Source: Clostridia bacterium (GTDB taxonomy: Bacteria; Bacillota; Clostridia; Oscillospirales; CAG-272). From it: a DNA stretch of 64,000 nucleotides. The notes under the pieces were generated by a model that saw nothing but the letters and a program-made list of their open reading frames with translations, searched no databases and was not told the origin of the DNA. Numbering within the stretch: position 1 is the stretch's first letter; each line of letters starts with the position of its first letter. Location of the stretch: positions 1 through 64,000 of the forward strand of contig JAFUOH010000010.1 of the NCBI GenBank assembly GCA_017482055.1. Reading direction: 5' to 3'. Position numbers and translations under genes: made by a program. Positions 1 through 64,000 of this stretch are shown piece by piece.

Positions 1-893
1 CCTGTTTCAATCATTGCAATATACCGAAAAATGGGATACGCCTGAGGCGGACTCACAGCATTTCCCAAGGTTCGAAGTCTGGCCGTTCTGCCTTTGCTGT
101 GTTCTGTCATACGGGGAGCCTGATCAGGTTCTCTTTCCCATATTCTAAATCCGTCCATTTCAGAGGGAAGCCCATCAGCCACTCCACCCAATCCGGATTC
201 AACGCATAGGTTTCCGGTAATTCCGCTGCTCCCGGCGTCAGGAAGTGAACTGTTGCCGAAAGCAATGGAGTCCACTTCCCACCGCTTTTGTTGTGCTTCC
301 GCAGATGTCCGGTCTCTGACAAAGATACCTCCAACCTGCGCACATCCCGCACCGTGTTGTCGTCTGATGCAAGGGGTGTGGGAAACATGAGCCGCGAGGA
401 TAAAAGTACGCTGGCGCTCATGCCATGCTCCGACGGCACAAGCCGGAAATACGAGTGGGAGAACAGTGTATCCCGCTTTTGCCAGGTCAAAGATCGTTTT
501 GTCGAGCCCCATATTGATGAAGCCAGCAACATTTTCCCCAAGCACCCAACGGGGCCGCAGTTCGGTAATAACTCGGCACATTTCCGGCCATAGGTAGCGT
601 TCATCCTCAAAGCCTTTTCTTTGTCCGGCTGTTGAGAAGGGCTGACACGGAAATCCGCCTGATATGACGGTGACTGTTTCAAGTCCTGTTTTCTCAAAAA
701 ACGCCTCCTTCGTGAGTGTAGTAATATCCCGGAACCTGGGAACGTCCGGCCAGCGCGCCGAGAGGACGGAGTGCGGAAAATCCGCCCATTCACACTGACA
801 GACGGTTTCAAACCCTGCGGCCTCCGCCGCAAGGTCAAGACCGCCTATGCCGGAAAACAGGCTCACGTGGGTCAAATTAACTTTGCTTGCCAT
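1..893 (-). CDS. DNA (cytosine-5)-methyltransferase, 3' end beyond the window
   Basis: This gene would methylate cytosine at C5 in a specific DNA sequence. Reading the minus strand from an ATG at 893 gives 297 open codons to the window edge. The motifs come in family order: the SAM-binding start LFSGIGGLDLA (residues 12-22), the catalytic PCQ loop GGFPCQPFS (Cys83), ENV (120-122), a motif VIII-like HERQR (158-162) and GNAVSPPQ near the C-terminus. The target-recognition region between about 170 and 270 is short. The gene overlaps the end of virB4 by 17 bp and so belongs to the conjugation operon. On an ICE such an enzyme would most simply protect transferred DNA from restriction; that role is inferred. 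No restriction endonuclease gene is visible beside it. The C-terminus beyond the edge is unknown. Confidence 0.93.
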   Translation of the reverse strand, partial: MASKVNLTHVSLFSGIGGLDLAAEAAGFETVCQCEWADFPHSVLSARWPDVPRFRDITTLTKEAFFEKTGLETVTVISGGFPCQPFSTAGQRKGFEDERYLWPEMCRVITELRPRWVLGENVAGFINMGLDKTIFDLAKAGYTVLPLVFPACAVGAWHERQRTFILAAHVSHTPCIRRQHGAGCAQVGGIFVRDRTSAEAQQKRWEVDSIAFGNSSLPDAGSSGITGNLCVESGLGGVADGLPSEMDGFRIWEREPDQAPRMTEHSKGRTARLRTLGNAVSPPQAYPIFRYIAMIET

Positions 894-3318
894 TGTCTTT
901 TCCTCCGCCGTCCGCAATGTCGGACAGCTTTGTAGTCATAATGGCGTAGAGCTCGTTATCCTTCGGGAAGTTATCCACGAATGGCAGGATCACGTTGCCG
1001 AAGAAGATAAGCCCCTGTCCTGGTCCCGCGTTTGAGATATGCGCCGCCTGCTGATTAGAGATATTCAATCTCTCACAAAGTATCTTGCGGTCGCCGCTTG
1101 CCTGGTTGAGAAGGTACACAAAATCGCTGTTCTCAAAGATATTCTCGATCTCAGGAGAGGAAAGAAGGTCCTTGATATTCTGTGTGATACCCGTGGGGAT
1201 ACCGCCCCATTTACGGAAGCGTTTCCAAATCTCCACGCTCCAAGCTCCCACCTCGCCGCGTAGGAGAAGGTGGAACTCGTCAACAAAATACCAGGTGGAT
1301 TTGCCCAGGTCTCGGTTTTGGGATACTCTGTTCCATACCTGATCCTGAATGACGAGCATACCCAGGCTTTTTAATTGCTTGCCCAGCTCCTTGATATCGA
1401 AGCATACAAGGCGGTTATTGATATCCACGTTCGTTCTGTGATTGAACACGTTGAGCGAACCGTGGACGTAAAGCTCCAGTGCCGCCGCGACTCTCTGTGC
1501 CTCGGGCTCGGGCTGACGCTTGATCTCGTCGTATAGGTCCTCCAAAATCGGCATTGTTTCCGGTCGGGGGTCTGCCATATACGGACGGTACACGGTGCGG
1601 ACAGCCCTGTCAATGAGGGTCTTTTCCACCGGCTCCAGCCCGTTCCTTCCGCCTGCCGCAAGCTCGCAAAAGGACAGAATGAAATCGGATTTAAGGGCAA
1701 GCGGATTGTCGTCCTCACTGTAATTGAGGTTGATATCCATAGGATTGACGTACTGCGTACTGGTCGGAGAAATCTTAATGACCTGACCTTTCAGCCTATC
1801 CACCAGCGGGAAGTATTCTGCCTCGGGGTCGCAAATGAGGATATCGTCCTTCGTGCTCAGGAAGGTTCCGAGAATTGACCTCTTTGCCGAGAAACTTTTA
1901 CCGCTGCCGGGTGTGCCGAGGATCATACCGTTAGGCGTTTTCAGTCTTTTGCGGTCGGCAAGGATCATATTGCCGGAGGTGGCATTGAGACCGTAGTAAA
2001 GCGCCTCGCCGCCGTGGAATATCTCCTGTGTGGTAAAGGGAACGAACACGGCAACGGAGGAAGTGGTAAGACCGCGCTGTATCTTGATACGGTTGACACC
2101 GAGAGGCAGGGCCGATACGAAACCGTCCTCCTGCTGGAAATCCAGCCGCACAAGCTGACAGTTATATTTCTGTGCTACGCTCGCCGCGCGGAGAAGGTCG
2201 TTATCCAGCTTTTGCTTGCTGTCTGCGAAGTTTACCACAAGGAAGGTCAGGAGAAACATTCTCTCGTTTCTGCTCTGCAGATCACGGAGGATATTCTTTG
2301 CCTCGCTCGCGTATGTGGCAATATCGGTCGGTATGATATCCATGTCGAACCCTTCACGGACCGCCTTTTTCTGTGCGTCGATCTTCATACTGTCGATATC
2401 GGTGATCTTTCGCTTGACGGTCTTGATCGCCTCGTTCTGGTCCATACTGCGGATATGGAGGCTGACGAGAATATTACTGTCGGTATCCAAAAGCTCGGTG
2501 AGCAGTCGGTCGTCCATCTCGGGCGCACTGATCTGCAAGAAGGACGCGGCGCAGAATTTGTCCGCCATCGTAAATTTCCTCGACTCTCCAAAACGGAAGG
2601 AGGACGGGGCTATAAAATCCTTGACCGAGAGACCTGACGGTGCAAGCCAGCTCCATTCAAAGGAAAACCGTTCGCCGTCCGGGTGGAGGATACTGTGCAG
2701 CACCTCCAGCCATTCACGGCCGGTCAGCTCTTTTGCCAGGGCGCCCATCACCTTAAAATGGTTGAGCGCGTCGGCAATGATACGGGAAAACCTTGCCCTT
2801 GCCGTTTTAATTTCCTTTGCATCGATGGTGAGAACAAGGTATTTTGTTTTGATACGGCCGTTGTTGCCGTGTTCAAGCTGACCTCGGAGCATTTGCGTAT
2901 AGCACTCGCGGATATGGTCGAAGTCGTCGTTTTGCGCCGCGATCTCGATACGCTTTACGAAATCCTCACGGTTCATACGGTGGCTCACAAGGGAGAGCTC
3001 CATACCAATAGAAGCGTCGTGGGCGTTATACATATCGCAGAGAGCTTCAAAAATTGCCGTCTGATCGTCGGGCTTGGCAAGCTGATAATTTACGTCCTCA
3101 AACTCGATACAGCGGGACCAGGTCTTTTCATCCAGACGGCACAGACCGTCCGGGTACATTTGACGGAACGGTAAGGTGTCCTGCGCCGTTCTCGCCTTGC
3201 CATCGCCCTTCGCATTTTCGATAATGCGCTTGATCTCACGCTTTTCAGCGTTTGTCAGCTTTACCTTCGGTCTTGCCGCCTTGACTGCCTTCGGCTCTTG
3301 CTTTGGCTTTACGAACAA
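877..3318 (-). CDS. virB4: VirB4/TraE-type conjugation ATPase
   Basis: This is the ATPase that powers the type IV secretion channel of the conjugative element, acting at the inner face of the membrane. The 813-residue protein has an N-terminal region of about 430 residues, Walker A GTPGSGKS near residue 467, and Walker B VDEFHLLL near 678. I chose the TTG at 3318: GGAGG lies nine bases upstream, inside the 3' end of prgI, and the second VirB4 copy in this window (start 33872) uses the same arrangement. The gene overlaps prgI by 74 bp, which suggests translational coupling. It is followed by the C5 methyltransferase. The reading frame is intact, so ICE1 may still be transferable. The family call is firm; homology to Tn916-like or CTn elements is general. 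Confidence 0.95.
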   Translation of the reverse strand: MFVKPKQEPKAVKAARPKVKLTNAEKREIKRIIENAKGDGKARTAQDTLPFRQMYPDGLCRLDEKTWSRCIEFEDVNYQLAKPDDQTAIFEALCDMYNAHDASIGMELSLVSHRMNREDFVKRIEIAAQNDDFDHIRECYTQMLRGQLEHGNNGRIKTKYLVLTIDAKEIKTARARFSRIIADALNHFKVMGALAKELTGREWLEVLHSILHPDGERFSFEWSWLAPSGLSVKDFIAPSSFRFGESRKFTMADKFCAASFLQISAPEMDDRLLTELLDTDSNILVSLHIRSMDQNEAIKTVKRKITDIDSMKIDAQKKAVREGFDMDIIPTDIATYASEAKNILRDLQSRNERMFLLTFLVVNFADSKQKLDNDLLRAASVAQKYNCQLVRLDFQQEDGFVSALPLGVNRIKIQRGLTTSSVAVFVPFTTQEIFHGGEALYYGLNATSGNMILADRKRLKTPNGMILGTPGSGKSFSAKRSILGTFLSTKDDILICDPEAEYFPLVDRLKGQVIKISPTSTQYVNPMDINLNYSEDDNPLALKSDFILSFCELAAGGRNGLEPVEKTLIDRAVRTVYRPYMADPRPETMPILEDLYDEIKRQPEPEAQRVAAALELYVHGSLNVFNHRTNVDINNRLVCFDIKELGKQLKSLGMLVIQDQVWNRVSQNRDLGKSTWYFVDEFHLLLRGEVGAWSVEIWKRFRKWGGIPTGITQNIKDLLSSPEIENIFENSDFVYLLNQASGDRKILCERLNISNQQAAHISNAGPGQGLIFFGNVILPFVDNFPKDNELYAIMTTKLSDIADGGGKDNGKQS

Positions 3319-3670
3319 CAGCCATCACCTCCTTTTCTGTCTGCATTTGCCGTTTGACCGCGGCATAAAAATTGTTTGTCTGATAGGGTCGCTCCTTCGT
3401 TCTCGTAAACATTGAACGGATGATATGACCGCCGATCACCTCCAGGGGTTGACCGTGGCGCTCATACATAGCGAGAAGAAAGAACGGGAGCATGACTAAG
3501 ATCATGCAGAGGGTGGCAGCGGTGGTATTGATAACGCTTTTGAGCAAAAAGAAAAGCGGTACTCCTATGAGTGCCGCCGCGCCGAAACATATTAGCTGCC
3601 GTTTGGTGAGACCAAACATGACTTTGCTTTTGACTTTGGTTAAATCTTTGGGAATGGTTACATACGCCAT
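3245..3670 (-). CDS. PrgI family conjugation membrane protein
   Basis: This is a small membrane protein of Gram-positive conjugation systems, the usual partner of VirB4. From the ATG at 3670 (AAAAGGAGG seven bases upstream) it is 141 residues. It begins with the typical YVTIPKDL and KVMFGLTKRQL motifs and has two membrane segments at about residues 28-68. It ends with a basic, Lys/Arg-rich tail. An in-frame upstream extension of 23 codons overlaps the methyltransferase gene and lacks a ribosome site, so I rejected it. The stop of the MT-A70 gene lies two bases before this start. A second, diverged PrgI is encoded at 33826-34233. Confidence 0.9.
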   Translation of the reverse strand: MAYVTIPKDLTKVKSKVMFGLTKRQLICFGAAALIGVPLFFLLKSVINTTAATLCMILVMLPFFLLAMYERHGQPLEVIGGHIIRSMFTRTKERPYQTNNFYAAVKRQMQTEKEVMAVVRKAKARAEGSQGGKTEGKADKR

Positions 3671-3672
3671 TA

Positions 3673-4236
3673 TCAGGCCTCCTTTTCTTTGCCCGGAAGG
3701 GTGATACTGTCGGGAGCCTCGTTGCCCCACACGTCCCATCCGGGCATTTTCTGCCTTGCGAAAAGCTCTATGCGGGGAACATCCCCCATAAGCTCCACAA
3801 TTCGTTTCCTTGCCTCGTCGGGCTTTTTGCTGTGTTCCTCAATGGGAGAAACGATAACCTGGTGAACACCTCTTGACTGCCGCCTGGGGCTGCCTTTGGT
3901 CGCGATCACGCAGAGCTCCGCATTTGCCCGCGTCCAGTATCCCATCCCCCAGAACAGGGTCGGGACCTTCTTATTCTGCTTGACCCATACGAAGGCAACG
4001 CTTTTGTATTCAAAGCCCCAGGCGTCAAGCACTCCCCACGCCTCACGGAGCATAGGAAAGGTGATCCAGAGGAACAGGGCGCAGTCTTTATCCGCAAGCT
4101 CGCCCACGGGCAAGGCCTTGATATCCTCTATCTTCATCGTAGGGTAATGACTTTCCGCGCTCCGTCCCGCGCCCTTCTTGCTCCACACCTTGTAGGCCCA
4201 GGGAGGATCGGCATAAATGACGTTGTATTTCTTCAT
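3673..4236 (-). CDS. MT-A70 family adenine methyltransferase
   Basis: This is a predicted SAM-dependent N6-adenine methyltransferase of the MT-A70 class. The 187-residue protein has the catalytic DPPW motif at residues 11-14 (YADPPW), an aromatic-rich FLWIT segment, and the usual C-terminal RIELFARQ and GWDVWGNE motifs. It sits between the virB6-like and prgI genes, with 9 bp to the former and 2 bp to the latter, so it is co-transcribed with the secretion channel. The ICE therefore carries two modification enzymes of different chemistry (this one and the C5 enzyme at 1-893). Modification of element DNA against host restriction is the natural inference, but the target is not known. Confidence 0.92.
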   Translation of the reverse strand: MKKYNVIYADPPWAYKVWSKKGAGRSAESHYPTMKIEDIKALPVGELADKDCALFLWITFPMLREAWGVLDAWGFEYKSVAFVWVKQNKKVPTLFWGMGYWTRANAELCVIATKGSPRRQSRGVHQVIVSPIEEHSKKPDEARKRIVELMGDVPRIELFARQKMPGWDVWGNEAPDSITLPGKEKEA

Positions 4237-4245
4237 GCCGCCTCC

Positions 4246-5115
4246 TTAATGCGCCCCGAACAGGGATTTTGAGAGAGACCCCGTTTTGAACAGTGCGAAA
4301 CACAGAAGCACCGTATATCCCATACAGCTCCAGATAGCGCCGGAGATATTCCCGGTCGTGCCGATGGTCTGAATGAGAACGGAATAGATCGCCACGCATA
4401 CCATAATGAGAAACGCCTGAAATGCCAGCGCGAACAGAGATTTTAAGTAATTCTGCCCGGTGGAGCTCCAATCACGGTTCGTCATAGTGGCAAGGGGGAT
4501 CGGTCCGATGGAGGTCGTCAAGTACACCTCTATCATGCGGCCGTAAATGACGAGCATGATACAGATGGAGAGCGCGTTCATCGTCAGCCCCACGAAAAGG
4601 GACTGGAACCATAGACCGAATAGTTCTCCTGTGCCGAGGGCTTCAAGCTGCCCCTGCATATTCGATATTACGGTGTTCACGTCAAGGGCGGTGTTTCCGA
4701 TGATAACGCCGGACGCCTGGTTTACCACGCTTTGGCCCACGTCGAAGATACCCATGACGATATTCCAGGTGTTGGTTACGATCAGCACGGCACAGAAGGT
4801 CTTGAATATCCACTTGAAGAACATCCAGGTATCTACGTCGTGCATATTATTCTTTTCTGTCACAAGCTGGATCAGCTCATAACACATAACGAAAGTCAGG
4901 ATAACCCCGGCTATCGGGACAATGACCGATTCTGAAAGATTACGGATCATGGAATAGACGCCGCTGTTCCAATTCAGCGGCGTCTGTCCCACTTCTCCGG
5001 CGATCTCGCTTACTTTATCGTTCACTGTGTCGAACATGCCCGACAGGTTTCCTGTGATACCCTCAATGAGCAGCCCCCTGAGCCACTCATTGAGTTTGTC
5101 GAGTATGCCGCCCAT
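4246..5115 (-). CDS. VirB6/TrbL-like conjugation channel membrane protein
   Basis: This is a 289-residue polytopic membrane protein in the VirB6/TrbL position of the conjugation operon. About five or six hydrophobic segments are visible (near residues 65-85, 105-130, 170-195, 200-215, 225-250 and 262-280), after an amphipathic N-terminus that begins MGGILDKLNEWL. Members of this family form the membrane part of the transfer channel. It lies 20 bp downstream of the Maff2 gene and 9 bp upstream of the MT-A70 gene. Assignment rests on topology, length and gene order more than on a sharp motif. Confidence 0.85.
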   Translation of the reverse strand: MGGILDKLNEWLRGLLIEGITGNLSGMFDTVNDKVSEIAGEVGQTPLNWNSGVYSMIRNLSESVIVPIAGVILTFVMCYELIQLVTEKNNMHDVDTWMFFKWIFKTFCAVLIVTNTWNIVMGIFDVGQSVVNQASGVIIGNTALDVNTVISNMQGQLEALGTGELFGLWFQSLFVGLTMNALSICIMLVIYGRMIEVYLTTSIGPIPLATMTNRDWSSTGQNYLKSLFALAFQAFLIMVCVAIYSVLIQTIGTTGNISGAIWSCMGYTVLLCFALFKTGSLSKSLFGAH

Positions 5116-5135
5116 AAGCGATTACCGCCGGACGA

Positions 5136-5351
5136 TTAACCGAACAAGCCGGAGAGCAGAGGTACGAGGGTGATACCGATGAGGGCAACACCGCCGCCTG
5201 CCATAAGCTGCTTCATACCCTGGGACTTGGCACCGGGATTATCGTTGCCGTAGCCTTCCAGAAGGTTGATAACACCCCAGATACCGAGACCGGCACCGAG
5301 AGCGATAACGAGAGTCTGCAATACACCAACTGCGCTATTGAAAAATTCCAT
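5136..5351 (-). CDS. Maff2 family small membrane protein
   Basis: This 71-residue protein has two hydrophobic helices separated by a polar loop (LLEGYGNDNPGAKSQG). It matches the Maff2 type of small membrane protein that sits between virD4 and virB6 in clostridial ICEs. Size and topology resemble a VirB2-like pilin subunit, but that is inference. A strong ribosome site (AGGAGG) precedes the ATG at 5351. It would act in the cell envelope as part of the transfer apparatus. Confidence 0.88.
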   Translation of the reverse strand: MEFFNSAVGVLQTLVIALGAGLGIWGVINLLEGYGNDNPGAKSQGMKQLMAGGGVALIGITLVPLLSGLFG

Positions 5352-5389
5352 AAAGTAAATCCTCCTAAAAAATGTTTTTGATTTTGGTT

Positions 5390-7147
5390 TTATGTGGTTA
5401 CGTCAATCTCGTACACATCGAAACGGTCCGTAGGCTTTACCACGGCGCGCTGTTTCTTCATGTACCGTTCCATGTCAAAGACATTTTTAGGGTCGGCGTC
5501 GGCTGTGTATTTGTAGTTCGGGTGCCTTGTGAGGTCGTATTTGTCCGAGAAGAAGGGACGCACGCCTCGCAGCATAAAAATACACTTGCCTCCGTCCATA
5601 ACAGCAAGTTCGTCCTGGGTCATCAACTCCTTTCCTAATTTCTGATAACTGAGACCGTGGGAGATTTGCGTGCCCCTGTTTTCGGATCGGTTGTAGCTGT
5701 CGATGGTCTCTTTGCCCAGCAGCTCCGATATCTCTTTCAGGGTCGTTTTCTCCTTGCCTCCCAAAAACAAGGTGCTGTCGCAGTTGCCCACAATGGTATC
5801 CGCGCTGTCCTTGTAAATGGCTTTTAACTGACTCTGCGATTGCAGAATGATGGACGCCGATATTTCACGGCTGCGTATGGTTGCGATCAGCTTGTCAAAT
5901 GCGGGTATCTGTCCAATATTCGCAAATTCGTCCAGGATCAGACGGACGTGGACGGGTAAGCGCCCGCCGTAGAAATCATCCGCCTTGTCGCAAAGAAGGT
6001 TGAAAAGCTGACTATACATAAGGGCGGCAACAAAGTTAAAAGTGCTGTCGGTATCGCTGATGATAACGAACAGCGCCGCCTTGCTGTCGCCCAAAGTATC
6101 AAGCTCCAATTCGTCATAGGCCATAAGCTCCCGCAGCTCCTTGATATCGAAGGGAGCGAGACGGGCGCCGCAGCTAATGAGGATGGATTTTAATGTTTTG
6201 CCCGCGGCCATCTTGAATTTCTTATACTGCTTGACGGCGAAATGGTCCGGGTCTTTTTCCTCCAGGTCAGCAAAAAGGAGGTCAACGGGGCTTTGGTATT
6301 CTTCGTCGTCCTCCCTGGCTTCACTGGCATTGATAAGATCAAGCAGCGTTATGAAGTTTTTTTCGTCCTCCGTGGCCTCATACCAGATATATCCGATCAG
6401 GGCCGAGTAATAGAGGCGTTCCGCCTTTACCCAAAAATCCTCGCCGGATTTGTCGCCCTCGCCTTTGGTATTCATAATCAGGGCATTTACCAGCTTCAAA
6501 ATATCCTTTTCGGATCGGATATACGCCAGAGGGTTATACCGCATAGATTTTTTGAAGTTTATGAGGTTCAGGCTTTTAATGCGGTATTTCTTTCGCTCCA
6601 GGAGCCGTCCCACCTCGTTTAGGATCGTGCCTTTCGGATCGGTCACGACATACGAGGAATGGCATTGAAGGAGAGAAGGCTTGCAGAAGAAGCGTGTTTT
6701 ACCGCTGCCGCTGCCTCCGATCACAAGAATATTTTTGTTTCTCGCGTATTTGGGCTGTTTCGGTCTGCTCGACATTGTGATACGTTCCGTCTGCGTGATG
6801 GGGATATTGTTAAAAAAGTCCTCGTCCACAAACGGGGCGATATCCGCAGGCGTGCCCCATCGGGCGCTGCCGTACTCCACACCGTGGCGGTATTTCTTTG
6901 CGTTCTTGCCTTTGAAATGCACGATCAAGCGGATAATGACTGCGCCCGCAATGCCGATCAGGAGGTCAAGAAGGTGGAAGCTGGGTGCAAGGGAGGAAAA
7001 GGCACTTGCAAATCCTTCACCGATGGAGAGTATCTTTGCGGAGAGGTCCGCGCCCGGTGCCAGACGGAAGGCCTGGGATACCTTGTCAAAGGGATACACG
7101 AACAGCACATACGGGAGGTTGGTTAGGATCAGTTTTTTCACGTTCAT
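5390..7147 (-). CDS. virD4: VirD4/TraG-type coupling protein
   Basis: This is the type IV coupling ATPase that brings the relaxase-DNA complex to the transfer channel. The 585-residue protein has N-terminal membrane segments (about residues 5-90), Walker A GGSGSGKT near 142 and Walker B LILDEFANIG near 400. The latter is followed by the typical ATIRSREISASIILQSQSQL stretch. Its ATG overlaps the end of pcfB by four bases (ATGA), a sign of translational coupling. The frame is intact. No virD4 copy survives in the second ICE at 31.4-39.6 kb. Confidence 0.96.
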   Translation of the reverse strand: MNVKKLILTNLPYVLFVYPFDKVSQAFRLAPGADLSAKILSIGEGFASAFSSLAPSFHLLDLLIGIAGAVIIRLIVHFKGKNAKKYRHGVEYGSARWGTPADIAPFVDEDFFNNIPITQTERITMSSRPKQPKYARNKNILVIGGSGSGKTRFFCKPSLLQCHSSYVVTDPKGTILNEVGRLLERKKYRIKSLNLINFKKSMRYNPLAYIRSEKDILKLVNALIMNTKGEGDKSGEDFWVKAERLYYSALIGYIWYEATEDEKNFITLLDLINASEAREDDEEYQSPVDLLFADLEEKDPDHFAVKQYKKFKMAAGKTLKSILISCGARLAPFDIKELRELMAYDELELDTLGDSKAALFVIISDTDSTFNFVAALMYSQLFNLLCDKADDFYGGRLPVHVRLILDEFANIGQIPAFDKLIATIRSREISASIILQSQSQLKAIYKDSADTIVGNCDSTLFLGGKEKTTLKEISELLGKETIDSYNRSENRGTQISHGLSYQKLGKELMTQDELAVMDGGKCIFMLRGVRPFFSDKYDLTRHPNYKYTADADPKNVFDMERYMKKQRAVVKPTDRFDVYEIDVTT

Positions 7148-7632
7148 AGCTGCACGCTCCGATCTTTGACCTTGACTTTCTCCCGGTCAATGGTTCTTTG
7201 CTCGGCCCTCTGCGCCGCCTTCTCCTTCGCCTTTGCCAGACGCTCCCGGATGGTCGGCTTTTCCTCACGAGCCATTTTCTTTGCCGCGAACTCCTGGAAG
7301 GCTGCCGTGATCGCGTCTGCATCCCGGCTTTTGAAGAACACCATATACCGGGGCTTTTCGGCCGTTGTGTCTTTCTTCAGGGCAAAGTCCACGTGGTACT
7401 TTTTCGCGACCGCCGTAAATGCCTTGATATTCTTGTCGGTGATCTCGATATTCGCAAGCCCCGCGTTCTGGCCCGCAAGCTGTTTCAGGCTTTGCTTGCC
7501 CCGGTGTATCTTTGCGCCTTTGTTCTTCTGCGCCTCCAAAACAGCTTTGAGTGCTTTTTCAAGGGTGTGCTCGCTGATCTTGGCGCCGTCAATGATGATG
7601 GCTACTGCCTTGCCGGTTACTTCTTCCTGCAT
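7144..7632 (-). CDS. PcfB family (DUF3801) conjugation protein
   Basis: This 162-residue protein starts MQEEVTGKAVAIIIDGAKISEHTL, which fits the PcfB/DUF3801 family. PcfB of enterococcal pCF10 takes part in substrate processing with the relaxase PcfG and the coupling protein PcfC. The first two thirds form a compact alpha/beta domain and the last 45 residues are highly charged (Lys/Arg/Glu). It begins directly after the stop of the DUF6017 gene and overlaps virD4 by four bases. Cytoplasmic; role by family and position. Confidence 0.9.
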   Translation of the reverse strand: MQEEVTGKAVAIIIDGAKISEHTLEKALKAVLEAQKNKGAKIHRGKQSLKQLAGQNAGLANIEITDKNIKAFTAVAKKYHVDFALKKDTTAEKPRYMVFFKSRDADAITAAFQEFAAKKMAREEKPTIRERLAKAKEKAAQRAEQRTIDREKVKVKDRSVQL

Positions 7633-8553
7633 TTACTCACGCCCCCTTCGCCCGTCCCCGTACATATCATGCTGTACCAGGGAGGAATAATAGCTGTTGA
7701 TGGTGGAGGGTGCATTATACAGCGCCGCCAGGAGATATTTCTTGATATTGCGGACATAGGTGGTGTTGTCCCTCATGCAATCCATCACGTACTGAACGTG
7801 GGAGCTGTCCAGCTTCAGGAAACGGGATTTTACCACCTCCGCTGGGAAATCGTCTCCGGCTATGCGGATCGTCTTTCTTGCCGAACAGACGGTATCCACG
7901 ATGAGCTCCGCGATCTCGTTAAGCTGTTCACGGTCCATCTTCGGGTCCTGAATGAGAATGTCATAGTCGATATTCTCCAAAACGATCTCACGGTATGTTT
8001 CTCTCGCTCCCATCCCATCCGTTCCTATCCGTGAGCGTGTGCGCTCACCGTCTCCCGTGGGGGCTGGGGGATTTGATGGGATAGGATTTGATGGTTCAGT
8101 AATTGATAAATCTTTTTTTGATTCAGAGTTACTTGATATATCTATATTTAATTGTGCGGGGTTTTCCTGTTCAGGTTTTCCCAAGACAGGGTTATCCAAG
8201 ACTGGATTTACCTGAACTGGATTTTCCTGTTTAGGTTTTTCCCGTTTAGGTGACGGTTCTATGGGCTGTTCCAAAATGGTGTACTCGATGGCTCCGAGCT
8301 GACCGTTTTCGTTTCGGACGCGCTCACGGATCACATACCCGTGTTCCTCCAGCTCACGCACTCCGGCGCATATACTGTCCACGCCATCCTTGCAGATATG
8401 GGCGAGACCTTTTGTGGTGTAGTCCCATTCCTCCGGCAGAGAGAGCATAAGGGAGAGCAACCCCTTCGCTTTCAGGGACAATCCCGTGTTGCGTAGATGA
8501 TGGTTCGACATGACCGTGTAATCACGGGTCTTGTCTATGCGGAATACTGCCAT
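7633..8553 (-). CDS. RepA-like winged-helix/DUF6017 protein of ICE1
   Basis: This 306-residue protein has an N-terminal winged-helix replication-initiator-like domain (about residues 1-110). Its motifs include YTVMSNHHL, LSLKAKGLLSLMLSLPEEWDYT and HICKDGVDSI. A low-complexity linker (about 115-175) is built of 5-residue repeats of the QENPV type. A C-terminal domain (about 195-306, YREIVLENIDYD to SLVQHDMYG) is of the DUF6017 type. These proteins are common at the head of clostridial ICE transfer operons and are often annotated as replication initiators; the function is not proven. AGGAAGGAGG precedes the ATG. A truncated paralogue lies at 38061-38543. Confidence 0.88.
   Translation of the reverse strand: MAVFRIDKTRDYTVMSNHHLRNTGLSLKAKGLLSLMLSLPEEWDYTTKGLAHICKDGVDSICAGVRELEEHGYVIRERVRNENGQLGAIEYTILEQPIEPSPKREKPKQENPVQVNPVLDNPVLGKPEQENPAQLNIDISSNSESKKDLSITEPSNPIPSNPPAPTGDGERTRSRIGTDGMGARETYREIVLENIDYDILIQDPKMDREQLNEIAELIVDTVCSARKTIRIAGDDFPAEVVKSRFLKLDSSHVQYVMDCMRDNTTYVRNIKKYLLAALYNAPSTINSYYSSLVQHDMYGDGRRGRE
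8153..8240 (-). repeat. 15-nt/5-residue repeat array in the RepA-like linker
   Basis: The linker of the ICE1 RepA-like protein is six units of five residues: QENPV, QVNPV, LDNPV, LGKPE, QENPA, then QLNID. At the DNA level these are imperfect 15-nt repeats centred on TTTTCC/TGTT. The paralogue at 38061-38543 has the same design with different units. Confidence 0.75.
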
Positions 8554-8735
8554 TTCCGTACCTCCTTCCTGTAAAATTGAAAAGTGTTGTTTTTTGGTGT
8601 TTTCTCCGTCTGTATCCCTCCGTTATCCTCCGCAAAGGAAAACACCCACGCCCATCACGGAACGCAAGGCACAGAGGAAAGAACGGCGGTTTTTCCACCC
8701 TAATTCATACATTTTTTGATAGGGTCTTTTGGGCA

Positions 8736-8772
8736 TAAAAAAACGCCACAAGATTTTTCGTCTTATGGCGTT
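8736..8772 (-). terminator. Rho-independent terminator of the excisionase-like gene
   Basis: On the minus strand the RNA would form an AACGCCATAAGA / TCTTGTGGCGTT stem around a CGAAAAA loop, followed by a run of seven T. It starts about ten bases after the stop codon at 8781. Confidence 0.85.
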
Positions 8773-8780
8773 AGCGTGGT

Positions 8781-8987
8781 TTATTCAATTCCTGTTTCTT
8801 CCAGCCATTCATCAAATGACTTTTTGGATATGCGGATCGTCTTTCCGATACGCACCACTTTGAAGAGCCCCTGTTGGGTAAGCTGATATGCGGAACTCCT
8901 GCTAATGTTCAACATTTGCTGTATATCTGAAACCGAATAAGTCTTGACCTCTTGTTTTTTTGGCGTTTTTGTGGTATAATTGTTCAC
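8781..8987 (-). CDS. Excisionase-type helix-turn-helix protein
   Basis: This 68-residue protein has a single MerR-like/excisionase DNA-binding domain, with motifs YSVSDIQQMLNISRSSAYQL and VVRIGKTIRISKKSFDEWLEE. I chose the GTG at 8987 because GGAGG lies eight bases upstream; longer in-frame readings have no ribosome site and would start in the attachment region. Its position at the element's edge, just inside the TTGCTAAT arm-type repeats and the tRNA fragment, fits a recombination directionality factor. No integrase gene lies between it and the attachment core, so the integrase must be elsewhere, perhaps left of the window. It could instead be a transcriptional regulator. Confidence 0.85.
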   Translation of the reverse strand: MNNYTTKTPKKQEVKTYSVSDIQQMLNISRSSAYQLTQQGLFKVVRIGKTIRISKKSFDEWLEETGIE

Positions 8988-9046
8988 GATAATAACCTCC
9001 GTTAGAGCCTTAATGGAGGAACGCCGCCCCGAGAAGGAAACCCGTC

Positions 9047-9065
9047 TTGCTAATAGTTTGCTAAT
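9047..9065 (+). repeat. Paired TTGCTAAT direct repeats, right end of ICE1
   Basis: Two TTGCTAAT octamers begin 11 bp apart (9047 and 9058), about 140 bp inside the tRNA fragment. Paired short direct repeats at this distance from a core are typical of integrase arm-type binding sites. An identical pair with the same 11-bp spacing occurs at 39657-39675. Confidence 0.65.
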
Positions 9066-9203
9066 AGGACGGTACGAACCACCTATAAAAAGGCGTATTT
9101 TTGCGGTATTTACGGCATTTTGTTCATAAACATAATGACACATGCTCGTATGAAGTGTAACGAAAAGTTATTACTTGAATATCGTACGAAACGGTACGCC
9201 ATA

Positions 9204-9247
9204 CTCCTAAGGGCAAATCACGCGTTCGACTCGCGTTGGGGGTGCCA
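9204..9247 (+). other. 3' half of tRNA-Arg(CCT): probable ICE attachment core
   Basis: The 44 bases read as an anticodon loop CTCCTAA (anticodon CCT), anticodon-stem 3' strand GGGCA, variable loop, a perfect T-arm (ACGCG-TTCGACT-CGCGT), acceptor 3' strand TGGGGGT and GCCA. Bases upstream of the loop do not pair with GGGCA and no acceptor 5' strand is present, so this is a displaced 3' half and not a gene. Many tyrosine integrases cross over in the anticodon loop and leave such an identity block. The intact tRNA would lie at the other end of ICE1, outside the window. Confidence 0.75.
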
Positions 9248-9248
9248 T

Positions 9249-9299
9249 AAATACCGCATAAATACTGACTTTTTCGGTATTGTGCGGTATTTTTGCGTT
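9249..9299 (+). terminator. Terminator following the tRNA-Arg 3' half
   Basis: AAATACCGCA (9249-9258) pairs with TGCGGTATTT (9283-9292), with further inner pairing, and runs into TTTTT. It begins directly after the CCA end, as expected for the native tRNA terminator. Confidence 0.7.
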
Positions 9300-9341
9300 T
9301 CGGAACAACTTCGAGTTTATCTTAAGTAGCGTCCTAAAAGC

Positions 9342-9414
9342 TTGCTAAAAAGAATCGAACCTCACAAGCAGGTTTTGCTAATGAAATTTGGTGTTTGCTA
9401 ATTATAATTAGCAA
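9342..9414 (+). repeat. TTGCTAA repeats and 20-bp palindrome right of the attachment core
   Basis: TTGCTAA occurs at 9342 and TTTGCTAAT at 9374 and 9394. The last is part of the perfect palindrome TTGCTAATTATAATTAGCAA (9395-9414). These sites lie on the outer side of the core relative to ICE1, so the core is flanked by arm-like sites on both sides, as in an attP or a junction between two tandem elements. Confidence 0.6.
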
Positions 9415-9502
9415 CGCTCGAGCATGCTTTGCCGCTTTCAGCAATTCAACAAAATGCTGAAGTGGTTACTGATCATCAGCGTACCTCCGTATTGGGGGAC
9501 GT

Positions 9503-9541
9503 TAATAAAAATGCCCCCGTCGCAAGAGCGGCGAGGGCGTG
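9503..9541 (-). terminator. Rho-independent terminator at the left end of the glycan block
   Basis: On the minus strand GCCCTCGCCGC pairs with GCGACGGGGGC around a TCTT loop and is followed by ATTTTTATT. It lies about 245 bp beyond the last, broken gene of the leftward block and could end its transcript. Confidence 0.75.
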
Positions 9542-9784
9542 AGGAGAGGGGATATATGCAATAGATGCTCGATTGATTATTCAAACACCTGTGCACGCAA
9601 TTGATTTTTGGCACTCCAAATATTATCTTCCATCAAATTGGTAATTATCACATCAATTATACCAATAGCTACCAAATCGGACTGCATACATAAAACGCTT
9701 GTATTTCTATTAATCGTTTGAAGTGTATAGATATGAAATGTATAACTACAAATGGTATCAAACTGTCGGTATACCGGATCGTTA
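9542..9784 (-). other. Gap with a degenerate open frame
   Basis: No convincing gene is visible. On the minus strand a frame stays open from about 9775 to a TAA near 9580, ending in the residues KNQLRAQVFE. It has no start codon with a ribosome site. It may be a decayed gene end continuing from the pseudogene at 9785-10321. I do not recognise it. Confidence 0.3.
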
Positions 9785-10321
9785 CTATTCTGTTACCAGC
9801 ATCCAAACAGCAATTTTGCTTTCTTCAGACCAAAGTTTTCCGGCAGAGGCGTAATCTGTGACTGTAATGAAATCTCCGTTTGACAGAGGTACATTTACTG
9901 CTACCATAGTGGAATACGCTTGGCAATCCGTAACATTTACTCGAACATCACCACAAGCTGTTATATTTACACTGATCAAGGTAAACCTTGGAAAGATCGG
10001 TTTCATCTTCGACCGCAGTGTTTGCACCGAAGCGAATGGAATCCAGAAATCATTAACGGAATAACCGAGCATAACTGTATCAAGATCAATTACGCATACA
10101 GGTACACCTTTTTTCTCATCGAACAGTATATTGTTAAGCTTTGTATCATTGTGAGTAACACGAAGAGGAAATTCCCCAGCTTTGTGTGCCTCTTCAAGGG
10201 TATTGCAAAATTGTTTCCGTGCCTTTACAAACTCTAATTCAGGCATAACATCACGAAGCCTGTAATGCGAGTGGAAAGTAACGGTAGCGTGGCAAAAAGT
10301 GAACATGCTTATATGCTGCAA
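9785..10321 (-). pseudogene. Broken N-acetylhexosamine kinase (NahK-like) fused to an unknown fragment
   Basis: The first 90 codons are a piece of an APH-fold sugar kinase like N-acetylhexosamine 1-kinase: PELEFVKARKQF, the catalytic RVTHNDTKLNNILF (HND at 57-59) and VIDLDTVMLG. About 180 N-terminal residues are missing. After residue 91 a one-base deletion shifts the frame: the next frame reads SIRFGANTAVEDETDLSKV, which is how the family continues, for about 30 codons. The remaining in-frame residues (about 115-178) belong to something else that I do not recognise. Kinases of this type phosphorylate GalNAc or GlcNAc, which fits the GH109-like gene just upstream. No function is expected now. 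Confidence 0.75.
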
Positions 10322-10431
10322 TATACGCTATTATGTACCTTACACAGGGAAACTTAATTTGCAGACCTCGCTGAAGCAGTAATAGTTGCGACCGATACAC
10401 TTTTTAAATACCGATTTTATCCTATTAGCTT

Positions 10432-11661
10432 TTAGAACAGATCTTCGCAAACCTCATCCAGACAATAACGCGAACGTACATATGGCTTTCTGTTTGTCCA
10501 TTTGCCATTGGTAAAGTCAGGAATAGCCACAGGCATTGAACCGCAGGCTATTGAAGCCTCCGAAAGCGCAGTTATACTCATCCACGCGGCAGTGTCGTAT
10601 ACGTCGATGGGCGGATCGGTCTCGTTCTTTACAGACTCAAAAAAAGCTCTGAAGACATGATAGTCCATACCGTCATGTCCGCCGATTGGCTCGTAATTTT
10701 TCCACAATGGATGCAAGTGCTCGTCACAAAACTCCTCGATAGGGATAAATTTGTGGCTGAATGTTTGCCCCTCTGCCATACCGTCGATGAGTATGCCGCG
10801 TTTTTCCTCGTAAGCACCACGTGTTCCTCTAACAACATTTCCGCGAGAGTATGCGCGCGGAAGTGTTGTATCGTGAGTAAGCACAATAGTTTCTCCGTGA
10901 GCGCATTTAATACAAGTAGTAACTATATCGCCTTGGGTAAAAATATGATCAGCATTGTCGTAATTCTCACCTTTATTACGAATTATCCAATCATGAACAC
11001 CCGCCGCTTTGGAGGACATTGACGTAAGCATCGTCATTCGGTTGCCGCGATTAATATTCAAGTATTTTGCTAAAGGACCAAGCTCATGCGTGGGATAAAG
11101 CTCTCCGTTTCTGTTTTTATAATTCCGAAGTCTGTAGTGTCGCTTTTCATTTCCCCGGGCAACCTCGTCTCGAAGGTCGTGATGATATCCTCCGGCACAG
11201 TGAACTAATTCGCCAAACAGTCCTTTTTTGACCATATTGAATATGGTAAGCTCGTTTTTACCGTAACAGCAATTTTCAAGCATCATGCAGGGAACGCCGG
11301 TACGTTCAGATGTACGTACAAGCTCCCAACACTGTTCAATAGAGTATGCACCGCCAACCTCGGTGGCAACACGCTTTCCTGCCAGCATAGAATCAATGCA
11401 AATGTCAACGTGTGCCTCCCACGCAGATGGTGTGATCACTGCATCTACATCATTTCTTTCCAGTATTCGACGGTATTCGGTCGTAGCAAAAGGAGAATAA
11501 CCGCGTTTTTCCTCCACCAAAGCACGTCCCCATTCGGTTCTGTCTTCGTACAGGTCACAAACTCCAACAACATCCACGTCCGGCATATAATCGAGAACCA
11601 TTTTTAAGAGTCCCTGTCCTCGTCCGCCAAGACCTATCCAACCAATTCTTACTTTATTCAA
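10432..11661 (-). CDS. Gfo/Idh/MocA-fold GH109-like glycosidase
   Basis: This 409-residue protein has an N-terminal Rossmann domain (IGWIGLGGRGQGLL, residues 7-20; VCDLYEDR) and a C-terminal Gfo/Idh/MocA domain. It carries features of family GH109, the NAD-dependent alpha-N-acetylgalactosaminidases: MMLENCCYGK, YPTHELGPLAKYLNINRGNRM and GGHDGMDYHVFRAFFE. GH109 enzymes remove terminal alpha-GalNAc by an oxidation-elimination mechanism with a tightly bound NAD. No signal peptide is present, so it would act in the cytoplasm. It lies 57 bp downstream of a metallophosphoesterase gene and 110 bp upstream of the broken sugar kinase. A plain oxidoreductase on an inositol or amino sugar cannot be excluded. 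Confidence 0.85.
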   Translation of the reverse strand: MNKVRIGWIGLGGRGQGLLKMVLDYMPDVDVVGVCDLYEDRTEWGRALVEEKRGYSPFATTEYRRILERNDVDAVITPSAWEAHVDICIDSMLAGKRVATEVGGAYSIEQCWELVRTSERTGVPCMMLENCCYGKNELTIFNMVKKGLFGELVHCAGGYHHDLRDEVARGNEKRHYRLRNYKNRNGELYPTHELGPLAKYLNINRGNRMTMLTSMSSKAAGVHDWIIRNKGENYDNADHIFTQGDIVTTCIKCAHGETIVLTHDTTLPRAYSRGNVVRGTRGAYEEKRGILIDGMAEGQTFSHKFIPIEEFCDEHLHPLWKNYEPIGGHDGMDYHVFRAFFESVKNETDPPIDVYDTAAWMSITALSEASIACGSMPVAIPDFTNGKWTNRKPYVRSRYCLDEVCEDLF

Positions 11662-11718
11662 TGTTATATTATTCCTCCTAAATAACGTTTGTCGTATCTG
11701 TCTTTTCTTTCGCTGTTG

Positions 11719-12657
11719 TCAGCATATGTAAAAATCCCCATTATCCACGGTTCTGTATTCATCAAAAACCGGCGTGTATGTCTGAACTCTGACTTTTTTC
11801 TCGTCCGGCATAACCGTGAGAAGTCGCATCCACCCGTTGCCATAGTATGGAAGATCCCATTCATAGTCGCTTATAAGCGATGCCACCTTTCGGCTACCCG
11901 TATCAAGAAGCATATAACGGTCACTCACGTAGTGTCCGCACAAAACAAAGTGGATGTTATCGTTCGGAATAACAAGCTTGTTCCATATGTCGATGCCGGC
12001 ATTGTCTCCTTCGCCAACCATGTTGGATTGATAGGTCGATAATCTTGACTCGCGGCGTGTGATTCCCTGTTCTTCTTCGTGGGTAATAAACATATGCGTG
12101 GTCAGGAACGTGGGATATTCGGCGTGTTCTTTGATGATCGATGATGCCCATTCCATTGTTTCATCTGAGGGACCGTATTCCAGATGAAGAGCGAGAAAAT
12201 TTCGTCCAAGCGCCGAAAAGGTCTGCGCATTGCTGTGACCGAAGCTGCGGTCTGACAGCCACCACTTTTCCCCGCGGAGAACGTCCAAGTATTTTTCTTG
12301 GAGCGCTATAACGTCTGTATGTTCGTAAGACTCTGTGCAGGCGTCTTTATTTCTGCCTTTTAATACTTCTTCGGCTCTGTTTCCGAAAAGCATATCATGA
12401 TTTCCTCCGCAGAAGCCGTAAGGAACAATACCGTTAAGCTCGGACATACACTCAAAAAACGCCTTTCTCTCTGAAATACTGTTTCTGTGCTGTACTATAT
12501 CTCCCATCGAGGTCACAAAGCAGATATTATATTTTTCTCTGTTATCCCGTATCCACTTTATCTGCTTTTCAAAGCAATGCAGTCGTTCCTCACGGAAGCC
12601 GTCCTCAACATAGCGCTGAGAATCGGGCAGTACAACGATCATAAAAGATTTGTTCAT
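11719..12657 (-). CDS. Calcineurin-like metallophosphoesterase
   Basis: This 312-residue protein has the two-metal phosphoesterase motifs LPDSQ (10-14), SMGDIVQH, GGNHDM and LCGHY, in order. No signal peptide is seen, so it is probably cytoplasmic. It hydrolyses some phosphomonoester or phosphodiester; the substrate cannot be read from sequence. It is one of three metallophosphoesterases in this block (also 22519-23817 and 28569-29588), which points to a phosphorylated or phosphodiester-linked carbohydrate as the block's substrate. AAAGGAGCATTCAT precedes the start. It is followed by the GH109-like gene. Confidence 0.88.
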   Translation of the reverse strand: MNKSFMIVVLPDSQRYVEDGFREERLHCFEKQIKWIRDNREKYNICFVTSMGDIVQHRNSISERKAFFECMSELNGIVPYGFCGGNHDMLFGNRAEEVLKGRNKDACTESYEHTDVIALQEKYLDVLRGEKWWLSDRSFGHSNAQTFSALGRNFLALHLEYGPSDETMEWASSIIKEHAEYPTFLTTHMFITHEEEQGITRRESRLSTYQSNMVGEGDNAGIDIWNKLVIPNDNIHFVLCGHYVSDRYMLLDTGSRKVASLISDYEWDLPYYGNGWMRLLTVMPDEKKVRVQTYTPVFDEYRTVDNGDFYIC

Positions 12658-12704
12658 ATGAATGCTCCTTTTTAATAAAACACATGCTTTAACTGCAAAA
12701 TGTT

Positions 12705-12736
12705 AAGGGGCAAAGCAGTTGTGCCGCCTGCCCCTT
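12705..12736 (-). terminator. Possible weak terminator after the secreted module protein
   Basis: On the minus strand AAGGGGCA and TGCCCCTT enclose a smaller GGCA/TGC pairing and are followed by TAACATTTTG. The T-run is poor, so termination may be partial and the operon may read through to the phosphoesterase gene. Confidence 0.4.
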
Positions 12737-12813
12737 CCTATACACAAATGTGTGTTTTTGACAACACTTATGTGTTATCTTGCCGACGCTACCGTTACCT
12801 GTGCGTCAATGTC

Positions 12814-15270
12814 TTAGTCAGCTGTATCATCAATGGGTACTTCACTGACTACCGTGACAGTTTCGTCCTTTACCTTGAGATTTATAATCTTTTCGCCTGT
12901 CTTAAAGCTTCGCCAATTAAACTCATCGGAAGCATCGCCATTTGAGAAATCGCCGCCTGCCAACAGTTCGCCGCCAAGCTTAAAGTCATCGAAATCCATG
13001 GGAAGCAGACCACTTGCGTTATATTTATTGTTGTTGCTGTCATAGTCACCCGATACAATTATGTTCACAAACGACGTATTTCCCTCCGGAACATAAGCAA
13101 GGGTAACAAGATACCAGCCTTCACTGTCTGCAGAGCTTATCTCACAGCCATCCTTCTTGGGAAGTCCATCGGCGGTCGTACCGTCAAGTGCGCCCTGGTA
13201 GCACAGCTTCATTTCTTTTGTACTCGTGCTTGTACCTGCCCATATACGAATGGAACGACGCTGCTCATCCTCGTAAGAACGAACCTTGAACGAAATTTCA
13301 TAGGTCTCGCCCTTCTCGAACGCTTTGTTTATCGTAAACAGCGTTCCGGAGTCAGGAGTCTTGTACTCATCGGTTGCAAGATAGCTGTTCTCTATCTCTA
13401 TCTCTACCTTTACAGTTTCTTCTGTTGAGTCTTCTGCTATGTGCTTCTTTTTGAGCAACACCATCAGAATTCCTGTATTAAGCGTTCCCTTCTCGATATT
13501 ATCCGAGAATAAATTTTCACCGTAGAGCACTGCATCGCGCATGTCAAACGCACGGCTGTTGCGAGTATCTTGTGATTCTCCGCTGCCAATGAGGAAGGAA
13601 AGATTATTTACAGCGCCGCCTTCGGGAACTGTAAACTTATAGGTTATATCGACCCACTCGTCATTCCATTCATTGCCTATCTTAAATTCATCTCCCGTTT
13701 CCTGCACCGCGCTAACCGCATATTCTTCAGTCATACAAGTGCCGCCGCGGTACAGATCGAGACCGATATAACGGTAATTGTTACTCTTGGCAAGATCAGG
13801 GTCATACTTAGTGCTTCCTTCGGCGAAGCCTTCGGTATAGTCAAATCCGTCAAGGCGTGCTTTAAATGTCAGCACATAATCGCCGGGGTTAAGAACATCT
13901 CTGTATATATACTCCGCGCCTCCCGAAATACTTTCGGGAACGACCTTCGTATAAGGAATCTCGCTGACGATACTATATACACCGTCTCTGTAAAAATCGC
14001 CCCATTTAAATTCATCGGTAGTTTGACCCAAGGAAAAATCGCCGCCGTCAACAAGCTTTCCGTTAATTTTAACATCATCAAAGTCAAGCGGAGACACGCC
14101 GTTGCCCAGAGTAGGATCTAACCCATTATTTCCACCGCCTGTGCCGCCGAGAATTGCAATTTTGATATATGAAACATTTTTGCTCGGCGTATGCTTAATT
14201 GTTACGGTATGCCAACCGTTCACATCCTGTTCGCCTATACTTACTGTTTCACCGTCAGCGACGGTTTTTAATTCACCATTATAAAGGGGCTTGGTATCAT
14301 TTAATAAAGCTTTGTCATCATCTATTTCTTTCTTTTTATCCGGTGAGCCAGCATAAAAACGGATAAGTTGGGGCGAGTCCTCCGAATGACTTCTGATTCT
14401 AAATGATAATACATACTCGGTATTCTCTGCAAAATCACCGTTCAGTCTAAATCTCATACCGTAGGAAGCAGATGTAAAATTATAAGCCGTCAGATACTTT
14501 TCAACCGTACCGTCGGTCGCTTCTTCGGAATTGCTTGAACCCCAAGTCAGCTCGTTTTTTACTTCGATATTTATGAGCTTATTTATGGGCTCAACTTGGG
14601 TTTTAAACGATTTCCACGCAAACTCATCGGTAGTAACTCCCATCGAGAAATCACCGCCGTCCAAAAGCTCTCCGTCAAGCTTAAAGTCATCAAAATCCAT
14701 GGGAAGCAGACCGCTTGCGTTGTACTTTTCGTTGTTCGAATCATAGTCACCCGAAACAACAAGGTAGTGTGTGTCTTTCTCTTTTTCGGGCGTGTAGGTA
14801 AGGGTAACACTATACCAGCCTTCACTGTCCGCAGAGCTTAACTCGCATCCGTCCTTCTTTGGAAGTCCATCGGCGGTTGTACCGTCAAGTGCGCCTTGGT
14901 AGCACAGCTTCATATTTTTTGTACTCGTGGTTGTACCAACCCATATGCGAATACTGCGGCGCTGTTCATCCTCATAGGAGCGCACCTTAAAGGAAATTTC
15001 GTATGCAACGCCCTTTTTTAAAGTCTTATTGATGGTAAAAAGCGTTCCCGAGTCTGCAGTCTTGTAATCATCGGTAGCAAGATATGCATTCAAGGCACAT
15101 GCCGATACTTCTGCATCGTTTCCGCTCCATGCAGAATCGGCGATCTCCATGCTGTCCCACGCTTTCCACTCGTCAGTCACGCTTTCGTCGGATGCCTGCG
15201 CCATGACAGGCAGGCTTGAAAATACCAGCATCACCGCAGTAAATAAAGATAATAATCTAACCTTTTTCAT
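12814..15270 (-). CDS. Secreted protein with four beta-sandwich (CBM-like) modules
   Basis: This 818-residue protein has a signal peptide (MKKVRLLSLFTAVMLVF, probable cleavage near residues 25-27) and no recognisable catalytic domain. It is built of four modules: about 61-224, 257-434, 441-590 and 626-797. Modules 1 and 4 are close copies of each other and of the N-terminal module of the next protein upstream. They share DSGTLFTINK, YEISFKVRSYEDEQRRSIRIW, CYQGALDGTTADGLPKKDGC and PMDFDDFKL. Modules 2 and 3 are diverged versions with LDFDDVKINGKLVDGGDF. The fold and the position in a glycan block suggest carbohydrate binding (inference). There is no SLH or sortase signal, so it is probably released. 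Confidence 0.75.
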   Translation of the reverse strand: MKKVRLLSLFTAVMLVFSSLPVMAQASDESVTDEWKAWDSMEIADSAWSGNDAEVSACALNAYLATDDYKTADSGTLFTINKTLKKGVAYEISFKVRSYEDEQRRSIRIWVGTTTSTKNMKLCYQGALDGTTADGLPKKDGCELSSADSEGWYSVTLTYTPEKEKDTHYLVVSGDYDSNNEKYNASGLLPMDFDDFKLDGELLDGGDFSMGVTTDEFAWKSFKTQVEPINKLINIEVKNELTWGSSNSEEATDGTVEKYLTAYNFTSASYGMRFRLNGDFAENTEYVLSFRIRSHSEDSPQLIRFYAGSPDKKKEIDDDKALLNDTKPLYNGELKTVADGETVSIGEQDVNGWHTVTIKHTPSKNVSYIKIAILGGTGGGNNGLDPTLGNGVSPLDFDDVKINGKLVDGGDFSLGQTTDEFKWGDFYRDGVYSIVSEIPYTKVVPESISGGAEYIYRDVLNPGDYVLTFKARLDGFDYTEGFAEGSTKYDPDLAKSNNYRYIGLDLYRGGTCMTEEYAVSAVQETGDEFKIGNEWNDEWVDITYKFTVPEGGAVNNLSFLIGSGESQDTRNSRAFDMRDAVLYGENLFSDNIEKGTLNTGILMVLLKKKHIAEDSTEETVKVEIEIENSYLATDEYKTPDSGTLFTINKAFEKGETYEISFKVRSYEDEQRRSIRIWAGTSTSTKEMKLCYQGALDGTTADGLPKKDGCEISSADSEGWYLVTLAYVPEGNTSFVNIIVSGDYDSNNNKYNASGLLPMDFDDFKLGGELLAGGDFSNGDASDEFNWRSFKTGEKIINLKVKDETVTVVSEVPIDDTAD

Positions 15271-15326
15271 GACATTCTCCTAAATTATATAAATTTTAAT
15301 CTTTAACAAGGATTTTCATTGTCAAA

Positions 15327-18300
15327 TCACTTTGATGGGAAAATGATCAGCTCCGCTCCTGTGACGGTTACGGTCTCGGAAGCGATGATCTCGACCACCG
15401 CATGCATATCATCATATGCCAACCTCGGGACGGTGTACAGCTGTTTAACGCTTCCGTCAGCCGCAGTCTCCGTACCCTTATATTCCGCCTTAACAGAGTT
15501 GATATATATAGCGTGGTTCTCGGAAGCACCGCTGCTAATGCTTATACCTACCACCGCCTCCGAGTCAGCCGCAACATTGCCCATCATCATGCGAATATAT
15601 CCCATGCCGTTCGCTTTCAGCGTTATGGAAGTGTCGGAACGAACTGCACGCTCTTCCATCACAAGTCTGTCAAGCTCTCCGAGAATTGAAGCGCTTGCAC
15701 CGTATTCACGTACAACGGTGTCGCAGTCGGCACATATTCCGTCCGCGCCGCCCGAAAGCAGTACTGCCGCCTCGCCGGCTAAAAAGGCTGCATCTGTTTG
15801 GCTAAGCTCGGGAATCACCGATACCGTGCTGTTATTGACAAGGGAACTGAAAATACTCATGTAGATAACGCCGTCCTTAACACTATTAACAGTGGGAGTG
15901 ATGATATCCACTATTCCGGCAGCTACCAACTCGGAAATATCAAATCCAAGGTAGTAATTCGATGTAATGTCGGCCCCACACCGAACAGACAGCGCGATCT
16001 TATGTCCAAGCTTGTCTTCATATTCGGTTAACAGAGCATGCACCGCCCTAATTTTAGCTAAATATTCGTCAAGAGAGTCGGGGGCACGCATAGCCATTTC
16101 TTTAGCATTTCCGCTCATTAGATCAATTTCAAAACCGTCAACATCGTACTTTTCAAGCACCTTGGCAGCTTCTGTGTCACAGCCATCAACGCTTACTGAA
16201 ACAAATACCTGCATACCGTTTTGACGAATAGAGGAAATAAGTCCGGCAGCATCGCTGTTTCCAAGCTTCAATATAACTCCTGTTGCGCCGCAGGAGGAAA
16301 TACTGTCAAATGTCACATTACCGGCATCAGCACGAAGAAATACACCTGAAGCCTTGACCTCATCTGAGGTATCAGTAATGTTTGCGGCAGCGTAAACCGA
16401 CAGCTTAGCCCCATTTGTGATGCTGTCATACAAGCGCCATACTGTCAGTATGGACTGTTCCCTTGTATAGGCACCCAGAGCATCGAAATTGTTGTTGCCA
16501 ACTCCGCCCATAACAGCGCGCCCTGAACGGCTGACTATTGAAGCGATATTTGTTATTGACGACTTCGCCCAATCACCGGCATTGTCAATGTCAGCAAAAT
16601 CAACAGAAGCACCTCCGGCTATTGAAAGCACATTTGCGGCAGCTGAAAGCATTTTTGCAGCTTCCTGACGCGTGATACCGGCTGTGGGATCGAATATTCC
16701 GTCGCCTCTGCCGTTTACTATACCGATAAGATTTGCGGCTATAACATCAGAGCTGTTTGTATCATCAAAGCTGTCAGCATAGTTGATTTTGTACTTCGCC
16801 AAAAGCTCTTTTGAGTTTCCGACTCCTGCCGCCTTGTTGATAAGCGTCATTACAAGAGTACAAAATTCTTCTCGTGTTATTTTTTCGGTAAGGTTGTATT
16901 GCAATTCGCCCGGCACAAGCCCTGCATCTATCGCCGAATTAACCTCATCCTTTGCCCATTCGGAGGGCGTGTATTTGGTTGCACTTACCATTTCGGGCGC
17001 TTTAATGAGGACCTCTGCATATTTAATTACCAGATAGTCTCCCGCAGTAATATCCGCCACAAGGAAAGGACCATCAAGTGCGGATGCGGGCACTTCGAAG
17101 CAAAGAAGCGTATCGGCAGTAACACCGTTCTGTGGCTTTTCAGTGCCGACAAATTTTGCCGTATGAGAATTGATGACTACCGTTGGAAGCTTGTCGGCGG
17201 CAGCGTTAAGCTCACTCTCTGCAGAAAATTTAAACAGTACGGTCGATCCATCGGCAACATCTCCGACATGTACGCTGATGCGTCCGCCGGCGCCTTTAAT
17301 AAGAGTCAGAGGAAGCTGTGCCTTGACCGTCTCCCATATCGGCACAACGTCGTTATAGGTAACGATCACCTTGCGGTCTACTTCCATAAGCCTGTCGTAT
17401 GAGCCTATGGTGTTTATAAGACTCCAATATCCTTTTGCCGAAAGTACGGAAAGCCGTGAGTCGGTTGTAATTACCCTGTCGGCATCGGTTATAATGGTTT
17501 TTGCGGTAAGGAAGCAGTTGTAGAGATATACCTTATCCGCTCCCTGCGAAAGCATTGCTGCCGCAGCTCCGGCATAGGTCTCATTGGTGCGATTTCCGCT
17601 ATCTGATGTGGGAGAAGCCTTTATTTCGGCTTCGATACACGGAGCAACTGCAACACCATAAGGCTTCATCACAGAGCACCAAGTCTCAACCGGAATCCCG
17701 TTATCTGTCGTAGTATGACGTCCCGTGGGGGTGATCATGTCGATAAGACCCTCTCTTGCCCATGTCACAACATCAAGTCCGAAATCGTAGTTGGTCTCAA
17801 TGTCCGAAGCAACGCGAACGCCTATCTTTATCTCATGACCGTATTTTTCCTCATAAGTATCGGCAAGTGACCGTACGTCGCGCATGAACGAGTTTAGTAT
17901 TTCGATACCGTTCTGTTCCTTGCCTATCTGCCAAAGCCACATTTCGCGCTGGAAATCAAGCTCTATACCGTAGGGATCGTATTTCCCGAGTGCTTCGTTT
18001 ATGAGCGCCAGATAATGCTCACGTACGGCTTCAAGCTCGTAGTTCTGACAGTAGTCGAAGTACTGAGGTGTGCTATGGTGAAGCACTCTGCGGTTTTGAG
18101 GATTTTCGTGGAAATAGTCCGAAAGAAGAACGTCAACCCCATACTTCAAATGATGGGCATCGTTCATTCTGAAGGAAATCCATGGGTTTATGCCAATTTC
18201 ACGGAATGTATTGATCCAGATGTCGATATAGTCAGCCTTCAGAACCTCATACAAGTAATGCGCAGCTTTAGTGAGTGCTTCATTCTTGTAGTCAACGGCG

Positions 18301-19286
18301 ACTCCGTTTTCTACAGTCTGATGGTATTTGTCAACAAGGTCAGTCCATACATCCGACGGATATGAAGCAGAGGAATTGTTTACCTGAATTATATAGTCAG
18401 TGATGTGCGATCCCTTAAACTGAAGCGCAAATTCTTTAATATTCTCAACAGTATAATTACCGTCAGCCAAGGATTTAATATAACCATCCGGGTCCTGGTT
18501 AACAATTAATCCCTGTACTCTATGATCTTTAGACATAATGTTCTCCTTGTTTTCGCCCTGTGTTTGTGATCCGTTTATAATTTCAAGGTTTATAACCTTT
18601 TCGCCTGACTTAAAGCTTCTCCAATTAAACTCATCGTAAACATCATCATTTGGGAAATCGCCGCCTGCCAACAGCTTGCCGTTAACCTTAAAGTCATCGA
18701 AATCCATAGGAAGCACGCCGCTTCCGTTATACTTATCATTGTTTGCGGCATAGTCACCGTTAACAATCAGATAAAGCATCTTTAAATCTTTCTCCGGTTG
18801 GTATGTAAGCTTAACAAGATACCAGCCTTCACCGTCTGCGGGGCTTATCACGCAACCATCCTTCTTTGGAAGCCCATCGGCAGTAGTACCGTCAAGTGCA
18901 CCCTGGTAGCACAGCTTATTCTTGCTTACACTGGTGCTTATTCCTGCCCATATGCGAATGGTGCGCCTCTGCTTCTCTTCATAAGAGCGAACCTTGAAGG
19001 AAATCTCATAGATTTCGCCCTTCTCGAATGCTTTGTTTATCGTAAACAGCGTTCCGGAGTCAGGAGTATTGTAGTCGGTGGTGGAAAGGTATGAGTCAAA
19101 CTCAAGAGCCGACACTGCTTTATCAGCGGAAGCTTCGCCGGAATCCACCGAAGCCACGGTAAATTCGTTTGCTGTCGGAACATTTTCAGAAATTGAAAGC
19201 GGAGCATTCCCCAAAACGTCTGCAGTCCCCAAAGATATTGCCATGCAAAATAGTAATACAGACGTAATAATCTTCTTTTTATTCAT
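15327..19286 (-). CDS. Secreted SLH-anchored protein with two TIM-barrel-like domains
   Basis: From the ATG at 19286 this is 1319 residues with a signal peptide (MNKKKIITSVLLFCMAISLG). The order is: a CBM-like module (about 60-239), a glycosidase-like TIM barrel (about 252-595; DAHHLKYGV, YGIELDFQREM, ITPTGRH, CIEAEI), a beta domain (to about 765), three S-layer-homology repeats (about 770-958; ITREEFCTLV, ITRQEAAKML, YTREQSILTV), a shorter second barrel (about 978-1215; VDGFEIDLMSGN, SVRCGADI, ITPTVNS, VIPELSQ), and a last beta domain. The two barrels are alike in motif order, so this is an internal duplication. The acidic EIDLM and ELDFQRE strands may hold catalytic residues. SLH repeats normally sit at an end; here they are central. 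The longer reading from 19361 is rejected because it has no signal peptide. Confidence 0.8.
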   Translation of the reverse strand: MNKKKIITSVLLFCMAISLGTADVLGNAPLSISENVPTANEFTVASVDSGEASADKAVSALEFDSYLSTTDYNTPDSGTLFTINKAFEKGEIYEISFKVRSYEEKQRRTIRIWAGISTSVSKNKLCYQGALDGTTADGLPKKDGCVISPADGEGWYLVKLTYQPEKDLKMLYLIVNGDYAANNDKYNGSGVLPMDFDDFKVNGKLLAGGDFPNDDVYDEFNWRSFKSGEKVINLEIINGSQTQGENKENIMSKDHRVQGLIVNQDPDGYIKSLADGNYTVENIKEFALQFKGSHITDYIIQVNNSSASYPSDVWTDLVDKYHQTVENGVAVDYKNEALTKAAHYLYEVLKADYIDIWINTFREIGINPWISFRMNDAHHLKYGVDVLLSDYFHENPQNRRVLHHSTPQYFDYCQNYELEAVREHYLALINEALGKYDPYGIELDFQREMWLWQIGKEQNGIEILNSFMRDVRSLADTYEEKYGHEIKIGVRVASDIETNYDFGLDVVTWAREGLIDMITPTGRHTTTDNGIPVETWCSVMKPYGVAVAPCIEAEIKASPTSDSGNRTNETYAGAAAAMLSQGADKVYLYNCFLTAKTIITDADRVITTDSRLSVLSAKGYWSLINTIGSYDRLMEVDRKVIVTYNDVVPIWETVKAQLPLTLIKGAGGRISVHVGDVADGSTVLFKFSAESELNAAADKLPTVVINSHTAKFVGTEKPQNGVTADTLLCFEVPASALDGPFLVADITAGDYLVIKYAEVLIKAPEMVSATKYTPSEWAKDEVNSAIDAGLVPGELQYNLTEKITREEFCTLVMTLINKAAGVGNSKELLAKYKINYADSFDDTNSSDVIAANLIGIVNGRGDGIFDPTAGITRQEAAKMLSAAANVLSIAGGASVDFADIDNAGDWAKSSITNIASIVSRSGRAVMGGVGNNNFDALGAYTREQSILTVWRLYDSITNGAKLSVYAAANITDTSDEVKASGVFLRADAGNVTFDSISSCGATGVILKLGNSDAAGLISSIRQNGMQVFVSVSVDGCDTEAAKVLEKYDVDGFEIDLMSGNAKEMAMRAPDSLDEYLAKIRAVHALLTEYEDKLGHKIALSVRCGADITSNYYLGFDISELVAAGIVDIITPTVNSVKDGVIYMSIFSSLVNNSTVSVIPELSQTDAAFLAGEAAVLLSGGADGICADCDTVVREYGASASILGELDRLVMEERAVRSDTSITLKANGMGYIRMMMGNVAADSEAVVGISISSGASENHAIYINSVKAEYKGTETAADGSVKQLYTVPRLAYDDMHAVVEIIASETVTVTGAELIIFPSK

Positions 19287-19299
19287 ATTTTTATGACCA

Positions 19300-20440
19300 T
19301 TCCTTTCCGCTGCGCTACAAGGCACAAAAAGGATATGAAATCCGATGCGGTCACGCAGCATTCAATATTTTGTGTTAAAATATTGCTTGAGAAAGCAGAC
19401 ACACTACACAACACGTGGAGGTAAGTAGCATGGCATTTCGCCAGCCGAATATTTATGTGTGTCGAATGCTCTTTCAAGCACAAATGAGTAGGGCAAAGAA
19501 CCCTGTAAACTTATCTTTGGAGAGACATTACTTCGATCTTTCAGCGAGCATTCTTTCCAACTGTCCACCGGACAGTTGGACTGTCTGTTTTCTCAAATAC
19601 TTTTTGAGGGGATGTGTTTATGCTTAAAATCGTTTACCCGATCTGCTGTAGAATGGATGTCCACAAATCCTTTATCTATGCCTGTATCGCTTCTGCTAAC
19701 GAACAAGGCGTTACCACCTACAAAAGCAAACGTTTTTCTACGTTCACAAAAGATCTGCGTTTCTGTGCCGAGTGGCTTGCCGAAAACAATTGCAAGGATG
19801 TGTGTATGGAGTCTACGGGAAAGTATTGGATTCCCGTTCACAACATCAAATTTGATGATGTTTTCTCCGATGTGTTTGGCAAGGCTTCTTCGGGTATCAT
19901 CACTCGAATGTTGGAAAAGCCTTCCGAGAAGATCACCGATGTGGCAGATTTCAAAACTAAAGGTATGAAGGCAACCGATGAAGAAGTACTTGCCGCTGTG
20001 GACGGTGAATTTTGTCCGGAACAAGCTGAAAAGCTTCGTATTATCCCGTTCTCACATGGATAGTCTTAAGCTTTGCAAACTGAATGTTGAGTCTCTGATT
20101 CTAATCCGGAAATCCGTAATCGGTATCTATCTATTAAAAAGCGCAGAGGTCACAAGAAAGCCATTATTGCTATTGCGAGAATGTTACTGGCTGCAATCTA
20201 CAACATTCTCAAAAAGAATGAGCCGTACAATGCTGACCTTTATACTCGGTCGAATGATCCACCTACACATCGTACCGTCTCGGTGGATGAGGCTATCTTT
20301 ATTCTCCAACGTCAAGGGTATCTCGTCACCCCTGCAACTTCTTAATCTACTTTGATACTGTTTTTTTCGGCTACCAAGCGATAGTCTTGGTTTCTATGCC
20401 TTCCGATTGGAGGGGGAAATGTTAGGTTATTTCAAACTAA
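19300..20440 (+). mobile_element. IS110-family element remnant
   Basis: A broken IS110 transposase (19620-20345) with about 320 bp of non-coding DNA upstream and about 95 bp downstream splits the leftward glycan block between the SLH gene and the fucosidase. IS110 elements lack terminal inverted repeats, so the exact ends cannot be set by eye. The upstream stretch holds the hairpin CCAACTGTCC/GGACAGTTGG (19557-19579). In this family the non-coding end can encode the bridge RNA that guides insertion. I see no other gene in 19287-19619. Confidence 0.7.
19620..20345 (+). pseudogene. IS110 transposase with internal deletion
   Basis: The 5' part (to about 20055) encodes the RuvC-like DEDD start: CRMDVHKSFIYACIA, CMESTGKYWIPVHN and ITDVADFKTKG. 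It then goes out of frame after KLRIIPFSH. The end of the protein is found in another frame from about 20099 to the TAA at 20345: [22 protein letters not shown], then LYNAD-like and [14 protein letters not shown]. Intact members are near 400 residues, so roughly 150-200 central residues, including the catalytic serine region, are missing. The ATG at 19620 is preferred to the GTG at 19614 because GAGGGG lies eight bases upstream. The transposase is not functional. Confidence 0.85.
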
Positions 20441-20445
20441 TCTCC

Positions 20446-21444
20446 TTATTTTAACCTATTTCCAACTTCGCGCAAGATATCCGCAGCAGGTGCAGGAATT
20501 CGACCAAGATGATCGGGGCCTACGTTGAGAAGATAATTGATTCCCTGTGCGTTGAGCCGTTCCTTGATTTCAATAAGCATATCTGCGGACTTCCATTCGG
20601 TGTCATAGGCCTTATAGCCCCAGGTTTTATTGAGTGTTGCGGGGCATTCAAACAATCCTGTTCGGTCACCTACGGCAATACAGCCCTTTCGTCCGACATC
20701 ATGGTTGAAATCCACCTGATTATCACCGCAGGAACGGTAATCTCCTATGCCGTTGCCTATTCTCGAATTAACAAGAGCGTCCGGCTGATATTTCTTTATC
20801 ATATCGTAAAGCTCAATACTCTGTGCTTCGGTAATAAGATGCGGTGTGTCGCACCAAATAAGGCAAAGATCACCGTATTTTGTCAGTATCTCCTTCATCT
20901 GTGTCTTGATCTTTCCCTCGAAGCATTTCGAAAAGTCCTTTGCCTCGTTGTCCGGAAAATCCCAGTCGTTGGTCCAGCTCATACAACCGCAGTTTGTATG
21001 ACCGCTTTTGTATCCGCCGCCATTGGGATCACGCCAGTCAAGCTCTTGAGAATAATACAAACCAAATTTTAGTCCGTGCTTATAGCATGCCTCGGCAAGC
21101 TCGGCTATAACGTCACGTCCGAAAGGCGTGCCCTTAACTATGTTAAAGTCATCCCATTCGGAGTCAAACATAGCAAAGCCTTCGTGATGCTTACCGGTCA
21201 TAACCATATACTGCATCCCTGCTTCCTTGGCAAGCAGTACCCATTCTTCGGCATTGAACAATACGGGGTTGAATGCTTTCGCAAGAGCACCGTATTCTTC
21301 GTTCGGTATGCGGAAGTAGGACTGTGCCCACTCGCCGATATGCTTCATTCGACCGCCCTTCCACTCGCCACCGATAAGCGAATACAGCCCGAAATGTATC
21401 ATCATACCGAATTTTGCCGTGGGGAACCATTCTTTGTTTGTCAT
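20446..21444 (-). CDS. GH29 alpha-L-fucosidase
   Basis: This 332-residue enzyme removes alpha-linked fucose. It shows the GH29 barrel signatures FGMMIHFGLYS (12-22), MTGKHHEGFAMFDS (82-95) and YGDLCLIWCDTPH, in which Asp199 aligns with the family's nucleophile (WxD). Another is LLNVGPDHLGRIP near the C-terminus. It ends after the catalytic barrel, without the C-terminal beta domain of larger fucosidases. No signal peptide is present, so the substrate would be an imported oligosaccharide. It is 102 bp downstream of the CBM9-like gene; the IS110 remnant lies just beyond its stop. Fucose and alpha-GalNAc (GH109) are both ends of host mucin-type glycans. Confidence 0.92.
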   Translation of the reverse strand: MTNKEWFPTAKFGMMIHFGLYSLIGGEWKGGRMKHIGEWAQSYFRIPNEEYGALAKAFNPVLFNAEEWVLLAKEAGMQYMVMTGKHHEGFAMFDSEWDDFNIVKGTPFGRDVIAELAEACYKHGLKFGLYYSQELDWRDPNGGGYKSGHTNCGCMSWTNDWDFPDNEAKDFSKCFEGKIKTQMKEILTKYGDLCLIWCDTPHLITEAQSIELYDMIKKYQPDALVNSRIGNGIGDYRSCGDNQVDFNHDVGRKGCIAVGDRTGLFECPATLNKTWGYKAYDTEWKSADMLIEIKERLNAQGINYLLNVGPDHLGRIPAPAADILREVGNRLK

Positions 21445-21545
21445 CTTTGAAATACTCCTTCTTTAAGGTTTATATATGTAACAAGATCTCAACAATCGTA
21501 TGGAGAGTACCGAACAGATATGCTGTTGAAATCCTACAAGCAACA

Positions 21546-22427
21546 TCAGCGCTTTTTAGCGTTCAAGACAAAAGCTGCGCCCGAAGCTACAGCAAAAGCC
21601 GCCGCGAACACAATAGGATCAAAGGTCTGAGGCGCTGTGCTCTGAGACGAAGCTGTTGGAGTGGCAGGCGGTGTAGGAGTCATCCCGGATGGAACGCTTG
21701 CCGGTGCTTCAGTCACCCCGGATGGAACGCTTGCCGGTGCTTCAGCCATCTCGGTGGAAAGATTATAGAAAACAGGAGTGTTATTGTTACCGTTTGCCGG
21801 ATATGTGGTATAAGTGTTATAAGAGCAGGTGTTTTCGCCTTTCGCGTTAAGGTCGTTCAACTGCCAGAGGATTCCGAGCTTGCCGCTCTTTATCATGTCA
21901 AGATCGCCCTTGGTGCAAGGAACGCTGATCTCAACATTGTATCCGGTATCGGTCATTTTGGTGGCATACTTCATAGAGGAGTAATCGATTTTGTCATAGT
22001 GAGCCTTTAATCCGTACAGACTGTAGCCGTAAGCGTCCACAGAAACCTTTATGGTGTCGTTCGTACCGTCCATTGAGAACTTGAACTCGATAACATCGTT
22101 CTTCCAGGGATTCTCGGTCTGTGTGTAGGCTTCACCTTTTGTCAGAACATCATCATCCGTAACTTCTGCAAAGATATACAGATTATTGTCGTCATACATG
22201 AAATATGCGTCGGCACTGCAGGTATTGTTCCATTCAGGCATTGCTACATAATCCGAACGTGCAGGAGTACCGAGATCGCCAAGGCAGAGCGAATACTTAT
22301 ATGTTTCGTCCATTTCACCGTCTATTTTGGCAGTGCCCATCTTTATAACATCGTCAGCGGCGGAAATGCCGACAGAGAGATTGAGTGCAAGAACTGCTGC
22401 CAGTAAAGATACAATAGTTTTTTTCAT
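21546..22427 (-). CDS. Surface CBM9-like protein with C-terminal membrane anchor
   Basis: This 293-residue protein has a signal peptide (MKKTIVSLLAAVLALNLSVGISA), then a domain like family-9 carbohydrate-binding modules (about 30-215; KIDGEMDETY, LYIFAEVTDDDV, NPWKNDVIEFKFSMDG, YNVEISVPC). A Pro/Ala/Thr stalk follows, containing two copies of the 11-residue unit EAPASVPSG(V/M)T. It ends with a hydrophobic segment and NAKKR, so it is probably held in the membrane facing out. No sortase LPXTG motif is seen. It is likely a glycan-capture or structural surface protein; the ligand is unknown. Confidence 0.78.
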   Translation of the reverse strand: MKKTIVSLLAAVLALNLSVGISAADDVIKMGTAKIDGEMDETYKYSLCLGDLGTPARSDYVAMPEWNNTCSADAYFMYDDNNLYIFAEVTDDDVLTKGEAYTQTENPWKNDVIEFKFSMDGTNDTIKVSVDAYGYSLYGLKAHYDKIDYSSMKYATKMTDTGYNVEISVPCTKGDLDMIKSGKLGILWQLNDLNAKGENTCSYNTYTTYPANGNNNTPVFYNLSTEMAEAPASVPSGVTEAPASVPSGMTPTPPATPTASSQSTAPQTFDPIVFAAAFAVASGAAFVLNAKKR

Positions 22428-22518
22428 TTGCTTGATTTCCTTTCATAATTTGTAATTTTTATAATTGCTTTCAAGTTATTTCCGAAAAACGTAATATGCT
22501 TAATGGATAGGAATATTA

Positions 22519-23817
22519 TCAGAAATGCTCAGGGGTGGTGAAGCGGTAAAACTTACCGTTACCTGTTGCGCATACATAAGGCCCCTTAATACAGTTGAAG
22601 CGACAGTTCCCCCCCTGCACATTGTCCTCGGCAGACCAATCGTCGTCGCGCAGAGTATGTCCGTAGAAGCTCCATGTCTTGTCGTGATGCATATTCACGG
22701 GTGAATGCCCGACGCGGCATTTTATGCCGTCGAAATCTATGACCGTATCGCTCACATGGAGTTCCGCCGTAGGACAAAGCTCGCGTATCACATCAGGAAG
22801 GTCGTTGTTGCCTGGAATTATGATCAAACGAGCGCCGGATGCCTTCATAATGTCAAGCAAGGCTTTGACCTTTGAGCGGTATTCGTATGCAGTACCGGGA
22901 ATGCGCCCCGCTTTTACTTCATCTGCCATATCGCCTGTATGGAGAATAATATCGGGCTTTACTATACCGATAAGCTTCCTGTAAAACGGATAGTGTTTAG
23001 ATAACGTATCACCGATATGAAGGATTTTCTTGCCCGTGATATCACCAAAGCCCTCGGGAATAATGATATTCCCATTGTATTCCGAATCAAAAAAATCATT
23101 ATCCCAAGCTTCACGCATCAAAAAATTTGAAGTGGTCTTTTCGTAAGGAATATGCGCCGAATCGCAATATACAGGCACAAATTCGTCATCATTGGAATCT
23201 ATCACAGAAAGCGAGCAATTAAACAGCATCGTTCGAAGCAGCAGCCGCTTATCGCAAGTGCGTTCACGCGCCTTGGACGGAAGCCCCAAATGCTCAAAAA
23301 GCGCACAGGATGATGCTGCGTGTGCAACTATCAGAAGCTCCTCATCCTTGTACTTTTCGTCTATGTACTTATATCCGTCCCTCACACGTTGGATCACCTC
23401 TGCTTGAGTTTCCTCTCTCGCACTTCCGTCTACTGCCCTCCACCATTCGTCCTCAAGCTGTACATCCATGTCAATGTGGCGAAATAATTTTCTGATTCCC
23501 CTTATGTCGAAGCCCCGAAACTCGGATACCACCGTAACTTCATCCTCGCGCATCCGTTCTCGTACAGGAGCAAACGGAACTATAACAGAACCGGTAATAT
23601 CCGCGATGATTTCCGCAGTTTCAAGTGTGCGATAGTACGGCGAGCTGATAATTCGTCCGTGAAATCCCAGTGATAAAAGCTTCTCGCCGAGCAGCTTCGC
23701 CTGCTCTCGTCCAAGCGGGGACAATGGTTTTTCTCCGGGAGGAAATCTTGGCGCAACATTCGCAGGAAGCATTGCACGTTCGATCAGCTGACCGTGTCTT
23801 GTAATATATCGTTTCAT
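22519..23817 (-). CDS. Fusion of histidine phosphatase and metallophosphoesterase
   Basis: This 432-residue protein joins two unrelated phosphatase folds. Residues 1-205 are a phosphoglycerate-mutase-like histidine phosphatase: the catalytic RHG (7-9), a second arginine in SSPYYRTLETA (58-68), and the distal histidine in LLIVAHAAS (161-169). Residues 262-432 are a YfcE-like two-metal phosphoesterase: HIGDT (267-271), LHTGDM (292-297), PGNND (335-339), GHSPV (370-374) and FYGHT (384-388). Both active sites look complete, so it may remove phosphate in two steps from one substrate, for example diester then monoester. That is inference. No signal peptide. It overlaps no neighbour and lies 27 bp after the PHP gene. 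Confidence 0.85.
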   Translation of the reverse strand: MKRYITRHGQLIERAMLPANVAPRFPPGEKPLSPLGREQAKLLGEKLLSLGFHGRIISSPYYRTLETAEIIADITGSVIVPFAPVRERMREDEVTVVSEFRGFDIRGIRKLFRHIDMDVQLEDEWWRAVDGSAREETQAEVIQRVRDGYKYIDEKYKDEELLIVAHAASSCALFEHLGLPSKARERTCDKRLLLRTMLFNCSLSVIDSNDDEFVPVYCDSAHIPYEKTTSNFLMREAWDNDFFDSEYNGNIIIPEGFGDITGKKILHIGDTLSKHYPFYRKLIGIVKPDIILHTGDMADEVKAGRIPGTAYEYRSKVKALLDIMKASGARLIIIPGNNDLPDVIRELCPTAELHVSDTVIDFDGIKCRVGHSPVNMHHDKTWSFYGHTLRDDDWSAEDNVQGGNCRFNCIKGPYVCATGNGKFYRFTTPEHF

Positions 23818-23843
23818 AATTCAATCATAACCTATCTTGTTGT

Positions 23844-25457
23844 CTATATTTCATATAGCCTTTCCGGCGGCAGTGCATCTGCAAATGTATTACCGCGCAC
23901 AATGTAAATCGGATTTGTCATAAGAATGCATCTTCCATCGGAATTATACAATTCCACACGTGCAAAACACAGCGGTTGTACAGGAAGCACTTCAAATTCA
24001 AAGTCAACCGATGTATCTTCCAAAGGCAAGCTATATGTCGGTTCCCCATTGCAAATTACCGATAACCGCCATCCGGGCTCTGTAAGATCGGCGCAAAATC
24101 GCATCTTGCGTGGCATTCCATCGCCTTCTGACACTCGTAATATGGCACCCATTGGCACCCCTTCGCACTCAAAGCTTACATTCCCTTTTACATACACAGG
24201 ATTTGCACTGTAAACGCGCCCCGCCTTCATTGATTCGATAAAGAACGAATCGTCGATAGGAAAGGAAAGTTCGCTCGGAGCAGCAATGTATGCCGCAAAG
24301 TTATTACCGCCAAACCACCCTGTATCATTTGTGTGGCTGTCATTGTCGCCGTGCCCTGTGATAAATATTCCCGCAAGGCTGAGCGTATCCCACAGCTTCA
24401 TGTAATCTCTGAACGCAAAGCCGTGACGTCCCGCCGGGAACCCGACCTCGATAAGCGATGCTCCGAAAACCTTTTCACGGCACAGTGCTTCGGCTTCGTT
24501 CATAACAATAATCGGCTTTTCTTCCTCTGCTAAGTCAATCCGCTTATAGCTGTCAAAGGGATGATTGTAAGAAAAGATACCGCCATGTGACTTTACATGG
24601 GCTATGGCATCTTCCTGAGATACCAAATAATCGTGAGCTGCATAGTCTATAACAGGTACTTGCTCACCATAGCAACACTTGTGATGTCCCGCCGCACTGA
24701 TTTCGGTTGTGACAAAGGGTTTGATTCCGTAGCGTGATCCAATCTCGTTTGCAAGCTTCCGCTGTCTATTCAGAACCTCTTGTGCTGGGCACTTACGTTC
24801 GATCGAAAGATGGAACAGCTCACAGGATGCACCGTCTTTTGCGATGATGCTGATTGTATCAAACGCATTGTCAAGCCCTCCAACATCAAAAAGATGCACA
24901 TCTTTTGAAATATTCAAATTGTAGATACCGTCAGCTGTCGGCGTAAGTGATAGCTCACCGTCACGCGCCTTACCAAGAACATACTTCATGTGAGCAGCTT
25001 GGTGCTTTACAGTTCCATCGTCACATATACACGGATGTTGAGATAGTTTTATATCTATAACCACTCTTCCGCTGCCGTTAGTGCGATGAACACCGAGAAT
25101 AAGCGTCACATCGGCAAGAAGTGAAACGGTATGCCGTTTTCCGCTTGAAGTCAATTTCACCCCACCTTCATCAGACGCAGAAAGTATCATCCGATCACCG
25201 CAAAAGTCTGTTTGCGGCTCGCCGACAACATCAAAACCGCAAGTTTTACCCGGATAGTCCTCATACATCATTTGACCTTTGGAAAAGTCAAATGATGTAA
25301 AAGGGTATTGCTTGTAACCGATACGGTTGTCGTGATCCGTAAAACGTATATAATTCATTCCGAGTGATGCCGCATTGACAAAATAACCTTCCATTGAACC
25401 TCCGCAGTCATGGCAGGCGTGAACGTGGGTATGCATAGGATAAAATGTATAACTCAT
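23844..25457 (-). CDS. PHP-domain metallohydrolase (CehA/McbA-like)
   Basis: This 537-residue protein has the polymerase-and-histidinol-phosphatase (PHP) metal sites. MHTHVHACHDCGGSMEGYF starts at residue 8, FTDHDN is near 39-44, GGIFSYNHPF is later, and a late GHGDNDSHT is also present. Between the first two and the third motif lies an insertion of about 180 residues, probably a beta-rich domain. The C-terminal 120 residues look like a beta sandwich. PHP enzymes of this class hydrolyse phosphoesters or carbamates with three metals. No signal peptide. It lies 11 bp downstream of the solute-binding protein gene. The substrate is unknown; the setting suggests a phosphorylated sugar. Confidence 0.82.
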   Translation of the reverse strand: MSYTFYPMHTHVHACHDCGGSMEGYFVNAASLGMNYIRFTDHDNRIGYKQYPFTSFDFSKGQMMYEDYPGKTCGFDVVGEPQTDFCGDRMILSASDEGGVKLTSSGKRHTVSLLADVTLILGVHRTNGSGRVVIDIKLSQHPCICDDGTVKHQAAHMKYVLGKARDGELSLTPTADGIYNLNISKDVHLFDVGGLDNAFDTISIIAKDGASCELFHLSIERKCPAQEVLNRQRKLANEIGSRYGIKPFVTTEISAAGHHKCCYGEQVPVIDYAAHDYLVSQEDAIAHVKSHGGIFSYNHPFDSYKRIDLAEEEKPIIVMNEAEALCREKVFGASLIEVGFPAGRHGFAFRDYMKLWDTLSLAGIFITGHGDNDSHTNDTGWFGGNNFAAYIAAPSELSFPIDDSFFIESMKAGRVYSANPVYVKGNVSFECEGVPMGAILRVSEGDGMPRKMRFCADLTEPGWRLSVICNGEPTYSLPLEDTSVDFEFEVLPVQPLCFARVELYNSDGRCILMTNPIYIVRGNTFADALPPERLYEI

Positions 25458-25467
25458 ACGGCAGGAC

Positions 25468-26913
25468 TCACTTCAATTCTTTTACTGCTTGATTGAACTC
25501 TGCAATTTCAGCAAGTGCTGCCTGCTCATAGGATGCATAGTAGGATGCAAAGGTGTTCTGACCGGTTTGTATAACGCTAAAGTAGGGAGCATAAAAATAT
25601 GCTTTCATATTTTCGCCAAAGCCAAGATAATTAAGTCCCACATCGAATACGATATTGTCAAAGATGATGTTAAGCATTTCTTTCGAATCGTCGTCACGGG
25701 TCATTTTATTTCCCAGTGCCAAATCAAAATATGCGGGAATTACCGTTTCATCGCTGTAGTAGGAAAGGAGCTCAATAACATCGGAAATCATTTCTGTATT
25801 TTTTACTGTCGATGGCACACACATAAGTCCTGACCAATCGTTATTGAAATAGCCGGTCTGCTCCTTGTTAAGCTTAGGATACGGGAGTATTCCGAAATCT
25901 ACGTTGGAATCACGCAGAGTATGCAGTTGGTTTACGGTATTGACGTTGAAAAGACACCTGCCGCTTGATATGTCTACAGAGCCGGGCTCCACATCGTCGC
26001 CATATATGTAGGAATTACCGCTGTTAAACAGCTTATCAAGCTTTTCCATGAGCTCTGTCGAACGGTCATCTACCTTGAAGATAAGCTCGATACTGCCCTC
26101 ATCATCGATCTCACTCAATCCGAGACCGCTGGAATAGATAAAGCTTGAGAAAAACCATCCATCACCTGATGTCACACCATACGTGTCATTATGATCCCAA
26201 ACAGAATCTCCGTTTTCGGTAGTTGCCACCTCTGCCATCTCAGTCATCTTGTCAAGCGTCCATTCCCCGCTTCTTACAAGCTCATAGGGGTCTTCCAGAT
26301 CGTAAACCTCTATCAAGCTTTTGTTAAAAAGTATGCAGTTCGGATCGGGCAGCATATAATCAGATATTGCATAATACAACTTTCCGTTCAGGCGAAGCGC
26401 ATCAAGGGCATCAGTATTCCACCAAGCTTCGTCCAACTGCATATCCAAGTTTTCAAGATCAAGCAGCATACCGTCTGTCAACATCGGAGATACGCCGCGT
26501 ATACAATGAGTCAATGCGAGCTGATAAGTATCCTCACCGGACATTACCATCTGCTGAACTGCCGGCTGAACCTCCTTGTGGTTAGCAACCTGTGTGTTTG
26601 TGATGCTTACTCCGAGATGCTCTTCTACCAATATTTCCCGATCATACAGCGCTTTACTCATGGCATCTGATGCGTTTTCGTCATCAGCAAAGAAGTAATT
26701 GGGATACAGTCCCCAATTGGGATAAAGAATATTAAATGTCAAGTCATAATTCTGCGGTTCTACCCCTGCCGGATAATTTTCCACGGTTTTCACTGTGTCT
26801 TCGGATAGGCCTGTGTCAACATTTGTGTCAACATTTGTGCCATCGCCTGCACAGGAAGCAAATGACGTAAGAATTACTGTTAAAAGTGCTGCGGATACAA
26901 ATCGTTTTTTCAT
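25468..26913 (-). CDS. Extracellular solute-binding lipoprotein (family 1)
   Basis: This 481-residue protein is a family-1 ABC-transporter sugar-binding protein. It has a lipoprotein signal with lipobox FASC (Cys21), then a NVDTNVDT linker and the two-lobed periplasmic-binding fold. Landmarks are WWNTDALDALRLNGKLYYAISDYML, FNKSLIEVYDLEDPYELV and EWTLDKMTEMA. It would capture an oligosaccharide at the membrane surface. No permease or ATPase gene is found in this block, so it must share a transporter encoded elsewhere. A related lipoprotein is at 39949-41433. It precedes the PHP gene by 11 bp. Confidence 0.9.
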   Translation of the reverse strand: MKKRFVSAALLTVILTSFASCAGDGTNVDTNVDTGLSEDTVKTVENYPAGVEPQNYDLTFNILYPNWGLYPNYFFADDENASDAMSKALYDREILVEEHLGVSITNTQVANHKEVQPAVQQMVMSGEDTYQLALTHCIRGVSPMLTDGMLLDLENLDMQLDEAWWNTDALDALRLNGKLYYAISDYMLPDPNCILFNKSLIEVYDLEDPYELVRSGEWTLDKMTEMAEVATTENGDSVWDHNDTYGVTSGDGWFFSSFIYSSGLGLSEIDDEGSIELIFKVDDRSTELMEKLDKLFNSGNSYIYGDDVEPGSVDISSGRCLFNVNTVNQLHTLRDSNVDFGILPYPKLNKEQTGYFNNDWSGLMCVPSTVKNTEMISDVIELLSYYSDETVIPAYFDLALGNKMTRDDDSKEMLNIIFDNIVFDVGLNYLGFGENMKAYFYAPYFSVIQTGQNTFASYYASYEQAALAEIAEFNQAVKELK

Positions 26914-26968
26914 TTCGGTATTCTCCTTATAATAAAATAATTTTTTTATAATAAAATAATAATTTTGA

Positions 26969-28510
26969 TTATTTCACAACACCTGCGGCTCTCGCGCCGC
27001 CGAACTCACCGTTTTCGTCAGCGAAACCAAAAGCGTATAGCTTACCTTCAACGCAGAACTTGAGTCTGAACACCTGACCGTTAAGCGAAGAAACAACAAA
27101 ATCATCAAAGCCCAGCCTTGCCTTGGTGCTGTCGCCGTCAAAAGCATGAGAAACAGCCACGGTTTTACCGTTATTATCGATGATCTCTGCCCTAACCTTT
27201 CCTACCGCATTAACATAAAGCTCCTTTTTACCGCTCATGGTCATTTTTCTTGTAAGCAGTGTGCCATGACCGTTCATGGAAACAAAACCGTCACGTCGAA
27301 GCTTCGCAAGACCTGTTGCACCGTTTTTATACATTCCATTAGTGATCCAGGATTGGTGAGTGAAATTTTCGTCACCGCCAAAGCCTACGTAATATATTAG
27401 TAGCTCATCTCCATTTATTATCGTCACACCGCCAACCGACTGAACATAGCCTCTGTCCCATGAGCCCTTATACATTGAAGCATTGATGATACTATCACGA
27501 GAAGGACGTGAGAAGTTAAAGCCGTCGCGGCTGTACATTGGTATGAGCTCAGTAATCTTTGGGGCACCGGTTTCCTCACACGCTTTATTCTGTGGTCCGT
27601 AGAATATTTGGAACATGCCGAGCATAATACTCTCATATCCCACGCAGTCTACGTTATACAGTTCGGGAGTGATTCCTACATAGGGATTAGGTTTGTCAAG
27701 TTCGTCTGTTGTGAGCCAGCGGTGTACATCCGCCCCGGTCCATGAAGCCCCGTCAAGATAGTTGTCGCATTCACGGTAATCGCGAACCCGCACCAGATTT
27801 TTACCCGTTTCATCGGTCGGTACACCCTCTCTAATGCTGTAGACCCACTTTTTTCTGAAAGGATTGTAAAATATTGTGGTTCTATCGTAGACACTACCCG
27901 TAGGTCTGAAGTCTCTGAAATGTATTCCATCGGAGCTCACCGCAGCGTAACCCGGTCTCTTGCCTCCGGGATTTCGCAGAAACAGCTTATACCGCTCGCT
28001 CCTATCACACTCGTAGTCAATAAAAACCGTAGTTGAGTCAGGACGCAAATAGGTTTCGTCCACGAAAAACTTAGAAGGCTCATACCCGTCGTAGGTTAGT
28101 ATCAAATTTGTGCCCGGCTTCTCGCCAACATTCGGACGTTCCCAATGAATACCGTCCTTCGATGTGGCATAGCACATATTGCGAAGCCATCCGGCTTCGT
28201 ACCACATTTTGAATATATGCTCTTCTTCATCGTACCACACGCCGCCACTCTTGGGACAGGCAACCGGCGACTGTGCAATCTCCCACTCGGTTTCAGCCTT
28301 TAATACAGGGTTTCCCGCATATTTCACCGCCTTGTGATATTCGGGAACAAGATCGGTTTCTTCAACAAGGAAATCATCGACAAAAAGCTGACGTCCGACA
28401 GTAATGTTGATCACCTCGGGCGGTGTTTTAAGATATGGCACGTTCTGCGGCGAGGACATTTCACATGCGAAATCATCGGGAAGCATAATATTGTTGTATA
28501 GTTTTTCCAT
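26969..28510 (-). CDS. GH43/GH32-like beta-propeller protein
   Basis: This 513-residue protein looks like the five-bladed beta-propeller glycosidases. It contains GRQLFVDDFLVEETDL (about 39-54), the blade motifs MWYEAGWLRNMCYATSKDGIHWERP, GYAAVSSDGIHFRDF and PMYSRDGFNFSRP, and LLIYYVGFGGDE. A C-terminal beta-sandwich region (about 410-505) follows. No signal peptide. Proteins of this type are often annotated only as glycosyl hydrolase family 32/43-like; the substrate is unknown and I cannot assign the catalytic acids with certainty. It stands 56 bp upstream of the solute-binding protein gene. Confidence 0.7.
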   Translation of the reverse strand: MEKLYNNIMLPDDFACEMSSPQNVPYLKTPPEVINITVGRQLFVDDFLVEETDLVPEYHKAVKYAGNPVLKAETEWEIAQSPVACPKSGGVWYDEEEHIFKMWYEAGWLRNMCYATSKDGIHWERPNVGEKPGTNLILTYDGYEPSKFFVDETYLRPDSTTVFIDYECDRSERYKLFLRNPGGKRPGYAAVSSDGIHFRDFRPTGSVYDRTTIFYNPFRKKWVYSIREGVPTDETGKNLVRVRDYRECDNYLDGASWTGADVHRWLTTDELDKPNPYVGITPELYNVDCVGYESIMLGMFQIFYGPQNKACEETGAPKITELIPMYSRDGFNFSRPSRDSIINASMYKGSWDRGYVQSVGGVTIINGDELLIYYVGFGGDENFTHQSWITNGMYKNGATGLAKLRRDGFVSMNGHGTLLTRKMTMSGKKELYVNAVGKVRAEIIDNNGKTVAVSHAFDGDSTKARLGFDDFVVSSLNGQVFRLKFCVEGKLYAFGFADENGEFGGARAAGVVK

Positions 28511-28568
28511 GTCATTTACCTTCTTTCAATAATGCTTATATTTTAACTGTGAATATCGAAATGCACGA

Positions 28569-29588
28569 TCACATATCCGATATAACCTTATCGCAGACAT
28601 AATCGTAGCACATTGCTCGCTTTGTACGCATAAAGTGATCCACATTATTGCCGATGCGTATAAGCTTCAAATGGTGCAAAACTGTGTCCACCGCCACCAC
28701 ATTAAAGCAGTCGTAGGTTCGCGTTCCCCGTATTCGTTTACCGTCACACCACCCGTCAAAGTCCGTAGCGCACGCAACGCCAACATTCAAGACGCCTCTT
28801 GCAGTATAACCAAAAAGATCTGAATGATAGTGACCGCACAAATGAGCTATATGTATTCCTCCGGCATCCTTATAATCTGCAATTATCTCGCCAATGTCTT
28901 CGTTTCTTGTCTTTCTTCCGAATGCCACATCATTGATCGGGTCGAAATCCTCAATGGATTGAAACGAAACATCGGCTAATTTTTTTACAACTCCGCACGC
29001 TTCATGAGACACAGTAATAACGTGATATCCCTTTTCAATCGATTCGTCGAGAAGCTTTTTAAGCCACCTATTCTGCATCTCGGCATTATAGTAGCAGTCA
29101 AGCACAATAAACCGTATATTCGATTCGGGGAAATCCTTATAATAGCTCATGGAGCCTTCGGCATCCATGAAATTCACTCCCCAGTCCTCTGTGCGAGGGA
29201 ATAACATTGCCCGTACCTTTTCAGGTGACATTTCATGAACCTTGCGGCGGATGTCTGTGTCGTGATTGCCAACACAATTGAGTAACGGACGGCTGCAGGT
29301 GGGACACTCGCTATACATATCAACGAACTGCTCCTGAGATTTACCGCAGTAGTCGCCTGCATGAATACCGAAACTGATATAGTTGCTGTAATGGTCGATA
29401 TATGAAACCACACGTGACCAGAGCTCGGGCTTTGCGTGTATGTCCGCAAAATGTACAAATGTCAGTGGCTTGTAAGGATCGGCGAAAAATCGCGTACGAG
29501 ACGTTGATGCCTGCACCACCAGCGGCTCCATTTCCATATTAAGTTCCACTACAGATGGAATTTGGCTAACACTCGTATTTTCATTCAT
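28569..29588 (-). CDS. Calcineurin-like metallophosphoesterase
   Basis: From the ATG at 29588 this is 339 residues with a complete two-metal phosphoesterase set: VHFADIHAKP, GIHAGDYCGK, CVGNHDTD, TVSHEACGV and LCGHYHSD. A GGGGG ribosome site lies ten bases upstream and the start overlaps the stop of the SGNH gene (ATGAATGA), so the two are translationally coupled. A longer start at 29612 has no ribosome site. No signal peptide, so cytoplasmic. The substrate is unknown; coupling to an esterase gene suggests they act on one molecule. Confidence 0.88.
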   Translation of the reverse strand: MNENTSVSQIPSVVELNMEMEPLVVQASTSRTRFFADPYKPLTFVHFADIHAKPELWSRVVSYIDHYSNYISFGIHAGDYCGKSQEQFVDMYSECPTCSRPLLNCVGNHDTDIRRKVHEMSPEKVRAMLFPRTEDWGVNFMDAEGSMSYYKDFPESNIRFIVLDCYYNAEMQNRWLKKLLDESIEKGYHVITVSHEACGVVKKLADVSFQSIEDFDPINDVAFGRKTRNEDIGEIIADYKDAGGIHIAHLCGHYHSDLFGYTARGVLNVGVACATDFDGWCDGKRIRGTRTYDCFNVVAVDTVLHHLKLIRIGNNVDHFMRTKRAMCYDYVCDKVISDM

Positions 29589-30408
29589 TTTCGGCATTCC
29601 CCCATTTTGCATAATAATTACGTGAGCCTGTACCTATAAACGGAACTTGAATAAAATCTTCAAGGTTGTGTCGGATAATGTAATCAATATATGACATTAT
29701 CATACGTGCTGTGAGCAAATACCCCATTGGATTCATATGCCCGGAAAGGTAAAACGCGCGACGGTAATCCGCATCCTCTTCGGGTACATATTCATGCAGA
29801 TCAATAACATAAGTGTTTGTATAAATGCGTGAAAGCGCCCACAAAAGCTCACGGTGTTCTTCGCGCTTTTTTCGTATCTCCGGCAGATCGTCGAAACGTC
29901 TCGGCATCGTCACAAGAAAAAACTTGCCGTCGGGTTGTATCTCTTTGTAGCGCTTTATAATTGCTTTATAATATCCTGCAATAGTCGTATCATCAGGACC
30001 GCCATCCCACATATCATCGGCACAGCCAACCTCCTGCGTTTTGATGTCGTTCACGCCTAAAGCGATTATATATGCCTGTGCCGCCTTTTTTATATCGAAT
30101 AAGCTGTAAAATTCCCCAAAGCTTCGTATATATTCTTTTGCGGTCATACCACCACGAGAAAAATTATATACAGTACAACCGGCAATTCGTGCTATATACT
30201 GTCCCCACGAGTATTCGTACATATCGTGACGTGTCTTCTTTCCTGTTTTCTCATCAGACCCAGTGATGGCACCTGAAGATAAGCTGTCACCAATAACTGC
30301 GACTGTTCGGAAAATTGATGTCAATCCGCCGCCATCAAGTAGCGTGTCAAGCGGCTTTTCGTTCGGATTAGGATATTCCGTATTCTTTATGTACTCACAA
30401 ATTGTCAT
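29581..30408 (-). CDS. SGNH/GDSL-type hydrolase
   Basis: This 275-residue esterase-type enzyme has the SGNH blocks: AVIGDSLSSG with catalytic Ser42, SRGG (84-87), ALGVND with Asn120, and GHMNP with His224. Such enzymes remove acetyl or other acyl groups from carbohydrates or lipids. No signal peptide. GGGAGG lies six bases before the ATG. It is the first enzyme gene of the leftward block, so its promoter may drive the whole block as far as the IS110 remnant or beyond. Confidence 0.88.
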   Translation of the reverse strand: MTICEYIKNTEYPNPNEKPLDTLLDGGGLTSIFRTVAVIGDSLSSGAITGSDEKTGKKTRHDMYEYSWGQYIARIAGCTVYNFSRGGMTAKEYIRSFGEFYSLFDIKKAAQAYIIALGVNDIKTQEVGCADDMWDGGPDDTTIAGYYKAIIKRYKEIQPDGKFFLVTMPRRFDDLPEIRKKREEHRELLWALSRIYTNTYVIDLHEYVPEEDADYRRAFYLSGHMNPMGYLLTARMIMSYIDYIIRHNLEDFIQVPFIGTGSRNYYAKWGNAENE

Positions 30409-30440
30409 AGCTGTCCTCCCGATAATATTTCTATGTTCAT

Positions 30441-30446
30441 ATTATA
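30441..30446 (-). promoter_or_regulatory. Possible -10 element for the glycan block
   Basis: TATAAT is read on the minus strand 33 bases before the SGNH start. No good -35 box is present upstream, which would fit a promoter that needs an activator such as the neighbouring AraC protein. Confidence 0.45.
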
Positions 30447-30450
30447 ACAC

Positions 30451-30489
30451 AAAAGAAGGCTGAAAACTCGTAGATTCCAACCTTCTTTA
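30451..30489 (-). terminator. Hairpin between the AraC gene and the glycan block
   Basis: On the minus strand AAAGAAGGTTG and CAGCCTTCTTTT form a stem ending in T-rich sequence. It can end the araC transcript just before the possible -10 box of the next gene. Confidence 0.6.
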
Positions 30490-30507
30490 ATATAAAAGTA
30501 TACAATT

Positions 30508-31332
30508 TCAACGTTTTTGGAGCGTAAACTGCTTTGGCGTTACTCCGTAAAATGCCTTAAATGTTCTAATGAAATGTGATGTGCTTTCAAAGCCGCATTC
30601 CAAGCCGCATTTTGTAACATTCATTCCAGATAATAAGTTCGCCGCAGCTACAGACAGTTTTTTTTCGATAAGGAATTCATGTAAACCCATATTCATACGT
30701 TTCTTAAAATACTGAGACAGATAATTCGGACTATAGTTCAATTCAGCAGCAATATCCGAAACAGATGAAAGCGATGAATAGTTAGAATTTATGGTATTCA
30801 AAATACTCAGCAGCAAAGCATCATTGTGCGATCTGAAAGCAGGTGGGGTTGTTTCAGCCGCATCACAAAGAATGGCAAGCTGCTTTAGCAAGCACGAAAA
30901 CAAATATGTGTCCTTGTGCTTGCCGCCTCCTTTTTTGATCCGCAGTATGTCTTCAACAATCTCCAAATATTTCGCCCTATGTTCTTCTGTAAGCGACACA
31001 AGAACTTTACCGCTATTAATAAAATCAAATAATTCGGGATCAGTATACTCGAGAAAATCAAGTATATCTACAGGAATTCTTTCGCGCATGCGGGAATACT
31101 TGGCCTTGGCTTTCTTGCAGCTGCCGTGGAGTACATTGGAACGAAAAATCAGAACATCACCAATCTTGGGTATGTATACAGTATTGTCAACAAAATAAAA
31201 ATATAACCCATCGCATTCTTCATCAAAGTCAATAAAAGTATATATTTCCAAATGCTTGTGAGAATGCACCCAAAATGTACCCACTCGTTCCTCTGTCCGG
31301 TTATGGTAATCAATGTAAAGCTTTTCTTGCAT
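30508..31332 (-). CDS. AraC-family transcriptional regulator
   Basis: From the ATG at 31332 (GAGGTG six bases upstream) this is 274 residues. The N-terminal half is a cupin-like sensing domain (THS-like WVHSHKHLEIYTF, IPKIGDVLIFRSNVLHG). The C-terminal 100 residues carry two helix-turn-helix motifs: VSDIAAELNYSPNYLSQYFKK and LECGFESTSHFIRTFKAFYGVTPKQF. It is encoded immediately upstream of, and in the same direction as, the glycan block, which makes it the best candidate for its regulator. The extended start at 31371 is rejected for lack of a ribosome site. Confidence 0.92.
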   Translation of the reverse strand: MQEKLYIDYHNRTEERVGTFWVHSHKHLEIYTFIDFDEECDGLYFYFVDNTVYIPKIGDVLIFRSNVLHGSCKKAKAKYSRMRERIPVDILDFLEYTDPELFDFINSGKVLVSLTEEHRAKYLEIVEDILRIKKGGGKHKDTYLFSCLLKQLAILCDAAETTPPAFRSHNDALLLSILNTINSNYSSLSSVSDIAAELNYSPNYLSQYFKKRMNMGLHEFLIEKKLSVAAANLLSGMNVTKCGLECGFESTSHFIRTFKAFYGVTPKQFTLQKR

Positions 31333-31397
31333 GTATATCACCTCATACAAAGTTAATATGTACACGAGCACTGCGAATATATGATAAATCCATTATT

Positions 31398-31426
31398 ATT
31401 GTATCATATTTATTCTGTGATTGCAA
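31398..31426 (-). promoter_or_regulatory. Sigma-A promoter of the araC-type gene
   Basis: On the minus strand TTGCAA (31421-31426) and TACAAT (31398-31403) are 17 bases apart and lie about 65 bases upstream of the ATG at 31332. Confidence 0.6.
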
Positions 31427-31474
31427 CATTAAAATTTTATCGAAATGCCGAATCTTTAATCTTTGCAAGCAGGG

Positions 31475-31531
31475 CATCAAGGCGCCTTGATGCGAATTTT
31501 GTAGGTTTTCGCGCCCGACGCGAAAACCTAC
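31475..31531. repeat. Two adjacent perfect palindromes at the left edge of the decayed ICE
   Basis: CATCAAGGCGCCTTGATG (31475-31492) is a perfect 18-bp palindrome. Nine bases on, GTAGGTTTTCGCG (31501-31513) and CGCGAAAACCTAC (31519-31531) form a perfect 13-bp inverted repeat with loop CCCGA. No T-run follows on either strand, so this is not an ordinary terminator. The AT-rich composition to the left changes to GC-richer sequence here. Confidence 0.75.
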
Positions 31532-31637
31532 AAATGCTTGTTGGGGCATATCCCCAGAACCCCATTTCGCAGGTAAATCTGCGGCTTCACGATTTCACAT
31601 CTTCGATGCAAAATCGTTCTACTGACGGGAGCGTTTG

Positions 31638-32177
31638 TCACGTTCCCGTCTCTTTTCGTACGATAGGCATCGGCGTACTTCGCCGCAGAGCTTCCAAAAA
31701 TACATCGTAGTTCTGTACGTTGCCGACCGGCGCTTCTGCAAGGGTTGGAAGCGGCTTGCCGTCGGTCTGCGATATGTCGAATACCGTGACGGGCTTGAAC
31801 ATGGGTATCTTTATCTCTTTTTCCTCGGTGATAACTTTACCGTTCTCGTCGAGCATGGGAAGCTTGGTATCGGGGTCGAGCTTTTCTTCCTCCACCTTTT
31901 TCTTGAACGGTGTGGGCGCGAGTATTTGTATGCCTTTCGCACCCTTTACGACGTGTCTACCGAACTTGTCCTGCCAGGCGCGTTATCCCGCAACGTGGCT
32001 GGCGCTTGGATCCTGGAAGTATATGAGGATGCGGTTGTTTACCGAATATCGGTGAAAGCGGCTCATGGTGCGAAGATAATCGGCGTACTTTCCCGAAGTG
32101 AACACCTCGGCGATGCCTTTCTCGATACTGTCGGTTATCTCTTTCAGCCGCTCTTTGATGGATTTTTTGTCGGGCAT
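31638..32177 (-). pseudogene. ArdC-like antirestriction/zincin-type protein, nonsense-broken and truncated
   Basis: The minus strand encodes the N-terminal part of an ArdC-like protein: IKERLKEITDSIEKGIAEVF, SRFHRYSVNNRILIYFQDP and SHVAG. A TAA follows, then in the same frame RAWQDKFGRHVVKGAKGIQILAP, EEKLDPDTKLPMLDENG and FKPVTVFDISQTDGKPLP. The in-frame TAA stands where a Tyr codon (TAC or TAT) would fit, so one base change could explain it. The frame ends at 31638 soon after PMPIVRKETGT, before the expected metallopeptidase half. ArdC-type proteins bind single-stranded DNA and protect incoming ICE DNA. This copy is dead. Confidence 0.8.
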
Positions 32178-32202
32178 TTGTGGCTCCTTTCAAACAAATA
32201 TT

Positions 32203-32231
32203 GCCTCCGCACGGGAAACCCGTACGGAGGC
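32203..32231. terminator. Hairpin between the TopB and ArdC-like remnants
   Basis: GCCTCCG-C-ACGGG and CCCGT-A-CGGAGGC pair around AAA. It lies 19 bp after the topoisomerase stop. The T-run is weak on both strands, so termination is uncertain. Confidence 0.5.
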
Positions 32232-32249
32232 TTAATCTTTTACGGGCAG

Positions 32250-32972
32250 TTATCGGGCGTCTCTGCCGAAGTCGAGAGAATATTTGCTCTTTTCACCGTC
32301 ATCGGTGAGCACCAGGTTCGCATCGTAGGAACGCCCAGTTTTCTCGGAGAAGATACCCTTCACGGGTACACGCCCGTCACGAAGAAGTGCTGCAACCATA
32401 GTCTTGGTAAGCGATATACGCTTGTCGGCGAGGAATTTGTTATCCCTCCAAAGACCGAACCTGCACTCATTTCGCTCACAGAAATAGCCGTGTCTACTCT
32501 CGGTGACGTCACCGCCGCACCTGGGACATTTACCGATCACATCGCGCCCGGACGGAAACACAGCCTCCGCACCCTTGATGACCGAATAAGTCCTCGTCAG
32601 CTCGTTCACCGTAAGCGCGATCTCCGACATAAACGTATCCTCGCTCATCTCACCGCGCTCCACCATTTTGAGCTTGCTTTCCCACTCGGCAGTAAGCAGA
32701 GGTGACTGAAGCTGTTCGGGGAGGACGGTAATAAGGGAGATGCCGGTATGCGCGGGGACAAGGTGTACGTTCTTTTTGCCCTTTTTACGTTCCACAAAGC
32801 CGGTAGATATGAGCTTCTCGATGATACCCGCACGGGTAGCGGGAGTACCGAGTCCACGGCGTTCGGCATCCTCGGGGATGTCCTTTGCGCCTGCCGATTC
32901 CATTGCAGAGCAGGCTGAAACCGTACCGTAAATGAACAGCACCATAAATACAAGAATGACAGCGATAACCAC
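32250..32972 (-). pseudogene. C-terminal piece of topoisomerase III fused to a membrane-segment fragment
   Basis: About residues 23-240 are the end of an ICE-type DNA topoisomerase III (TopB): AMESAGAKDIPEDAERRGLGTPATRA, then the zinc-ribbon CPRCGGDVTESRHGYFC. The tyrosine catalytic core is missing. The first 22 codons (VVIAVILVFMVLFIYG) are a membrane segment that does not belong to TopB and looks like the start of a cell-wall hydrolase gene of the same ICE family. Immediately upstream lies truncated virB4. So two deletions have joined virB4, a membrane-protein gene and topB. A short fusion protein could still be made but should lack topoisomerase activity. Confidence 0.82.
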
Positions 32973-32975
32973 CTC

Positions 32976-33872
32976 TTTGGGGTGACGTGCAAACCTCGCT
33001 TAATCTCTATTTGATTGTACCCAAGCGGCAGACTGCTCATTAAGCCTTCCTCTTGTCGAAAATCAAGCCTCGTGAGCTGACAGTTGTACTTCTGCGCTAT
33101 GGAGCTTGCCTGAAATACGTTGTTATCGAGTTGCTGTTTGGTATCAGCGGTGTTGAGGACAAGGAAGGTGAGAAGAAACATACGCTCGTTGCGGCTTTGC
33201 AGGTCTTGTAAAAGCTTCTTTGCCTCGGTTCCGTAGGTGGCAAGATCGGAGGGGATAATGTCCATGTCATAGCCCGAATGAACCGCCTTTTTCTGCTCCT
33301 CGATAGTCATTTTCTGAAGGTCGGTGATCTTGCGTTTTACCGTCTTTATTGCCTGGGTCTGATCGACCGAGCGGACGTGCATTGTGACTATGAGTGAGCT
33401 TTCCATATCAAGAAAATCCGCAAGCATACGGTCGTTAAGCTCCGGTGCGAGTATCTGTAAAAAGGATACCGCCCCAAGCTTCTTTCCTACCCCCAAAAGT
33501 CTTGCCGTTTCGGAACTCAAACGATGACGGTGCTATGAAGTCCTTTACCGAAAGTCCGCTTGGAGCTAACCAATCCCAGGAAAAGCGAAAGGGTATCTGC
33601 TCGTCCATATGAAACATTCCGTGCATAAGAGAAAGGCGGTCGTGACCGTTAAGCGCTGCGACAGTCACACCGAGGCGCTTGAAGTAGTTGAGGAAGTCGC
33701 ACCAACCGTCGAAGATAGTGGTCTTGTCCTCGTTTTGGTTCAGTTGATAGTTGATGTCCCGGAACATCACCGTCTTGGTAAAGTAGCCCGGTTTTACACG
33801 GCATATACCGTCCTGCCACATCCGCTCAAATGGTATGCTGTCCTGGGCTGACATCTTCTTTTTCTTTGACAA
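32976..33872 (-). pseudogene. VirB4 remnant of the second ICE
   Basis: The start is a TTG at 33872 with AAGGAGG inside prgI, as in ICE1. The frame encodes SAQDSIPFERMWQDGICRV and INYQLNQNEDKTTIFDGWCDF. It lacks roughly 110 residues found in the ICE1 copy, resuming at MFHMDEQIPFRFSWDWLAPSGLSVKDFIAPSSF. Near 33500 the frame shifts, and continues as GKKLGAVSFLQILAPELNDRML to LPLGYNQIEIKRGLHV. It breaks off at about 32976 before the Walker A motif. It cannot be a working ATPase. Confidence 0.88.
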
Positions 33873-34233
33873 TACTTTGCACCTCCTTGTCGAGGTTATC
33901 CTGTCTTTCAAGTATGTCATAGAAATTGTCCGTCATATACGGTCGCACCTTTGGGCGGATGAAGCAGACTTGCACGATATTGCGTGTCACCACCTCCAGC
34001 GGCTGACCGTGCTTTTCATACATTGCAAGCAGCATAAACGGGAGCATTATGATGATCATAATGATAGCCGCCGCGCTCGTTCCCATGACGGATTTGCACA
34101 GGAAGAACATCGGCAGACCGATGGCAGCTCCCAAGCCGAAGCACACAAGCTGGCGCTTTGTTAAGTTGAACAGCACCTTCGTCTTGACAGCGTTCAAGTC
34201 TTTTGGTACGGGTACGTATGCTATGGGGATCAC
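33826..34233 (-). CDS. PrgI family membrane protein of the second ICE
   Basis: This intact 135-residue reading frame starts at a GTG (34233). It has the PrgI signature YVPVPKDLNAVKTKVLFNLTKRQ and two membrane segments (about 30-75). The tail is acidic and basic mixed. It is clearly related to, but well diverged from, the ICE1 PrgI. With its VirB4 partner broken it has no expected role. The ribosome site (AAAGGA) is unusually close to the GTG, so the true start may differ slightly. Confidence 0.82.
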   Translation of the reverse strand: MIPIAYVPVPKDLNAVKTKVLFNLTKRQLVCFGLGAAIGLPMFFLCKSVMGTSAAAIIMIIIMLPFMLLAMYEKHGQPLEVVTRNIVQVCFIRPKVRPYMTDNFYDILERQDNLDKEVQSIVKEKEDVSPGQHTI

Positions 34234-34333
34234 ATCCTTTCAAATATTTCATTTTATCTTTTTTGCAAAATTCGCATACACTAATACTGACAAATATATT
34301 TGTAACATATCAGTAAATATATCAGCATATACC

Positions 34334-34362
34334 TTGACTTTTACCCCGAGCTGTGATATACT
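34334..34362 (+). promoter_or_regulatory. Sigma-A promoter of the toxin-antitoxin pair
   Basis: TTGACT (34334-34339) and TATACT (34357-34362) are separated by 17 bases, about 65 bases before the antitoxin start. Confidence 0.75.
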
Positions 34363-34365
34363 ATT

Positions 34366-34400
34366 TTCACATAAAGTGAATCCACACTAAAACAGAGTGT
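34366..34400 (+). promoter_or_regulatory. Two dyads at the toxin-antitoxin transcription start: possible operators
   Basis: TTCAC-ATAAA-GTGAA (34366-34380) and ACACT-AAAACAG-AGTGT (34384-34400) lie directly after the -10 box. Phd/YefM-type antitoxins repress their own promoters through such dyads; here that is inferred from position. Confidence 0.5.
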
Positions 34401-34428
34401 TTTAAGTCGGAAAGGAATGGTATTAATA

Positions 34429-34752
34429 ATGACTAATATAACAAGTGCAATACGCAATACTGTGTCGATCTCGCTGTTTAACAGAGGTCTTGCAGGTAAG
34501 ATCTTCGAAGAGGTAAAGCAAAGCGGTGCCAAGGTGGTTATGAAGAATAACGCCGCCGAATGTGTTCTCATGTCCCCGGAAGAATATGTTCGCCTTATGG
34601 ATGAAGTCAATGATGCACGCCTTTTAGCGATCGCTACCGAGCGTTTGGCTCATTACGATCCCAAGACCTTAGTTTCCGGCGAAGAGCTTTTCAAAGAGCT
34701 CGGTATTACCGATGAGGATATTGAGAACTGCGGCGAGATTGAAATAGAATGA
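34429..34752 (+). CDS. Phd/YefM-type antitoxin
   Basis: This is about 107 residues from the ATG at 34429 (111 from 34417, where AAAGGA would be only one base from the start codon). The N-terminal half fits the Phd/YefM DNA-binding fold, with the key stretch AECVLMSPEEYVRLMDEVND. The C-terminal part is acidic and would be the toxin-binding tail (ELFKELGITDEDIENCGEIEIE). Its stop overlaps the toxin start by four bases (ATGA). It neutralises the toxin and probably represses the pair's promoter. Confidence 0.85.
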   Translation: MTNITSAIRNTVSISLFNRGLAGKIFEEVKQSGAKVVMKNNAAECVLMSPEEYVRLMDEVNDARLLAIATERLAHYDPKTLVSGEELFKELGITDEDIENCGEIEIE

Positions 34753-35078
34753 AATGGAAGCTGCAGTTCCTTCCCGAAGCGGAAAAGGACTTTAAGGGTT
34801 TAGCGGGGAATCAACAAACGATGGTGGCAAAAGCTATCAAGAAAGTGCTCGAAAATCCATTACCTGCCGCGGAGGGCGGCTACGGTAAGCCGCTCGGCAA
34901 CAAAGGCGGAAATAATCTCACGGGGCTTTTGAAAATTAAGCTTAAGAGTGCAGGAATCCGTGTGGTATACAAGCTGGTTCGTACAGAAACCGAAATGCTT
35001 GTAGTAGTTATCGGCGCAAGAGCCGATGAAGAAGTCTACGATACCGCACAACACAGAGTTCAGAAATACGAGCTATAA
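34749..35078 (+). CDS. RelE/ParE-superfamily toxin
   Basis: This 109-residue protein has the RelE/ParE fold signature. Residues 1-40 (KWKLQFLPEAEKDFKGLAGNQQ) are followed by a strand-rich half including LLKIKLKSAGIRVVYKLV and VVVIGARADEEVYDTA. RelE-type toxins cut mRNA on the ribosome, while ParE types target gyrase; the sequence does not settle which. It overlaps the antitoxin gene by four bases. The pair is the only functional-looking, non-membrane unit left in the decayed ICE, and its addiction effect may explain why the remnant is retained. Confidence 0.87.
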   Translation: MKWKLQFLPEAEKDFKGLAGNQQTMVAKAIKKVLENPLPAAEGGYGKPLGNKGGNNLTGLLKIKLKSAGIRVVYKLVRTETEMLVVVIGARADEEVYDTAQHRVQKYEL

Positions 35079-35086
35079 CGACTTCA

Positions 35087-35115
35087 GCTAAAATAACATC
35101 TGATGTTATTTTAGC
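35087..35115. repeat. Perfect 13-bp inverted repeat after the toxin gene
   Basis: GCTAAAATAACAT and ATGTTATTTTAGC flank the three-base centre CTG. It precedes a strong terminator by 18 bases and may stabilise the mRNA end. Confidence 0.6.
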
Positions 35116-35132
35116 CAAAATCACAACATCAT

Positions 35133-35168
35133 CACGAGCTGCCGCAAAACGGCAGCTCGTGCTTTTTT
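35133..35168 (+). terminator. Strong Rho-independent terminator of the toxin-antitoxin operon
   Basis: CACGAGCTGCCG pairs with CGGCAGCTCGTG around CAAAA and is followed by CTTTTTT. It also stands 50 bases after the convergent AraC gene's stop. Confidence 0.9.
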
Positions 35169-35215
35169 AATGCGCCGAGAATATGGACCGCGCCATGGAG
35201 CCTGTCTTGAAAAGA

Positions 35216-36061
35216 TTAAAGCCGGTAAGTTTGATGAGGCACTTGTGTACGGTAGGCAAGCGGTGTGACTCCCATGATCCCTCGAAAAACGGTGCAGAAA
35301 TGGTTGCGGGAGGAAAAGCCCGTATCGAAGGCTATCTGCTCGATACTGCTGTCGGTCGAACGCAAAAAACGGCAGGCGAGATGTATCCGCTCCTCCAAAA
35401 TGGTGCGGTGCAGAGTCTTGCCCGTTTTTTGCTTTACCACCGCCGCTATGTAGATCGGGTGATATCCGAATGCCTTGCCGAGCTCCTTGTTGCTTTTTAT
35501 CTCGGCGGCGTTGCTGCGAATATACAAAAGTATCTTCTCCGCAAGACGGGTGTTGAGATCCCGCATTGAGTCCCGCTTCTCCAAAATATCCACAAGCAGC
35601 CGTTTTAACTCGGCTGACGAACGCGCGTCGCTATACGGAGCCTTCAAAGCAAGTGCGGCAACGATCCGCATTATGATCTCCCGTTCTTCGTCGTCGGCGG
35701 AAAGCAGCGTGGGCTGATCAAAACCGTCCGCCACCGTCGGATCGAATCGCTGTACGGGATCGTAAACCTCACGCGGCACGGGAGTAATCGGCGTTCTTTG
35801 ATCTTGGAACGCGCGCGTAAGATCGAAATTCAACACCGCCACCTTCATTTTTCCTCGAAAATAATATTCCGTCTCGGGCGGGAAGCAGATAAGGTCGTTT
35901 TCCCGCAGAGGATATTCGCGACCCGCGATGTAAATAACGCCCTTACCTCCGAGAATGAGAAAAATACGGTGATCAAACGCAATGCGCGGCGATTCGCCTT
36001 CGAATACGGCAGGCTGTATCAACGCAGCTCGTATAAACGGATTGCATTCGGATATATTCAT
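35216..36061 (-). CDS. AraC-family regulator with cupin domain
   Basis: This 281-residue protein has an N-terminal cupin (FDHRIFLILGGKGVIYIAGREYPL, ENDLICFPPETEYYF) and a C-terminal double helix-turn-helix (NKELGKAFGYHPIYIAAVVKQKTG and IEQIAFDTGFSSRNHFCTVFRGIMGVTPLAYR). It is divergent from the DUF5696-like gene at 36273, with 211 bp between. Such pairs usually mean that the regulator controls its neighbour. This pair replaces the pcfB-virB6 section of the second ICE, so it is an inserted cargo. Confidence 0.92.
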   Translation of the reverse strand: MNISECNPFIRAALIQPAVFEGESPRIAFDHRIFLILGGKGVIYIAGREYPLRENDLICFPPETEYYFRGKMKVAVLNFDLTRAFQDQRTPITPVPREVYDPVQRFDPTVADGFDQPTLLSADDEEREIIMRIVAALALKAPYSDARSSAELKRLLVDILEKRDSMRDLNTRLAEKILLYIRSNAAEIKSNKELGKAFGYHPIYIAAVVKQKTGKTLHRTILEERIHLACRFLRSTDSSIEQIAFDTGFSSRNHFCTVFRGIMGVTPLAYRTQVPHQTYRL

Positions 36062-36158
36062 TTTATAACCGCCCTTCTATAAGTATTTATGGCGACCTGC
36101 GGCAAATTGTTTTTGCAAATCTTTATTTTTTGAACTTTTATATTTGCAATATGACTAT

Positions 36159-36187
36159 ATTATATCACAGCCTTATGATATAATCAA
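36159..36187 (-). promoter_or_regulatory. Sigma-A promoter of the AraC gene
   Basis: On the minus strand TTGATT (36182-36187) and TATAAT (36159-36164) are 17 bases apart, about 100 bases before the ATG at 36061. A TATAAT on the plus strand (36179-36184) overlaps it and could serve the divergent gene, but it lacks a good -35. Confidence 0.6.
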
Positions 36188-36272
36188 GACGCTTGGAAAA
36201 ATACGCGGCAAAAATTTTTAGGTAAAACCGCGCACAAAGCTTCATAATCGTTAGAAAGGAATGGTCATAAAC

Positions 36273-38000
36273 ATGGAGCGCATCTACAAAGCATACGATG
36301 AAACCGGCAAGGAGTACGTATTCGAGGTCAACAGGCAAGGCGGGAGCCTGTTTTTAACCCTTAAAAAAGAGCTTTTTGAGGGCGCTAAGCAGCTGCGAGC
36401 GCTAAGGGACCTCTCCGAGACCAAGGCAGGGCAAGACGGCTATTACCTCATTCCCAGAAATATCGGTATGATGGGCGATATGCAGATCATGTTCACAAAG
36501 CGTGCCGACGAAACCTATCTTCACGACAGACCTATCATGTCGATGTACGCTTTGAAGCTGGAAAATTACTGCGCGCTTATTCGCATCGAGCGCAACTACA
36601 AGTACGCATTCGAGATATCCGTAAAAGACGGCTGCTACTCGGTCTGCGTCTGCTTCGACTTTGAGGATGTAAAGAAGGATCCCGTCTACGACGATATACG
36701 CATCGAGATCGTTGAGCTGCCTCTTTCGGCAAAGCTCGGCGACTTCGCAAGGACCGAGCGTGGCATTCGACTCGAACGCGGCGAGCTCCGCACGCTGCGT
36801 GAAAAATGCGAAGAGCCCGCAGTCGAATATGCAAGGAAGTATCCGCTCATCCGCATCCGCTTGGGCTGGAAGCCCAGTCCGTCGCCCGTACTTCACCAAA
36901 ACCTCGAAAACGAGCCCGATATGTTTGTCGCTTGCTCCTTTGAGCGCGTTCGCAGCATTGCCGACGAGCTGAAGCGACAGGGCGTGGAGGGCGCAGAGCT
37001 TCAGCTGGTAGGCTGGAACCGAAGCGGTCACGACGGGCGCTTCCCGCAGCTTTTTCCCGCCGACCCGCGTCTCGGCGGCAATGAGGGGCTGAAAAAGACT
37101 ATAGAGCATGTAAAGAATCTCGGTTACCGCATCTCGCTTCATACCAACCTGATCGACTCTTACGAGATCGCAAACACCTTTACATGGGACGATGTCTGCG
37201 TGAAGAAAGACGGAGAGTACGATCAAACGGGTCATTTCGGCGGCGGCTACTCGTACCATGTCTGCCCCAAAAGGCAGCTGAAAAACAATCGGCGTGACCT
37301 GCCCGACGTCGCCAAGCTCGGCACGAACGGTGTTCACTTTACCGACGTCATATCCATCGTCGAGCCCGATTCCTGCCACGCGAAGGAGCACGTCAGCTAC
37401 ACCAAGGATAGCATTGAAGCGGTACAGACGATCGTGCGGGAGTCCCGCGAGCTGATGGGCGCATTTTCCTCGGAGGGCACGATGGACTTTACGCTGAAAT
37501 ATCTCGATTACGGTCTGTATATTTCATTCGGCGACGGCTTCGGAAAGAAGTATATACCCTTCGGCGAGCGCTGTATTCCGTTCTTTGAGCTGACTTATCA
37601 CGGAATACTGCTCTACAACCCGATCAGCCCTACGGTAAACTATCCGATCAAGACTGCTCGCGACAAGCTTATTTACCTTCTGCGCGGCGGCAGACCCACC
37701 TTCTACATCTACTCGAAATTCCGCACGGGCGGTAAAGCTAACTGGATGGGTGAAATTGATCTGACAACGGAGACCGACGAAGCAATGCGCGAAACCGCAG
37801 GTTTCATTGCGGACAGCGCAAGGGAGTATCTCTCGCGCGCCGACAAGCAGCTTGTCTATATGGAAAACTATGAGATATACGAAAACGGTGTGGAGGTCGT
37901 GACCTACGAGGACGGCAGCCGCGTCGCAGGTAATTTTTCCGAGCGCCCCGCCGTCTACGACGGACACACCATACCGGCAGGCGAAGCGCTCATTCTTTGA
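36273..38000 (+). CDS. DUF5696-like putative TIM-barrel glycosidase
   Basis: From the ATG at 36273 this is 575 residues. Residues 1-200 look like a beta-sandwich domain. A TIM-barrel-like region follows (about 205-480): RIRLGWKPSPSP, VEGAELQLVGWNRSGHDGRFPQ, YRISLHTNLIDSYE, GVHFTDVISIVEPDSC, MGAFSSEGTMDF. The tail is strand-rich. It resembles the DUF5696 type of uncharacterised carbohydrate-active protein; the acidic residues in FTDVI and SSEGT are where barrel hydrolases keep catalytic acids, but this is inference. No signal peptide. It is divergent from an AraC regulator. Confidence 0.6.
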   Translation: MERIYKAYDETGKEYVFEVNRQGGSLFLTLKKELFEGAKQLRALRDLSETKAGQDGYYLIPRNIGMMGDMQIMFTKRADETYLHDRPIMSMYALKLENYCALIRIERNYKYAFEISVKDGCYSVCVCFDFEDVKKDPVYDDIRIEIVELPLSAKLGDFARTERGIRLERGELRTLREKCEEPAVEYARKYPLIRIRLGWKPSPSPVLHQNLENEPDMFVACSFERVRSIADELKRQGVEGAELQLVGWNRSGHDGRFPQLFPADPRLGGNEGLKKTIEHVKNLGYRISLHTNLIDSYEIANTFTWDDVCVKKDGEYDQTGHFGGGYSYHVCPKRQLKNNRRDLPDVAKLGTNGVHFTDVISIVEPDSCHAKEHVSYTKDSIEAVQTIVRESRELMGAFSSEGTMDFTLKYLDYGLYISFGDGFGKKYIPFGERCIPFFELTYHGILLYNPISPTVNYPIKTARDKLIYLLRGGRPTFYIYSKFRTGGKANWMGEIDLTTETDEAMRETAGFIADSAREYLSRADKQLVYMENYEIYENGVEVVTYEDGSRVAGNFSERPAVYDGHTIPAGEALIL

Positions 38001-38060
38001 ATATAAAGGCTTTCATTTGCGAAAAAAGGTAATAAAATAAAAGTTGGGGTACCCCGGCTT

Positions 38061-38543
38061 TTATTTTATGTAAAAACAGGCTGCCGCAGTTCTTGTTTTC
38101 CCGGAAGGAAGCGAAGCGATATTCGTAAAGTCAGTATTTAGTTTATCTATATTTAGTTGTGCGGCGTTTTCCGTATACGGTTTATCCATATACGGGTTTT
38201 CCGTATGTGGTGAATCCGTATCGGGTAAGTCCCTATCAGGTGACGGTAAATGCGGCTCCTCGTAGATTATGTACTCCACATCGCACATTCGTCCGCGCTC
38301 ATCTCTTCGCCGTTTCCGCACAAGGTATCCGCACACTTCAAGCTCCTTTAACTGCGCCGTGATGCTGTCAACACCGTCCTTGCAGATACTCGCAAGACCG
38401 CGCGTGGTGTAGTCCCAATCATCGGGCAGGGACAGCATGGTGGACAAAAGTCCGCGAGCTTTATTTGAGAGATTCCGATCCCGTAGGTGGAAGTTCGACA
38501 TCGTGGTGTAGTTCTTGTTCCTTTCTATTCTGCACACTGCCAT
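38061..38543 (-). pseudogene. Truncated RepA-like protein of the second ICE
   Basis: From the ATG at 38543 (AGGAG seven bases upstream) the 160 residues match the N-terminal half of the ICE1 protein at 7633-8553: YTTMSNFHLRDRNLSNKARGLLS, LPDDWDYTTRGLASICKDGVDSI. They include a shorter 5-residue-repeat linker (DTDSP HTENP YMDKP YTENA). The DUF6017 half is gone; after LNIDKLNTDFTN the sequence is unrelated and stops. The winged-helix domain itself is intact, so DNA binding might survive. The break joins it to the inserted AraC/DUF5696 cargo. Confidence 0.82.
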
Positions 38544-38612
38544 ATTGGTTCTCCTATTCTCATTTGGGTACAAAAAAGCCGGAGTAAACTCCGACGTCGT
38601 GTGCGTGTTATG

Positions 38613-39339
38613 TTACAAGTGATTGTCCCGCTGTCGCTTGCGCATCCATCCCTCAAGCAGCTTGATTATGGTTTCCTCCATTCGCTGTGGGGAGTAGGAT
38701 TTTGGGAAGTATTTGCGTATCTTATCCATCGGGAGCGACAGGTTCCAGCTTTCGGGCTTGTTCGCTGTCGATGGTATCGAGGAGCAGGGTTTGTTCGGTG
38801 GGTGTTAGAAAGGCCAGCTCAACAGCGGGCGTTATACCGATCTTGCCTTCGTCAACCATTTGTTGTAGCTGTGGTTGTAGTTCGGTTAAGCGGATGTAGC
38901 GCTGTACCGTTCGTGCGCTCTCCTCAGTTTCAGATGCGACTTTTATATCTGCTCTTAACTTCGTGCCAACTTGCCTCTTTATAGCTTCCATCTTCATTTT
39001 ATACGCCTTCGCCCGTTCGCTTGGGAGTATATTCTCACGCTGAAGGTTGCTATCCACCATCAGTATAGTTGCCGCATCTCGGTCGAGTTCTCGCACGATT
39101 ACCGGCATGGTTGTAAGTCCCGCAAGCTCACAGGCTCGCTTTCGTCGGTGTCCGGATATGAGCTCGAATGTGCCGTTATCCAACGGTCGGGCGATAGCGG
39201 GGACGATAACGCCGTATTCATTTACGCTTTCGACAGTCTGCGTCATTGCTTCATCCTCGCGCACGGCGTATGGGTGATCTTTGAATGGGACGAGTTTATA
39301 AAGCTCGATGTGAGTTATGGTTTCGGCGAGATTTGGCAT
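38613..39339 (-). pseudogene. ParB-family protein of the second ICE, frameshifted
   Basis: Codons from the ATG at 39339 encode a ParB/Spo0J-type protein: IELYKLVPFKDHPYAVRED, IARPLDNGTFELISGHRRKRACELAG, LMVDSNLQRENILPSERAKAYKMK and a helix-turn-helix (SARTVQRYIRLTEL). The frame stops at 38722 after LEPVAPDG. The family C-terminus is found in the next frame (IRKYFPKSYSPQRMEETIIKLLEGW), ending at the TAA at 38613-38615. About 30-40 residues are missing at the junction. A shortened ParB of 205 residues could still bind DNA. In intact ICEs this gene begins the operon that continues with repA. Confidence 0.85.
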
Positions 39340-39416
39340 GGTGGTACCTCCTTTGGGATTATAAAAGGAGTTGTTGCATTAAGTGCATAATGTGCATAAG
39401 AACTCGATATGAACCT

Positions 39417-39508
39417 GTAGGGGCGATTCACAGCAGCCTTCGTCTGCTTCGCCCGTCCGAACGGTAAAATCATACCGAATGGACGGGCGCATCGTGATGC
39501 GCCCCTAC
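39417..39508. repeat. MITE-like element with GTAGGGGCG ends
   Basis: A 92-bp unit begins GTAGGGGCG and ends CGCCCCTAC. It holds inner inverted pairs such as CCCGTCC / GGACGGG and GCGCATC / GATGCGC. No coding sequence is present. This end sequence is typical of short non-autonomous repeats in Firmicutes and Cyanobacteria. Confidence 0.65.
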
Positions 39509-39656
39509 GAGTTTACGGTGTTATACACAATATACGTTTAGTGCAACAGCCGCTTTTGAGCGGTAATTATATTCGGTAAAAGATAAAAATTTCAACCATT
39601 TCAAGGTATCAAGATGCCATAATGATAGCTGCCATATGTACATTCTCGCTAATTCC

Positions 39657-39675
39657 TTGCTAATAATTTGCTAAT
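39657..39675 (+). repeat. Paired TTGCTAAT direct repeats, right end of the second ICE
   Basis: TTGCTAAT occurs at 39657 and 39668, eleven bases apart, exactly as at 9047 and 9058. A weaker GCTAATT lies at 39649. This marks the integrase-arm region of the second element. No copy of the tRNA-Arg 3' half follows within the next 300 bases. Confidence 0.65.
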
Positions 39676-39862
39676 TTGAGCCTCAAAAACGCTCCGAAAT
39701 CAGCCGTTATCGCACAACACGCAGCAACACATAAAACCGTGAAAAGTCCAGCAGTTATGCGGACTTTTGGCACTATACGAACACAGCGCACACAATTTGG
39801 TTGCTGGTCGCCAATAAATTGTATCCCGACCGGACAAGGCACGAAGTTTGTACTTATTTAAC
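39676..39862. other. Non-coding stretch beyond the second ICE arms
   Basis: This lies between the TTGCTAAT arms and a hairpin. Sixty-codon frames are open on both strands but have no ribosome site, and neither has a recognisable product. An attachment core would be expected here by analogy with ICE1, but no tRNA-like block is visible. Confidence 0.4.
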
Positions 39863-39894
39863 ATCAGCCGCACCTGTTCGCAGGTGCGGCTGAT
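39863..39894. repeat. Perfect 14-bp hairpin with TTCG loop
   Basis: ATCAGCCGCACCTG and CAGGTGCGGCTGAT enclose TTCG. There is no T-run on either strand. It lies 55 bases beyond the stop of the solute-binding protein gene (39949) and may act as its transcript end. Confidence 0.7.
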
Positions 39895-39948
39895 ACAGTA
39901 AAAGCAACATCTGAGGAGAAAAGGATATTGCTCTGATTTCCGATACCA

Positions 39949-41433
39949 TTACTGCCTGTTGTCCCGGTCATTCTCGATAAGCTCGCCCAACTTGCCCTTC
40001 GCCGCAAGCTCGTAGGACGCGTACAGCGAGGAGAAGTTGTTCTGACCGCTATTGCCTATCTGCTGGAATATCTTGCCGATGCCGTCAAGGCTGTTCATGA
40101 AGAGAAAATCCGTGCGGGCGCCGGTGGTGATGAGGTCGATGATCGCCGCCTCGGTGTCAACATCATCGCCTCGAGTGAACTTTAATTTAAGCGCGGTCTC
40201 ATAGTATGCGGGTGTAACGGTCATATAGCCTTCATACGCCATAGACTCGGCGACGGCGGAGATCATGTCATAGTCGGCGACAGTTACGGGCACCGCTCCC
40301 CACTGTACCAGACTCTCAACCACAGAGTGGTAGCCGTCGATGCTCTCGTCATACTTCGGCATGGGAATAATACCGTAGTCGTCGGTCATCTCACGGAGCG
40401 CGCTCCAGTCGCAGATGTAGAGACGGTTCGCGAGGAACAGCGCCTTACCATCGGTGAAGTGAGTTACTTGATCGTTGTTGACGCTTGTTTTGAACACATG
40501 CTCACCGGTGAGAAGCTCAAGCAGCTTGTCGGCAAGCTCCACCGTGCGCTCGTTGTTTAAATTGAGCACGGGATAGCCGTCCTCATCGCGGGAGGTAAAT
40601 TCAAGACCCGCGCTGTATGCCATCCAGTTGTAGGTTTCGCCTGAGAAGCTGATCATACCGTGGATATCCTCGGCGTCGTTTACACTGTTGCCGTTGTCCT
40701 CGTAGACCGTGGACGCCAGCTCATACATCTTTTCGATAGTCCAATCACCGTCGAGGACGATCTGATAGAGGTCGTCGTCACTCATACCGTGGCGCTCCTC
40801 CAAAATGCGCTTATTGAAATACACGGCGCAGGTGCGCTGAACGGTGTTGAAAGTGATATCGCCGAACAAAATGTACGGGTTATCGGAGTTTACCGATACC
40901 GATTCGATGTATTCCTTGTTCCACCAGGGATTGTCGAGATTTACGTAGGTAAGATCGGAGATCGGCGTGTACAGTCCCTCCTGCATGAGAACCACCTGCT
41001 GGCTCGCCACGGTGAACACCATATCATAATCGTTGGAGCCCGCATTGACCGACTGACGTACCAGCCCGGGAATGTTCGCGAACTTTGTTTCCTCAATAAA
41101 GTTGATGGTCACACCGAGGCGCTCCTCAACTGCGCGGCGGCGGTAATAATTGGCTTCCTGCACCACATCAGCCTGAGCCTGTACCGCATTTTCCCCATCG
41201 TTTAAGGTATGAGGACCGCTGATGATGTACTCCATGTTAAGAATATTGACCTCATCGCCGCCATAGTTGAGATCGGGCAAACCATCGGAAAGCTCAGTTT
41301 CGGAAGCCGCCTGTGTACCCGTGGTCACAGGCTCGGTGTCGGTGTCCGCGGGAGTATCATTGCAGCCCACAGCGAGTGTCATAACGGTAAGCAGCACAAG
41401 AAGCAATGCAGTAAAACGATATCTTTTCTTCAT
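39949..41433 (-). CDS. Extracellular solute-binding lipoprotein (family 1)
   Basis: This 494-residue sugar-binding protein has a lipoprotein signal (lipobox AVGC, Cys24), an acidic Thr-rich linker, and the two-lobed binding fold. Landmarks are NYYRRRAVEERLGVTINF, WWNKEYIESVSV, YFNKRILEERHGMSDDDLYQIV and LADKLLELLTGEHVF. It would deliver an oligosaccharide to an ABC permease, but no permease or ATPase gene is in the window. It is related to the lipoprotein at 25468-26913. The divergently encoded AraC-type regulator at 41903 is the likely controller. Confidence 0.92.
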   Translation of the reverse strand: MKKRYRFTALLLVLLTVMTLAVGCNDTPADTDTEPVTTGTQAASETELSDGLPDLNYGGDEVNILNMEYIISGPHTLNDGENAVQAQADVVQEANYYRRRAVEERLGVTINFIEETKFANIPGLVRQSVNAGSNDYDMVFTVASQQVVLMQEGLYTPISDLTYVNLDNPWWNKEYIESVSVNSDNPYILFGDITFNTVQRTCAVYFNKRILEERHGMSDDDLYQIVLDGDWTIEKMYELASTVYEDNGNSVNDAEDIHGMISFSGETYNWMAYSAGLEFTSRDEDGYPVLNLNNERTVELADKLLELLTGEHVFKTSVNNDQVTHFTDGKALFLANRLYICDWSALREMTDDYGIIPMPKYDESIDGYHSVVESLVQWGAVPVTVADYDMISAVAESMAYEGYMTVTPAYYETALKLKFTRGDDVDTEAAIIDLITTGARTDFLFMNSLDGIGKIFQQIGNSGQNNFSSLYASYELAAKGKLGELIENDRDNRQ

Positions 41434-41448
41434 AATAGTTCCCCTTTC

Positions 41449-41761
41449 TTAATTTAAAAGCGTTACAAGTTCACAAATCTCAAAGCGCGTATACTTTATA
41501 TCGCGGTATTTGCCTATCTCGGGCCCCGATTCCCATGCACAGAGGAGCATTCCGTCACCGATTGTGCAGAGCGCCGCATCCGGGAGCCTCGTCCGCCCGG
41601 GATGTGTACTTCATTCCAAAGGAGTAAACAATGGTACCGTCATTAAGCTCGTGAAAATTCGGTCCGCGTACGCATAACGGGACAAACGGCTCGGACATTT
41701 GACCGTACATGCCAAGCGCAGTCGATTTGACGCCGTTTTTGGTAATGCACTCGAAATTCAT
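41449..41761 (-). pseudogene. Frameshifted fragment of an unknown protein
   Basis: An ATG frame from 41761 (MNFECITKNGVKSTALGMYGQ to FGMKYTSRADEAPG) breaks at about 41570. The adjacent frame continues DAALCTIGDGMLLCAWESGPEIGKY and ends at a TAA at 41449. It gives about 100 residues in total, perhaps the end of a sugar-binding or glycosidase beta domain. It is 15 bp upstream of the lipoprotein gene in the same direction. I do not recognise the parent family. Confidence 0.55.
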
Positions 41762-41902
41762 GGTGATCCTCCCTTTTATTTTTACGAATACAGCAAAATG
41801 TTTACAATTTTATTGTATCATATTTTATCTGTTTGTGATAGTATATAGCTACGTAAAAATAGGAAATTTCACCGATTAGCCGAAAATAATGAGGTAGATT
41901 TT

Positions 41903-43339
41903 ATGCATAACAGCTACGATAATCAGCCTGTTTACGATGCCGTACAGTGCACACTCAACAAATATCACCCCTGCCCCACTCTGCTTCTTGACCCGGGGCA
42001 CTGCTTTTTCATAAAACGCATCGAATTTTACAAAAACATGGAGGACGCGGAGAATGCCCGCGACGGCACCGTTATTGACCTGTCCTCCCGCAAGGCGGCG
42101 GAGCGTACTCTGCGCCTTGACACCGACAACGCCGACGGTCTGTTCGGAAAATACGAGTTCGACGCCGCCGAGCGGGCACTGTCCCTAAAGCGCTCGGAAT
42201 CCTCGGGAAAATGGGCAGACTACGGCAGCCGCGTTAAATTTTCCATAAGAATGAAAACAGCCTCCGTACTCGGTGACGACAGCTCCTACATGGTGGTCAC
42301 CTACAAGACGAACATCAGCGGAAAGCCCGACAAAATTCGACTGCTTCTTGAAAATTATTGGGGAAATTACATTATCTTAGACCCGGATGTGTCCGTATCC
42401 TGTGGCAGGTACGTCAGGAGCAAGCCCATCAACATCCGTCAGTTCGACCTCCCAAAGCAGGATTTTTTCGAACGTCTGCGCCATCCGCGCTACTTAAATT
42501 CCGACTACACGGATGCCGATCTTATCTATATCGCTCCCTCCGACGAGTCGGGCACGCAGACTCACCGGCACATCGAGATGCTGTACATCGCCGACGGCGT
42601 CGCCAACGTTCATATACACTCAACACATTATATGATGCAGCGCGGAGATATGGTCATCGTGCCGCCCATGTGCGCACACAACGTAGCGTCCAAGGCGACG
42701 GGATCAACGCTGTATTCCATCATGCTTATGCCCGAGCAGTTGTACATACACGACATGCCGTTATCAACAATGCGGTACTACCTGGCAATATGGCAGAGGC
42801 ACCTGCGTCACAATCCTTTCATCGGTGCAGAAGAGCTTCACGAGTACGGACTCGATAAGCTGATAGTTGAGCTTATTAACCTTCTTCAGTCGCACACCTT
42901 CGCCCATCAAATCAAGATCCATGCCAAGCTGATGAGCATATTCGCAATCCTGCTCGACCGCTGTTCTTCAGAGGAAACGGACAGCGATCGCCCTGCCACG
43001 CTTATAACGCAGTTCGAGGCGGCGATAGACGAGGCGAAGAAAAGCCTGCACAGCTTCACCACCGCCGATGCCGCGAAAGCCTGCAATCTGTCGTACAACT
43101 ATTTCTGCGCGGGCTTCAAGAAGGCGTACGGAATGGCGTTTTCGGCGTATCTCGACTCAATGCGTCTGCATGAGTCCGAGCGCCTTTTGCTCACCACCGA
43201 GATGAGCGTCACCGATATCGCAATGTCGATAGGCTTCTCCGACACCAGTCACTACATAAAGAAATTCAAGCTTGCCTACAATTTAACACCGCGTCAGTTC
43301 CGCGACCGCATGCGAAACGCAGCTGAGGAATTCGTATGA
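41903..43339 (+). CDS. AraC-family regulator with a long N-terminal domain
   Basis: This 478-residue protein has a C-terminal AraC DNA-binding domain (about 370-470; FTTADAAKACNLSYNYFCAGFKKAYG and VTDIAMSIGFSDTSHYIKKFKLAYNLTPRQFR). A cupin-like domain precedes it (about 215-290; TQTHRHIEMLYIADG, MQRGDMVIVPPMCAHNV). The first 200 residues are an extra beta-rich domain (CFFIKRIEFYKNMEDAENARDG, LLLENYWGNYIIL) that resembles a carbohydrate-binding sandwich. That is unusual for a cytoplasmic regulator and may sense a sugar. It is divergent from the lipoprotein gene at 39949. Confidence 0.88.
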   Translation: MHNSYDNQPVYDAVQCTLNKYHPCPTLLLDPGHCFFIKRIEFYKNMEDAENARDGTVIDLSSRKAAERTLRLDTDNADGLFGKYEFDAAERALSLKRSESSGKWADYGSRVKFSIRMKTASVLGDDSSYMVVTYKTNISGKPDKIRLLLENYWGNYIILDPDVSVSCGRYVRSKPINIRQFDLPKQDFFERLRHPRYLNSDYTDADLIYIAPSDESGTQTHRHIEMLYIADGVANVHIHSTHYMMQRGDMVIVPPMCAHNVASKATGSTLYSIMLMPEQLYIHDMPLSTMRYYLAIWQRHLRHNPFIGAEELHEYGLDKLIVELINLLQSHTFAHQIKIHAKLMSIFAILLDRCSSEETDSDRPATLITQFEAAIDEAKKSLHSFTTADAAKACNLSYNYFCAGFKKAYGMAFSAYLDSMRLHESERLLLTTEMSVTDIAMSIGFSDTSHYIKKFKLAYNLTPRQFRDRMRNAAEEFV

Positions 43340-43414
43340 TTTCTTTGCCGTTATGGATGAAAGCTATTCGAAGATACCGAAAAAAGAGCGATCGCAATAT
43401 AAAGCGTGCTGTTT

Positions 43415-43651
43415 TCATTTTCCCTCAACGAACCATCTGTCCTCGTCGCGGAACAAATACCGCTCCTGCCCTTCTACCCGCACGGTATAGCGTAAACCGC
43501 AGCCGCCTACCTTTGTGGAAGCGGCGCGGATCTGCATCATGACTGCGGTAATCTCAAAAACGCTCCCATCTCTCCATATGATCGAGCGCGGACGCACCTC
43601 ACCCTCGGGCGAAAAGTCCGCGTTTACCTTTACATATACCTTTTGTGCCAT
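43415..43651 (-). CDS. Small conserved partner of the Y-family polymerase
   Basis: From the ATG at 43651 (AAAGGAG seven bases upstream) this is 78 residues. It is strand-rich, with MAQKVYVKVNADFSPEGEVRPR, IIWRDGSVFEI, GCGLRYTVRVEGQERYLF and DRWFVEG. It lies 13 bp downstream of the polymerase gene and is surely co-transcribed. Small proteins of this kind are often found next to UmuC/DinB genes in Clostridia, but no function is known to me. The fold looks like a small beta barrel. Confidence 0.75.
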   Translation of the reverse strand: MAQKVYVKVNADFSPEGEVRPRSIIWRDGSVFEITAVMMQIRAASTKVGGCGLRYTVRVEGQERYLFRDEDRWFVEGK

Positions 43652-43664
43652 TTTTGTTCTCCTT

Positions 43665-44906
43665 TCACGCAAGTGTTAACAGCCCCGTAGGCATGGTAAG
43701 TTCAAACTCCGCGCCGCCGGGGAATTTTTCAAGCTTCATCGTTGACGCCGAGGTTATGGCACTTCTGCCGAATCTGCGGCGTATCTCATCCACGGCGCGG
43801 TCCTTCGCTTCCACCTTTGCGATACGTCCCGCGTCGCGAAATATCGTCAGCTGCTCGCAGATGTCCTCATCGTCAAGCCGTATGGCTCGCACGGTCATCG
43901 CACGTATGGGCTTTACCCACGGATAGTTTTTCGTGAACAGCTCAAACGCACGACATGCAAGCTCATATGCGTTCTGTGTCGGGTGCTCCGTGCCGCACTG
44001 CCATTCCTTCCATGCAAGGTCGTTGCATTTGACAGTCAGCGACACACCGTGCGCCTTCTTTTTCGCCGCTCGGAGCCTTGATGCCACCTCGTCTGCAAGC
44101 GTCAGTATCATACACCACACCTCGGAATTACAGGTGAGATCGGACGTAAACGTTGTACCGCGGCCGATGGACTTTATCGGAAACTCAAAGTCACGATGTA
44201 CCACTGCCGAGTTGTCCTCACCGTTGGCGAACTGCTTCATGCGAAGCCCGTTTATACCGAATTTGTATGACAGCATCTCGTCGGGACAGTGCGCAAGGTC
44301 TCCGATGGTGTTGACACCGTATCGGTGCAGCTCACGTATCGCCGACCGTCCCACGCCGAGCATATCATCGGCGGGAAGTCCCCACACCTTTTCCTTGAAA
44401 TTATCGCGGGAGATGACCGTTACCGCATCGGGCTTTTTCATGTCACTGCCGAGCTTTGCGAATATCTTGTTGAATGACACGCCCACAGATACGGTCAGCC
44501 CAAGCTCAAACTTGACGCGCTCGCGTATCTCGTTGGCGATCTTCTCCCCGTCGCCGAACACCATGCGAGAGCCCGTGACATCAAGCCAATTCTCATCCAT
44601 GCCATAGGCTTCGACCTGATCACTGTAGTCACAGTAGATCGCCCGTACAAGACGGGAATATTTCATATACTCATTGTAATGCGGATCTACGGTGACAAGG
44701 TCGGGACATTTACATTTTGCCTGAAATATCGTCTCGCCCGTTTTAACGCCAAACGCCTTCGCAGCGTAGTTTTTCGCAAGCACTATCCCGTGGCGCTCCT
44801 CCACCCTGCCGCACACCGCGACGGGGTATTTTTTTAATTCGGGGTTCATCATGCATTCTACCGATGCATAAAAGTTGTTGAGGTCGCTGTGGAGTATGGT
44901 ACGCAT
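43665..44906 (-). CDS. Y-family DNA polymerase (DinB/UmuC type)
   Basis: This translesion polymerase of 413 residues starts at the ATG at 44906. Motif I ILHSDLNNFYASVE has the metal-binding Asp8. The second catalytic pair is in YGMDENWLDVT (usual form SIDEAFLD). VSVGVSFNKIFAKLGSDMKKPD, WGLPADDMLGVGRSAIREL and the little-finger domain follow. It lacks a clear C-terminal beta-clamp box that I can point to. Transcription runs from a consensus promoter that overlaps the divergent promoter of an XRE repressor gene. Together with the ImmA/IrrE protease and the SRAP protein it forms a damage-tolerance cassette. Longer starts (44966) run into the promoter and are rejected. Confidence 0.93.
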   Translation of the reverse strand: MRTILHSDLNNFYASVECMMNPELKKYPVAVCGRVEERHGIVLAKNYAAKAFGVKTGETIFQAKCKCPDLVTVDPHYNEYMKYSRLVRAIYCDYSDQVEAYGMDENWLDVTGSRMVFGDGEKIANEIRERVKFELGLTVSVGVSFNKIFAKLGSDMKKPDAVTVISRDNFKEKVWGLPADDMLGVGRSAIRELHRYGVNTIGDLAHCPDEMLSYKFGINGLRMKQFANGEDNSAVVHRDFEFPIKSIGRGTTFTSDLTCNSEVWCMILTLADEVASRLRAAKKKAHGVSLTVKCNDLAWKEWQCGTEHPTQNAYELACRAFELFTKNYPWVKPIRAMTVRAIRLDDEDICEQLTIFRDAGRIAKVEAKDRAVDEIRRRFGRSAITSASTMKLEKFPGGAEFELTMPTGLLTLA

Positions 44907-44924
44907 AATTTTTTTCCTACCCTC

Positions 44925-44953
44925 TTGACAAACGATGTGTTGTGTGGTACAAT
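44925..44953 (+). promoter_or_regulatory. Consensus sigma-A promoter for the XRE-ImmA-SRAP operon
   Basis: TTGACA (44925-44930) and TACAAT (44948-44953) are 17 bases apart on the plus strand. The transcript would have a leader of about 110 bases. Confidence 0.8.
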
Positions 44954-44966
44954 ATATACACAGCAT

Positions 44967-44979
44967 ATTGTGTCACAAT
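44967..44979. promoter_or_regulatory. Operator-like dyad ATTGTGTCACAAT
   Basis: This perfect dyad (ATTGTG-T-CACAAT) lies between the two divergent -10 boxes. The flanks are also symmetric: ATATATACACA on the left mirrors TGTGTATATTAT on the right. It is the most likely binding site of the XRE repressor. Confidence 0.65.
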
Positions 44980-44990
44980 CCGGTGTGTAT

Positions 44991-45019
44991 ATTATAGCAC
45001 ATTGTTTTGTGTTTGTCAA
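44991..45019 (-). promoter_or_regulatory. Perfect consensus sigma-A promoter for the polymerase gene
   Basis: On the minus strand TTGACA (45014-45019) and TATAAT (44991-44996) are 17 bases apart. An unregulated promoter this strong would be odd for an error-prone polymerase, so repression is expected. Confidence 0.85.
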
Positions 45020-45028
45020 TACATATTC

Positions 45029-45044
45029 GCACAATTTATTGTGC
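45029..45044. promoter_or_regulatory. Second operator-like dyad GCACAAT-TT-ATTGTGC
   Basis: This repeats the CACAAT/ATTGTG half-sites of the dyad at 44967 with a different spacing. It lies just upstream of the polymerase -35 box, between the promoters and the XRE start codon. A looser half-site pair (GCACATTGTTTTGTG) lies at about 44997-45011. Confidence 0.6.
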
Positions 45045-45070
45045 CAATTTTATGAAATGGGGTATCGACT

Positions 45071-45493
45071 ATGTCATTTTCGGATAAACTAAAGGCAGCA
45101 CGCGCCGCGGCAGGACTCAGTCAGCATGAGCTTGCCGAGCGCGCGGGCATACATTACCGCACCGTGCAGAATTGGGAGAGCGGCGGCAGACTTCCCCGCA
45201 GTCTTGATTCGGTCATGCGCGCGGCGCAGGTTCTCGGCACCACATCGGAGGCGCTTCTCACCGAAACAGATCAGTACATCGTCGAAGCCGCACAAAAGGG
45301 CGGCGCGGCGGCGGCGCGGGATGTTGACTCGCTGGTGAACGAGGTAATCGGACTTTTCGCGGGCGGCGACATCGACGAGGACGAAAAGGACGGCATAATG
45401 GCGGCGTTAAATGAAGCGTACTGGATAGCCAAGCAGAAGAACGCCAAGTACACGCCGAAAAAATACCGCAAAAACAGAGGTGACGGTGAATAA
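45071..45493 (+). CDS. XRE-family repressor
   Basis: This 140-residue protein has an N-terminal Cro/CI-type helix-turn-helix (residues 5-62; LKAARAAAGLSQHELAERAGIHYRTVQNWESGGR). A Gly/Ala-rich linker (KGGAAAARD) and a C-terminal helical and basic region follow. Repressors encoded directly before an ImmA/IrrE protease are typically cleaved or destabilised by it, as with ImmR-ImmA of ICEBs1 and DdrO-IrrE of Deinococcus. The linker is a plausible cleavage region (inference). It probably represses both its own operon and the divergent polymerase gene through the CACAAT dyads. The ImmA start is two bases after its stop. Confidence 0.9.
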   Translation: MSFSDKLKAARAAAGLSQHELAERAGIHYRTVQNWESGGRLPRSLDSVMRAAQVLGTTSEALLTETDQYIVEAAQKGGAAAARDVDSLVNEVIGLFAGGDIDEDEKDGIMAALNEAYWIAKQKNAKYTPKKYRKNRGDGE

Positions 45494-45495
45494 TT

Positions 45496-46005
45496 ATGTT
45501 CACTAACGAAACGATAACGAAAAATGTCCGTGAGTTACTGAAAAAGTACGACACACGCGACCCGTTTCGTATCGCCGCAAGGCTCGGCATTGAGGTGTTG
45601 TACACCGACACGCTGAGCAGGCTAAAGGGCATGTACAGAGTCATCAAGCGCAACCGTTTCATCATCTTAAATAACAAAAACTCCCCGAAGATGAACCGTA
45701 TCGTCTGCGCACACGAGTTGGGGCATGACCGCCTCCACCGCGAATATGCCACGGATAGGACACTTAAGGAGTTTATGTTATACGATATGTCAACGCGTCA
45801 GGAGTATGAAGCCAATGTGTTCGCGGCGGCGCTGCTTCTTGATGACGAAACGGTTCTCGAATACATTGAGCAAGGGCTTGACACCGAGCAGATAGCCTTG
45901 GCAACCGAAACGGACATCAATCTCGTCGCGCTGAAGGTTGACTGCCTCATACGCGACGGTCATCACCTGCGTATGCAGGGACACAATTCAAAGTTTTTAA
46001 AGTAG
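45496..46005 (+). CDS. ImmA/IrrE-family metallopeptidase
   Basis: This 169-residue protein has the zinc protease motif HELGH (73-77, in CAHELGHDRLHRE). The third-ligand region is RQEYEANVFAAALLLDD, with Glu105 as the probable ligand. The family cleaves or inactivates partner XRE repressors in response to DNA damage or other stress. It lacks the C-terminal GAF-like domain of Deinococcus IrrE and so is closer to ImmA. It is co-transcribed with the repressor upstream and the SRAP gene 13 bp downstream. Activation signal unknown. Confidence 0.93.
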   Translation: MFTNETITKNVRELLKKYDTRDPFRIAARLGIEVLYTDTLSRLKGMYRVIKRNRFIILNNKNSPKMNRIVCAHELGHDRLHREYATDRTLKEFMLYDMSTRQEYEANVFAAALLLDDETVLEYIEQGLDTEQIALATETDINLVALKVDCLIRDGHHLRMQGHNSKFLK

Positions 46006-46018
46006 GGGGCACAACAAG

Positions 46019-46597
46019 ATGTGCGGACGATACACGGGCTATGTGGATGACTGCGACGAGCTCAAAACCATATACACGGCGGCAAGATCGGCGTATCCCG
46101 AGACCGAGTTTGCCGCGGGGGAGATATTCCCGACCAACACCGTGCCGCTTCTCACAAGCGTGGGTGGTGAACTGCGCCCGTTCGCAGCGACGTGGGGCTT
46201 TCCCGGCTTCAAGGGGAAGCAGCTCATCATCAATGCCCGTGCGGAAAGCGCTGTCTTTAAGCCTACCTTTGCCGAGAGCTTCCGCCGACGTCGTTGCATC
46301 GTTCCGACCACCGGCTACTTCGAGTGGGCACACACAGACGATAAGACGAAATATCACATTCGAAGCGCCGGGCGTGACATTCTGTACCTCGGCGGGCTGT
46401 GGTGCCGATACGAGGACGGTGTACGCTTCGTGATACTCACCACCGCCGCCAACACATCCGTCGCCCACGTGCATCACCGAATGCCGCTGGTGCTTTCCGA
46501 GGATATGCTCATCAGGTGGAGCAGTGACGCGGAATTTGCGGCGCGTTACGCCATGTCGGCTATGCCCGCGATGGTGTGCTCGCAGATATCGGGCTGA
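46019..46597 (+). CDS. SRAP-domain protein (YedK/HMCES-like)
   Basis: This 192-residue protein begins MCGRYT, so Cys2 becomes the catalytic N-terminal cysteine after methionine removal. Other active-site elements are NARAES (72-77), PTTGYFEW with Glu102, and HHRMP (152-156). SRAP proteins form a covalent thiazolidine link with abasic sites in single-stranded DNA and protect them from cleavage. As the last gene of the XRE-ImmA operon, it places abasic-site shielding under the same control as the translesion polymerase. Cytoplasmic. Confidence 0.94.
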   Translation: MCGRYTGYVDDCDELKTIYTAARSAYPETEFAAGEIFPTNTVPLLTSVGGELRPFAATWGFPGFKGKQLIINARAESAVFKPTFAESFRRRRCIVPTTGYFEWAHTDDKTKYHIRSAGRDILYLGGLWCRYEDGVRFVILTTAANTSVAHVHHRMPLVLSEDMLIRWSSDAEFAARYAMSAMPAMVCSQISG

Positions 46598-46788
46598 CGA
46601 TACGTCACCCCCAAGCTGCCGCTGTTTAATATTCCACATCGCCCCCATAACGGTACTTTATCATAGCATATGTAAGGATAACGGCGGCGCGGTTTTAACA
46701 GAAGCAGGCAGGCACTTCATAATCTCACCGAGGGCAATATGAATATAGCCGAGCGTAAATCCGCTGTCCTCTGAATCCCAATACACAC

Positions 46789-46832
46789 AAAAATATTCCT
46801 GCCTCACGAAAGTGAGGCAGGAATATTTTTTA
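46789..46832. terminator. Strong bidirectional terminator
   Basis: AAAATATTCCTGCCTCAC pairs with GTGAGGCAGGAATATTTT around GAAA. The plus strand ends in TTTTTT and the minus strand in TTTTTGTG. It serves the convergent SRAP operon and the giant surface-protein gene. I see no gene in 46598-46788. Confidence 0.93.
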
Positions 46833-46843
46833 TGAGCGATCGA

Positions 46844-49800
46844 TCAATCGACCTTTGCGTAGTTAAGGAGCATCTGTGCGGCTTCGGCACGACTTGCTTC
46901 ACCCTTCGGGTTGAGCATGCCTGCTCCGTTGCCGTTGATGACGCCCTTCATATTGCACCAGCTTACCGCCTCGACTGCCCACATAGACAGGCTGTCAAGA
47001 TCCGGGAACTTGAGCTGATACATCCACATTCCGGTGAAGCCGCCGCCCTTGTGCTGCTCGTAACGGTAGAGCATCGTCGCAAGCTGCTCGCGGGTGATGG
47101 CATCGTCGGGACCGAAGGTCTCTGCGTTGTAGCCTTCAACGATACCCGTGGATGCCGCCCAGCGGACCGCCTCGGTGTACCATGTGCCCGATTCAACATC
47201 CGTGAAGGTCATCATGTAATTGACGAAGGGCTTACCCTCCAGTCTCCAGAGGATGGTGACTATCATGGAGCGTGTAACGGTGCCGCTCGGATCGAACGTA
47301 TTCTGAGAAATACCGTTCATAAGATCGTTTTCGATAGCATAATGTACCGCATCGTGATACCATTCATCGTACTTAAGGTCGGTGAATGGCTTCATGGGGC
47401 AGGTAGCCTCGGTACAGTCGGAGATCACCGTATCGGGCTTATCGACTACGGGAACATCGACCTTTGCCTTCTCGAATACCGCCTCGATAGTGTGCGCTGC
47501 AGTCACTCTTCTGAAGGTATATTCGTCAAGAGCGCCCACGCTATCGCCGTCAACTATGACATCCTTGATAACATACCCCTCATCAGCACTGATGGTAAAG
47601 GTGATGCTGTCGCCTCTGTCAACTCTTACTCTGCCCTCGGGGTCGATCTCACCGCCTTCGGAGGCGGAAGCCTTGATAAGGTAGGTCACACTCGAAGATC
47701 CGCCGCCCGAACCGCTTCCGGAACCGGAGCCCGTACCACTGCCGGTGGTGGACTTCTTATAGTAGCCCACTGCGAAAGGCGAGAGACTTGTTACGGTAAA
47801 CTCGATACCGCTCGTTTTCTCGGTATGGTCAACAACCTCGGTGTCGCCCACACGGTTGCCGTCCATATTGCTTGTGAACATATGGATGACGGTATAGGTG
47901 TAAGTTCTGTCCGCATCCGAATCGATATCGTCATAATCAATAGCGACTTCAAAGCCTTCTGCGGGGAAATGATCCTTGTCGGCATTCTTCCATGTCGTAC
48001 CGCCGTCGGTGGTGTACTGCAGAGTGATGTCGAAGTATGCCACATCCTTGAAGTTCTTGCTCTCATCGGTGACTGCGTCCTCAAGGTCTGCCTTGAGCGC
48101 CTTGAGTGTCGCATACTTGTCATCAAGCTCTGCGGGAACCTCGGTGAGGTCGTCTACGACCACGCGGAACTGCAGGGACTCGGCAACAAGCTCAATAGCC
48201 TCGGAGATATCTTCAATGGTCACAGTGTAGCTTCCGTCGGAGTTCTTGACCGCGGAAATGCCGTTGCTCTCTTCGCTAAGGCAGTCAACGCCGTTTACGA
48301 TGAGCTTTGTCATGGTGCAGTCCTTGGCGGGAGACACCTTGAAGCTGATATCACCGCCCTTGCGTATTTCGCCTGCGGGAGAGGTGTCGGCAGGAGTACG
48401 CACGATCTCACTTACGGTGTATCCCTCGCCGCTCTCGGGAAGCGAGAAGCCCTCGTATTTTTCAAATGTCAGCACAACATGAGTCTTTTCGGTGAGCTTA
48501 TCGATGGTGAACACATTCGCCACAGTATCCTGCTTAATGTTGTTCACTGTCCAGGATGCGACCATATCTGCGTTATTATCGCCGTTCATTGCGGGGCTTG
48601 CGGTAAATACAACAGTGCTGTTGCCGACAAGGCGAACCGAAGCGTCAGCTGTGGGATATATCTCGGTGCCGCCGGAGGTAACTGTCGCAGTGGAAGTATT
48701 TCCTGTCTCGCATACCACGGCGAATGTTAAGTCATAACGTACCGCAGGCTTGAAGCTTGCCTCAACGGTCATGTCCTTCTTGATATCGTTAAGTGTGAGA
48801 GTGGTGCCTCCGGTTTCATCCGCTTCGCCGTCTACCGTCCAACAATCGAACTGGTAGTAAGCATCGGGAGTCGCGGTGAGCGTTACGCTTCCGTTTCTCG
48901 AAACGATGACGGAGGTGTCGCTGACCTTACCGTTGTCGCCCGCAGTAACGGTTACCGTATACTTGGGGCATTCGATGATCTCGACTGTGATGTTGATCTC
49001 ACCCGTAACGGTGGTGGTGTAGGTGAGCGCCGCATCTGCGGTGTCGGACATCTCATAGCCGCTCGGAGTGATGCCGTCAATTGTCCACTTGTTTACCATA
49101 TTGGTGCCGCTTGGCTTAACGGTAACTGTAAGCTCGGCGTTGTGCGGGACCTTATCGCCGCTCTTGACGGTCTCACCGTCTGCGGTCGCCGTAATGGTAC
49201 CCTTGCTGCCTGTAGTCACAAAGGTCACGGTGTAGGTATCCGCCTCGAATACTGCCTCAACCTCGTAATCCTCGCTCATGGTAAGAGTTAGAATCTCCGA
49301 GGTCTCAGCCGCGGTCTTGCCGTTTACCTTCCACCCCTTAAATGTGTAGCCTGTATCGGCTGCTGCGGTAATGGTAACAGTCTCGTCCTTGGTTACATAG
49401 GTACCGCTCGCCGTCTCGCTTGTAAGCTTACCGCCGACGGTATCGGTGTAGGTCACAACAAAGCTGCTGCGAACAAGTACTGCTTTAACTGTGAAGGTAT
49501 CTGTGGGATCATCTGCCGCCAGACCGTTTTCAACAGTCCAATTGAAGGTGTTGCCGCTGACATTTTGGCTGACACCGTTTACAGTCCAATCGGAGACTGC
49601 CCAACCGATGTCGGGTGTTGCCGTAAAGGTGAGAGACTCACCTCCGCGTGCCTTACCGCCGGTAAGAGTTGCGGTCTCGATCTTGCCGTTTGTTATCTCG
49701 GTTTCAATTGTGTAAAGTGTCTGACGGAACTTGACGATGATCACGGTCTCGTCATCACCCTTTACCTTATAGGTGTACTTTGTCTCGCCCTCGGTGCCAT

Positions 49801-52800
49801 CCACAAGCACGTCGTCGTTGTACCAGCCCTCGACCTCGTAGCCGGGCTTGACGGTGGCTGTGAGCTCAAGGTCAACGCCCTCCTCCAGATGTCCTCCGGT
49901 AAGCACATCGACACCTGCCGCAGCAGCCTCGGAGACATAACCGCCCGTGCTTTCCTCATCGATGGGCTCGATAACGATGCCGTCGCCGCGCTGTACGAAT
50001 CTAGCGGTGACCGTAATGTCGCCCTGAATGTTGTGAAGCAGCTCTTCGGGGATGGACATAGCCTTGCCGGTATTACCGTTTATGTTCCATTCAAGGTACT
50101 GTATACGGTAGCCATCCTCGGGAGTTACGTTTATCGTAATGTCGGAGTCGCGATAGAATTCGCCGCTTTGGGTGATCTCTTCATCGTAATCGTCCAGCGA
50201 CTTGCGGGTAACGGCTGCGGAAATGCTTCCGTGTGAGCCGTTATCATCAATTTTTTCGGTTGCGAGAGTGAGCGTATACTGAGGGATCGCCTTCGCGGTG
50301 ACGCCTATTACGACGTTCGCTGTGACGGGATCCTCCACGGTGTAAACGGTGATGTCGTTTTCGGTAAGGTCATCGTTTTCGGGAGCTGCCTCGGTCTGGT
50401 CGAGAATCCACTTATCGGTCTCATAACCCATATCCGGTGTCGCCGTAAATACGATATTCTCGCTGTACTTTTCGATGTGGTCGCCGCTTGTAAGCTCGTC
50501 GCCGTCAAGCTCTGCGGTAACGGTGATGTTTTCGTCGCCCGCAAAGGTCACGATAGGCTTTTCGGCGTAGGTGACAGTTATCTCGGTGTCCTTTGTGACG
50601 TTTTCCACGTCAAAAGTCATTTCCTCGCCCGTGTACTCGTCCGCATTATCGGTGTAAACGGCTGTACCGTTCACCTTGACCTCGCTTACATAGTAATTTT
50701 CATCGGGAGCTGCTGTGATGACGATATCACTGCCAAGATCCACATGCTTTGCCTCATCTTCACCGACAACAACATCGATGTCATCGGCATCCTTGTTGAT
50801 ACCGTCCACTGTTGTGGTACCGTTATCGTCGGCAGCCACGCTGACCTCGGGCTTTTCGGCGATGGTGACCACCACGCTTGTGTTTTCGTTCAGAGAAGCC
50901 AGATTTGCGCTCTGACCATCCTCATCGGGAGTTACGTTTTCGCTCCACTCATCCACATAATAGTCGGAATTAAGCGAAAGCTCAAATTCTACGGGGATAT
51001 ACGCGCCGTAGCTGCCGCCGTTATCAAGGCCCACGCCGTTTCCGTATGCGAGAAGCTTCGCAATATCGGAATCGTCAACAGTCTCGCCATTAAGCACAAC
51101 GGAGTAGTTAAGCGTATAGCTCTGCGCACTTGTCACAATCACACGCACGTCGGTGTCAGCGTCCAAATTGTACAGAGTAAAGCTGTCTTTGCCGCCCGAA
51201 CCGCTGACAGTGGTAAAGGTAACGCCGTCAGTGGAGGTCTGCCATTCCTTAACGGTGTTGTTGGTAGCGTTAAGGCTTGCTGTGAAGGTAACGGAGGTGT
51301 GCTTGGAGATACCCTCGAGGCTTGCAAGCTGCTCGCCGCTCTCCGCATCCACCGCGGAAATCGTCGCAAGCTCTGCTGCAGGATTGCCTGCCTCGCTGTA
51401 TACGGAGGTGGTGATGTCGTATTCCGCACCCGCCGTAAAGGATACGACCACGGTATAGTTTGACGTAATATCTTCAAGAGTCAGAGTTTCGCCGCGATAT
51501 ACTGTGCCGTCCTCCCAGGTATAGGTCTCATTGTTGACGATCCAGCTATCAACAACATAGTTTGCATCCGGCTTGGCGGTGATAACGATATTAGCGCCGT
51601 TCGCAACCGATGTGCCGCTGGCAATATCCGTATCGCTGTCATTTACCGCCGAAATGTTACCGCCCGCACCATTTACGCTGTAGGTGATGGCGTTGGAGGC
51701 AGATTTGAAGGCAACTCTTACTTCAAGCGCACCGTCTTTGATCTGTTCACTGCCTTCGGAAGCATCGAAGCTGTCAATAACGAGCGAATCGCCGTCAAAT
51801 TCGAACCAATCGGGGTGTTCCGCACCGGCTCTGTCGTATTCGACATCATTGATTATCCACTTATCAACCGCATAACCTGTATTAGGTTCAGCGTTAAATG
51901 TAAGCAGTATGCCGCTTGTACGGCTTGATCCGGATTCCATCAGGAACAAATTCTCGCCCGAACGTCCTACCAACGAGCCGTTTTCGCCACTCTCAAAGTA
52001 TACGGGAGCACTGCTGGGCTTGATGGTAAAGGCGCCGCTCTTAAGCGTTGCATGGAAGTTATTCTTGAACTCGTCTGCCTCGGTGCTGTTCTTGTAGCTG
52101 AGTGTTACTGTAAAGACACCCGAGGAAGAATTGTTGGTAAAGTACGGACAGCTGATATTGAAAATAGTCTTAAGATATTCGTCCGTGTGTCTTCCGAAAG
52201 TACTTGTAAGGGTTATATCATCTGTACTCACGGGAGTTACATTCCATGTGGGAGCAATAGTTATAGAGAGACGAGTAACTTCAAGCGATGCAGATGCTAT
52301 AACATTTGTCGCATCCAGCGATGAGCCCTTGTACACTCTCACAATATAAACACCTGCCGCATCGGGTGTATAGCCTGCGCCGTCAACTTTAGTCTCCGAT
52401 TTGCCGGGAGCTGTTACGGTGTATGTAAAGGTTTCGTCCGGCTGCGGAGCGTAATCGTTCCATCCCGAGCTGCCGACTTCGCGGCTCTGGAGCTCATAGC
52501 TGAAGGTTTCACCGAAAGGCATCATACCCACGAGTGCCTTGCCGTCCGAGGTGAGAAGCACTCTGTACTCGGTGGTATTAACGCCTGTTTCAGTACCAAG
52601 CGCATCGTAATACTTAGTTTCGCTGACAGAACCAAGGTACTTTCCACTTCCGCTCACCACTACCTCGATACGGTAAAGGTCTGCGTTGGGAGCGTGCCAT
52701 GTCACGCTTGCTTCACCGGTGCTGTTTGTAACAGCCTTCAACTCATCTACTGCGCCCGTAACCGTATTTATCATACGGAAAGCAACATCGGATGAAGAAA

Positions 52801-55800
52801 GAGTTGCACCTGTATTGTCGGTTACCACTGCGTTGAGAGTAATAGTCGTTCCTTCTTCAAGAGTGTATATGGGAGTCTCAACGGTGTTTGTTACTTCGGT
52901 AGTAACAACAGTGAGGTTGGAGCTGTCAAAGTCATACTCCTCACTGTTCAGTGTATACTTCACAGACTCGCTCTCGGTAAAGGCAGTTACTGCATAGGAA
53001 GCGGGGGTGGAATCAACGCCCTCGCCGCCCTCAGTGGCGGGAGTGTATATAACGCTGTAATAGCAAAGCTCACTTACATCGTTATACTCCGTGTCGTCTT
53101 CCGACTCACCAATCTCTTCTACAGTGTATGTCTCGCCTCTGCCAAGCACAATATTAGTTTCTGTCTTAACATATACAGAATACAGCTCGTCAACACTCAT
53201 ATCGGTTACCTTGTCACCTACTGTGCCATTCTCGCCGTAAGTGTATACTACGCCGTCTGCGATCCAGTAATATGTTATATCGGTAAGGCTTTCAAGACGG
53301 GTATCAACAGCTTCGACCGCATCCTCGCCTTCCTCAGGCGCAGGGACTTCGATCGGAGTCCTTGTAGTGCCTGCAACCTCTGCAAAGAGATAATAAGTAG
53401 TGTCGCCTTCGTCATAGGACATCTGTGCTTCACTGTCAAAACCCGCAGGTGCCGCATTAATACCCGAATAGCTCTTTACAATTGCAGTCTCAATCTTGCC
53501 GTCAACCGTAAAGGCACTTTCGGACTCGGTGAGCGCATAATAATCACCGTTTTCGGCATCGTAGCCATAGTAGGGCGCACCAATGGATTCGCCGTTTGCA
53601 GTACCGTAAACGATAAGCTCCGTGTCGTTATGATCGATCTTAAGGTTCGCTTTTGTAACGGTCTCCGTTTTGTTTGTTCCGCTCTGCTTAAGATAATCCG
53701 CTTTTCCGAGATAAGGCTCTGCCACCGTGCCGTAGCCGCCGGTATGACCTTCGACTGTGAGCGTTGCCTCGGTGGAAGCCTTTCCTACATTAAGCTTGCC
53801 AACATCACCGTAGTAGGTGATAAGCGAGCCTAAGTAAAGCGCTCCGATTTCACAACGGTAAAGCGTACCGTCCATATCCTGTGTAACATTTTCAAGCGTG
53901 AGAGTGAACTTCTCTTCATCCTTGATATCTACCCAAGACGAGTTAGGCTCACGCTTCTGCCACTGGTAGCTGACAGTAGTATACTTCTCGCCGGGGAGAA
54001 TAACATCAACTGTAAACTCAGCATCCGAGCCTGCCATAGTGTGAACATCATACGCGCCATCGATCATAATAGGCGCTGCGCCCTCGGGAGCGGTTGCAAA
54101 TGCGAGTGCCTCACTGTTTACAGATTCGCCGCCGATACCACCATTACCCGTAGGTTCAGTGTATGCGCGAATTACCACGGTGTAGGTTTCTCCGGGGAGG
54201 AAATTGGAGATAGTGCAGGATGTCTCTGTGCCGTCTACAGCCGCTATCTGAATATACTTGTCGTTTGCAGCAAAATACTGATAAATGCGGTATTCCTCTG
54301 CAGGACGGCTTCCGTGGTTCCAGGTAACTGTTGCGCTTGTAGTGGTGATCTCATCAACGCTGAGACCCGTAGGAGGAGACGGCGGTGCAACAACGTCCTT
54401 TACAATATATCCGAGAACGGGAACCTCAGTGCCGTTTATAGTGGTATTCCAATGTGCAAACTGCCACTGGAAGTCATAGCCTTCTTCCGTAACACCGCTG
54501 ACAGTACCGGACTTTGCGATCTCGGTGGTATTAACAGTGCTCTCGGAGGTGGTATGTGCATAGCCGGCACCGCCGCCTACCTTTGCACCAAATACAAGAC
54601 CATATGCGGTGAAGGAGGTATTAAGCTCATATTCATACTCGGAGCTTGTGGAGGTACCGTTTGTAAAGCTCTGAGTGACAGTACCTGTACCGTTGTACTG
54701 GGTCGTGAGATTATCCTTTGTTGCAGCGTTTTTAAGACCGGCACTGCTGCTGCGGTAGGAGAAGGGGTTACCCGGCTCGCCGAGCAGTCCCTCGGGGATC
54801 ACATCAAGACCGTACTGTGCCGCAGCCTCGTTGTACTCGTCAACCGAGATCATGCTGGTGGAAAGCTCGCCTTCTTTTGCAAGCACAAGATTCTTGTCCG
54901 AGCCGCGCACCTCGTACTCGTATGCGATTACGGGGCGGCGGTATACGATCACGGCATTTTCGCCGCTGTCGTTGGCGTAGTTCACTTCAAAAGTCTCATA
55001 CTGCTCATTGGAGGTAGTCCATGTAAAGTTGTTTTCAATGCTCGCTTCAAAGCCCGCGCCGCAGGCAAAGCCCGCAAAGATGTCGTCCATAGACCATTCA
55101 AAGCCTGCAACTATATTGGTCTGCAGGGTATTGCTTGAGCTTGAGCCGACGCCCGCAGTGTCGCTCTTACCATAGGAGGTCTCGCTGTTGTTGAGACTGT
55201 CGGGAATCTCCGCAAAGTAAGGAGTTGCCTCAAGGATAGCAAGCACCTCAGGCTCGGTGTATGTACGGGTAACATTCTTTATCCTTACGACTGTGGAATC
55301 GGTCGGATCAAGGTCGGGAGCACAAAGCGTAATAAATGCATCTGCATTGTCATAGGTCAGCCAACCGTCATCATAGCTATTCCAACCTTGGCCAGGATCC
55401 TGATAGCTTCCCTCATCGCAGGTGTATGTATACATACAGGAGAAATAATCGTTTACCGAATGCTGCTTCTGCATCGTAGCAAAAACAAGCTGTTCTCTGC
55501 CGTCGGGATCGTTTGTAAAATTACCTGCGGTTACATCTATAATAAGACCGTTTGTAATGATGTGACTTCCGATACCGTCGTCATCATCATCGAAATAGTC
55601 CCTGTGGTAAAGCTCTGTTATCTGATTATTCTCTATTTTATATACAACGCCGCCTGCAAAGATCGCGTCAGCATAGCCTGCACCCCAAGGTGAGAATACC
55701 TGTACGGGCACAAGCGCCTCCACGCTGTCATCATAGAAGCCGCCGTATACAAATTCCTTGGTATCAACGCTTCCGAGCGAGGAGTGGCTGTAGTTGCCTA

Positions 55801-57040
55801 TGGTCGTACCGTAGCTGACAACCGACTTTGTACAAGTGATCTGGTTAAAGTTAATCTTCTTGCCGTCAAGTCCGATGTCATTTCCGCCGTCACTGTCGAT
55901 CCAGCCCGCCGCAATGATCTCGGGATAGTCCACACCGCCGGTCGTAGCAGTAACGTTACCTACCGACGAGGATGCAAAGCGCAGACGTCCGCTGGAGTCG
56001 GCGCTCTGACCGCTTCCGCTTTCATGGAGTGCGGCACCGAAGGTCTGCACAAATTGAGACACAGTCGAATCGCCGTCCGGATATTCGGGGACAAAGTCAT
56101 AGATGAAGAGCTGAGAGCCGACCTTTCCGTTGCCGTCCACGCCCTTGCCTACATTGTCATAGGTATCATTCATACCTGCGGTGATGATTACTTCATCTAT
56201 ATTATCGTTGTCAACGTCCTCTGCAAGTATCTGCACAACGGGAGTATTTCTTAATACTCTGCTCGCCTTTGAACGGGTTTTTGTAAGGTCGTCTTGTCCT
56301 AACAAGCTAAACACATTCTCGTTAAGCACATCACGCACCCAAACGATATTCTTGCCTTCAATCTTGTACTCCGCAATCGCAGGAGAAGCGCTCTCCATGC
56401 GAGGAATGTACGCAATAATAGTGTCAACGCCGTCGCCGTCAAAGTCACCTGCCGCAACCGATACAAAGCCGGTGGTTGCGTATGCGGCAACATCATCAAG
56501 GTTATTGATGCTATCGCCATCTGCAAGGTTATATGTATTGGTTACACGGTCGCCGTTTTTGTCAGTGACGAAAAGCTCCAGCTTATCGCCGCCCTGCCAA
56601 TAGGCTACAGTCGCAACATATTCCTTACTGCCTGTGCCGTTGAGGTCGATGGGCGAGGTATCCATCATGGAAAATCCGTCGTCGTTGCCCTCGTCCTTGG
56701 AGCCGATAAGCTCTCCGGTACCGCGCACCGTCCCCATCGTAACGCCATCGTAGTCACGGGAACGGAAATATCTGCCATCCTCATGTCCTTCGACATAGTA
56801 CAGCTCATTCGCTGTGAAGAGCGGGAACCATTCCTGGGTTCCGTAAGGGTTGTCGGCTTTGAACTGTGCCACCTGTTCGGCAGTGAGATCGCCCTCGATC
56901 ATAATACCGAACGCGTCACGGGTTACTGTGGGTGTTCCGGCGCCCGTTTCGGCTGCGGCGATAGGTATCGCCGCAGCCGACGAAAGCGTCAGCGCCAAGG
57001 AAAGCAGCATAGCTGTCAGCTTGTGAAAACGTTTTTTCAT
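46844..57040 (-). CDS. Giant SLH-anchored surface protein (3398 residues)
   Basis: A signal peptide (MKKRFHKLTAMLLSLALTLSSAAA) leads to FG-GAP/VCBS-like repeats (about 110-580; GDFDGDGVDTIIAYIP, EDVDNDNIDEVIITAG). A fibronectin type III domain (about 884-980) and an Ig-like domain (about 990-1095, SYQWQKREPNSSW) follow. Next is an Ig/Big-1-like region near 1400. About 15 InlB-B/bacterial-repeat-type units lie between about 1680 and 2850 (pattern ATPDxxYxVxxWxVNG). A Gly/Ser linker near 3100 precedes three SLH repeats (about 3213-3398; FTDLKYDEWYHDAVHYAIEND, ITREQLATMLYRYEQ). It is attached to the cell-wall polymer and projects outward; an adhesin or S-layer-associated role is inferred. The frame is unbroken over 10.2 kb. 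It has its own promoter and terminator. Confidence 0.92.
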   Translation of the reverse strand: MKKRFHKLTAMLLSLALTLSSAAAIPIAAAETGAGTPTVTRDAFGIMIEGDLTAEQVAQFKADNPYGTQEWFPLFTANELYYVEGHEDGRYFRSRDYDGVTMGTVRGTGELIGSKDEGNDDGFSMMDTSPIDLNGTGSKEYVATVAYWQGGDKLELFVTDKNGDRVTNTYNLADGDSINNLDDVAAYATTGFVSVAAGDFDGDGVDTIIAYIPRMESASPAIAEYKIEGKNIVWVRDVLNENVFSLLGQDDLTKTRSKASRVLRNTPVVQILAEDVDNDNIDEVIITAGMNDTYDNVGKGVDGNGKVGSQLFIYDFVPEYPDGDSTVSQFVQTFGAALHESGSGQSADSSGRLRFASSSVGNVTATTGGVDYPEIIAAGWIDSDGGNDIGLDGKKINFNQITCTKSVVSYGTTIGNYSHSSLGSVDTKEFVYGGFYDDSVEALVPVQVFSPWGAGYADAIFAGGVVYKIENNQITELYHRDYFDDDDDGIGSHIITNGLIIDVTAGNFTNDPDGREQLVFATMQKQHSVNDYFSCMYTYTCDEGSYQDPGQGWNSYDDGWLTYDNADAFITLCAPDLDPTDSTVVRIKNVTRTYTEPEVLAILEATPYFAEIPDSLNNSETSYGKSDTAGVGSSSSNTLQTNIVAGFEWSMDDIFAGFACGAGFEASIENNFTWTTSNEQYETFEVNYANDSGENAVIVYRRPVIAYEYEVRGSDKNLVLAKEGELSTSMISVDEYNEAAAQYGLDVIPEGLLGEPGNPFSYRSSSAGLKNAATKDNLTTQYNGTGTVTQSFTNGTSTSSEYEYELNTSFTAYGLVFGAKVGGGAGYAHTTSESTVNTTEIAKSGTVSGVTEEGYDFQWQFAHWNTTINGTEVPVLGYIVKDVVAPPSPPTGLSVDEITTTSATVTWNHGSRPAEEYRIYQYFAANDKYIQIAAVDGTETSCTISNFLPGETYTVVIRAYTEPTGNGGIGGESVNSEALAFATAPEGAAPIMIDGAYDVHTMAGSDAEFTVDVILPGEKYTTVSYQWQKREPNSSWVDIKDEEKFTLTLENVTQDMDGTLYRCEIGALYLGSLITYYGDVGKLNVGKASTEATLTVEGHTGGYGTVAEPYLGKADYLKQSGTNKTETVTKANLKIDHNDTELIVYGTANGESIGAPYYGYDAENGDYYALTESESAFTVDGKIETAIVKSYSGINAAPAGFDSEAQMSYDEGDTTYYLFAEVAGTTRTPIEVPAPEEGEDAVEAVDTRLESLTDITYYWIADGVVYTYGENGTVGDKVTDMSVDELYSVYVKTETNIVLGRGETYTVEEIGESEDDTEYNDVSELCYYSVIYTPATEGGEGVDSTPASYAVTAFTESESVKYTLNSEEYDFDSSNLTVVTTEVTNTVETPIYTLEEGTTITLNAVVTDNTGATLSSSDVAFRMINTVTGAVDELKAVTNSTGEASVTWHAPNADLYRIEVVVSGSGKYLGSVSETKYYDALGTETGVNTTEYRVLLTSDGKALVGMMPFGETFSYELQSREVGSSGWNDYAPQPDETFTYTVTAPGKSETKVDGAGYTPDAAGVYIVRVYKGSSLDATNVIASASLEVTRLSITIAPTWNVTPVSTDDITLTSTFGRHTDEYLKTIFNISCPYFTNNSSSGVFTVTLSYKNSTEADEFKNNFHATLKSGAFTIKPSSAPVYFESGENGSLVGRSGENLFLMESGSSRTSGILLTFNAEPNTGYAVDKWIINDVEYDRAGAEHPDWFEFDGDSLVIDSFDASEGSEQIKDGALEVRVAFKSASNAITYSVNGAGGNISAVNDSDTDIASGTSVANGANIVITAKPDANYVVDSWIVNNETYTWEDGTVYRGETLTLEDITSNYTVVVSFTAGAEYDITTSVYSEAGNPAAELATISAVDAESGEQLASLEGISKHTSVTFTASLNATNNTVKEWQTSTDGVTFTTVSGSGGKDSFTLYNLDADTDVRVIVTSAQSYTLNYSVVLNGETVDDSDIAKLLAYGNGVGLDNGGSYGAYIPVEFELSLNSDYYVDEWSENVTPDEDGQSANLASLNENTSVVVTIAEKPEVSVAADDNGTTTVDGINKDADDIDVVVGEDEAKHVDLGSDIVITAAPDENYYVSEVKVNGTAVYTDNADEYTGEEMTFDVENVTKDTEITVTYAEKPIVTFAGDENITVTAELDGDELTSGDHIEKYSENIVFTATPDMGYETDKWILDQTEAAPENDDLTENDITVYTVEDPVTANVVIGVTAKAIPQYTLTLATEKIDDNGSHGSISAAVTRKSLDDYDEEITQSGEFYRDSDITINVTPEDGYRIQYLEWNINGNTGKAMSIPEELLHNIQGDITVTARFVQRGDGIVIEPIDEESTGGYVSEAAAAGVDVLTGGHLEEGVDLELTATVKPGYEVEGWYNDDVLVDGTEGETKYTYKVKGDDETVIIVKFRQTLYTIETEITNGKIETATLTGGKARGGESLTFTATPDIGWAVSDWTVNGVSQNVSGNTFNWTVENGLAADDPTDTFTVKAVLVRSSFVVTYTDTVGGKLTSETASGTYVTKDETVTITAAADTGYTFKGWKVNGKTAAETSEILTLTMSEDYEVEAVFEADTYTVTFVTTGSKGTITATADGETVKSGDKVPHNAELTVTVKPSGTNMVNKWTIDGITPSGYEMSDTADAALTYTTTVTGEINITVEIIECPKYTVTVTAGDNGKVSDTSVIVSRNGSVTLTATPDAYYQFDCWTVDGEADETGGTTLTLNDIKKDMTVEASFKPAVRYDLTFAVVCETGNTSTATVTSGGTEIYPTADASVRLVGNSTVVFTASPAMNGDNNADMVASWTVNNIKQDTVANVFTIDKLTEKTHVVLTFEKYEGFSLPESGEGYTVSEIVRTPADTSPAGEIRKGGDISFKVSPAKDCTMTKLIVNGVDCLSEESNGISAVKNSDGSYTVTIEDISEAIELVAESLQFRVVVDDLTEVPAELDDKYATLKALKADLEDAVTDESKNFKDVAYFDITLQYTTDGGTTWKNADKDHFPAEGFEVAIDYDDIDSDADRTYTYTVIHMFTSNMDGNRVGDTEVVDHTEKTSGIEFTVTSLSPFAVGYYKKSTTGSGTGSGSGSGSGGGSSSVTYLIKASASEGGEIDPEGRVRVDRGDSITFTISADEGYVIKDVIVDGDSVGALDEYTFRRVTAAHTIEAVFEKAKVDVPVVDKPDTVISDCTEATCPMKPFTDLKYDEWYHDAVHYAIENDLMNGISQNTFDPSGTVTRSMIVTILWRLEGKPFVNYMMTFTDVESGTWYTEAVRWAASTGIVEGYNAETFGPDDAITREQLATMLYRYEQHKGGGFTGMWMYQLKFPDLDSLSMWAVEAVSWCNMKGVINGNGAGMLNPKGEASRAEAAQMLLNYAKVD

Positions 57041-57156
57041 AAGTCATAAGTTCCTTTCAATAGGTTAAATGGTCTCAAAATAATATAGCCTCGAAAATTC
57101 GGATGTACTCACCGCCGCATATCGGGCGACTTGGACACCCCATTTCCCCTTGTAAC

Positions 57157-57186
57157 ATTATATCATATATTAGTCCGCTTTTTCAA
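57157..57186 (-). promoter_or_regulatory. Promoter of the giant surface-protein gene
   Basis: On the minus strand TTGAAA (57181-57186) and TATAAT (57157-57162) are 18 bases apart, about 110 bases upstream of the ATG at 57040. Confidence 0.65.
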
Positions 57187-57229
57187 TAGTTTGACGAAAA
57201 TTTTTTTGGATTTTTTTGAATTTTTATGT

Positions 57230-57247
57230 AAGGGGACGCCGCCCCTT
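57230..57247 (-). terminator. Short terminator overlapping the stop of the ClpP-like gene
   Basis: On the minus strand AAGGGG and CCCCTT pair around CGGCGT and are followed by ACATAAAAATT. The stem begins at the stop codon. Confidence 0.5.
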
Positions 57248-57947
57248 ATCGCGCCCCCGATTCGTCTATCATGCCGTGGAGTGCTCCCAACGCTGCGGAG
57301 AGACCGCCGACCTCGTCGATGAGCCCTGATTTCACCGCTTCCTCGCCGTCGATGATGGAGCCAACATCCGTAGCTATCTCATCGGTGCGCATCATAAGCT
57401 CCGTGAAGCGCTCCTTACCGACTTTACTGTTGCGGCAGACGAAATCGGTGATGCGCTCCTGCATCCGTCGGAGATTTTCAAAGCTCTGCGGCACCCCCAC
57501 CACCAGTCCGTTGGTACGCACGGGATGAATGGTCATGGTGGCGCTGGGAACGATAAACGACCGCTTTGCCGCTACCGCAAGCGGTACGCCGATGGAATGT
57601 CCTCCGCCGAGCACGATCGAGGCGGTGGGCTTTTTCATACCCGCGATCAGCTCGGCAATGGCAAGCCCCGCTTCAACGTCGCCGCCCACGGTGTTTAACA
57701 GTATCAAAAGCCCGCCAACCTCGCGGCTTTCCTCGATTTGACACAGCAGTGGGATGATGTGCTCGTATTTGGTGGTCTTGGCGGTCTCACCTAAAAGATA
57801 GTGTCCCTCGATCTGTCCGATTATGGTAAGGCACTGTATGGCATTTTTCTGCCCTTCTGTGATGACTGTACCCGTTTTTTCAATGCTGTCAAGGTTTTCG
57901 GTGGATGCGAGGGGCTCCGAGGTGGTGTTTTTATCGTTTGTGTTCAT
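57246..57947 (-). CDS. ClpP-fold serine protease (TepA-like)
   Basis: From the ATG at 57947 (AAGGA ten bases upstream) this is 233 residues. It has the ClpP/crotonase-type fold, with LLNTVGGDVEAGLAIAELI (84-102), the catalytic serine in GGGHSIGVPLA (Ser118) and the histidine in TMTIHPVRTNG (His141). It resembles Bacillus TepA (translocation-enhancing protein), which is ClpP-like but not part of the ClpXP machine. There is no signal peptide. The N-terminal 35 residues are polar and probably disordered. It is the lone gene between the giant surface protein and the divergent pduL. Confidence 0.85.
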   Translation of the reverse strand: MNTNDKNTTSEPLASTENLDSIEKTGTVITEGQKNAIQCLTIIGQIEGHYLLGETAKTTKYEHIIPLLCQIEESREVGGLLILLNTVGGDVEAGLAIAELIAGMKKPTASIVLGGGHSIGVPLAVAAKRSFIVPSATMTIHPVRTNGLVVGVPQSFENLRRMQERITDFVCRNSKVGKERFTELMMRTDEIATDVGSIIDGEEAVKSGLIDEVGGLSAALGALHGMIDESGAR

Positions 57948-58019
57948 AATTTTTGCTTCCTTTCGCCGTTTTTCATAGAAATACACCTTTAGTTTTTACA
58001 AAAATCCACCTTTTTATTA

Positions 58020-58048
58020 TTTACTTTTGCGGGAATTTGTGGTACAAT
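58020..58048 (+). promoter_or_regulatory. Sigma-A promoter of pduL
   Basis: TTTACT (58020-58025) and TACAAT (58043-58048) are 17 bases apart, about 55 bases before the ATG at 58102. Confidence 0.7.
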
Positions 58049-58101
58049 ATTTATATATGGCATTTTGCAAATATAAATTTAATTCTGAAAGGACAACTAT
58101 C

Positions 58102-58677
58102 ATGGAAAACAAAGTACTTGTTGAAACCTCCGCAAGACATGTGCATCTCTCCGAAGAGCACATTGAGATCCTTTTCGGTAAGGGCGCGACCCTCACCCAC
58201 AAAAAGGACCTCTCTCAGCCCGGTCAGTTCGCGTGCGAAGAGCGCGTAACTCTCGTTGGCCCCAAGAAGCCCATCGCTAACGTTATCATCCTCGGTCCCG
58301 CTCGCCCCGCAACTCAGGTTGAAGTTTCCTTCACCGATGCAAGAACTCTCGGCGTAAATGCTCCCGTTCGTGAGAGCGGCGATGTTGCAGGCTCCGCAGG
58401 CTGCAAGCTCGTAGGTCCCGCAGGTGAGGTCGAGATCTCCGAGGGCGTTATCGTTGCTAAGCGCCACATTCACTTAACTCCCGATGATGCCGCTAAGTTC
58501 GGCGTTGAGGACAAGCAGGTCGTATCCGTAAAGGTGGAGAGCGCAGACCGCACCACCGTATTCGGTGACGTTGTATGTCGCGTAAGCCCCAAGTTCGCAG
58601 CAGCTATGCACATCGACACCGATGAAGCTAACGCAGCTTGCGCATTCGGTGAGGTTTACGGCGAGATCATTAAGTAA
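58102..58677 (+). CDS. pduL: Phosphate acyltransferase PduL
   Basis: This enzyme exchanges CoA and phosphate on acetyl or propionyl groups, making acyl phosphate that acetate kinase can turn into ATP. From the ATG at 58102 (AAAGGA eight bases upstream) it is 191 residues. It has two related beta-barrel halves and the zinc-binding histidines in ARHVHLS (11-17) and KRHIHLTPDDA (120-130). No microcompartment-targeting N-terminal helix is present, so it is a housekeeping cytosolic form. Codon use is strongly biased (CTC, CGC, GTT, AAG), like the two genes downstream, which suggests high expression. The longer start at 58027 lies upstream of the -10 box and is rejected. Confidence 0.93.
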   Translation: MENKVLVETSARHVHLSEEHIEILFGKGATLTHKKDLSQPGQFACEERVTLVGPKKPIANVIILGPARPATQVEVSFTDARTLGVNAPVRESGDVAGSAGCKLVGPAGEVEISEGVIVAKRHIHLTPDDAAKFGVEDKQVVSVKVESADRTTVFGDVVCRVSPKFAAAMHIDTDEANAACAFGEVYGEIIK

Positions 58678-58708
58678 TTTCAAGGCAATTAAGTAACTTC
58701 AAGGCAAT
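58671..58708 (+). repeat. 19-bp tandem duplication at the pduL stop
   Basis: TAAGTAATTTCAAGGCAAT (58671-58689) is followed directly by TAAGTAACTTCAAGGCAAT. The first copy contains the stop codon. Confidence 0.8.
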
Positions 58709-58771
58709 TACTGTATAAAACCATGCGGAATTATACATAATATGTAAATAAAAAACAAAGGAGACAAGAAC

Positions 58772-59464
58772 ATGAACTATACTCACGAAGTTGAACAGAT
58801 GTGTTGTGTAGCCAAGGGTCCGAAGCACGGTCCCGCGCCCATTCCCGAAGAAGGCAGATGGGTAAAGGCTTACGAGATCAAAGACATTTCCGGTCTTTCT
58901 CACGGTATCGGCTGGTGCGCACCTCAGCAGGGCATGTGCAAGCTGACACTCAACGTTAAGGAAGGTATCATCGAGGAAGCACTCGTTGAGACCTGCGGCT
59001 GCTCCGGTATGACTCACTCCGCTGCTATGGCAGGTGAGATCCTCCAGGGCAAGACTCTCCTCGAAGCTCTCAACACCGACCTCGTCTGCGACGCTATCAA
59101 CGTAGCAATGCGCGAGATCTTCAAGCAGCTCGCATACGGTCGTACCCAGACCGCATTCTCCGAGAACGGTCTGCCTGTAGGCGCTTCTCTGGAGGATCTC
59201 GGTAAGGGTCTCCGTTCCCAGATCGGTACCATCTTCGCAACCCGCGAAAAGGGTGTTCGTTACCTCGAGATGGCTGAGGGCTATATCCTCGAGCTCGGTC
59301 TTGACAACGACAACGAGGTTATCGGCTACAAGTTCGTAAACCTCGGCAAGATGATGGATGCCATCAAGGCAGGCACCGATCCCAAGGAAGCATACGAGTC
59401 TAACATCAAGACTTACGGCAGATACGATGACGCTGTTAAGTATATTGATCCCAGAAAGAACTAA
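58772..59464 (+). CDS. NifU-like iron-sulfur scaffold protein paired with GGGtGRT
   Basis: This 230-residue protein has a NifU N-terminal-like core: WCAPQQGMCKLTLNVKEGIIEEALVE, then CGCSGMTHSAAMAGEILQGKTLLEAL, which corresponds to the GCGSAIASSS region of IscU/NifU. Cysteines at 49, 56, 75, 77 and 106 could bind a metal or an Fe-S cluster. The C-terminal 100 residues are specific to this subfamily. It is encoded 18 bp upstream of the GGGtGRT gene, a pairing common in gut Clostridia. No role has been shown; Fe-S chemistry is inferred. Codon use points to very high expression. Confidence 0.85.
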   Translation: MNYTHEVEQMCCVAKGPKHGPAPIPEEGRWVKAYEIKDISGLSHGIGWCAPQQGMCKLTLNVKEGIIEEALVETCGCSGMTHSAAMAGEILQGKTLLEALNTDLVCDAINVAMREIFKQLAYGRTQTAFSENGLPVGASLEDLGKGLRSQIGTIFATREKGVRYLEMAEGYILELGLDNDNEVIGYKFVNLGKMMDAIKAGTDPKEAYESNIKTYGRYDDAVKYIDPRKN

Positions 59465-59482
59465 GAGAGGAGGAGCACGAAT

Positions 59483-60493
59483 ATGTCTAACAATGTAAAG
59501 TTTGAGGGCAAGGAAAGAAGACTTGCCGGTATTGAGGCTTGCCTCGCTGAGTACGGCATCAAGGATCTCGAAGAAGCAAGAGAGATCTGCCTCGCAAAAG
59601 GCGTTGATCCCGACGCAATCGTAAAGGGCATTCAGCCTATCGCATTTGAGAACGCAGCTTGGGCTTACACTCTCGGCTGTGCTATCGCAATCAAGAAGGG
59701 CTGCAAGAACGCTGCTGACGCTGCTGAAGCAATCGGTATCGGTTTGCAGGCATTCTGCGTACCCGGCTCCGTTGCATCTACCCGTAAGGTTGGTCTCGGA
59801 CACGGTAACCTCGGTGCAATGCTGCTCCGTGAGGAGACCAAGTGCTTCTGCTTCTTAGCAGGTCACGAGTCCTTCGCAGCGGCTGAGGGCGCTATCGGTA
59901 TCGCAAGAACCGCTAACAAGGTAAGAAAGGATCCCCTCCGTGTTATCCTCTGCGGTCTCGGTAAGGACGCTGCTTTCATTATCTCCAGAATCAACGGCTT
60001 CACCTATGTTTGCACCGACTATGACTTCTACACCGACGAGCTTAAGATCGTTTATGAGAAGGCATACTCCGACGGCGACAAGGCTAAGGTCAAGTGCTAC
60101 GGCGCAAACGACGTTCTCGAGGGCGTTGCTATCATGCGCCACGAGGGTGTTGACGTTTCCATCACCGGTAACTCCACCAACCCCACCCGCTTCCAGCATC
60201 CCGTTGCAGGCACCTACAAGAAGTGGGCGCTTGAGAATGGCAAGAAGTACTTCTCCGTTGCATCGGGCGGCGGTACAGGTCGTACCCTCCACCCCGACAA
60301 CATGGCGGCAGGTCCCGCTTCCTACGGTCTGACCGACACCATGGGTCGTATGCACGGCGACGCACAGTTCGCAGGTTCTTCCTCCGTTCCCGCACACGTA
60401 GAGATGATGGGTCTCATCGGTGCCGGCAACAACCCCATGGTTGGTATGACCGTTGCTTGCGCTGTTGCTGTACAGGAAGGCATGAATAAGTAA
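59483..60493 (+). CDS. GGGtGRT protein (function unknown)
   Basis: This 336-residue protein carries the family's name motif SGGGTGRTLHP (261-271). Other strongly conserved-looking stretches are VPGSVASTRKVGLGHGNLGAMLL (94-116), FLAGHESFAAAEGAIGIARTANKVRKDPLRVILCGLGKDAAF, ITGNSTNPTRFQHPVAGTYKKW (228-249) and GSSSVPAHVEMMGLIGAGNNPMVG. Glycine-rich loops suggest nucleotide or phosphate binding. AGAGAGGAGG precedes the ATG. It is translated right after the NifU-like gene and shares its biased codon use. The family has no established reaction. Confidence 0.92.
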   Translation: MSNNVKFEGKERRLAGIEACLAEYGIKDLEEAREICLAKGVDPDAIVKGIQPIAFENAAWAYTLGCAIAIKKGCKNAADAAEAIGIGLQAFCVPGSVASTRKVGLGHGNLGAMLLREETKCFCFLAGHESFAAAEGAIGIARTANKVRKDPLRVILCGLGKDAAFIISRINGFTYVCTDYDFYTDELKIVYEKAYSDGDKAKVKCYGANDVLEGVAIMRHEGVDVSITGNSTNPTRFQHPVAGTYKKWALENGKKYFSVASGGGTGRTLHPDNMAAGPASYGLTDTMGRMHGDAQFAGSSSVPAHVEMMGLIGAGNNPMVGMTVACAVAVQEGMNK

Positions 60494-60556
60494 GATATCA
60501 GCGGACTTTTTCTAAAGTCGGTAAGATCTTGCCCACGTAGATCCAACAGAATAGAG

Positions 60557-60606
60557 TTAGACACATCATTTGGGATTTTCCCCGATGATGTGTCTAATTG
60601 TTTATG
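60557..60606 (+). terminator. Terminator of the NifU-like/GGGtGRT operon
   Basis: TTAGACACATCAT pairs with ATGATGTGTCTAA around a GGGATTTTCCC loop and is followed by TTGTTT. Its core stem AGACACATCA recurs in the hairpin at 61891. Confidence 0.8.
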
Positions 60607-60700
60607 GAGAATTTTTAAAACTGCGCATAAACAGGGATGCTGCAGGAAGAATTACATCAGCTTCCGCCAAAACCAAGTCCACACAATATCGCAAAAGCTA

Positions 60701-60730
60701 TTGACAACCCGCCGAACAGTATGATATAAT
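60701..60730 (+). promoter_or_regulatory. Sigma-A promoter of the sialidase-like gene
   Basis: TTGACA (60701-60706) and TATAAT (60725-60730) are perfect consensus hexamers 18 bases apart, about 40 bases before the ATG. Confidence 0.8.
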
Positions 60731-60771
60731 CAATCCAAACAGCAAAATATTGCAATTAGGGAGGTTTTATC

Positions 60772-61836
60772 ATGCAAAAATTCGTAGTAAGCCGAGACGA
60801 TTCCATTTACGAGGCGTGGCCCGATGTTGTGCTCTGCGATTCGGGGCGCATGGTCTGCATTTTCACCGAGTGCAAGCACCACGGTGATCGCGCCGACTCG
60901 CGGCTGGTGTACGCCATCTCCGACAACCGCGGCAGAACATGGTCGAAGAAGCGTTATCTCTCCGAAATAGGCGCACAGAACGGCTTCTACGATGCCGCGC
61001 GCATCACTAAGCTGTCCGACGGACGGCTTGTCGTCGTCTGCGCCTATCTTTCGTGGAAAAGCGAAGCCGAAAGATTGGAACGCTTGAAAAATGCCCACAA
61101 CCATCTGTGGTTCAGCTCCGATGAGGGCGAGACCTGGGAGGGTCCCATCGACACGCCCGCCCGCGGTATCGTGCCCGACAAAATACTCGAGCTTCAAAGC
61201 GGGCGCTGGCTGCTTGCCGCACATCACCCAAGCCCCGACCACGGCAAGCTTACCGAATACCTTTGGTATTCCGACGACAAGGGTGCCACGTGGAGCGAGC
61301 GCATTTTGCTTGCAACCGACCCGCGCTACAATCTCTGCGAGGTATCAATGGTCGAGGCAGAACCAAACGTGATCGTTGCCTTTTTCAGAGAAAATTCGGG
61401 CATGGGTTGGGACTGCTTCAAGTCCATGTCCAAGGATGGCGGCGAGACCTGGGAGGGCGTCTACAACGTTCCGTTGCCCGGCTGTCACCGTCCCACCGCA
61501 GGCTTCCTTAACGATGGCAGCCTGCTTGTGACCTACCGCTTTATGCAGGGCGGCAAGGGCTGGCTTGGCGCGTGGACACAGAACACCTTCGGTGCGCTCC
61601 TTAACCGTGACGAGCTGCTCGCCACCGAGCGCAGTGGTCAAGCGGCGCGCATATTCCCCATCGACTTTGACCGCAGCTCCGTCTCCGACGGCGGCTACAC
61701 GGGCTGGGTACAGTACCCCGACGGCGAGATCTACATCGTCAACTACATCGTGGACGATGCGCCCAACGCGCAGATACGCGGCTATTCCCTCCGCACCGAC
61801 GAACTGCTGATAATTCCGCCTGCGGAGGAAAAATAA
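60772..61836 (+). CDS. Sialidase-like BNR-repeat protein
   Basis: This 354-residue six-bladed-propeller protein has four Asp-box repeats: SDNRGRTW (50-57), SSDEGETW (115-122), SDDKGATW (167-174) and SKDGGETW (220-227). Sialidases (GH33) use an arginine triad, a Tyr/Glu pair and an Asp. Candidate residues include Arg77 in YDAARITKL and Arg240 in GCHRPTAGF. There is no signal peptide, so it would act inside the cell on imported sugars or belong to a related non-sialidase propeller family. GGGAGG lies seven bases before the ATG. It is a single-gene operon with its own promoter and terminator. Confidence 0.82.
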   Translation: MQKFVVSRDDSIYEAWPDVVLCDSGRMVCIFTECKHHGDRADSRLVYAISDNRGRTWSKKRYLSEIGAQNGFYDAARITKLSDGRLVVVCAYLSWKSEAERLERLKNAHNHLWFSSDEGETWEGPIDTPARGIVPDKILELQSGRWLLAAHHPSPDHGKLTEYLWYSDDKGATWSERILLATDPRYNLCEVSMVEAEPNVIVAFFRENSGMGWDCFKSMSKDGGETWEGVYNVPLPGCHRPTAGFLNDGSLLVTYRFMQGGKGWLGAWTQNTFGALLNRDELLATERSGQAARIFPIDFDRSSVSDGGYTGWVQYPDGEIYIVNYIVDDAPNAQIRGYSLRTDELLIIPPAEEK

Positions 61837-61890
61837 ATCAGCGTGTTTGACGCGGACTTTTCGAAAACGGCGGTGAGCTTTAACGTAAAA

Positions 61891-61932
61891 CAGACACATC
61901 ACTTCAACTCCGACGTGATGTGTCTGCTTTTT
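61891..61932. terminator. Terminator between convergent sialidase and MBL genes
   Basis: CAGACACATCAC pairs with GTGATGTGTCTG and is followed by CTTTTT on the plus strand and TTTTA on the minus strand. It shares the stem core AGACACATCA with the terminator at 60557. Confidence 0.85.
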
Positions 61933-61938
61933 ATTCGA

Positions 61939-62661
61939 TTACAGCGTGATCTCCATACCGTCGGTGGTGATCTCTGCGGGAACGGGCAGGATATCGTTCT
62001 TCAGCGCGAGGAACTGTTCGCCGTTGATGCGTCCGATGTAGTTGCCGTAGTGGTTGATGTAGACGGACTTCACGGTCTTTGCCTTGATAATATCAATGTA
62101 TTCCTTTACATCAAAGTGCGCCGCTTCGAGGATCGCTACGTCAAGGTCGTCAACGGGCGGGAAGTCGATGGCAGGACGCTTTAAGTCGCCCGAGCAAAGC
62201 ACTCGCTTGCCCTCGGCTTCGATGAGATACGCGTGGGAGTTGGGACAGTGCTGTGTGGGGAACGATGTCACCTTAAAATAACCGTCGTCGTAGATAACGC
62301 CGTCGCCCACGATCTCCAACTTCTGCTCGGGACGGAGCTTTGCACCGAAAGCATCGAGATATTGGTGGACAAGAGTCGCACACTTTTCGTTGGGAACATA
62401 GACCTCGGGGTTGGATTCCTTATAGAACCAGCTCGAAAGTCCATAGAAGGAATAAAGCCCGTCGATGTGGTCATTATGCGGATGGGTGATGAAGATGCCC
62501 TTCACATTATTGGGATTTATACGTCTGTTAGCAAGTGCCATATTAATATCACAGCCTGCGTCAATAAAGTAATATCTTCCGCCCACTTCGAAAAGAATAG
62601 ATGTACACTGCTTATTTGCCTCGGGAACACCGTGTCCCGAGCCGACTATTGTAATTTTCAT
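61939..62661 (-). CDS. MBL-fold metal-dependent hydrolase
   Basis: From the ATG at 62661 (AAAGGA eight bases upstream) this is 240 residues. It shows the metallo-beta-lactamase zinc motif THPHNDHIDG (His60, His62, Asp64, His65), TQHCPNSHAYLIEAEGKRVLCSGDL with the next ligands, and INHYGNY near the end. It resembles the RNase Z/phosphodiesterase branch of the superfamily, but the substrate cannot be told. There is no signal peptide. The longer reading from 62736 has no ribosome site. Its promoter is not obvious. Confidence 0.88.
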   Translation of the reverse strand: MKITIVGSGHGVPEANKQCTSILFEVGGRYYFIDAGCDINMALANRRINPNNVKGIFITHPHNDHIDGLYSFYGLSSWFYKESNPEVYVPNEKCATLVHQYLDAFGAKLRPEQKLEIVGDGVIYDDGYFKVTSFPTQHCPNSHAYLIEAEGKRVLCSGDLKRPAIDFPPVDDLDVAILEAAHFDVKEYIDIIKAKTVKSVYINHYGNYIGRINGEQFLALKNDILPVPAEITTDGMEITL

Positions 62662-62777
62662 GATGGTTATCCTTTCATAGATGAGTAATTTAATATAATT
62701 CATGTATATTTTAGCACACAAACACAAACATGTCAAGGCTTTGTTTTCGAATCATGAGGGAATTCCGCCTTTGCGAC

Positions 62778-62963
62778 AAATTATCGTTTATCGTTCTATT
62801 GTAGAGGTGCCGGTAGCCGAGCCAAGGAGGGGGGAGTGCAGAGGGGGGAACCTTCGGATCGGCGTTTGAGAGCAGATGGTTCCCCCCTCTGCCCGCGCCG
62901 CCCGGAGGGCGGCACGGAACGCGGGGTGTGGGGCAGCCGCCCCACGACGATAAACGATAATTT
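62778..62963. mobile_element. MITE-like element with 17-bp terminal inverted repeats
   Basis: AAATTATCGTTTATCGT (62778-62794) and its exact reverse complement (62947-62963) bound a 186-bp unit with no gene. Inside, GCAGAGGGGGGAACC and GGTTCCCCCCTCTGC form a perfect 15-bp inverted repeat, and GCCGCCC/GGGCGGC another. The inside is far richer in G and C than the flanks. It sits between the MBL gene and the murD promoter. Confidence 0.78.
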
Positions 62964-62976
62964 ATTACAAAACCTG

Positions 62977-63005
62977 TTTACAATCAGCCCGAATTGTGGT
63001 ATACT
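62977..63005 (+). promoter_or_regulatory. Sigma-A promoter of murD
   Basis: TTTACA (62977-62982) and TATACT (63000-63005) are 17 bases apart, about 40 bases before the ATG at 63045 and 14 bases after the MITE-like element. Confidence 0.7.
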
Positions 63006-63044
63006 ATATATGTATGCGAAAAAATAACACAGATGAGGTGCAAT

Positions 63045-64000
63045 ATGTCAAGGCTCACCGAATTTAAAAAATACATAAAAGGAAAGCAATCAGCCGTGGT
63101 CGGCATCGGCGTTTCAAACACGCCGCTTATTGACTTTCTGCTCTCCTGCGGGGCAGTCGTTACCGCACGCGACATCAAAACTCGCGAAAAGCTGGGCGAG
63201 CTTGCGGACACCCTTGAGCAAAAAGGCGTATCGCTGCTTCTCGGCGACGGATATCTCGAAAACCTCACCGAGGACATAATCTTCAAGGCGCCCGGTATTC
63301 GAGGCGACCTGCCGCAGTTTGCCACAGCCGTGAAGCGCGGCGCGGTGCTCACCTCCGAAATGGAGGTATTCTTTGAGCTCTGCCCCTGTAAAATTTTCGG
63401 CATCACGGGCAGCGACGGTAAAACCACAACCACCACCCTCACCTACAAAATGCTGGAGCTTGAAGCAAAAAAGCGCGGCTCCTCTGCAAAAGTATGGGTG
63501 GGCGGCAACATCGGAAAGCCTCTGCTTCCCGAGATCGACAGTTTCAAGGCGGATGATATCGCGGTGGTTGAGCTGTCCAGCTTCCAGCTTCACATGATGA
63601 AGCGCTCTCCCTTCGCCGCCGCAATTACCAACGTCTCTCCCAACCACTTAAACTGGCACACCGACATGGAGGAATACACCGTTTCCAAGGAGAATATTTT
63701 CAAAAACCCAGGCAACACCCGCGTGGTGCTAAACTACGGCTGTGAGCTGACCCGCGAAATGGCGGCACTCACAAATTCCGAGGTGACATATTTCTCCGGC
63801 AGTCTCACCCCTGCCGACGGCTATGCCTCGGTGTATGAGCGTGACGGCATTATCGTTTATCGCGAGGCGGACGGCAGTGTGACCGAGGTGCTTCGCCAAG
63901 CAGACATCAAAATTCCGGGCAGACACAACGTGGAAAACTACATGACCGCCATCGCGCTGACCCACGGTTTTGTCAGCCGCGAGGTAATATGCGAGATCGC
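63045..64000 (+). CDS. murD: UDP-N-acetylmuramoyl-L-alanine--D-glutamate ligase MurD, 3' end beyond the window
   Basis: This cytoplasmic ligase adds D-glutamate to UDP-MurNAc-L-Ala in peptidoglycan synthesis. The first 318 codons are in the window. The N-terminal Rossmann-like UDP-binding domain (AVVGIGVSNTPLIDFL, residues 17-32) leads to the ATP-binding loop GITGSDGKTTTT (119-130), VVELSSFQLHMM, ITNVSPNHLNWHTDMEEY and PGRHNVENYMTAIAL, all in Mur-ligase order. GAGGTG lies five bases before the ATG. The C-terminal domain is cut off by the window edge. Confidence 0.95.
   Translation, partial: MSRLTEFKKYIKGKQSAVVGIGVSNTPLIDFLLSCGAVVTARDIKTREKLGELADTLEQKGVSLLLGDGYLENLTEDIIFKAPGIRGDLPQFATAVKRGAVLTSEMEVFFELCPCKIFGITGSDGKTTTTTLTYKMLELEAKKRGSSAKVWVGGNIGKPLLPEIDSFKADDIAVVELSSFQLHMMKRSPFAAAITNVSPNHLNWHTDMEEYTVSKENIFKNPGNTRVVLNYGCELTREMAALTNSEVTYFSGSLTPADGYASVYERDGIIVYREADGSVTEVLRQADIKIPGRHNVENYMTAIALTHGFVSREVICEI

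Follow-up and report, generated by a model that had tools for sequence, protein, structure and literature searches.

An XRE repressor and M78 protease facing dinB in Clostridia: a probable ImmR/ImmA-type switch wired to translesion synthesis

Several described regulatory pairs consist of an XRE-type repressor and an M78 (ImmA/IrrE) metalloprotease, among them ImmR/ImmA of ICEBs1 and TnSmu1, CapH/CapP of CBASS, and DdrO/IrrE (PprI) of Deinococcus. In ImmR, the cleavage site is F95-M96. As described in PMC10233336, ImmR/ImmA switches respond to damage and are often found on mobile elements, the repressor being relieved by the protease, and single-stranded DNA activates both PprI and CapP according to PMC10904395. 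The translesion cassette of Deinococcus, by the account in PMC8072749, is under RecA/LexA and not IrrE/DdrO. Neighborhoods combining DinB, SRAP, ImuB-C, and DUF955 are already in print (PMC3765255). We found no joint XRE/M78 switch over dinB and SRAP in the main text of the open-access papers searched.

The XRE/M78 pair described here resembles all three of these pairs. It lies in the window, by which we mean the whole 64,000-nucleotide stretch of DNA that was analyzed, within a locus that an earlier note had read as a polymerase gene and a small gene divergent from an operon of an XRE repressor, a HELGH peptidase, and an SRAP protein. A check of open reading frames and Pfam matches in the window recovered that arrangement, with 5/5 cassette genes identified at the positions claimed:

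43415..43651, minus strand: small dinB partner, 78 aa from its own ATG; no Pfam match
43665..44906, minus strand: dinB, Y-family DNA polymerase IV, 413 aa; Pfam IMS 2.7e-43 and IMS_C 2.1e-17
45071..45493, plus strand: XRE repressor, 140 aa; HTH_3 2.8e-11
45496..46005, plus strand: M78 (ImmA/IrrE) metallopeptidase, 169 aa; Peptidase_M78 1.9e-17, HELGH present
46019..46597, plus strand: SRAP (YedK/HMCES-type) abasic-site protein, 192 aa; PF02586 1.2e-34
46789..46830, no strand: perfect inverted repeat of 19 bp, lying between the SRAP gene and the giant-protein gene that converges on it

The minus arm (dinB and its partner) and the plus arm (XRE–M78–SRAP) are divergent, and intergenic spacings of 2 nt between XRE and M78 and 13 nt both between M78 and SRAP and between dinB and the partner indicate two operons pointing away from the 164-bp region between them. 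The end of the partner reading frame at 43672 in the list of open reading frames reflects an upstream TTG start. The 19-bp inverted repeat is possibly a shared terminator of the SRAP and giant-protein genes. Scans of the window for tRNAs and Rfam families gave zero matches.

The best PADLOC models for the two putative regulatory proteins are capH for XRE (2.4e-9) and capP for M78 (2.1e-15). Profile searches with XRE hit many XRE proteins, including DdrO (6rnz) and the Xre regulator of ICEBs1 (7t8i); these structure matches, ImmR and DdrO included, cover the common DNA-binding domain only, and P22 c2, 434 repressor, and SinR outscore DdrO. In the C-terminal part of XRE, A97-G98-G99 is invariant in 29/29 aligned XREs, and the GG is kept in 24/24 of a second set. 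In M78, residues H73, E74, H77, and E103, corresponding to HEXXH and a third, acidic zinc ligand, are invariant in 24/24 sequences, and the nearest solved relatives by profile search are CapP (7t5t, 3e-7) and IrrE (3dte, 2.1e-6). At 169 aa, against 281 to 301 aa for IrrE proteins with further C-terminal sequence, the window protease is short, and a separate sensor domain is therefore not evident. XRE directly precedes M78 in the window, and M78 has an XRE gene upstream in the same orientation in 43/54 family loci and, among best-scoring matches, in 27/27 order loci.

The window dinB carries the active Y-family catalytic motifs of Pol IV (DinB), judging from its Pfam matches and a motif check that found HSDLNNFYAS and GMDENWLD, which we take to be those motifs, together with QLTIF, presumably a clamp-type motif. 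Its small partner is probably a standalone ImuB-C-like protein. When 14 members of the partner family are aligned, 16 columns are invariant, W74 and F75 among them (numbered along a 79-residue stretch); DUF6504, which we assume to be ImuB-C-like, is matched by 1/14 members, weakly (E=0.02), and by 0/11 in a second set. On a plasmid, a partner copy with 51% identity follows dinB in the vicinity of Ku and DNA ligase genes, a context described for ImuB-C in PMC3765255. Both the genomic context of the partner and its conserved C-terminal Trp agree with ImuB-C. Searches with the partner gave no credible match by profile in PDB and no match in PHROGs, and no ImuB-C of Deinococcus deserti was found for comparison in the plasmid 1 stretches examined. 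SRAP matches YedK structures by profile (1.3e-12 to 2.3e-12) and carries all four motifs (MCGR start, INARAE, GYFEW, and HHRMP). Cys2, Asn, Glu, and His, whose active-site roles are described in PMC9436759, are thus all in the window protein, and among 15 SRAP proteins compared, the MCGR, Asn, Glu, and His motifs occur in 15, 14, 13, and 14, respectively. A scan of genome contigs for SRAP returned three loci, distant and proteobacterial.

Lack of conserved co-occurrence among relatives was a refuting condition set in the earlier note, and the proposal withstood it: dinB opposite XRE-M78 recurs at the family, order, and class levels and in phages, and the full layout with SRAP is rarer. dinB lies opposite M78 in 21/54 family loci, with XRE between them in 20 and absent from L043, and among best-scoring matches in 16/27 order loci, 12/28 class loci (counted by eye), and 5/82 viral loci; dinB divergent from XRE-M78 thus spans many genera and several families. 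SRAP is missing from most loci, being directly 3′ of M78 in 7/54 family loci (6 genomes, 5 genera) and, among best-scoring matches, in 0/27 order loci. All five families occur in 2/28 class loci (best-scoring matches), where the ImuB-C-like gene sits between M78 and SRAP; the five-gene set, with dinB on one side and XRE-M78-ImuBC-SRAP on the other, is thus present in a second lineage. The conserved core is XRE-M78 facing dinB, and the strict layout including SRAP is a minority form. In a tree of M78 (48 rows, 6 with SRAP; L076 was too short and was left out), two changes of the SRAP label are required, and the SRAP tree is poorly resolved and compatible with one origin. A further 21/54 family loci have neither dinB nor the partner opposite XRE, indicating that the switch is not tied to dinB.

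Between the two arms in the window, we identified the following candidate regulatory features:

44925..44953, plus strand: predicted promoter P+ of the XRE operon, TTGACA-17-TACAAT (sequence and promoter comparison)
44991..45019, minus strand: predicted promoter P- of dinB, TTGACA-17-TATAAT, face to face with P+ (sequence and promoter comparison)
44959..44972, no strand: operator-like site CACAGCATATTGTG, at the predicted start of P+ (genome-wide pattern search and operator test)
44974..44987, no strand: operator-like site, on the minus strand CACACCGGATTGTG, at the predicted start of P- (genome-wide pattern search)
44998..45011, no strand: operator-like site CACATTGTTTTGTG, within the P- spacer (pattern search and operator test)
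45030..45043, no strand: operator-like site CACAATTTATTGTG, the center of the dyad GCACAATTTATTGTGC, upstream of P- (pattern search and operator test)

The predicted transcripts of P+ and P- overlap by ~23 bp. A 6-mer repeat test covered 92 loci: the window, L035-L080, L097-L102, L104-L130, and 12/82 viral loci chosen because most of them had a divergent neighbor (L081-L087, L103, and 70 viral loci were left out). In 57/92 of these, either dinB or the small gene lies divergently within range, and face-to-face sigma-70 promoters were predicted in 56/57 of the intergenic regions concerned, compared with 100/1140 mononucleotide shuffles; 42 of the 56 were kept once near-identical XREs had been removed. 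The 6-mer test was weak at single loci (p=0.055 for the window region alone, with many others not significant) and was followed by a comparison of likeness within and between loci. At four positions, operator repeats were more alike within a locus than between loci, with 0/5000 and 0/3000 permutations as good, against 531/3000 and 46/3000 (negative or weak) in a control segment. For the P+ spacer, the control segment shows a weak signal too (46/3000), and the P+ spacer site is degenerate in the window. The operator-like repeats over both promoters are specific to each locus, as would be expected if a cognate XRE controlled both arms. Across the 1.56-Mb genome, 5/18 strand-matches of the operator pattern fall in the 85 bp spanned by these operator-like sites, the pattern written backwards gave 5 matches, and 1 other exact promoter-plus-operator match was found in this 54% complete assembly. 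The proposal in the earlier note that one XRE/protease switch has the polymerase and SRAP on its two arms gains support from the co-occurrence of the genes and from the repeats shared over both promoters. Chance adjacency of the cassette genes was rejected on the strength of conservation together with the promoter and operator tests.

Given the gene identities, operon layout, conservation, promoter-like pairs, and locus-specific operator-like repeats, we consider it probable that the cassette couples an ImmR/ImmA-type switch to translesion synthesis, and we infer repression, cleavage, a damage signal, and effector functions in the host along the following lines. In an undamaged cell, an XRE dimer would sit on several dyads (CACA-N5-TTGTG) across both face-to-face promoters, repressing its own operon in one direction and the dinB-partner pair in the opposite one. 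The trigger would most likely be single-stranded DNA or a RecA-linked damage signal, upon which M78 would cleave the C-terminal part of XRE, probably near L95-F96-A97-G98-G99. XRE cut in this way would lose dimerization and both arms would fire, allowing Pol IV and the ImuB-C-like helper to bypass lesions and SRAP to cap abasic sites in single-stranded DNA, until fresh XRE from its own operon reset the switch. Weighing against this reading are the weak single-locus repeat signals, the many loci that lack SRAP or have neither dinB nor the partner opposite XRE, the generic character of the XRE structure matches, and the short protease.

One rival is an ordinary SOS arrangement, in which LexA induces dinB and XRE/M78 is a neighbor with an unrelated regulon. 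The term "LexA-free" used in the earlier note does not apply to this organism, since the genome encodes a full-score LexA whose gene is preceded by a consensus Gram-positive LexA box, CGAACAACCGTTTG (0 mismatches). Furthermore, 13/57 cassette regions, many of these 13 with CACGAAC-type operators, come within one mismatch of a LexA box, compared with 15/1140 shuffles. However, no LexA box was found at the dinB promoter in the window cassette region, where the best match is 3 mismatches off, and operators that differ by locus yet repeat within each locus fit a locus-encoded regulator better than a single LexA. We therefore regard the SOS arrangement as unlikely. LexA scored above the model cutoff in 11/21 genomes with dinB opposite M78 and in 109/175 others (hand tally); the former are not clearly poorer in LexA, and replacement of LexA by the cassette, for which these counts give no support, was rejected. 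Less credible still, and in our view highly improbable, is a toxin-antitoxin pair of XRE and M78 with the repair genes as passengers. Such pairs are sometimes annotated as toxin-antitoxin modules, but growth of E. coli was affected only slightly by expression of the S. mutans protease and moderately by overexpression of the repressor, and the conclusion drawn was that the pair is no such module (all as given in PMC10233336); the recurrent link to dinB, the ImuB-C-like gene, and SRAP also argues against passengers.

A stronger contender, to which we assign slightly less than an even chance, is that XRE/M78 belongs to the immunity module of a mobile element that has since been reduced, acting there as its lysogeny or ICE switch. 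Excision or transfer would then activate dinB, the ImuB-C-like gene, and SRAP as early genes of that element, and host damage tolerance would not be what they serve. Carriers include Clostridia such as Monoglobus and phages of Oscillospiraceae and Acutalibacteraceae, and XRE-M78 opposite dinB occurs in phages NatCom_19828 and NatCom_991 and in a Monoglobus record of 518 kb, which was deposited as a plasmid and which we read as ICE-like. In ICE- or phage-like settings, XRE/M78 also faces the small partner gene where no cassette dinB adjoins it, which suggests that its primary output may be mobile-element genes. Behind the small gene, such loci encode a second M78-like protein; L041 has in addition weak zinc-ribbon and sigma-like proteins and an HTH_17 protein, and the small gene of Vescimonas has a recombinase gene ~2.6 kb away. 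In the window itself, HTH_36 and ParB genes lie at 38061-39339. Against this, no integrase or relaxase was found among the proteins scanned at 36.2-57 kb of the window. No pair of direct repeats within 38000-47500 brackets the cassette, and the idea of an insert flanked by element repeats was dropped on that ground. A mobile-element module would be compatible with the switch wired to translesion synthesis, having the same wiring and another beneficiary.

If that switch operates as proposed, translesion mutagenesis in its carriers would be controlled by a dedicated protease and not by LexA alone, SRAP would be linked to a defined regulator, and the cassette would offer both a compact two-protein model of damage sensing by short ImmA-type proteases and a portable mutagenesis module whose inducers are directly testable. 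We suggest tentatively, and with rather more doubt than conviction, that LexA-bearing bacteria, as well as some of their phages and mobile elements, possess a second, LexA-independent damage circuit, in which an XRE cut by a metalloprotease gates mutagenic Pol IV and an ImuB-C-like helper, and in places an abasic-site shield, as a portable switch. On this view, the switch would diversify its operators by locus, so that a single cell could harbor several copies free of cross talk.

The predicted face-to-face promoters and the locus-specific operator-like repeats over both arms are new here. The cassette compares with known systems as follows. Like ImmR/ImmA, it has a two-gene operon of XRE and M78, but its output is dinB and the ImuB-C-like gene, with SRAP in some loci, in place of conjugation genes, its predicted operators vary by locus, and no element is evident beside the window copy among the proteins scanned. 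CapH/CapP, likewise an XRE-type repressor with an M78 protease that in CapP is activated by single-stranded DNA (PMC10904395, PMC10233336), provides the best PADLOC models for both cassette proteins and the best PDB match for the protease. In the cassette, however, the effectors are repair proteins, and PADLOC, run on 10 window proteins, matched none outside the pair to CBASS or another defense gene, except that the ParB-like protein gave a weak methyltransferase-type match. DdrO/IrrE shares the XRE repressor and M78 protease, the protease and the DNA-binding domain both being similar by profile, and controls repair genes in Deinococcus, whereas the cassette protease is short, the genes are adjacent, and the targets are apparently local. 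The proposed circuit would in fact invert the arrangement of Deinococcus, in which the mutagenic cassette stays with LexA and the protease/repressor pair governs other repair genes. The neighborhoods in PMC3765255 similarly place DinB, standalone ImuB-C, SRAP, and a DUF955 (M78) metallopeptidase together, but the text names no XRE partner ("HTH" occurs 0 times), and Figure 1 or the additional file may show one. Finally, LexA-controlled translesion cassettes (lexA-imuY-imuBC-dnaE2 and kin) also encode a proteolysis-relieved repressor with their translesion genes; there the repressor cuts itself, whereas that of the cassette would be cut by a separate metalloprotease.

The five genes that the earlier note had grouped as a DNA-damage cassette were all found at the coordinates and in the families it had given:

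start 44906, minus strand: dinB
start 43651, minus strand: small dinB partner
45071-45493, plus strand: XRE, putative repressor
45496-46005, plus strand: M78, ImmA/IrrE metallopeptidase, 2-nt gap after XRE
46019-46597, plus strand: SRAP, abasic-site protein, 13-nt gap after M78

The best reading of this cassette is an ImmR/ImmA-type switch (XRE-M78) with lesion bypass as its output, and the predicted joint repression of both arms is well supported at the sequence level. Since the assembly is only 54% complete (1.56 Mb, 26 contigs), absences in this genome mean little.

The catalytic motifs expected of the polymerase are present in the window DinB, together with QLTIF, a clamp-type motif, and the window SRAP retains all of the Cys2, Asn, Glu, and His motifs, which are those used by YedK (PMC9436759). 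M78 residues H73, E74, H77, and E103 are kept in the window protein and invariant in 24/24 aligned relatives. The M78 profile matched solved structures of CapP (3e-7), IrrE (2.1e-6), and an IrrE ortholog (4.1e-5), and the top PADLOC models were capP for M78 (2.1e-15) and capH for XRE (2.4e-9). Matches of the XRE profile to 72 solved sequences include 9sf2, a regulator of 129 aa, most of which is covered by the alignment (3e-11), and the DdrO DNA-binding domain (2.4e-6 to 4.1e-6), which ranked under several generic repressors; the ICEBs1 Xre regulator was also matched, in its DNA-binding domain (1e-10). A97-G98-G99 is invariant in 29/29 aligned XREs, as is G98-G99 in 24/24 of a second set comprising the window and viral proteins. 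The small partner is probably a standalone ImuB-C, given a weak DUF6504 match in 1/14 members of one protein set (0/11 in a second set), a Trp conserved at the C terminus, and a plasmid copy (51% identity) in a dinB/Ku/ligase context, similar to contexts described for ImuB-C (PMC3765255).

M78 relatives occur in 47/196 genomes and 27/71 genera of the family, in which dinB was found in 159/196 genomes and SRAP in 31/196. All matches of the family M78 search gave 54 loci (the window plus 53 fetched), with XRE scored beside M78 in 43. The co-occurrence search proposed in the earlier note found dinB divergent from M78 recurrently: in 21/54 family loci (XRE scored in between in 20), in 16 of the best-scoring 27 order loci (1.5-kb flanks), and in 12 of the best-scoring 28 class loci read by eye, one of them (L272) in pieces. 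The small gene alone was divergent in 3/54 family loci and the small gene in 3 of these order loci; in two other class loci of the 28, dinB lies behind M78 on the same strand. Among the family loci, 21/54 had neither dinB nor the small gene and 9/54 were cut by a contig end. Order- and class-level searches matched 55/245 and 43/245 genomes, respectively. At L043 (906-2809), M78 and dinB lie back to back, separated by only 165 bp that hold no XRE gene.

The SRAP part of the proposed layout was far less widespread. SRAP lies directly 3′ of M78 in 7/54 family loci (window, L037, L047, L049, L051, L053, and L076; 6 genomes, 5 genera), five of them with divergent dinB, and was not found in the best-scoring 27 order loci or best-scoring 82 viral loci. 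The L076 contig starts inside M78; at L047 (5029-6220), a 5′-shortened XRE abuts a ParB-like ORF and is followed by M78 and SRAP. All five families occur as dinB / XRE-M78-ImuBC-SRAP in two class genomes of one genus (G484 and G581), both with LexA. By hand count from coordinates, at least 14/33 family SRAP genes have a dinB no more than 5 kb away, several of them without M78 (L088-L094, selected for that), and on the M78 tree the SRAP label, carried by 6/48 rows, requires two changes.

A divergent dinB or small gene was present at 57 of the 92 loci analyzed, and 56 of these 57 intergenic regions had a predicted near-consensus sigma-70 promoter on each strand, versus 100/1140 mononucleotide shuffles. 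The predicted promoters of the XRE operon (P+) and dinB (P-) face each other, with predicted transcripts overlapping by 10-25 bp in 51/56 regions (23 bp in the window) and by 40-63 in 5/56. At 42 non-redundant loci, we compared likeness within loci to that with loci permuted for the P+ spacer, the sequence between the -10 boxes, the P- spacer, and 40 bp past the P- -35 box; these four segments were more alike within a locus than under permutation (0/5000 and, four times, 0/3000). A 40-bp control segment flanking P+ toward dinB showed no within-locus likeness to the P- spacer (531/3000) and weak likeness to the P+ spacer (46/3000). Operator-like repeats vary by locus (CACGAA-type, CACA-N5-TTGTG in the window, ACTTCC-type, and others), and therefore the regulator should vary by locus, for which the XRE encoded there would be the simplest candidate.

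The window operator pattern has 18 matches in the whole assembly, counting strands (5 for a backwards control pattern), and 5 of the 18 fall in 44959-45043. Another of the 18, at 46010-46023 on the minus strand, lies over the SRAP start codon and could be an internal site or a chance match. Combined with -35 and -10 boxes, the pattern has its sole other exact match at C26:278067, on contig C26 of this genome, ~0.9 kb from a phage-integrase gene; two further sites match with one mismatch. This second promoter (C26:278067-278095; L225 1493-1521) has the spacer operator AACACAACGGAATGTGC, nearly identical to the cassette's AACACAAAACAATGTGC, and lies ahead of a 36-aa ORF; the region also encodes a T5orf172 protein. 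The promoter may be a second target for the cassette XRE.

The label "LexA-free" in the earlier note is not borne out for the organism, whose LexA scores over the model's cut-off and whose lexA has a LexA box (CGAACAACCGTTTG) 5′ of it. The cassette itself looks LexA-independent, since the closest match to that box in its region has 3 mismatches. In 13/57 cassette regions (including L036, L041, and L051), versus 15/1140 shuffles, a site differs from the Gram-positive LexA box by no more than one mismatch; many of these sites are CACGAAC-type XRE operators, at which cross-talk or overlap of LexA and XRE is possible.

Among named organisms, the switch is carried by Clostridia and by their phages. 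It lies opposite dinB in two phages of the 'Ca. Heliusvirales' and in a Monoglobus sequence that was deposited as a plasmid; among the best-scoring 82 viral loci (81 contigs, several near-copies), dinB is opposite in 5 and the small gene in 12. No mobile element was evident among the proteins scanned around the window copy. An HTH_36 gene adjoining a ParB-like gene 4 kb from the cassette (38061-39339) is perhaps a mobile-element remnant. The 3398-aa product of a minus-strand gene (46844-57040), in which InlB B-type repeats and an fn3 domain accompany three SLH repeats at the C terminus, is predicted to be a giant surface-layer-anchored protein. Elsewhere, the switch faces the small gene and then a second, larger M78-like protein; in loci without divergent cassette dinB, XRE-M78 has downstream of it a second, distant Y-family polymerase of 502 aa, which shares 25-28% identity with the window DinB:

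L041 3426-4414: two-protease layout
L044 3806-4797: two-protease layout
L042 3116-4209: two-protease layout
L055 3421-4420: two-protease layout
L040 7677-9182: 502-aa polymerase
L041 7718-9223: 502-aa polymerase
L046 3116-4621: 502-aa polymerase

Of three second M78-like proteins scanned, those of L041 and L042 had a Pfam match and that of L055 had none. Two-protease loci often also encode a small zinc-ribbon-like protein, and L041 encodes an HTH_17 protein as well as zinc-ribbon and sigma-like proteins with weak matches. In place of repair genes, L078, L079, and L080 have the small gene and a protein of ~215 aa behind XRE-M78; in L080 this protein has a weak VWA match.

DinB has been linked to SRAP, ImuB-C, and DUF955 metallopeptidases in PMC3765255, in whose passages on these neighborhoods no XRE partner is mentioned. 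ImuB-C and SRAP-like partners of Y-family polymerases are discussed in PMC12926913, and passages of PMC12288472 and PMC1978522 do not describe the cassette layout. Cleavage and damage sensing by the switch are suggested by analogy only. ImmR is cut at F95-M96. The cut site of DdrO is L106-R107 (PMC7907104), DNA damage triggers ImmR/ImmA modules (PMC10233336), and ssDNA activates PprI, with CapP/CapH acting alike (PMC10904395). The translesion cassette of Deinococcus is under RecA/LexA and is still induced without irrE (PMC8072749).
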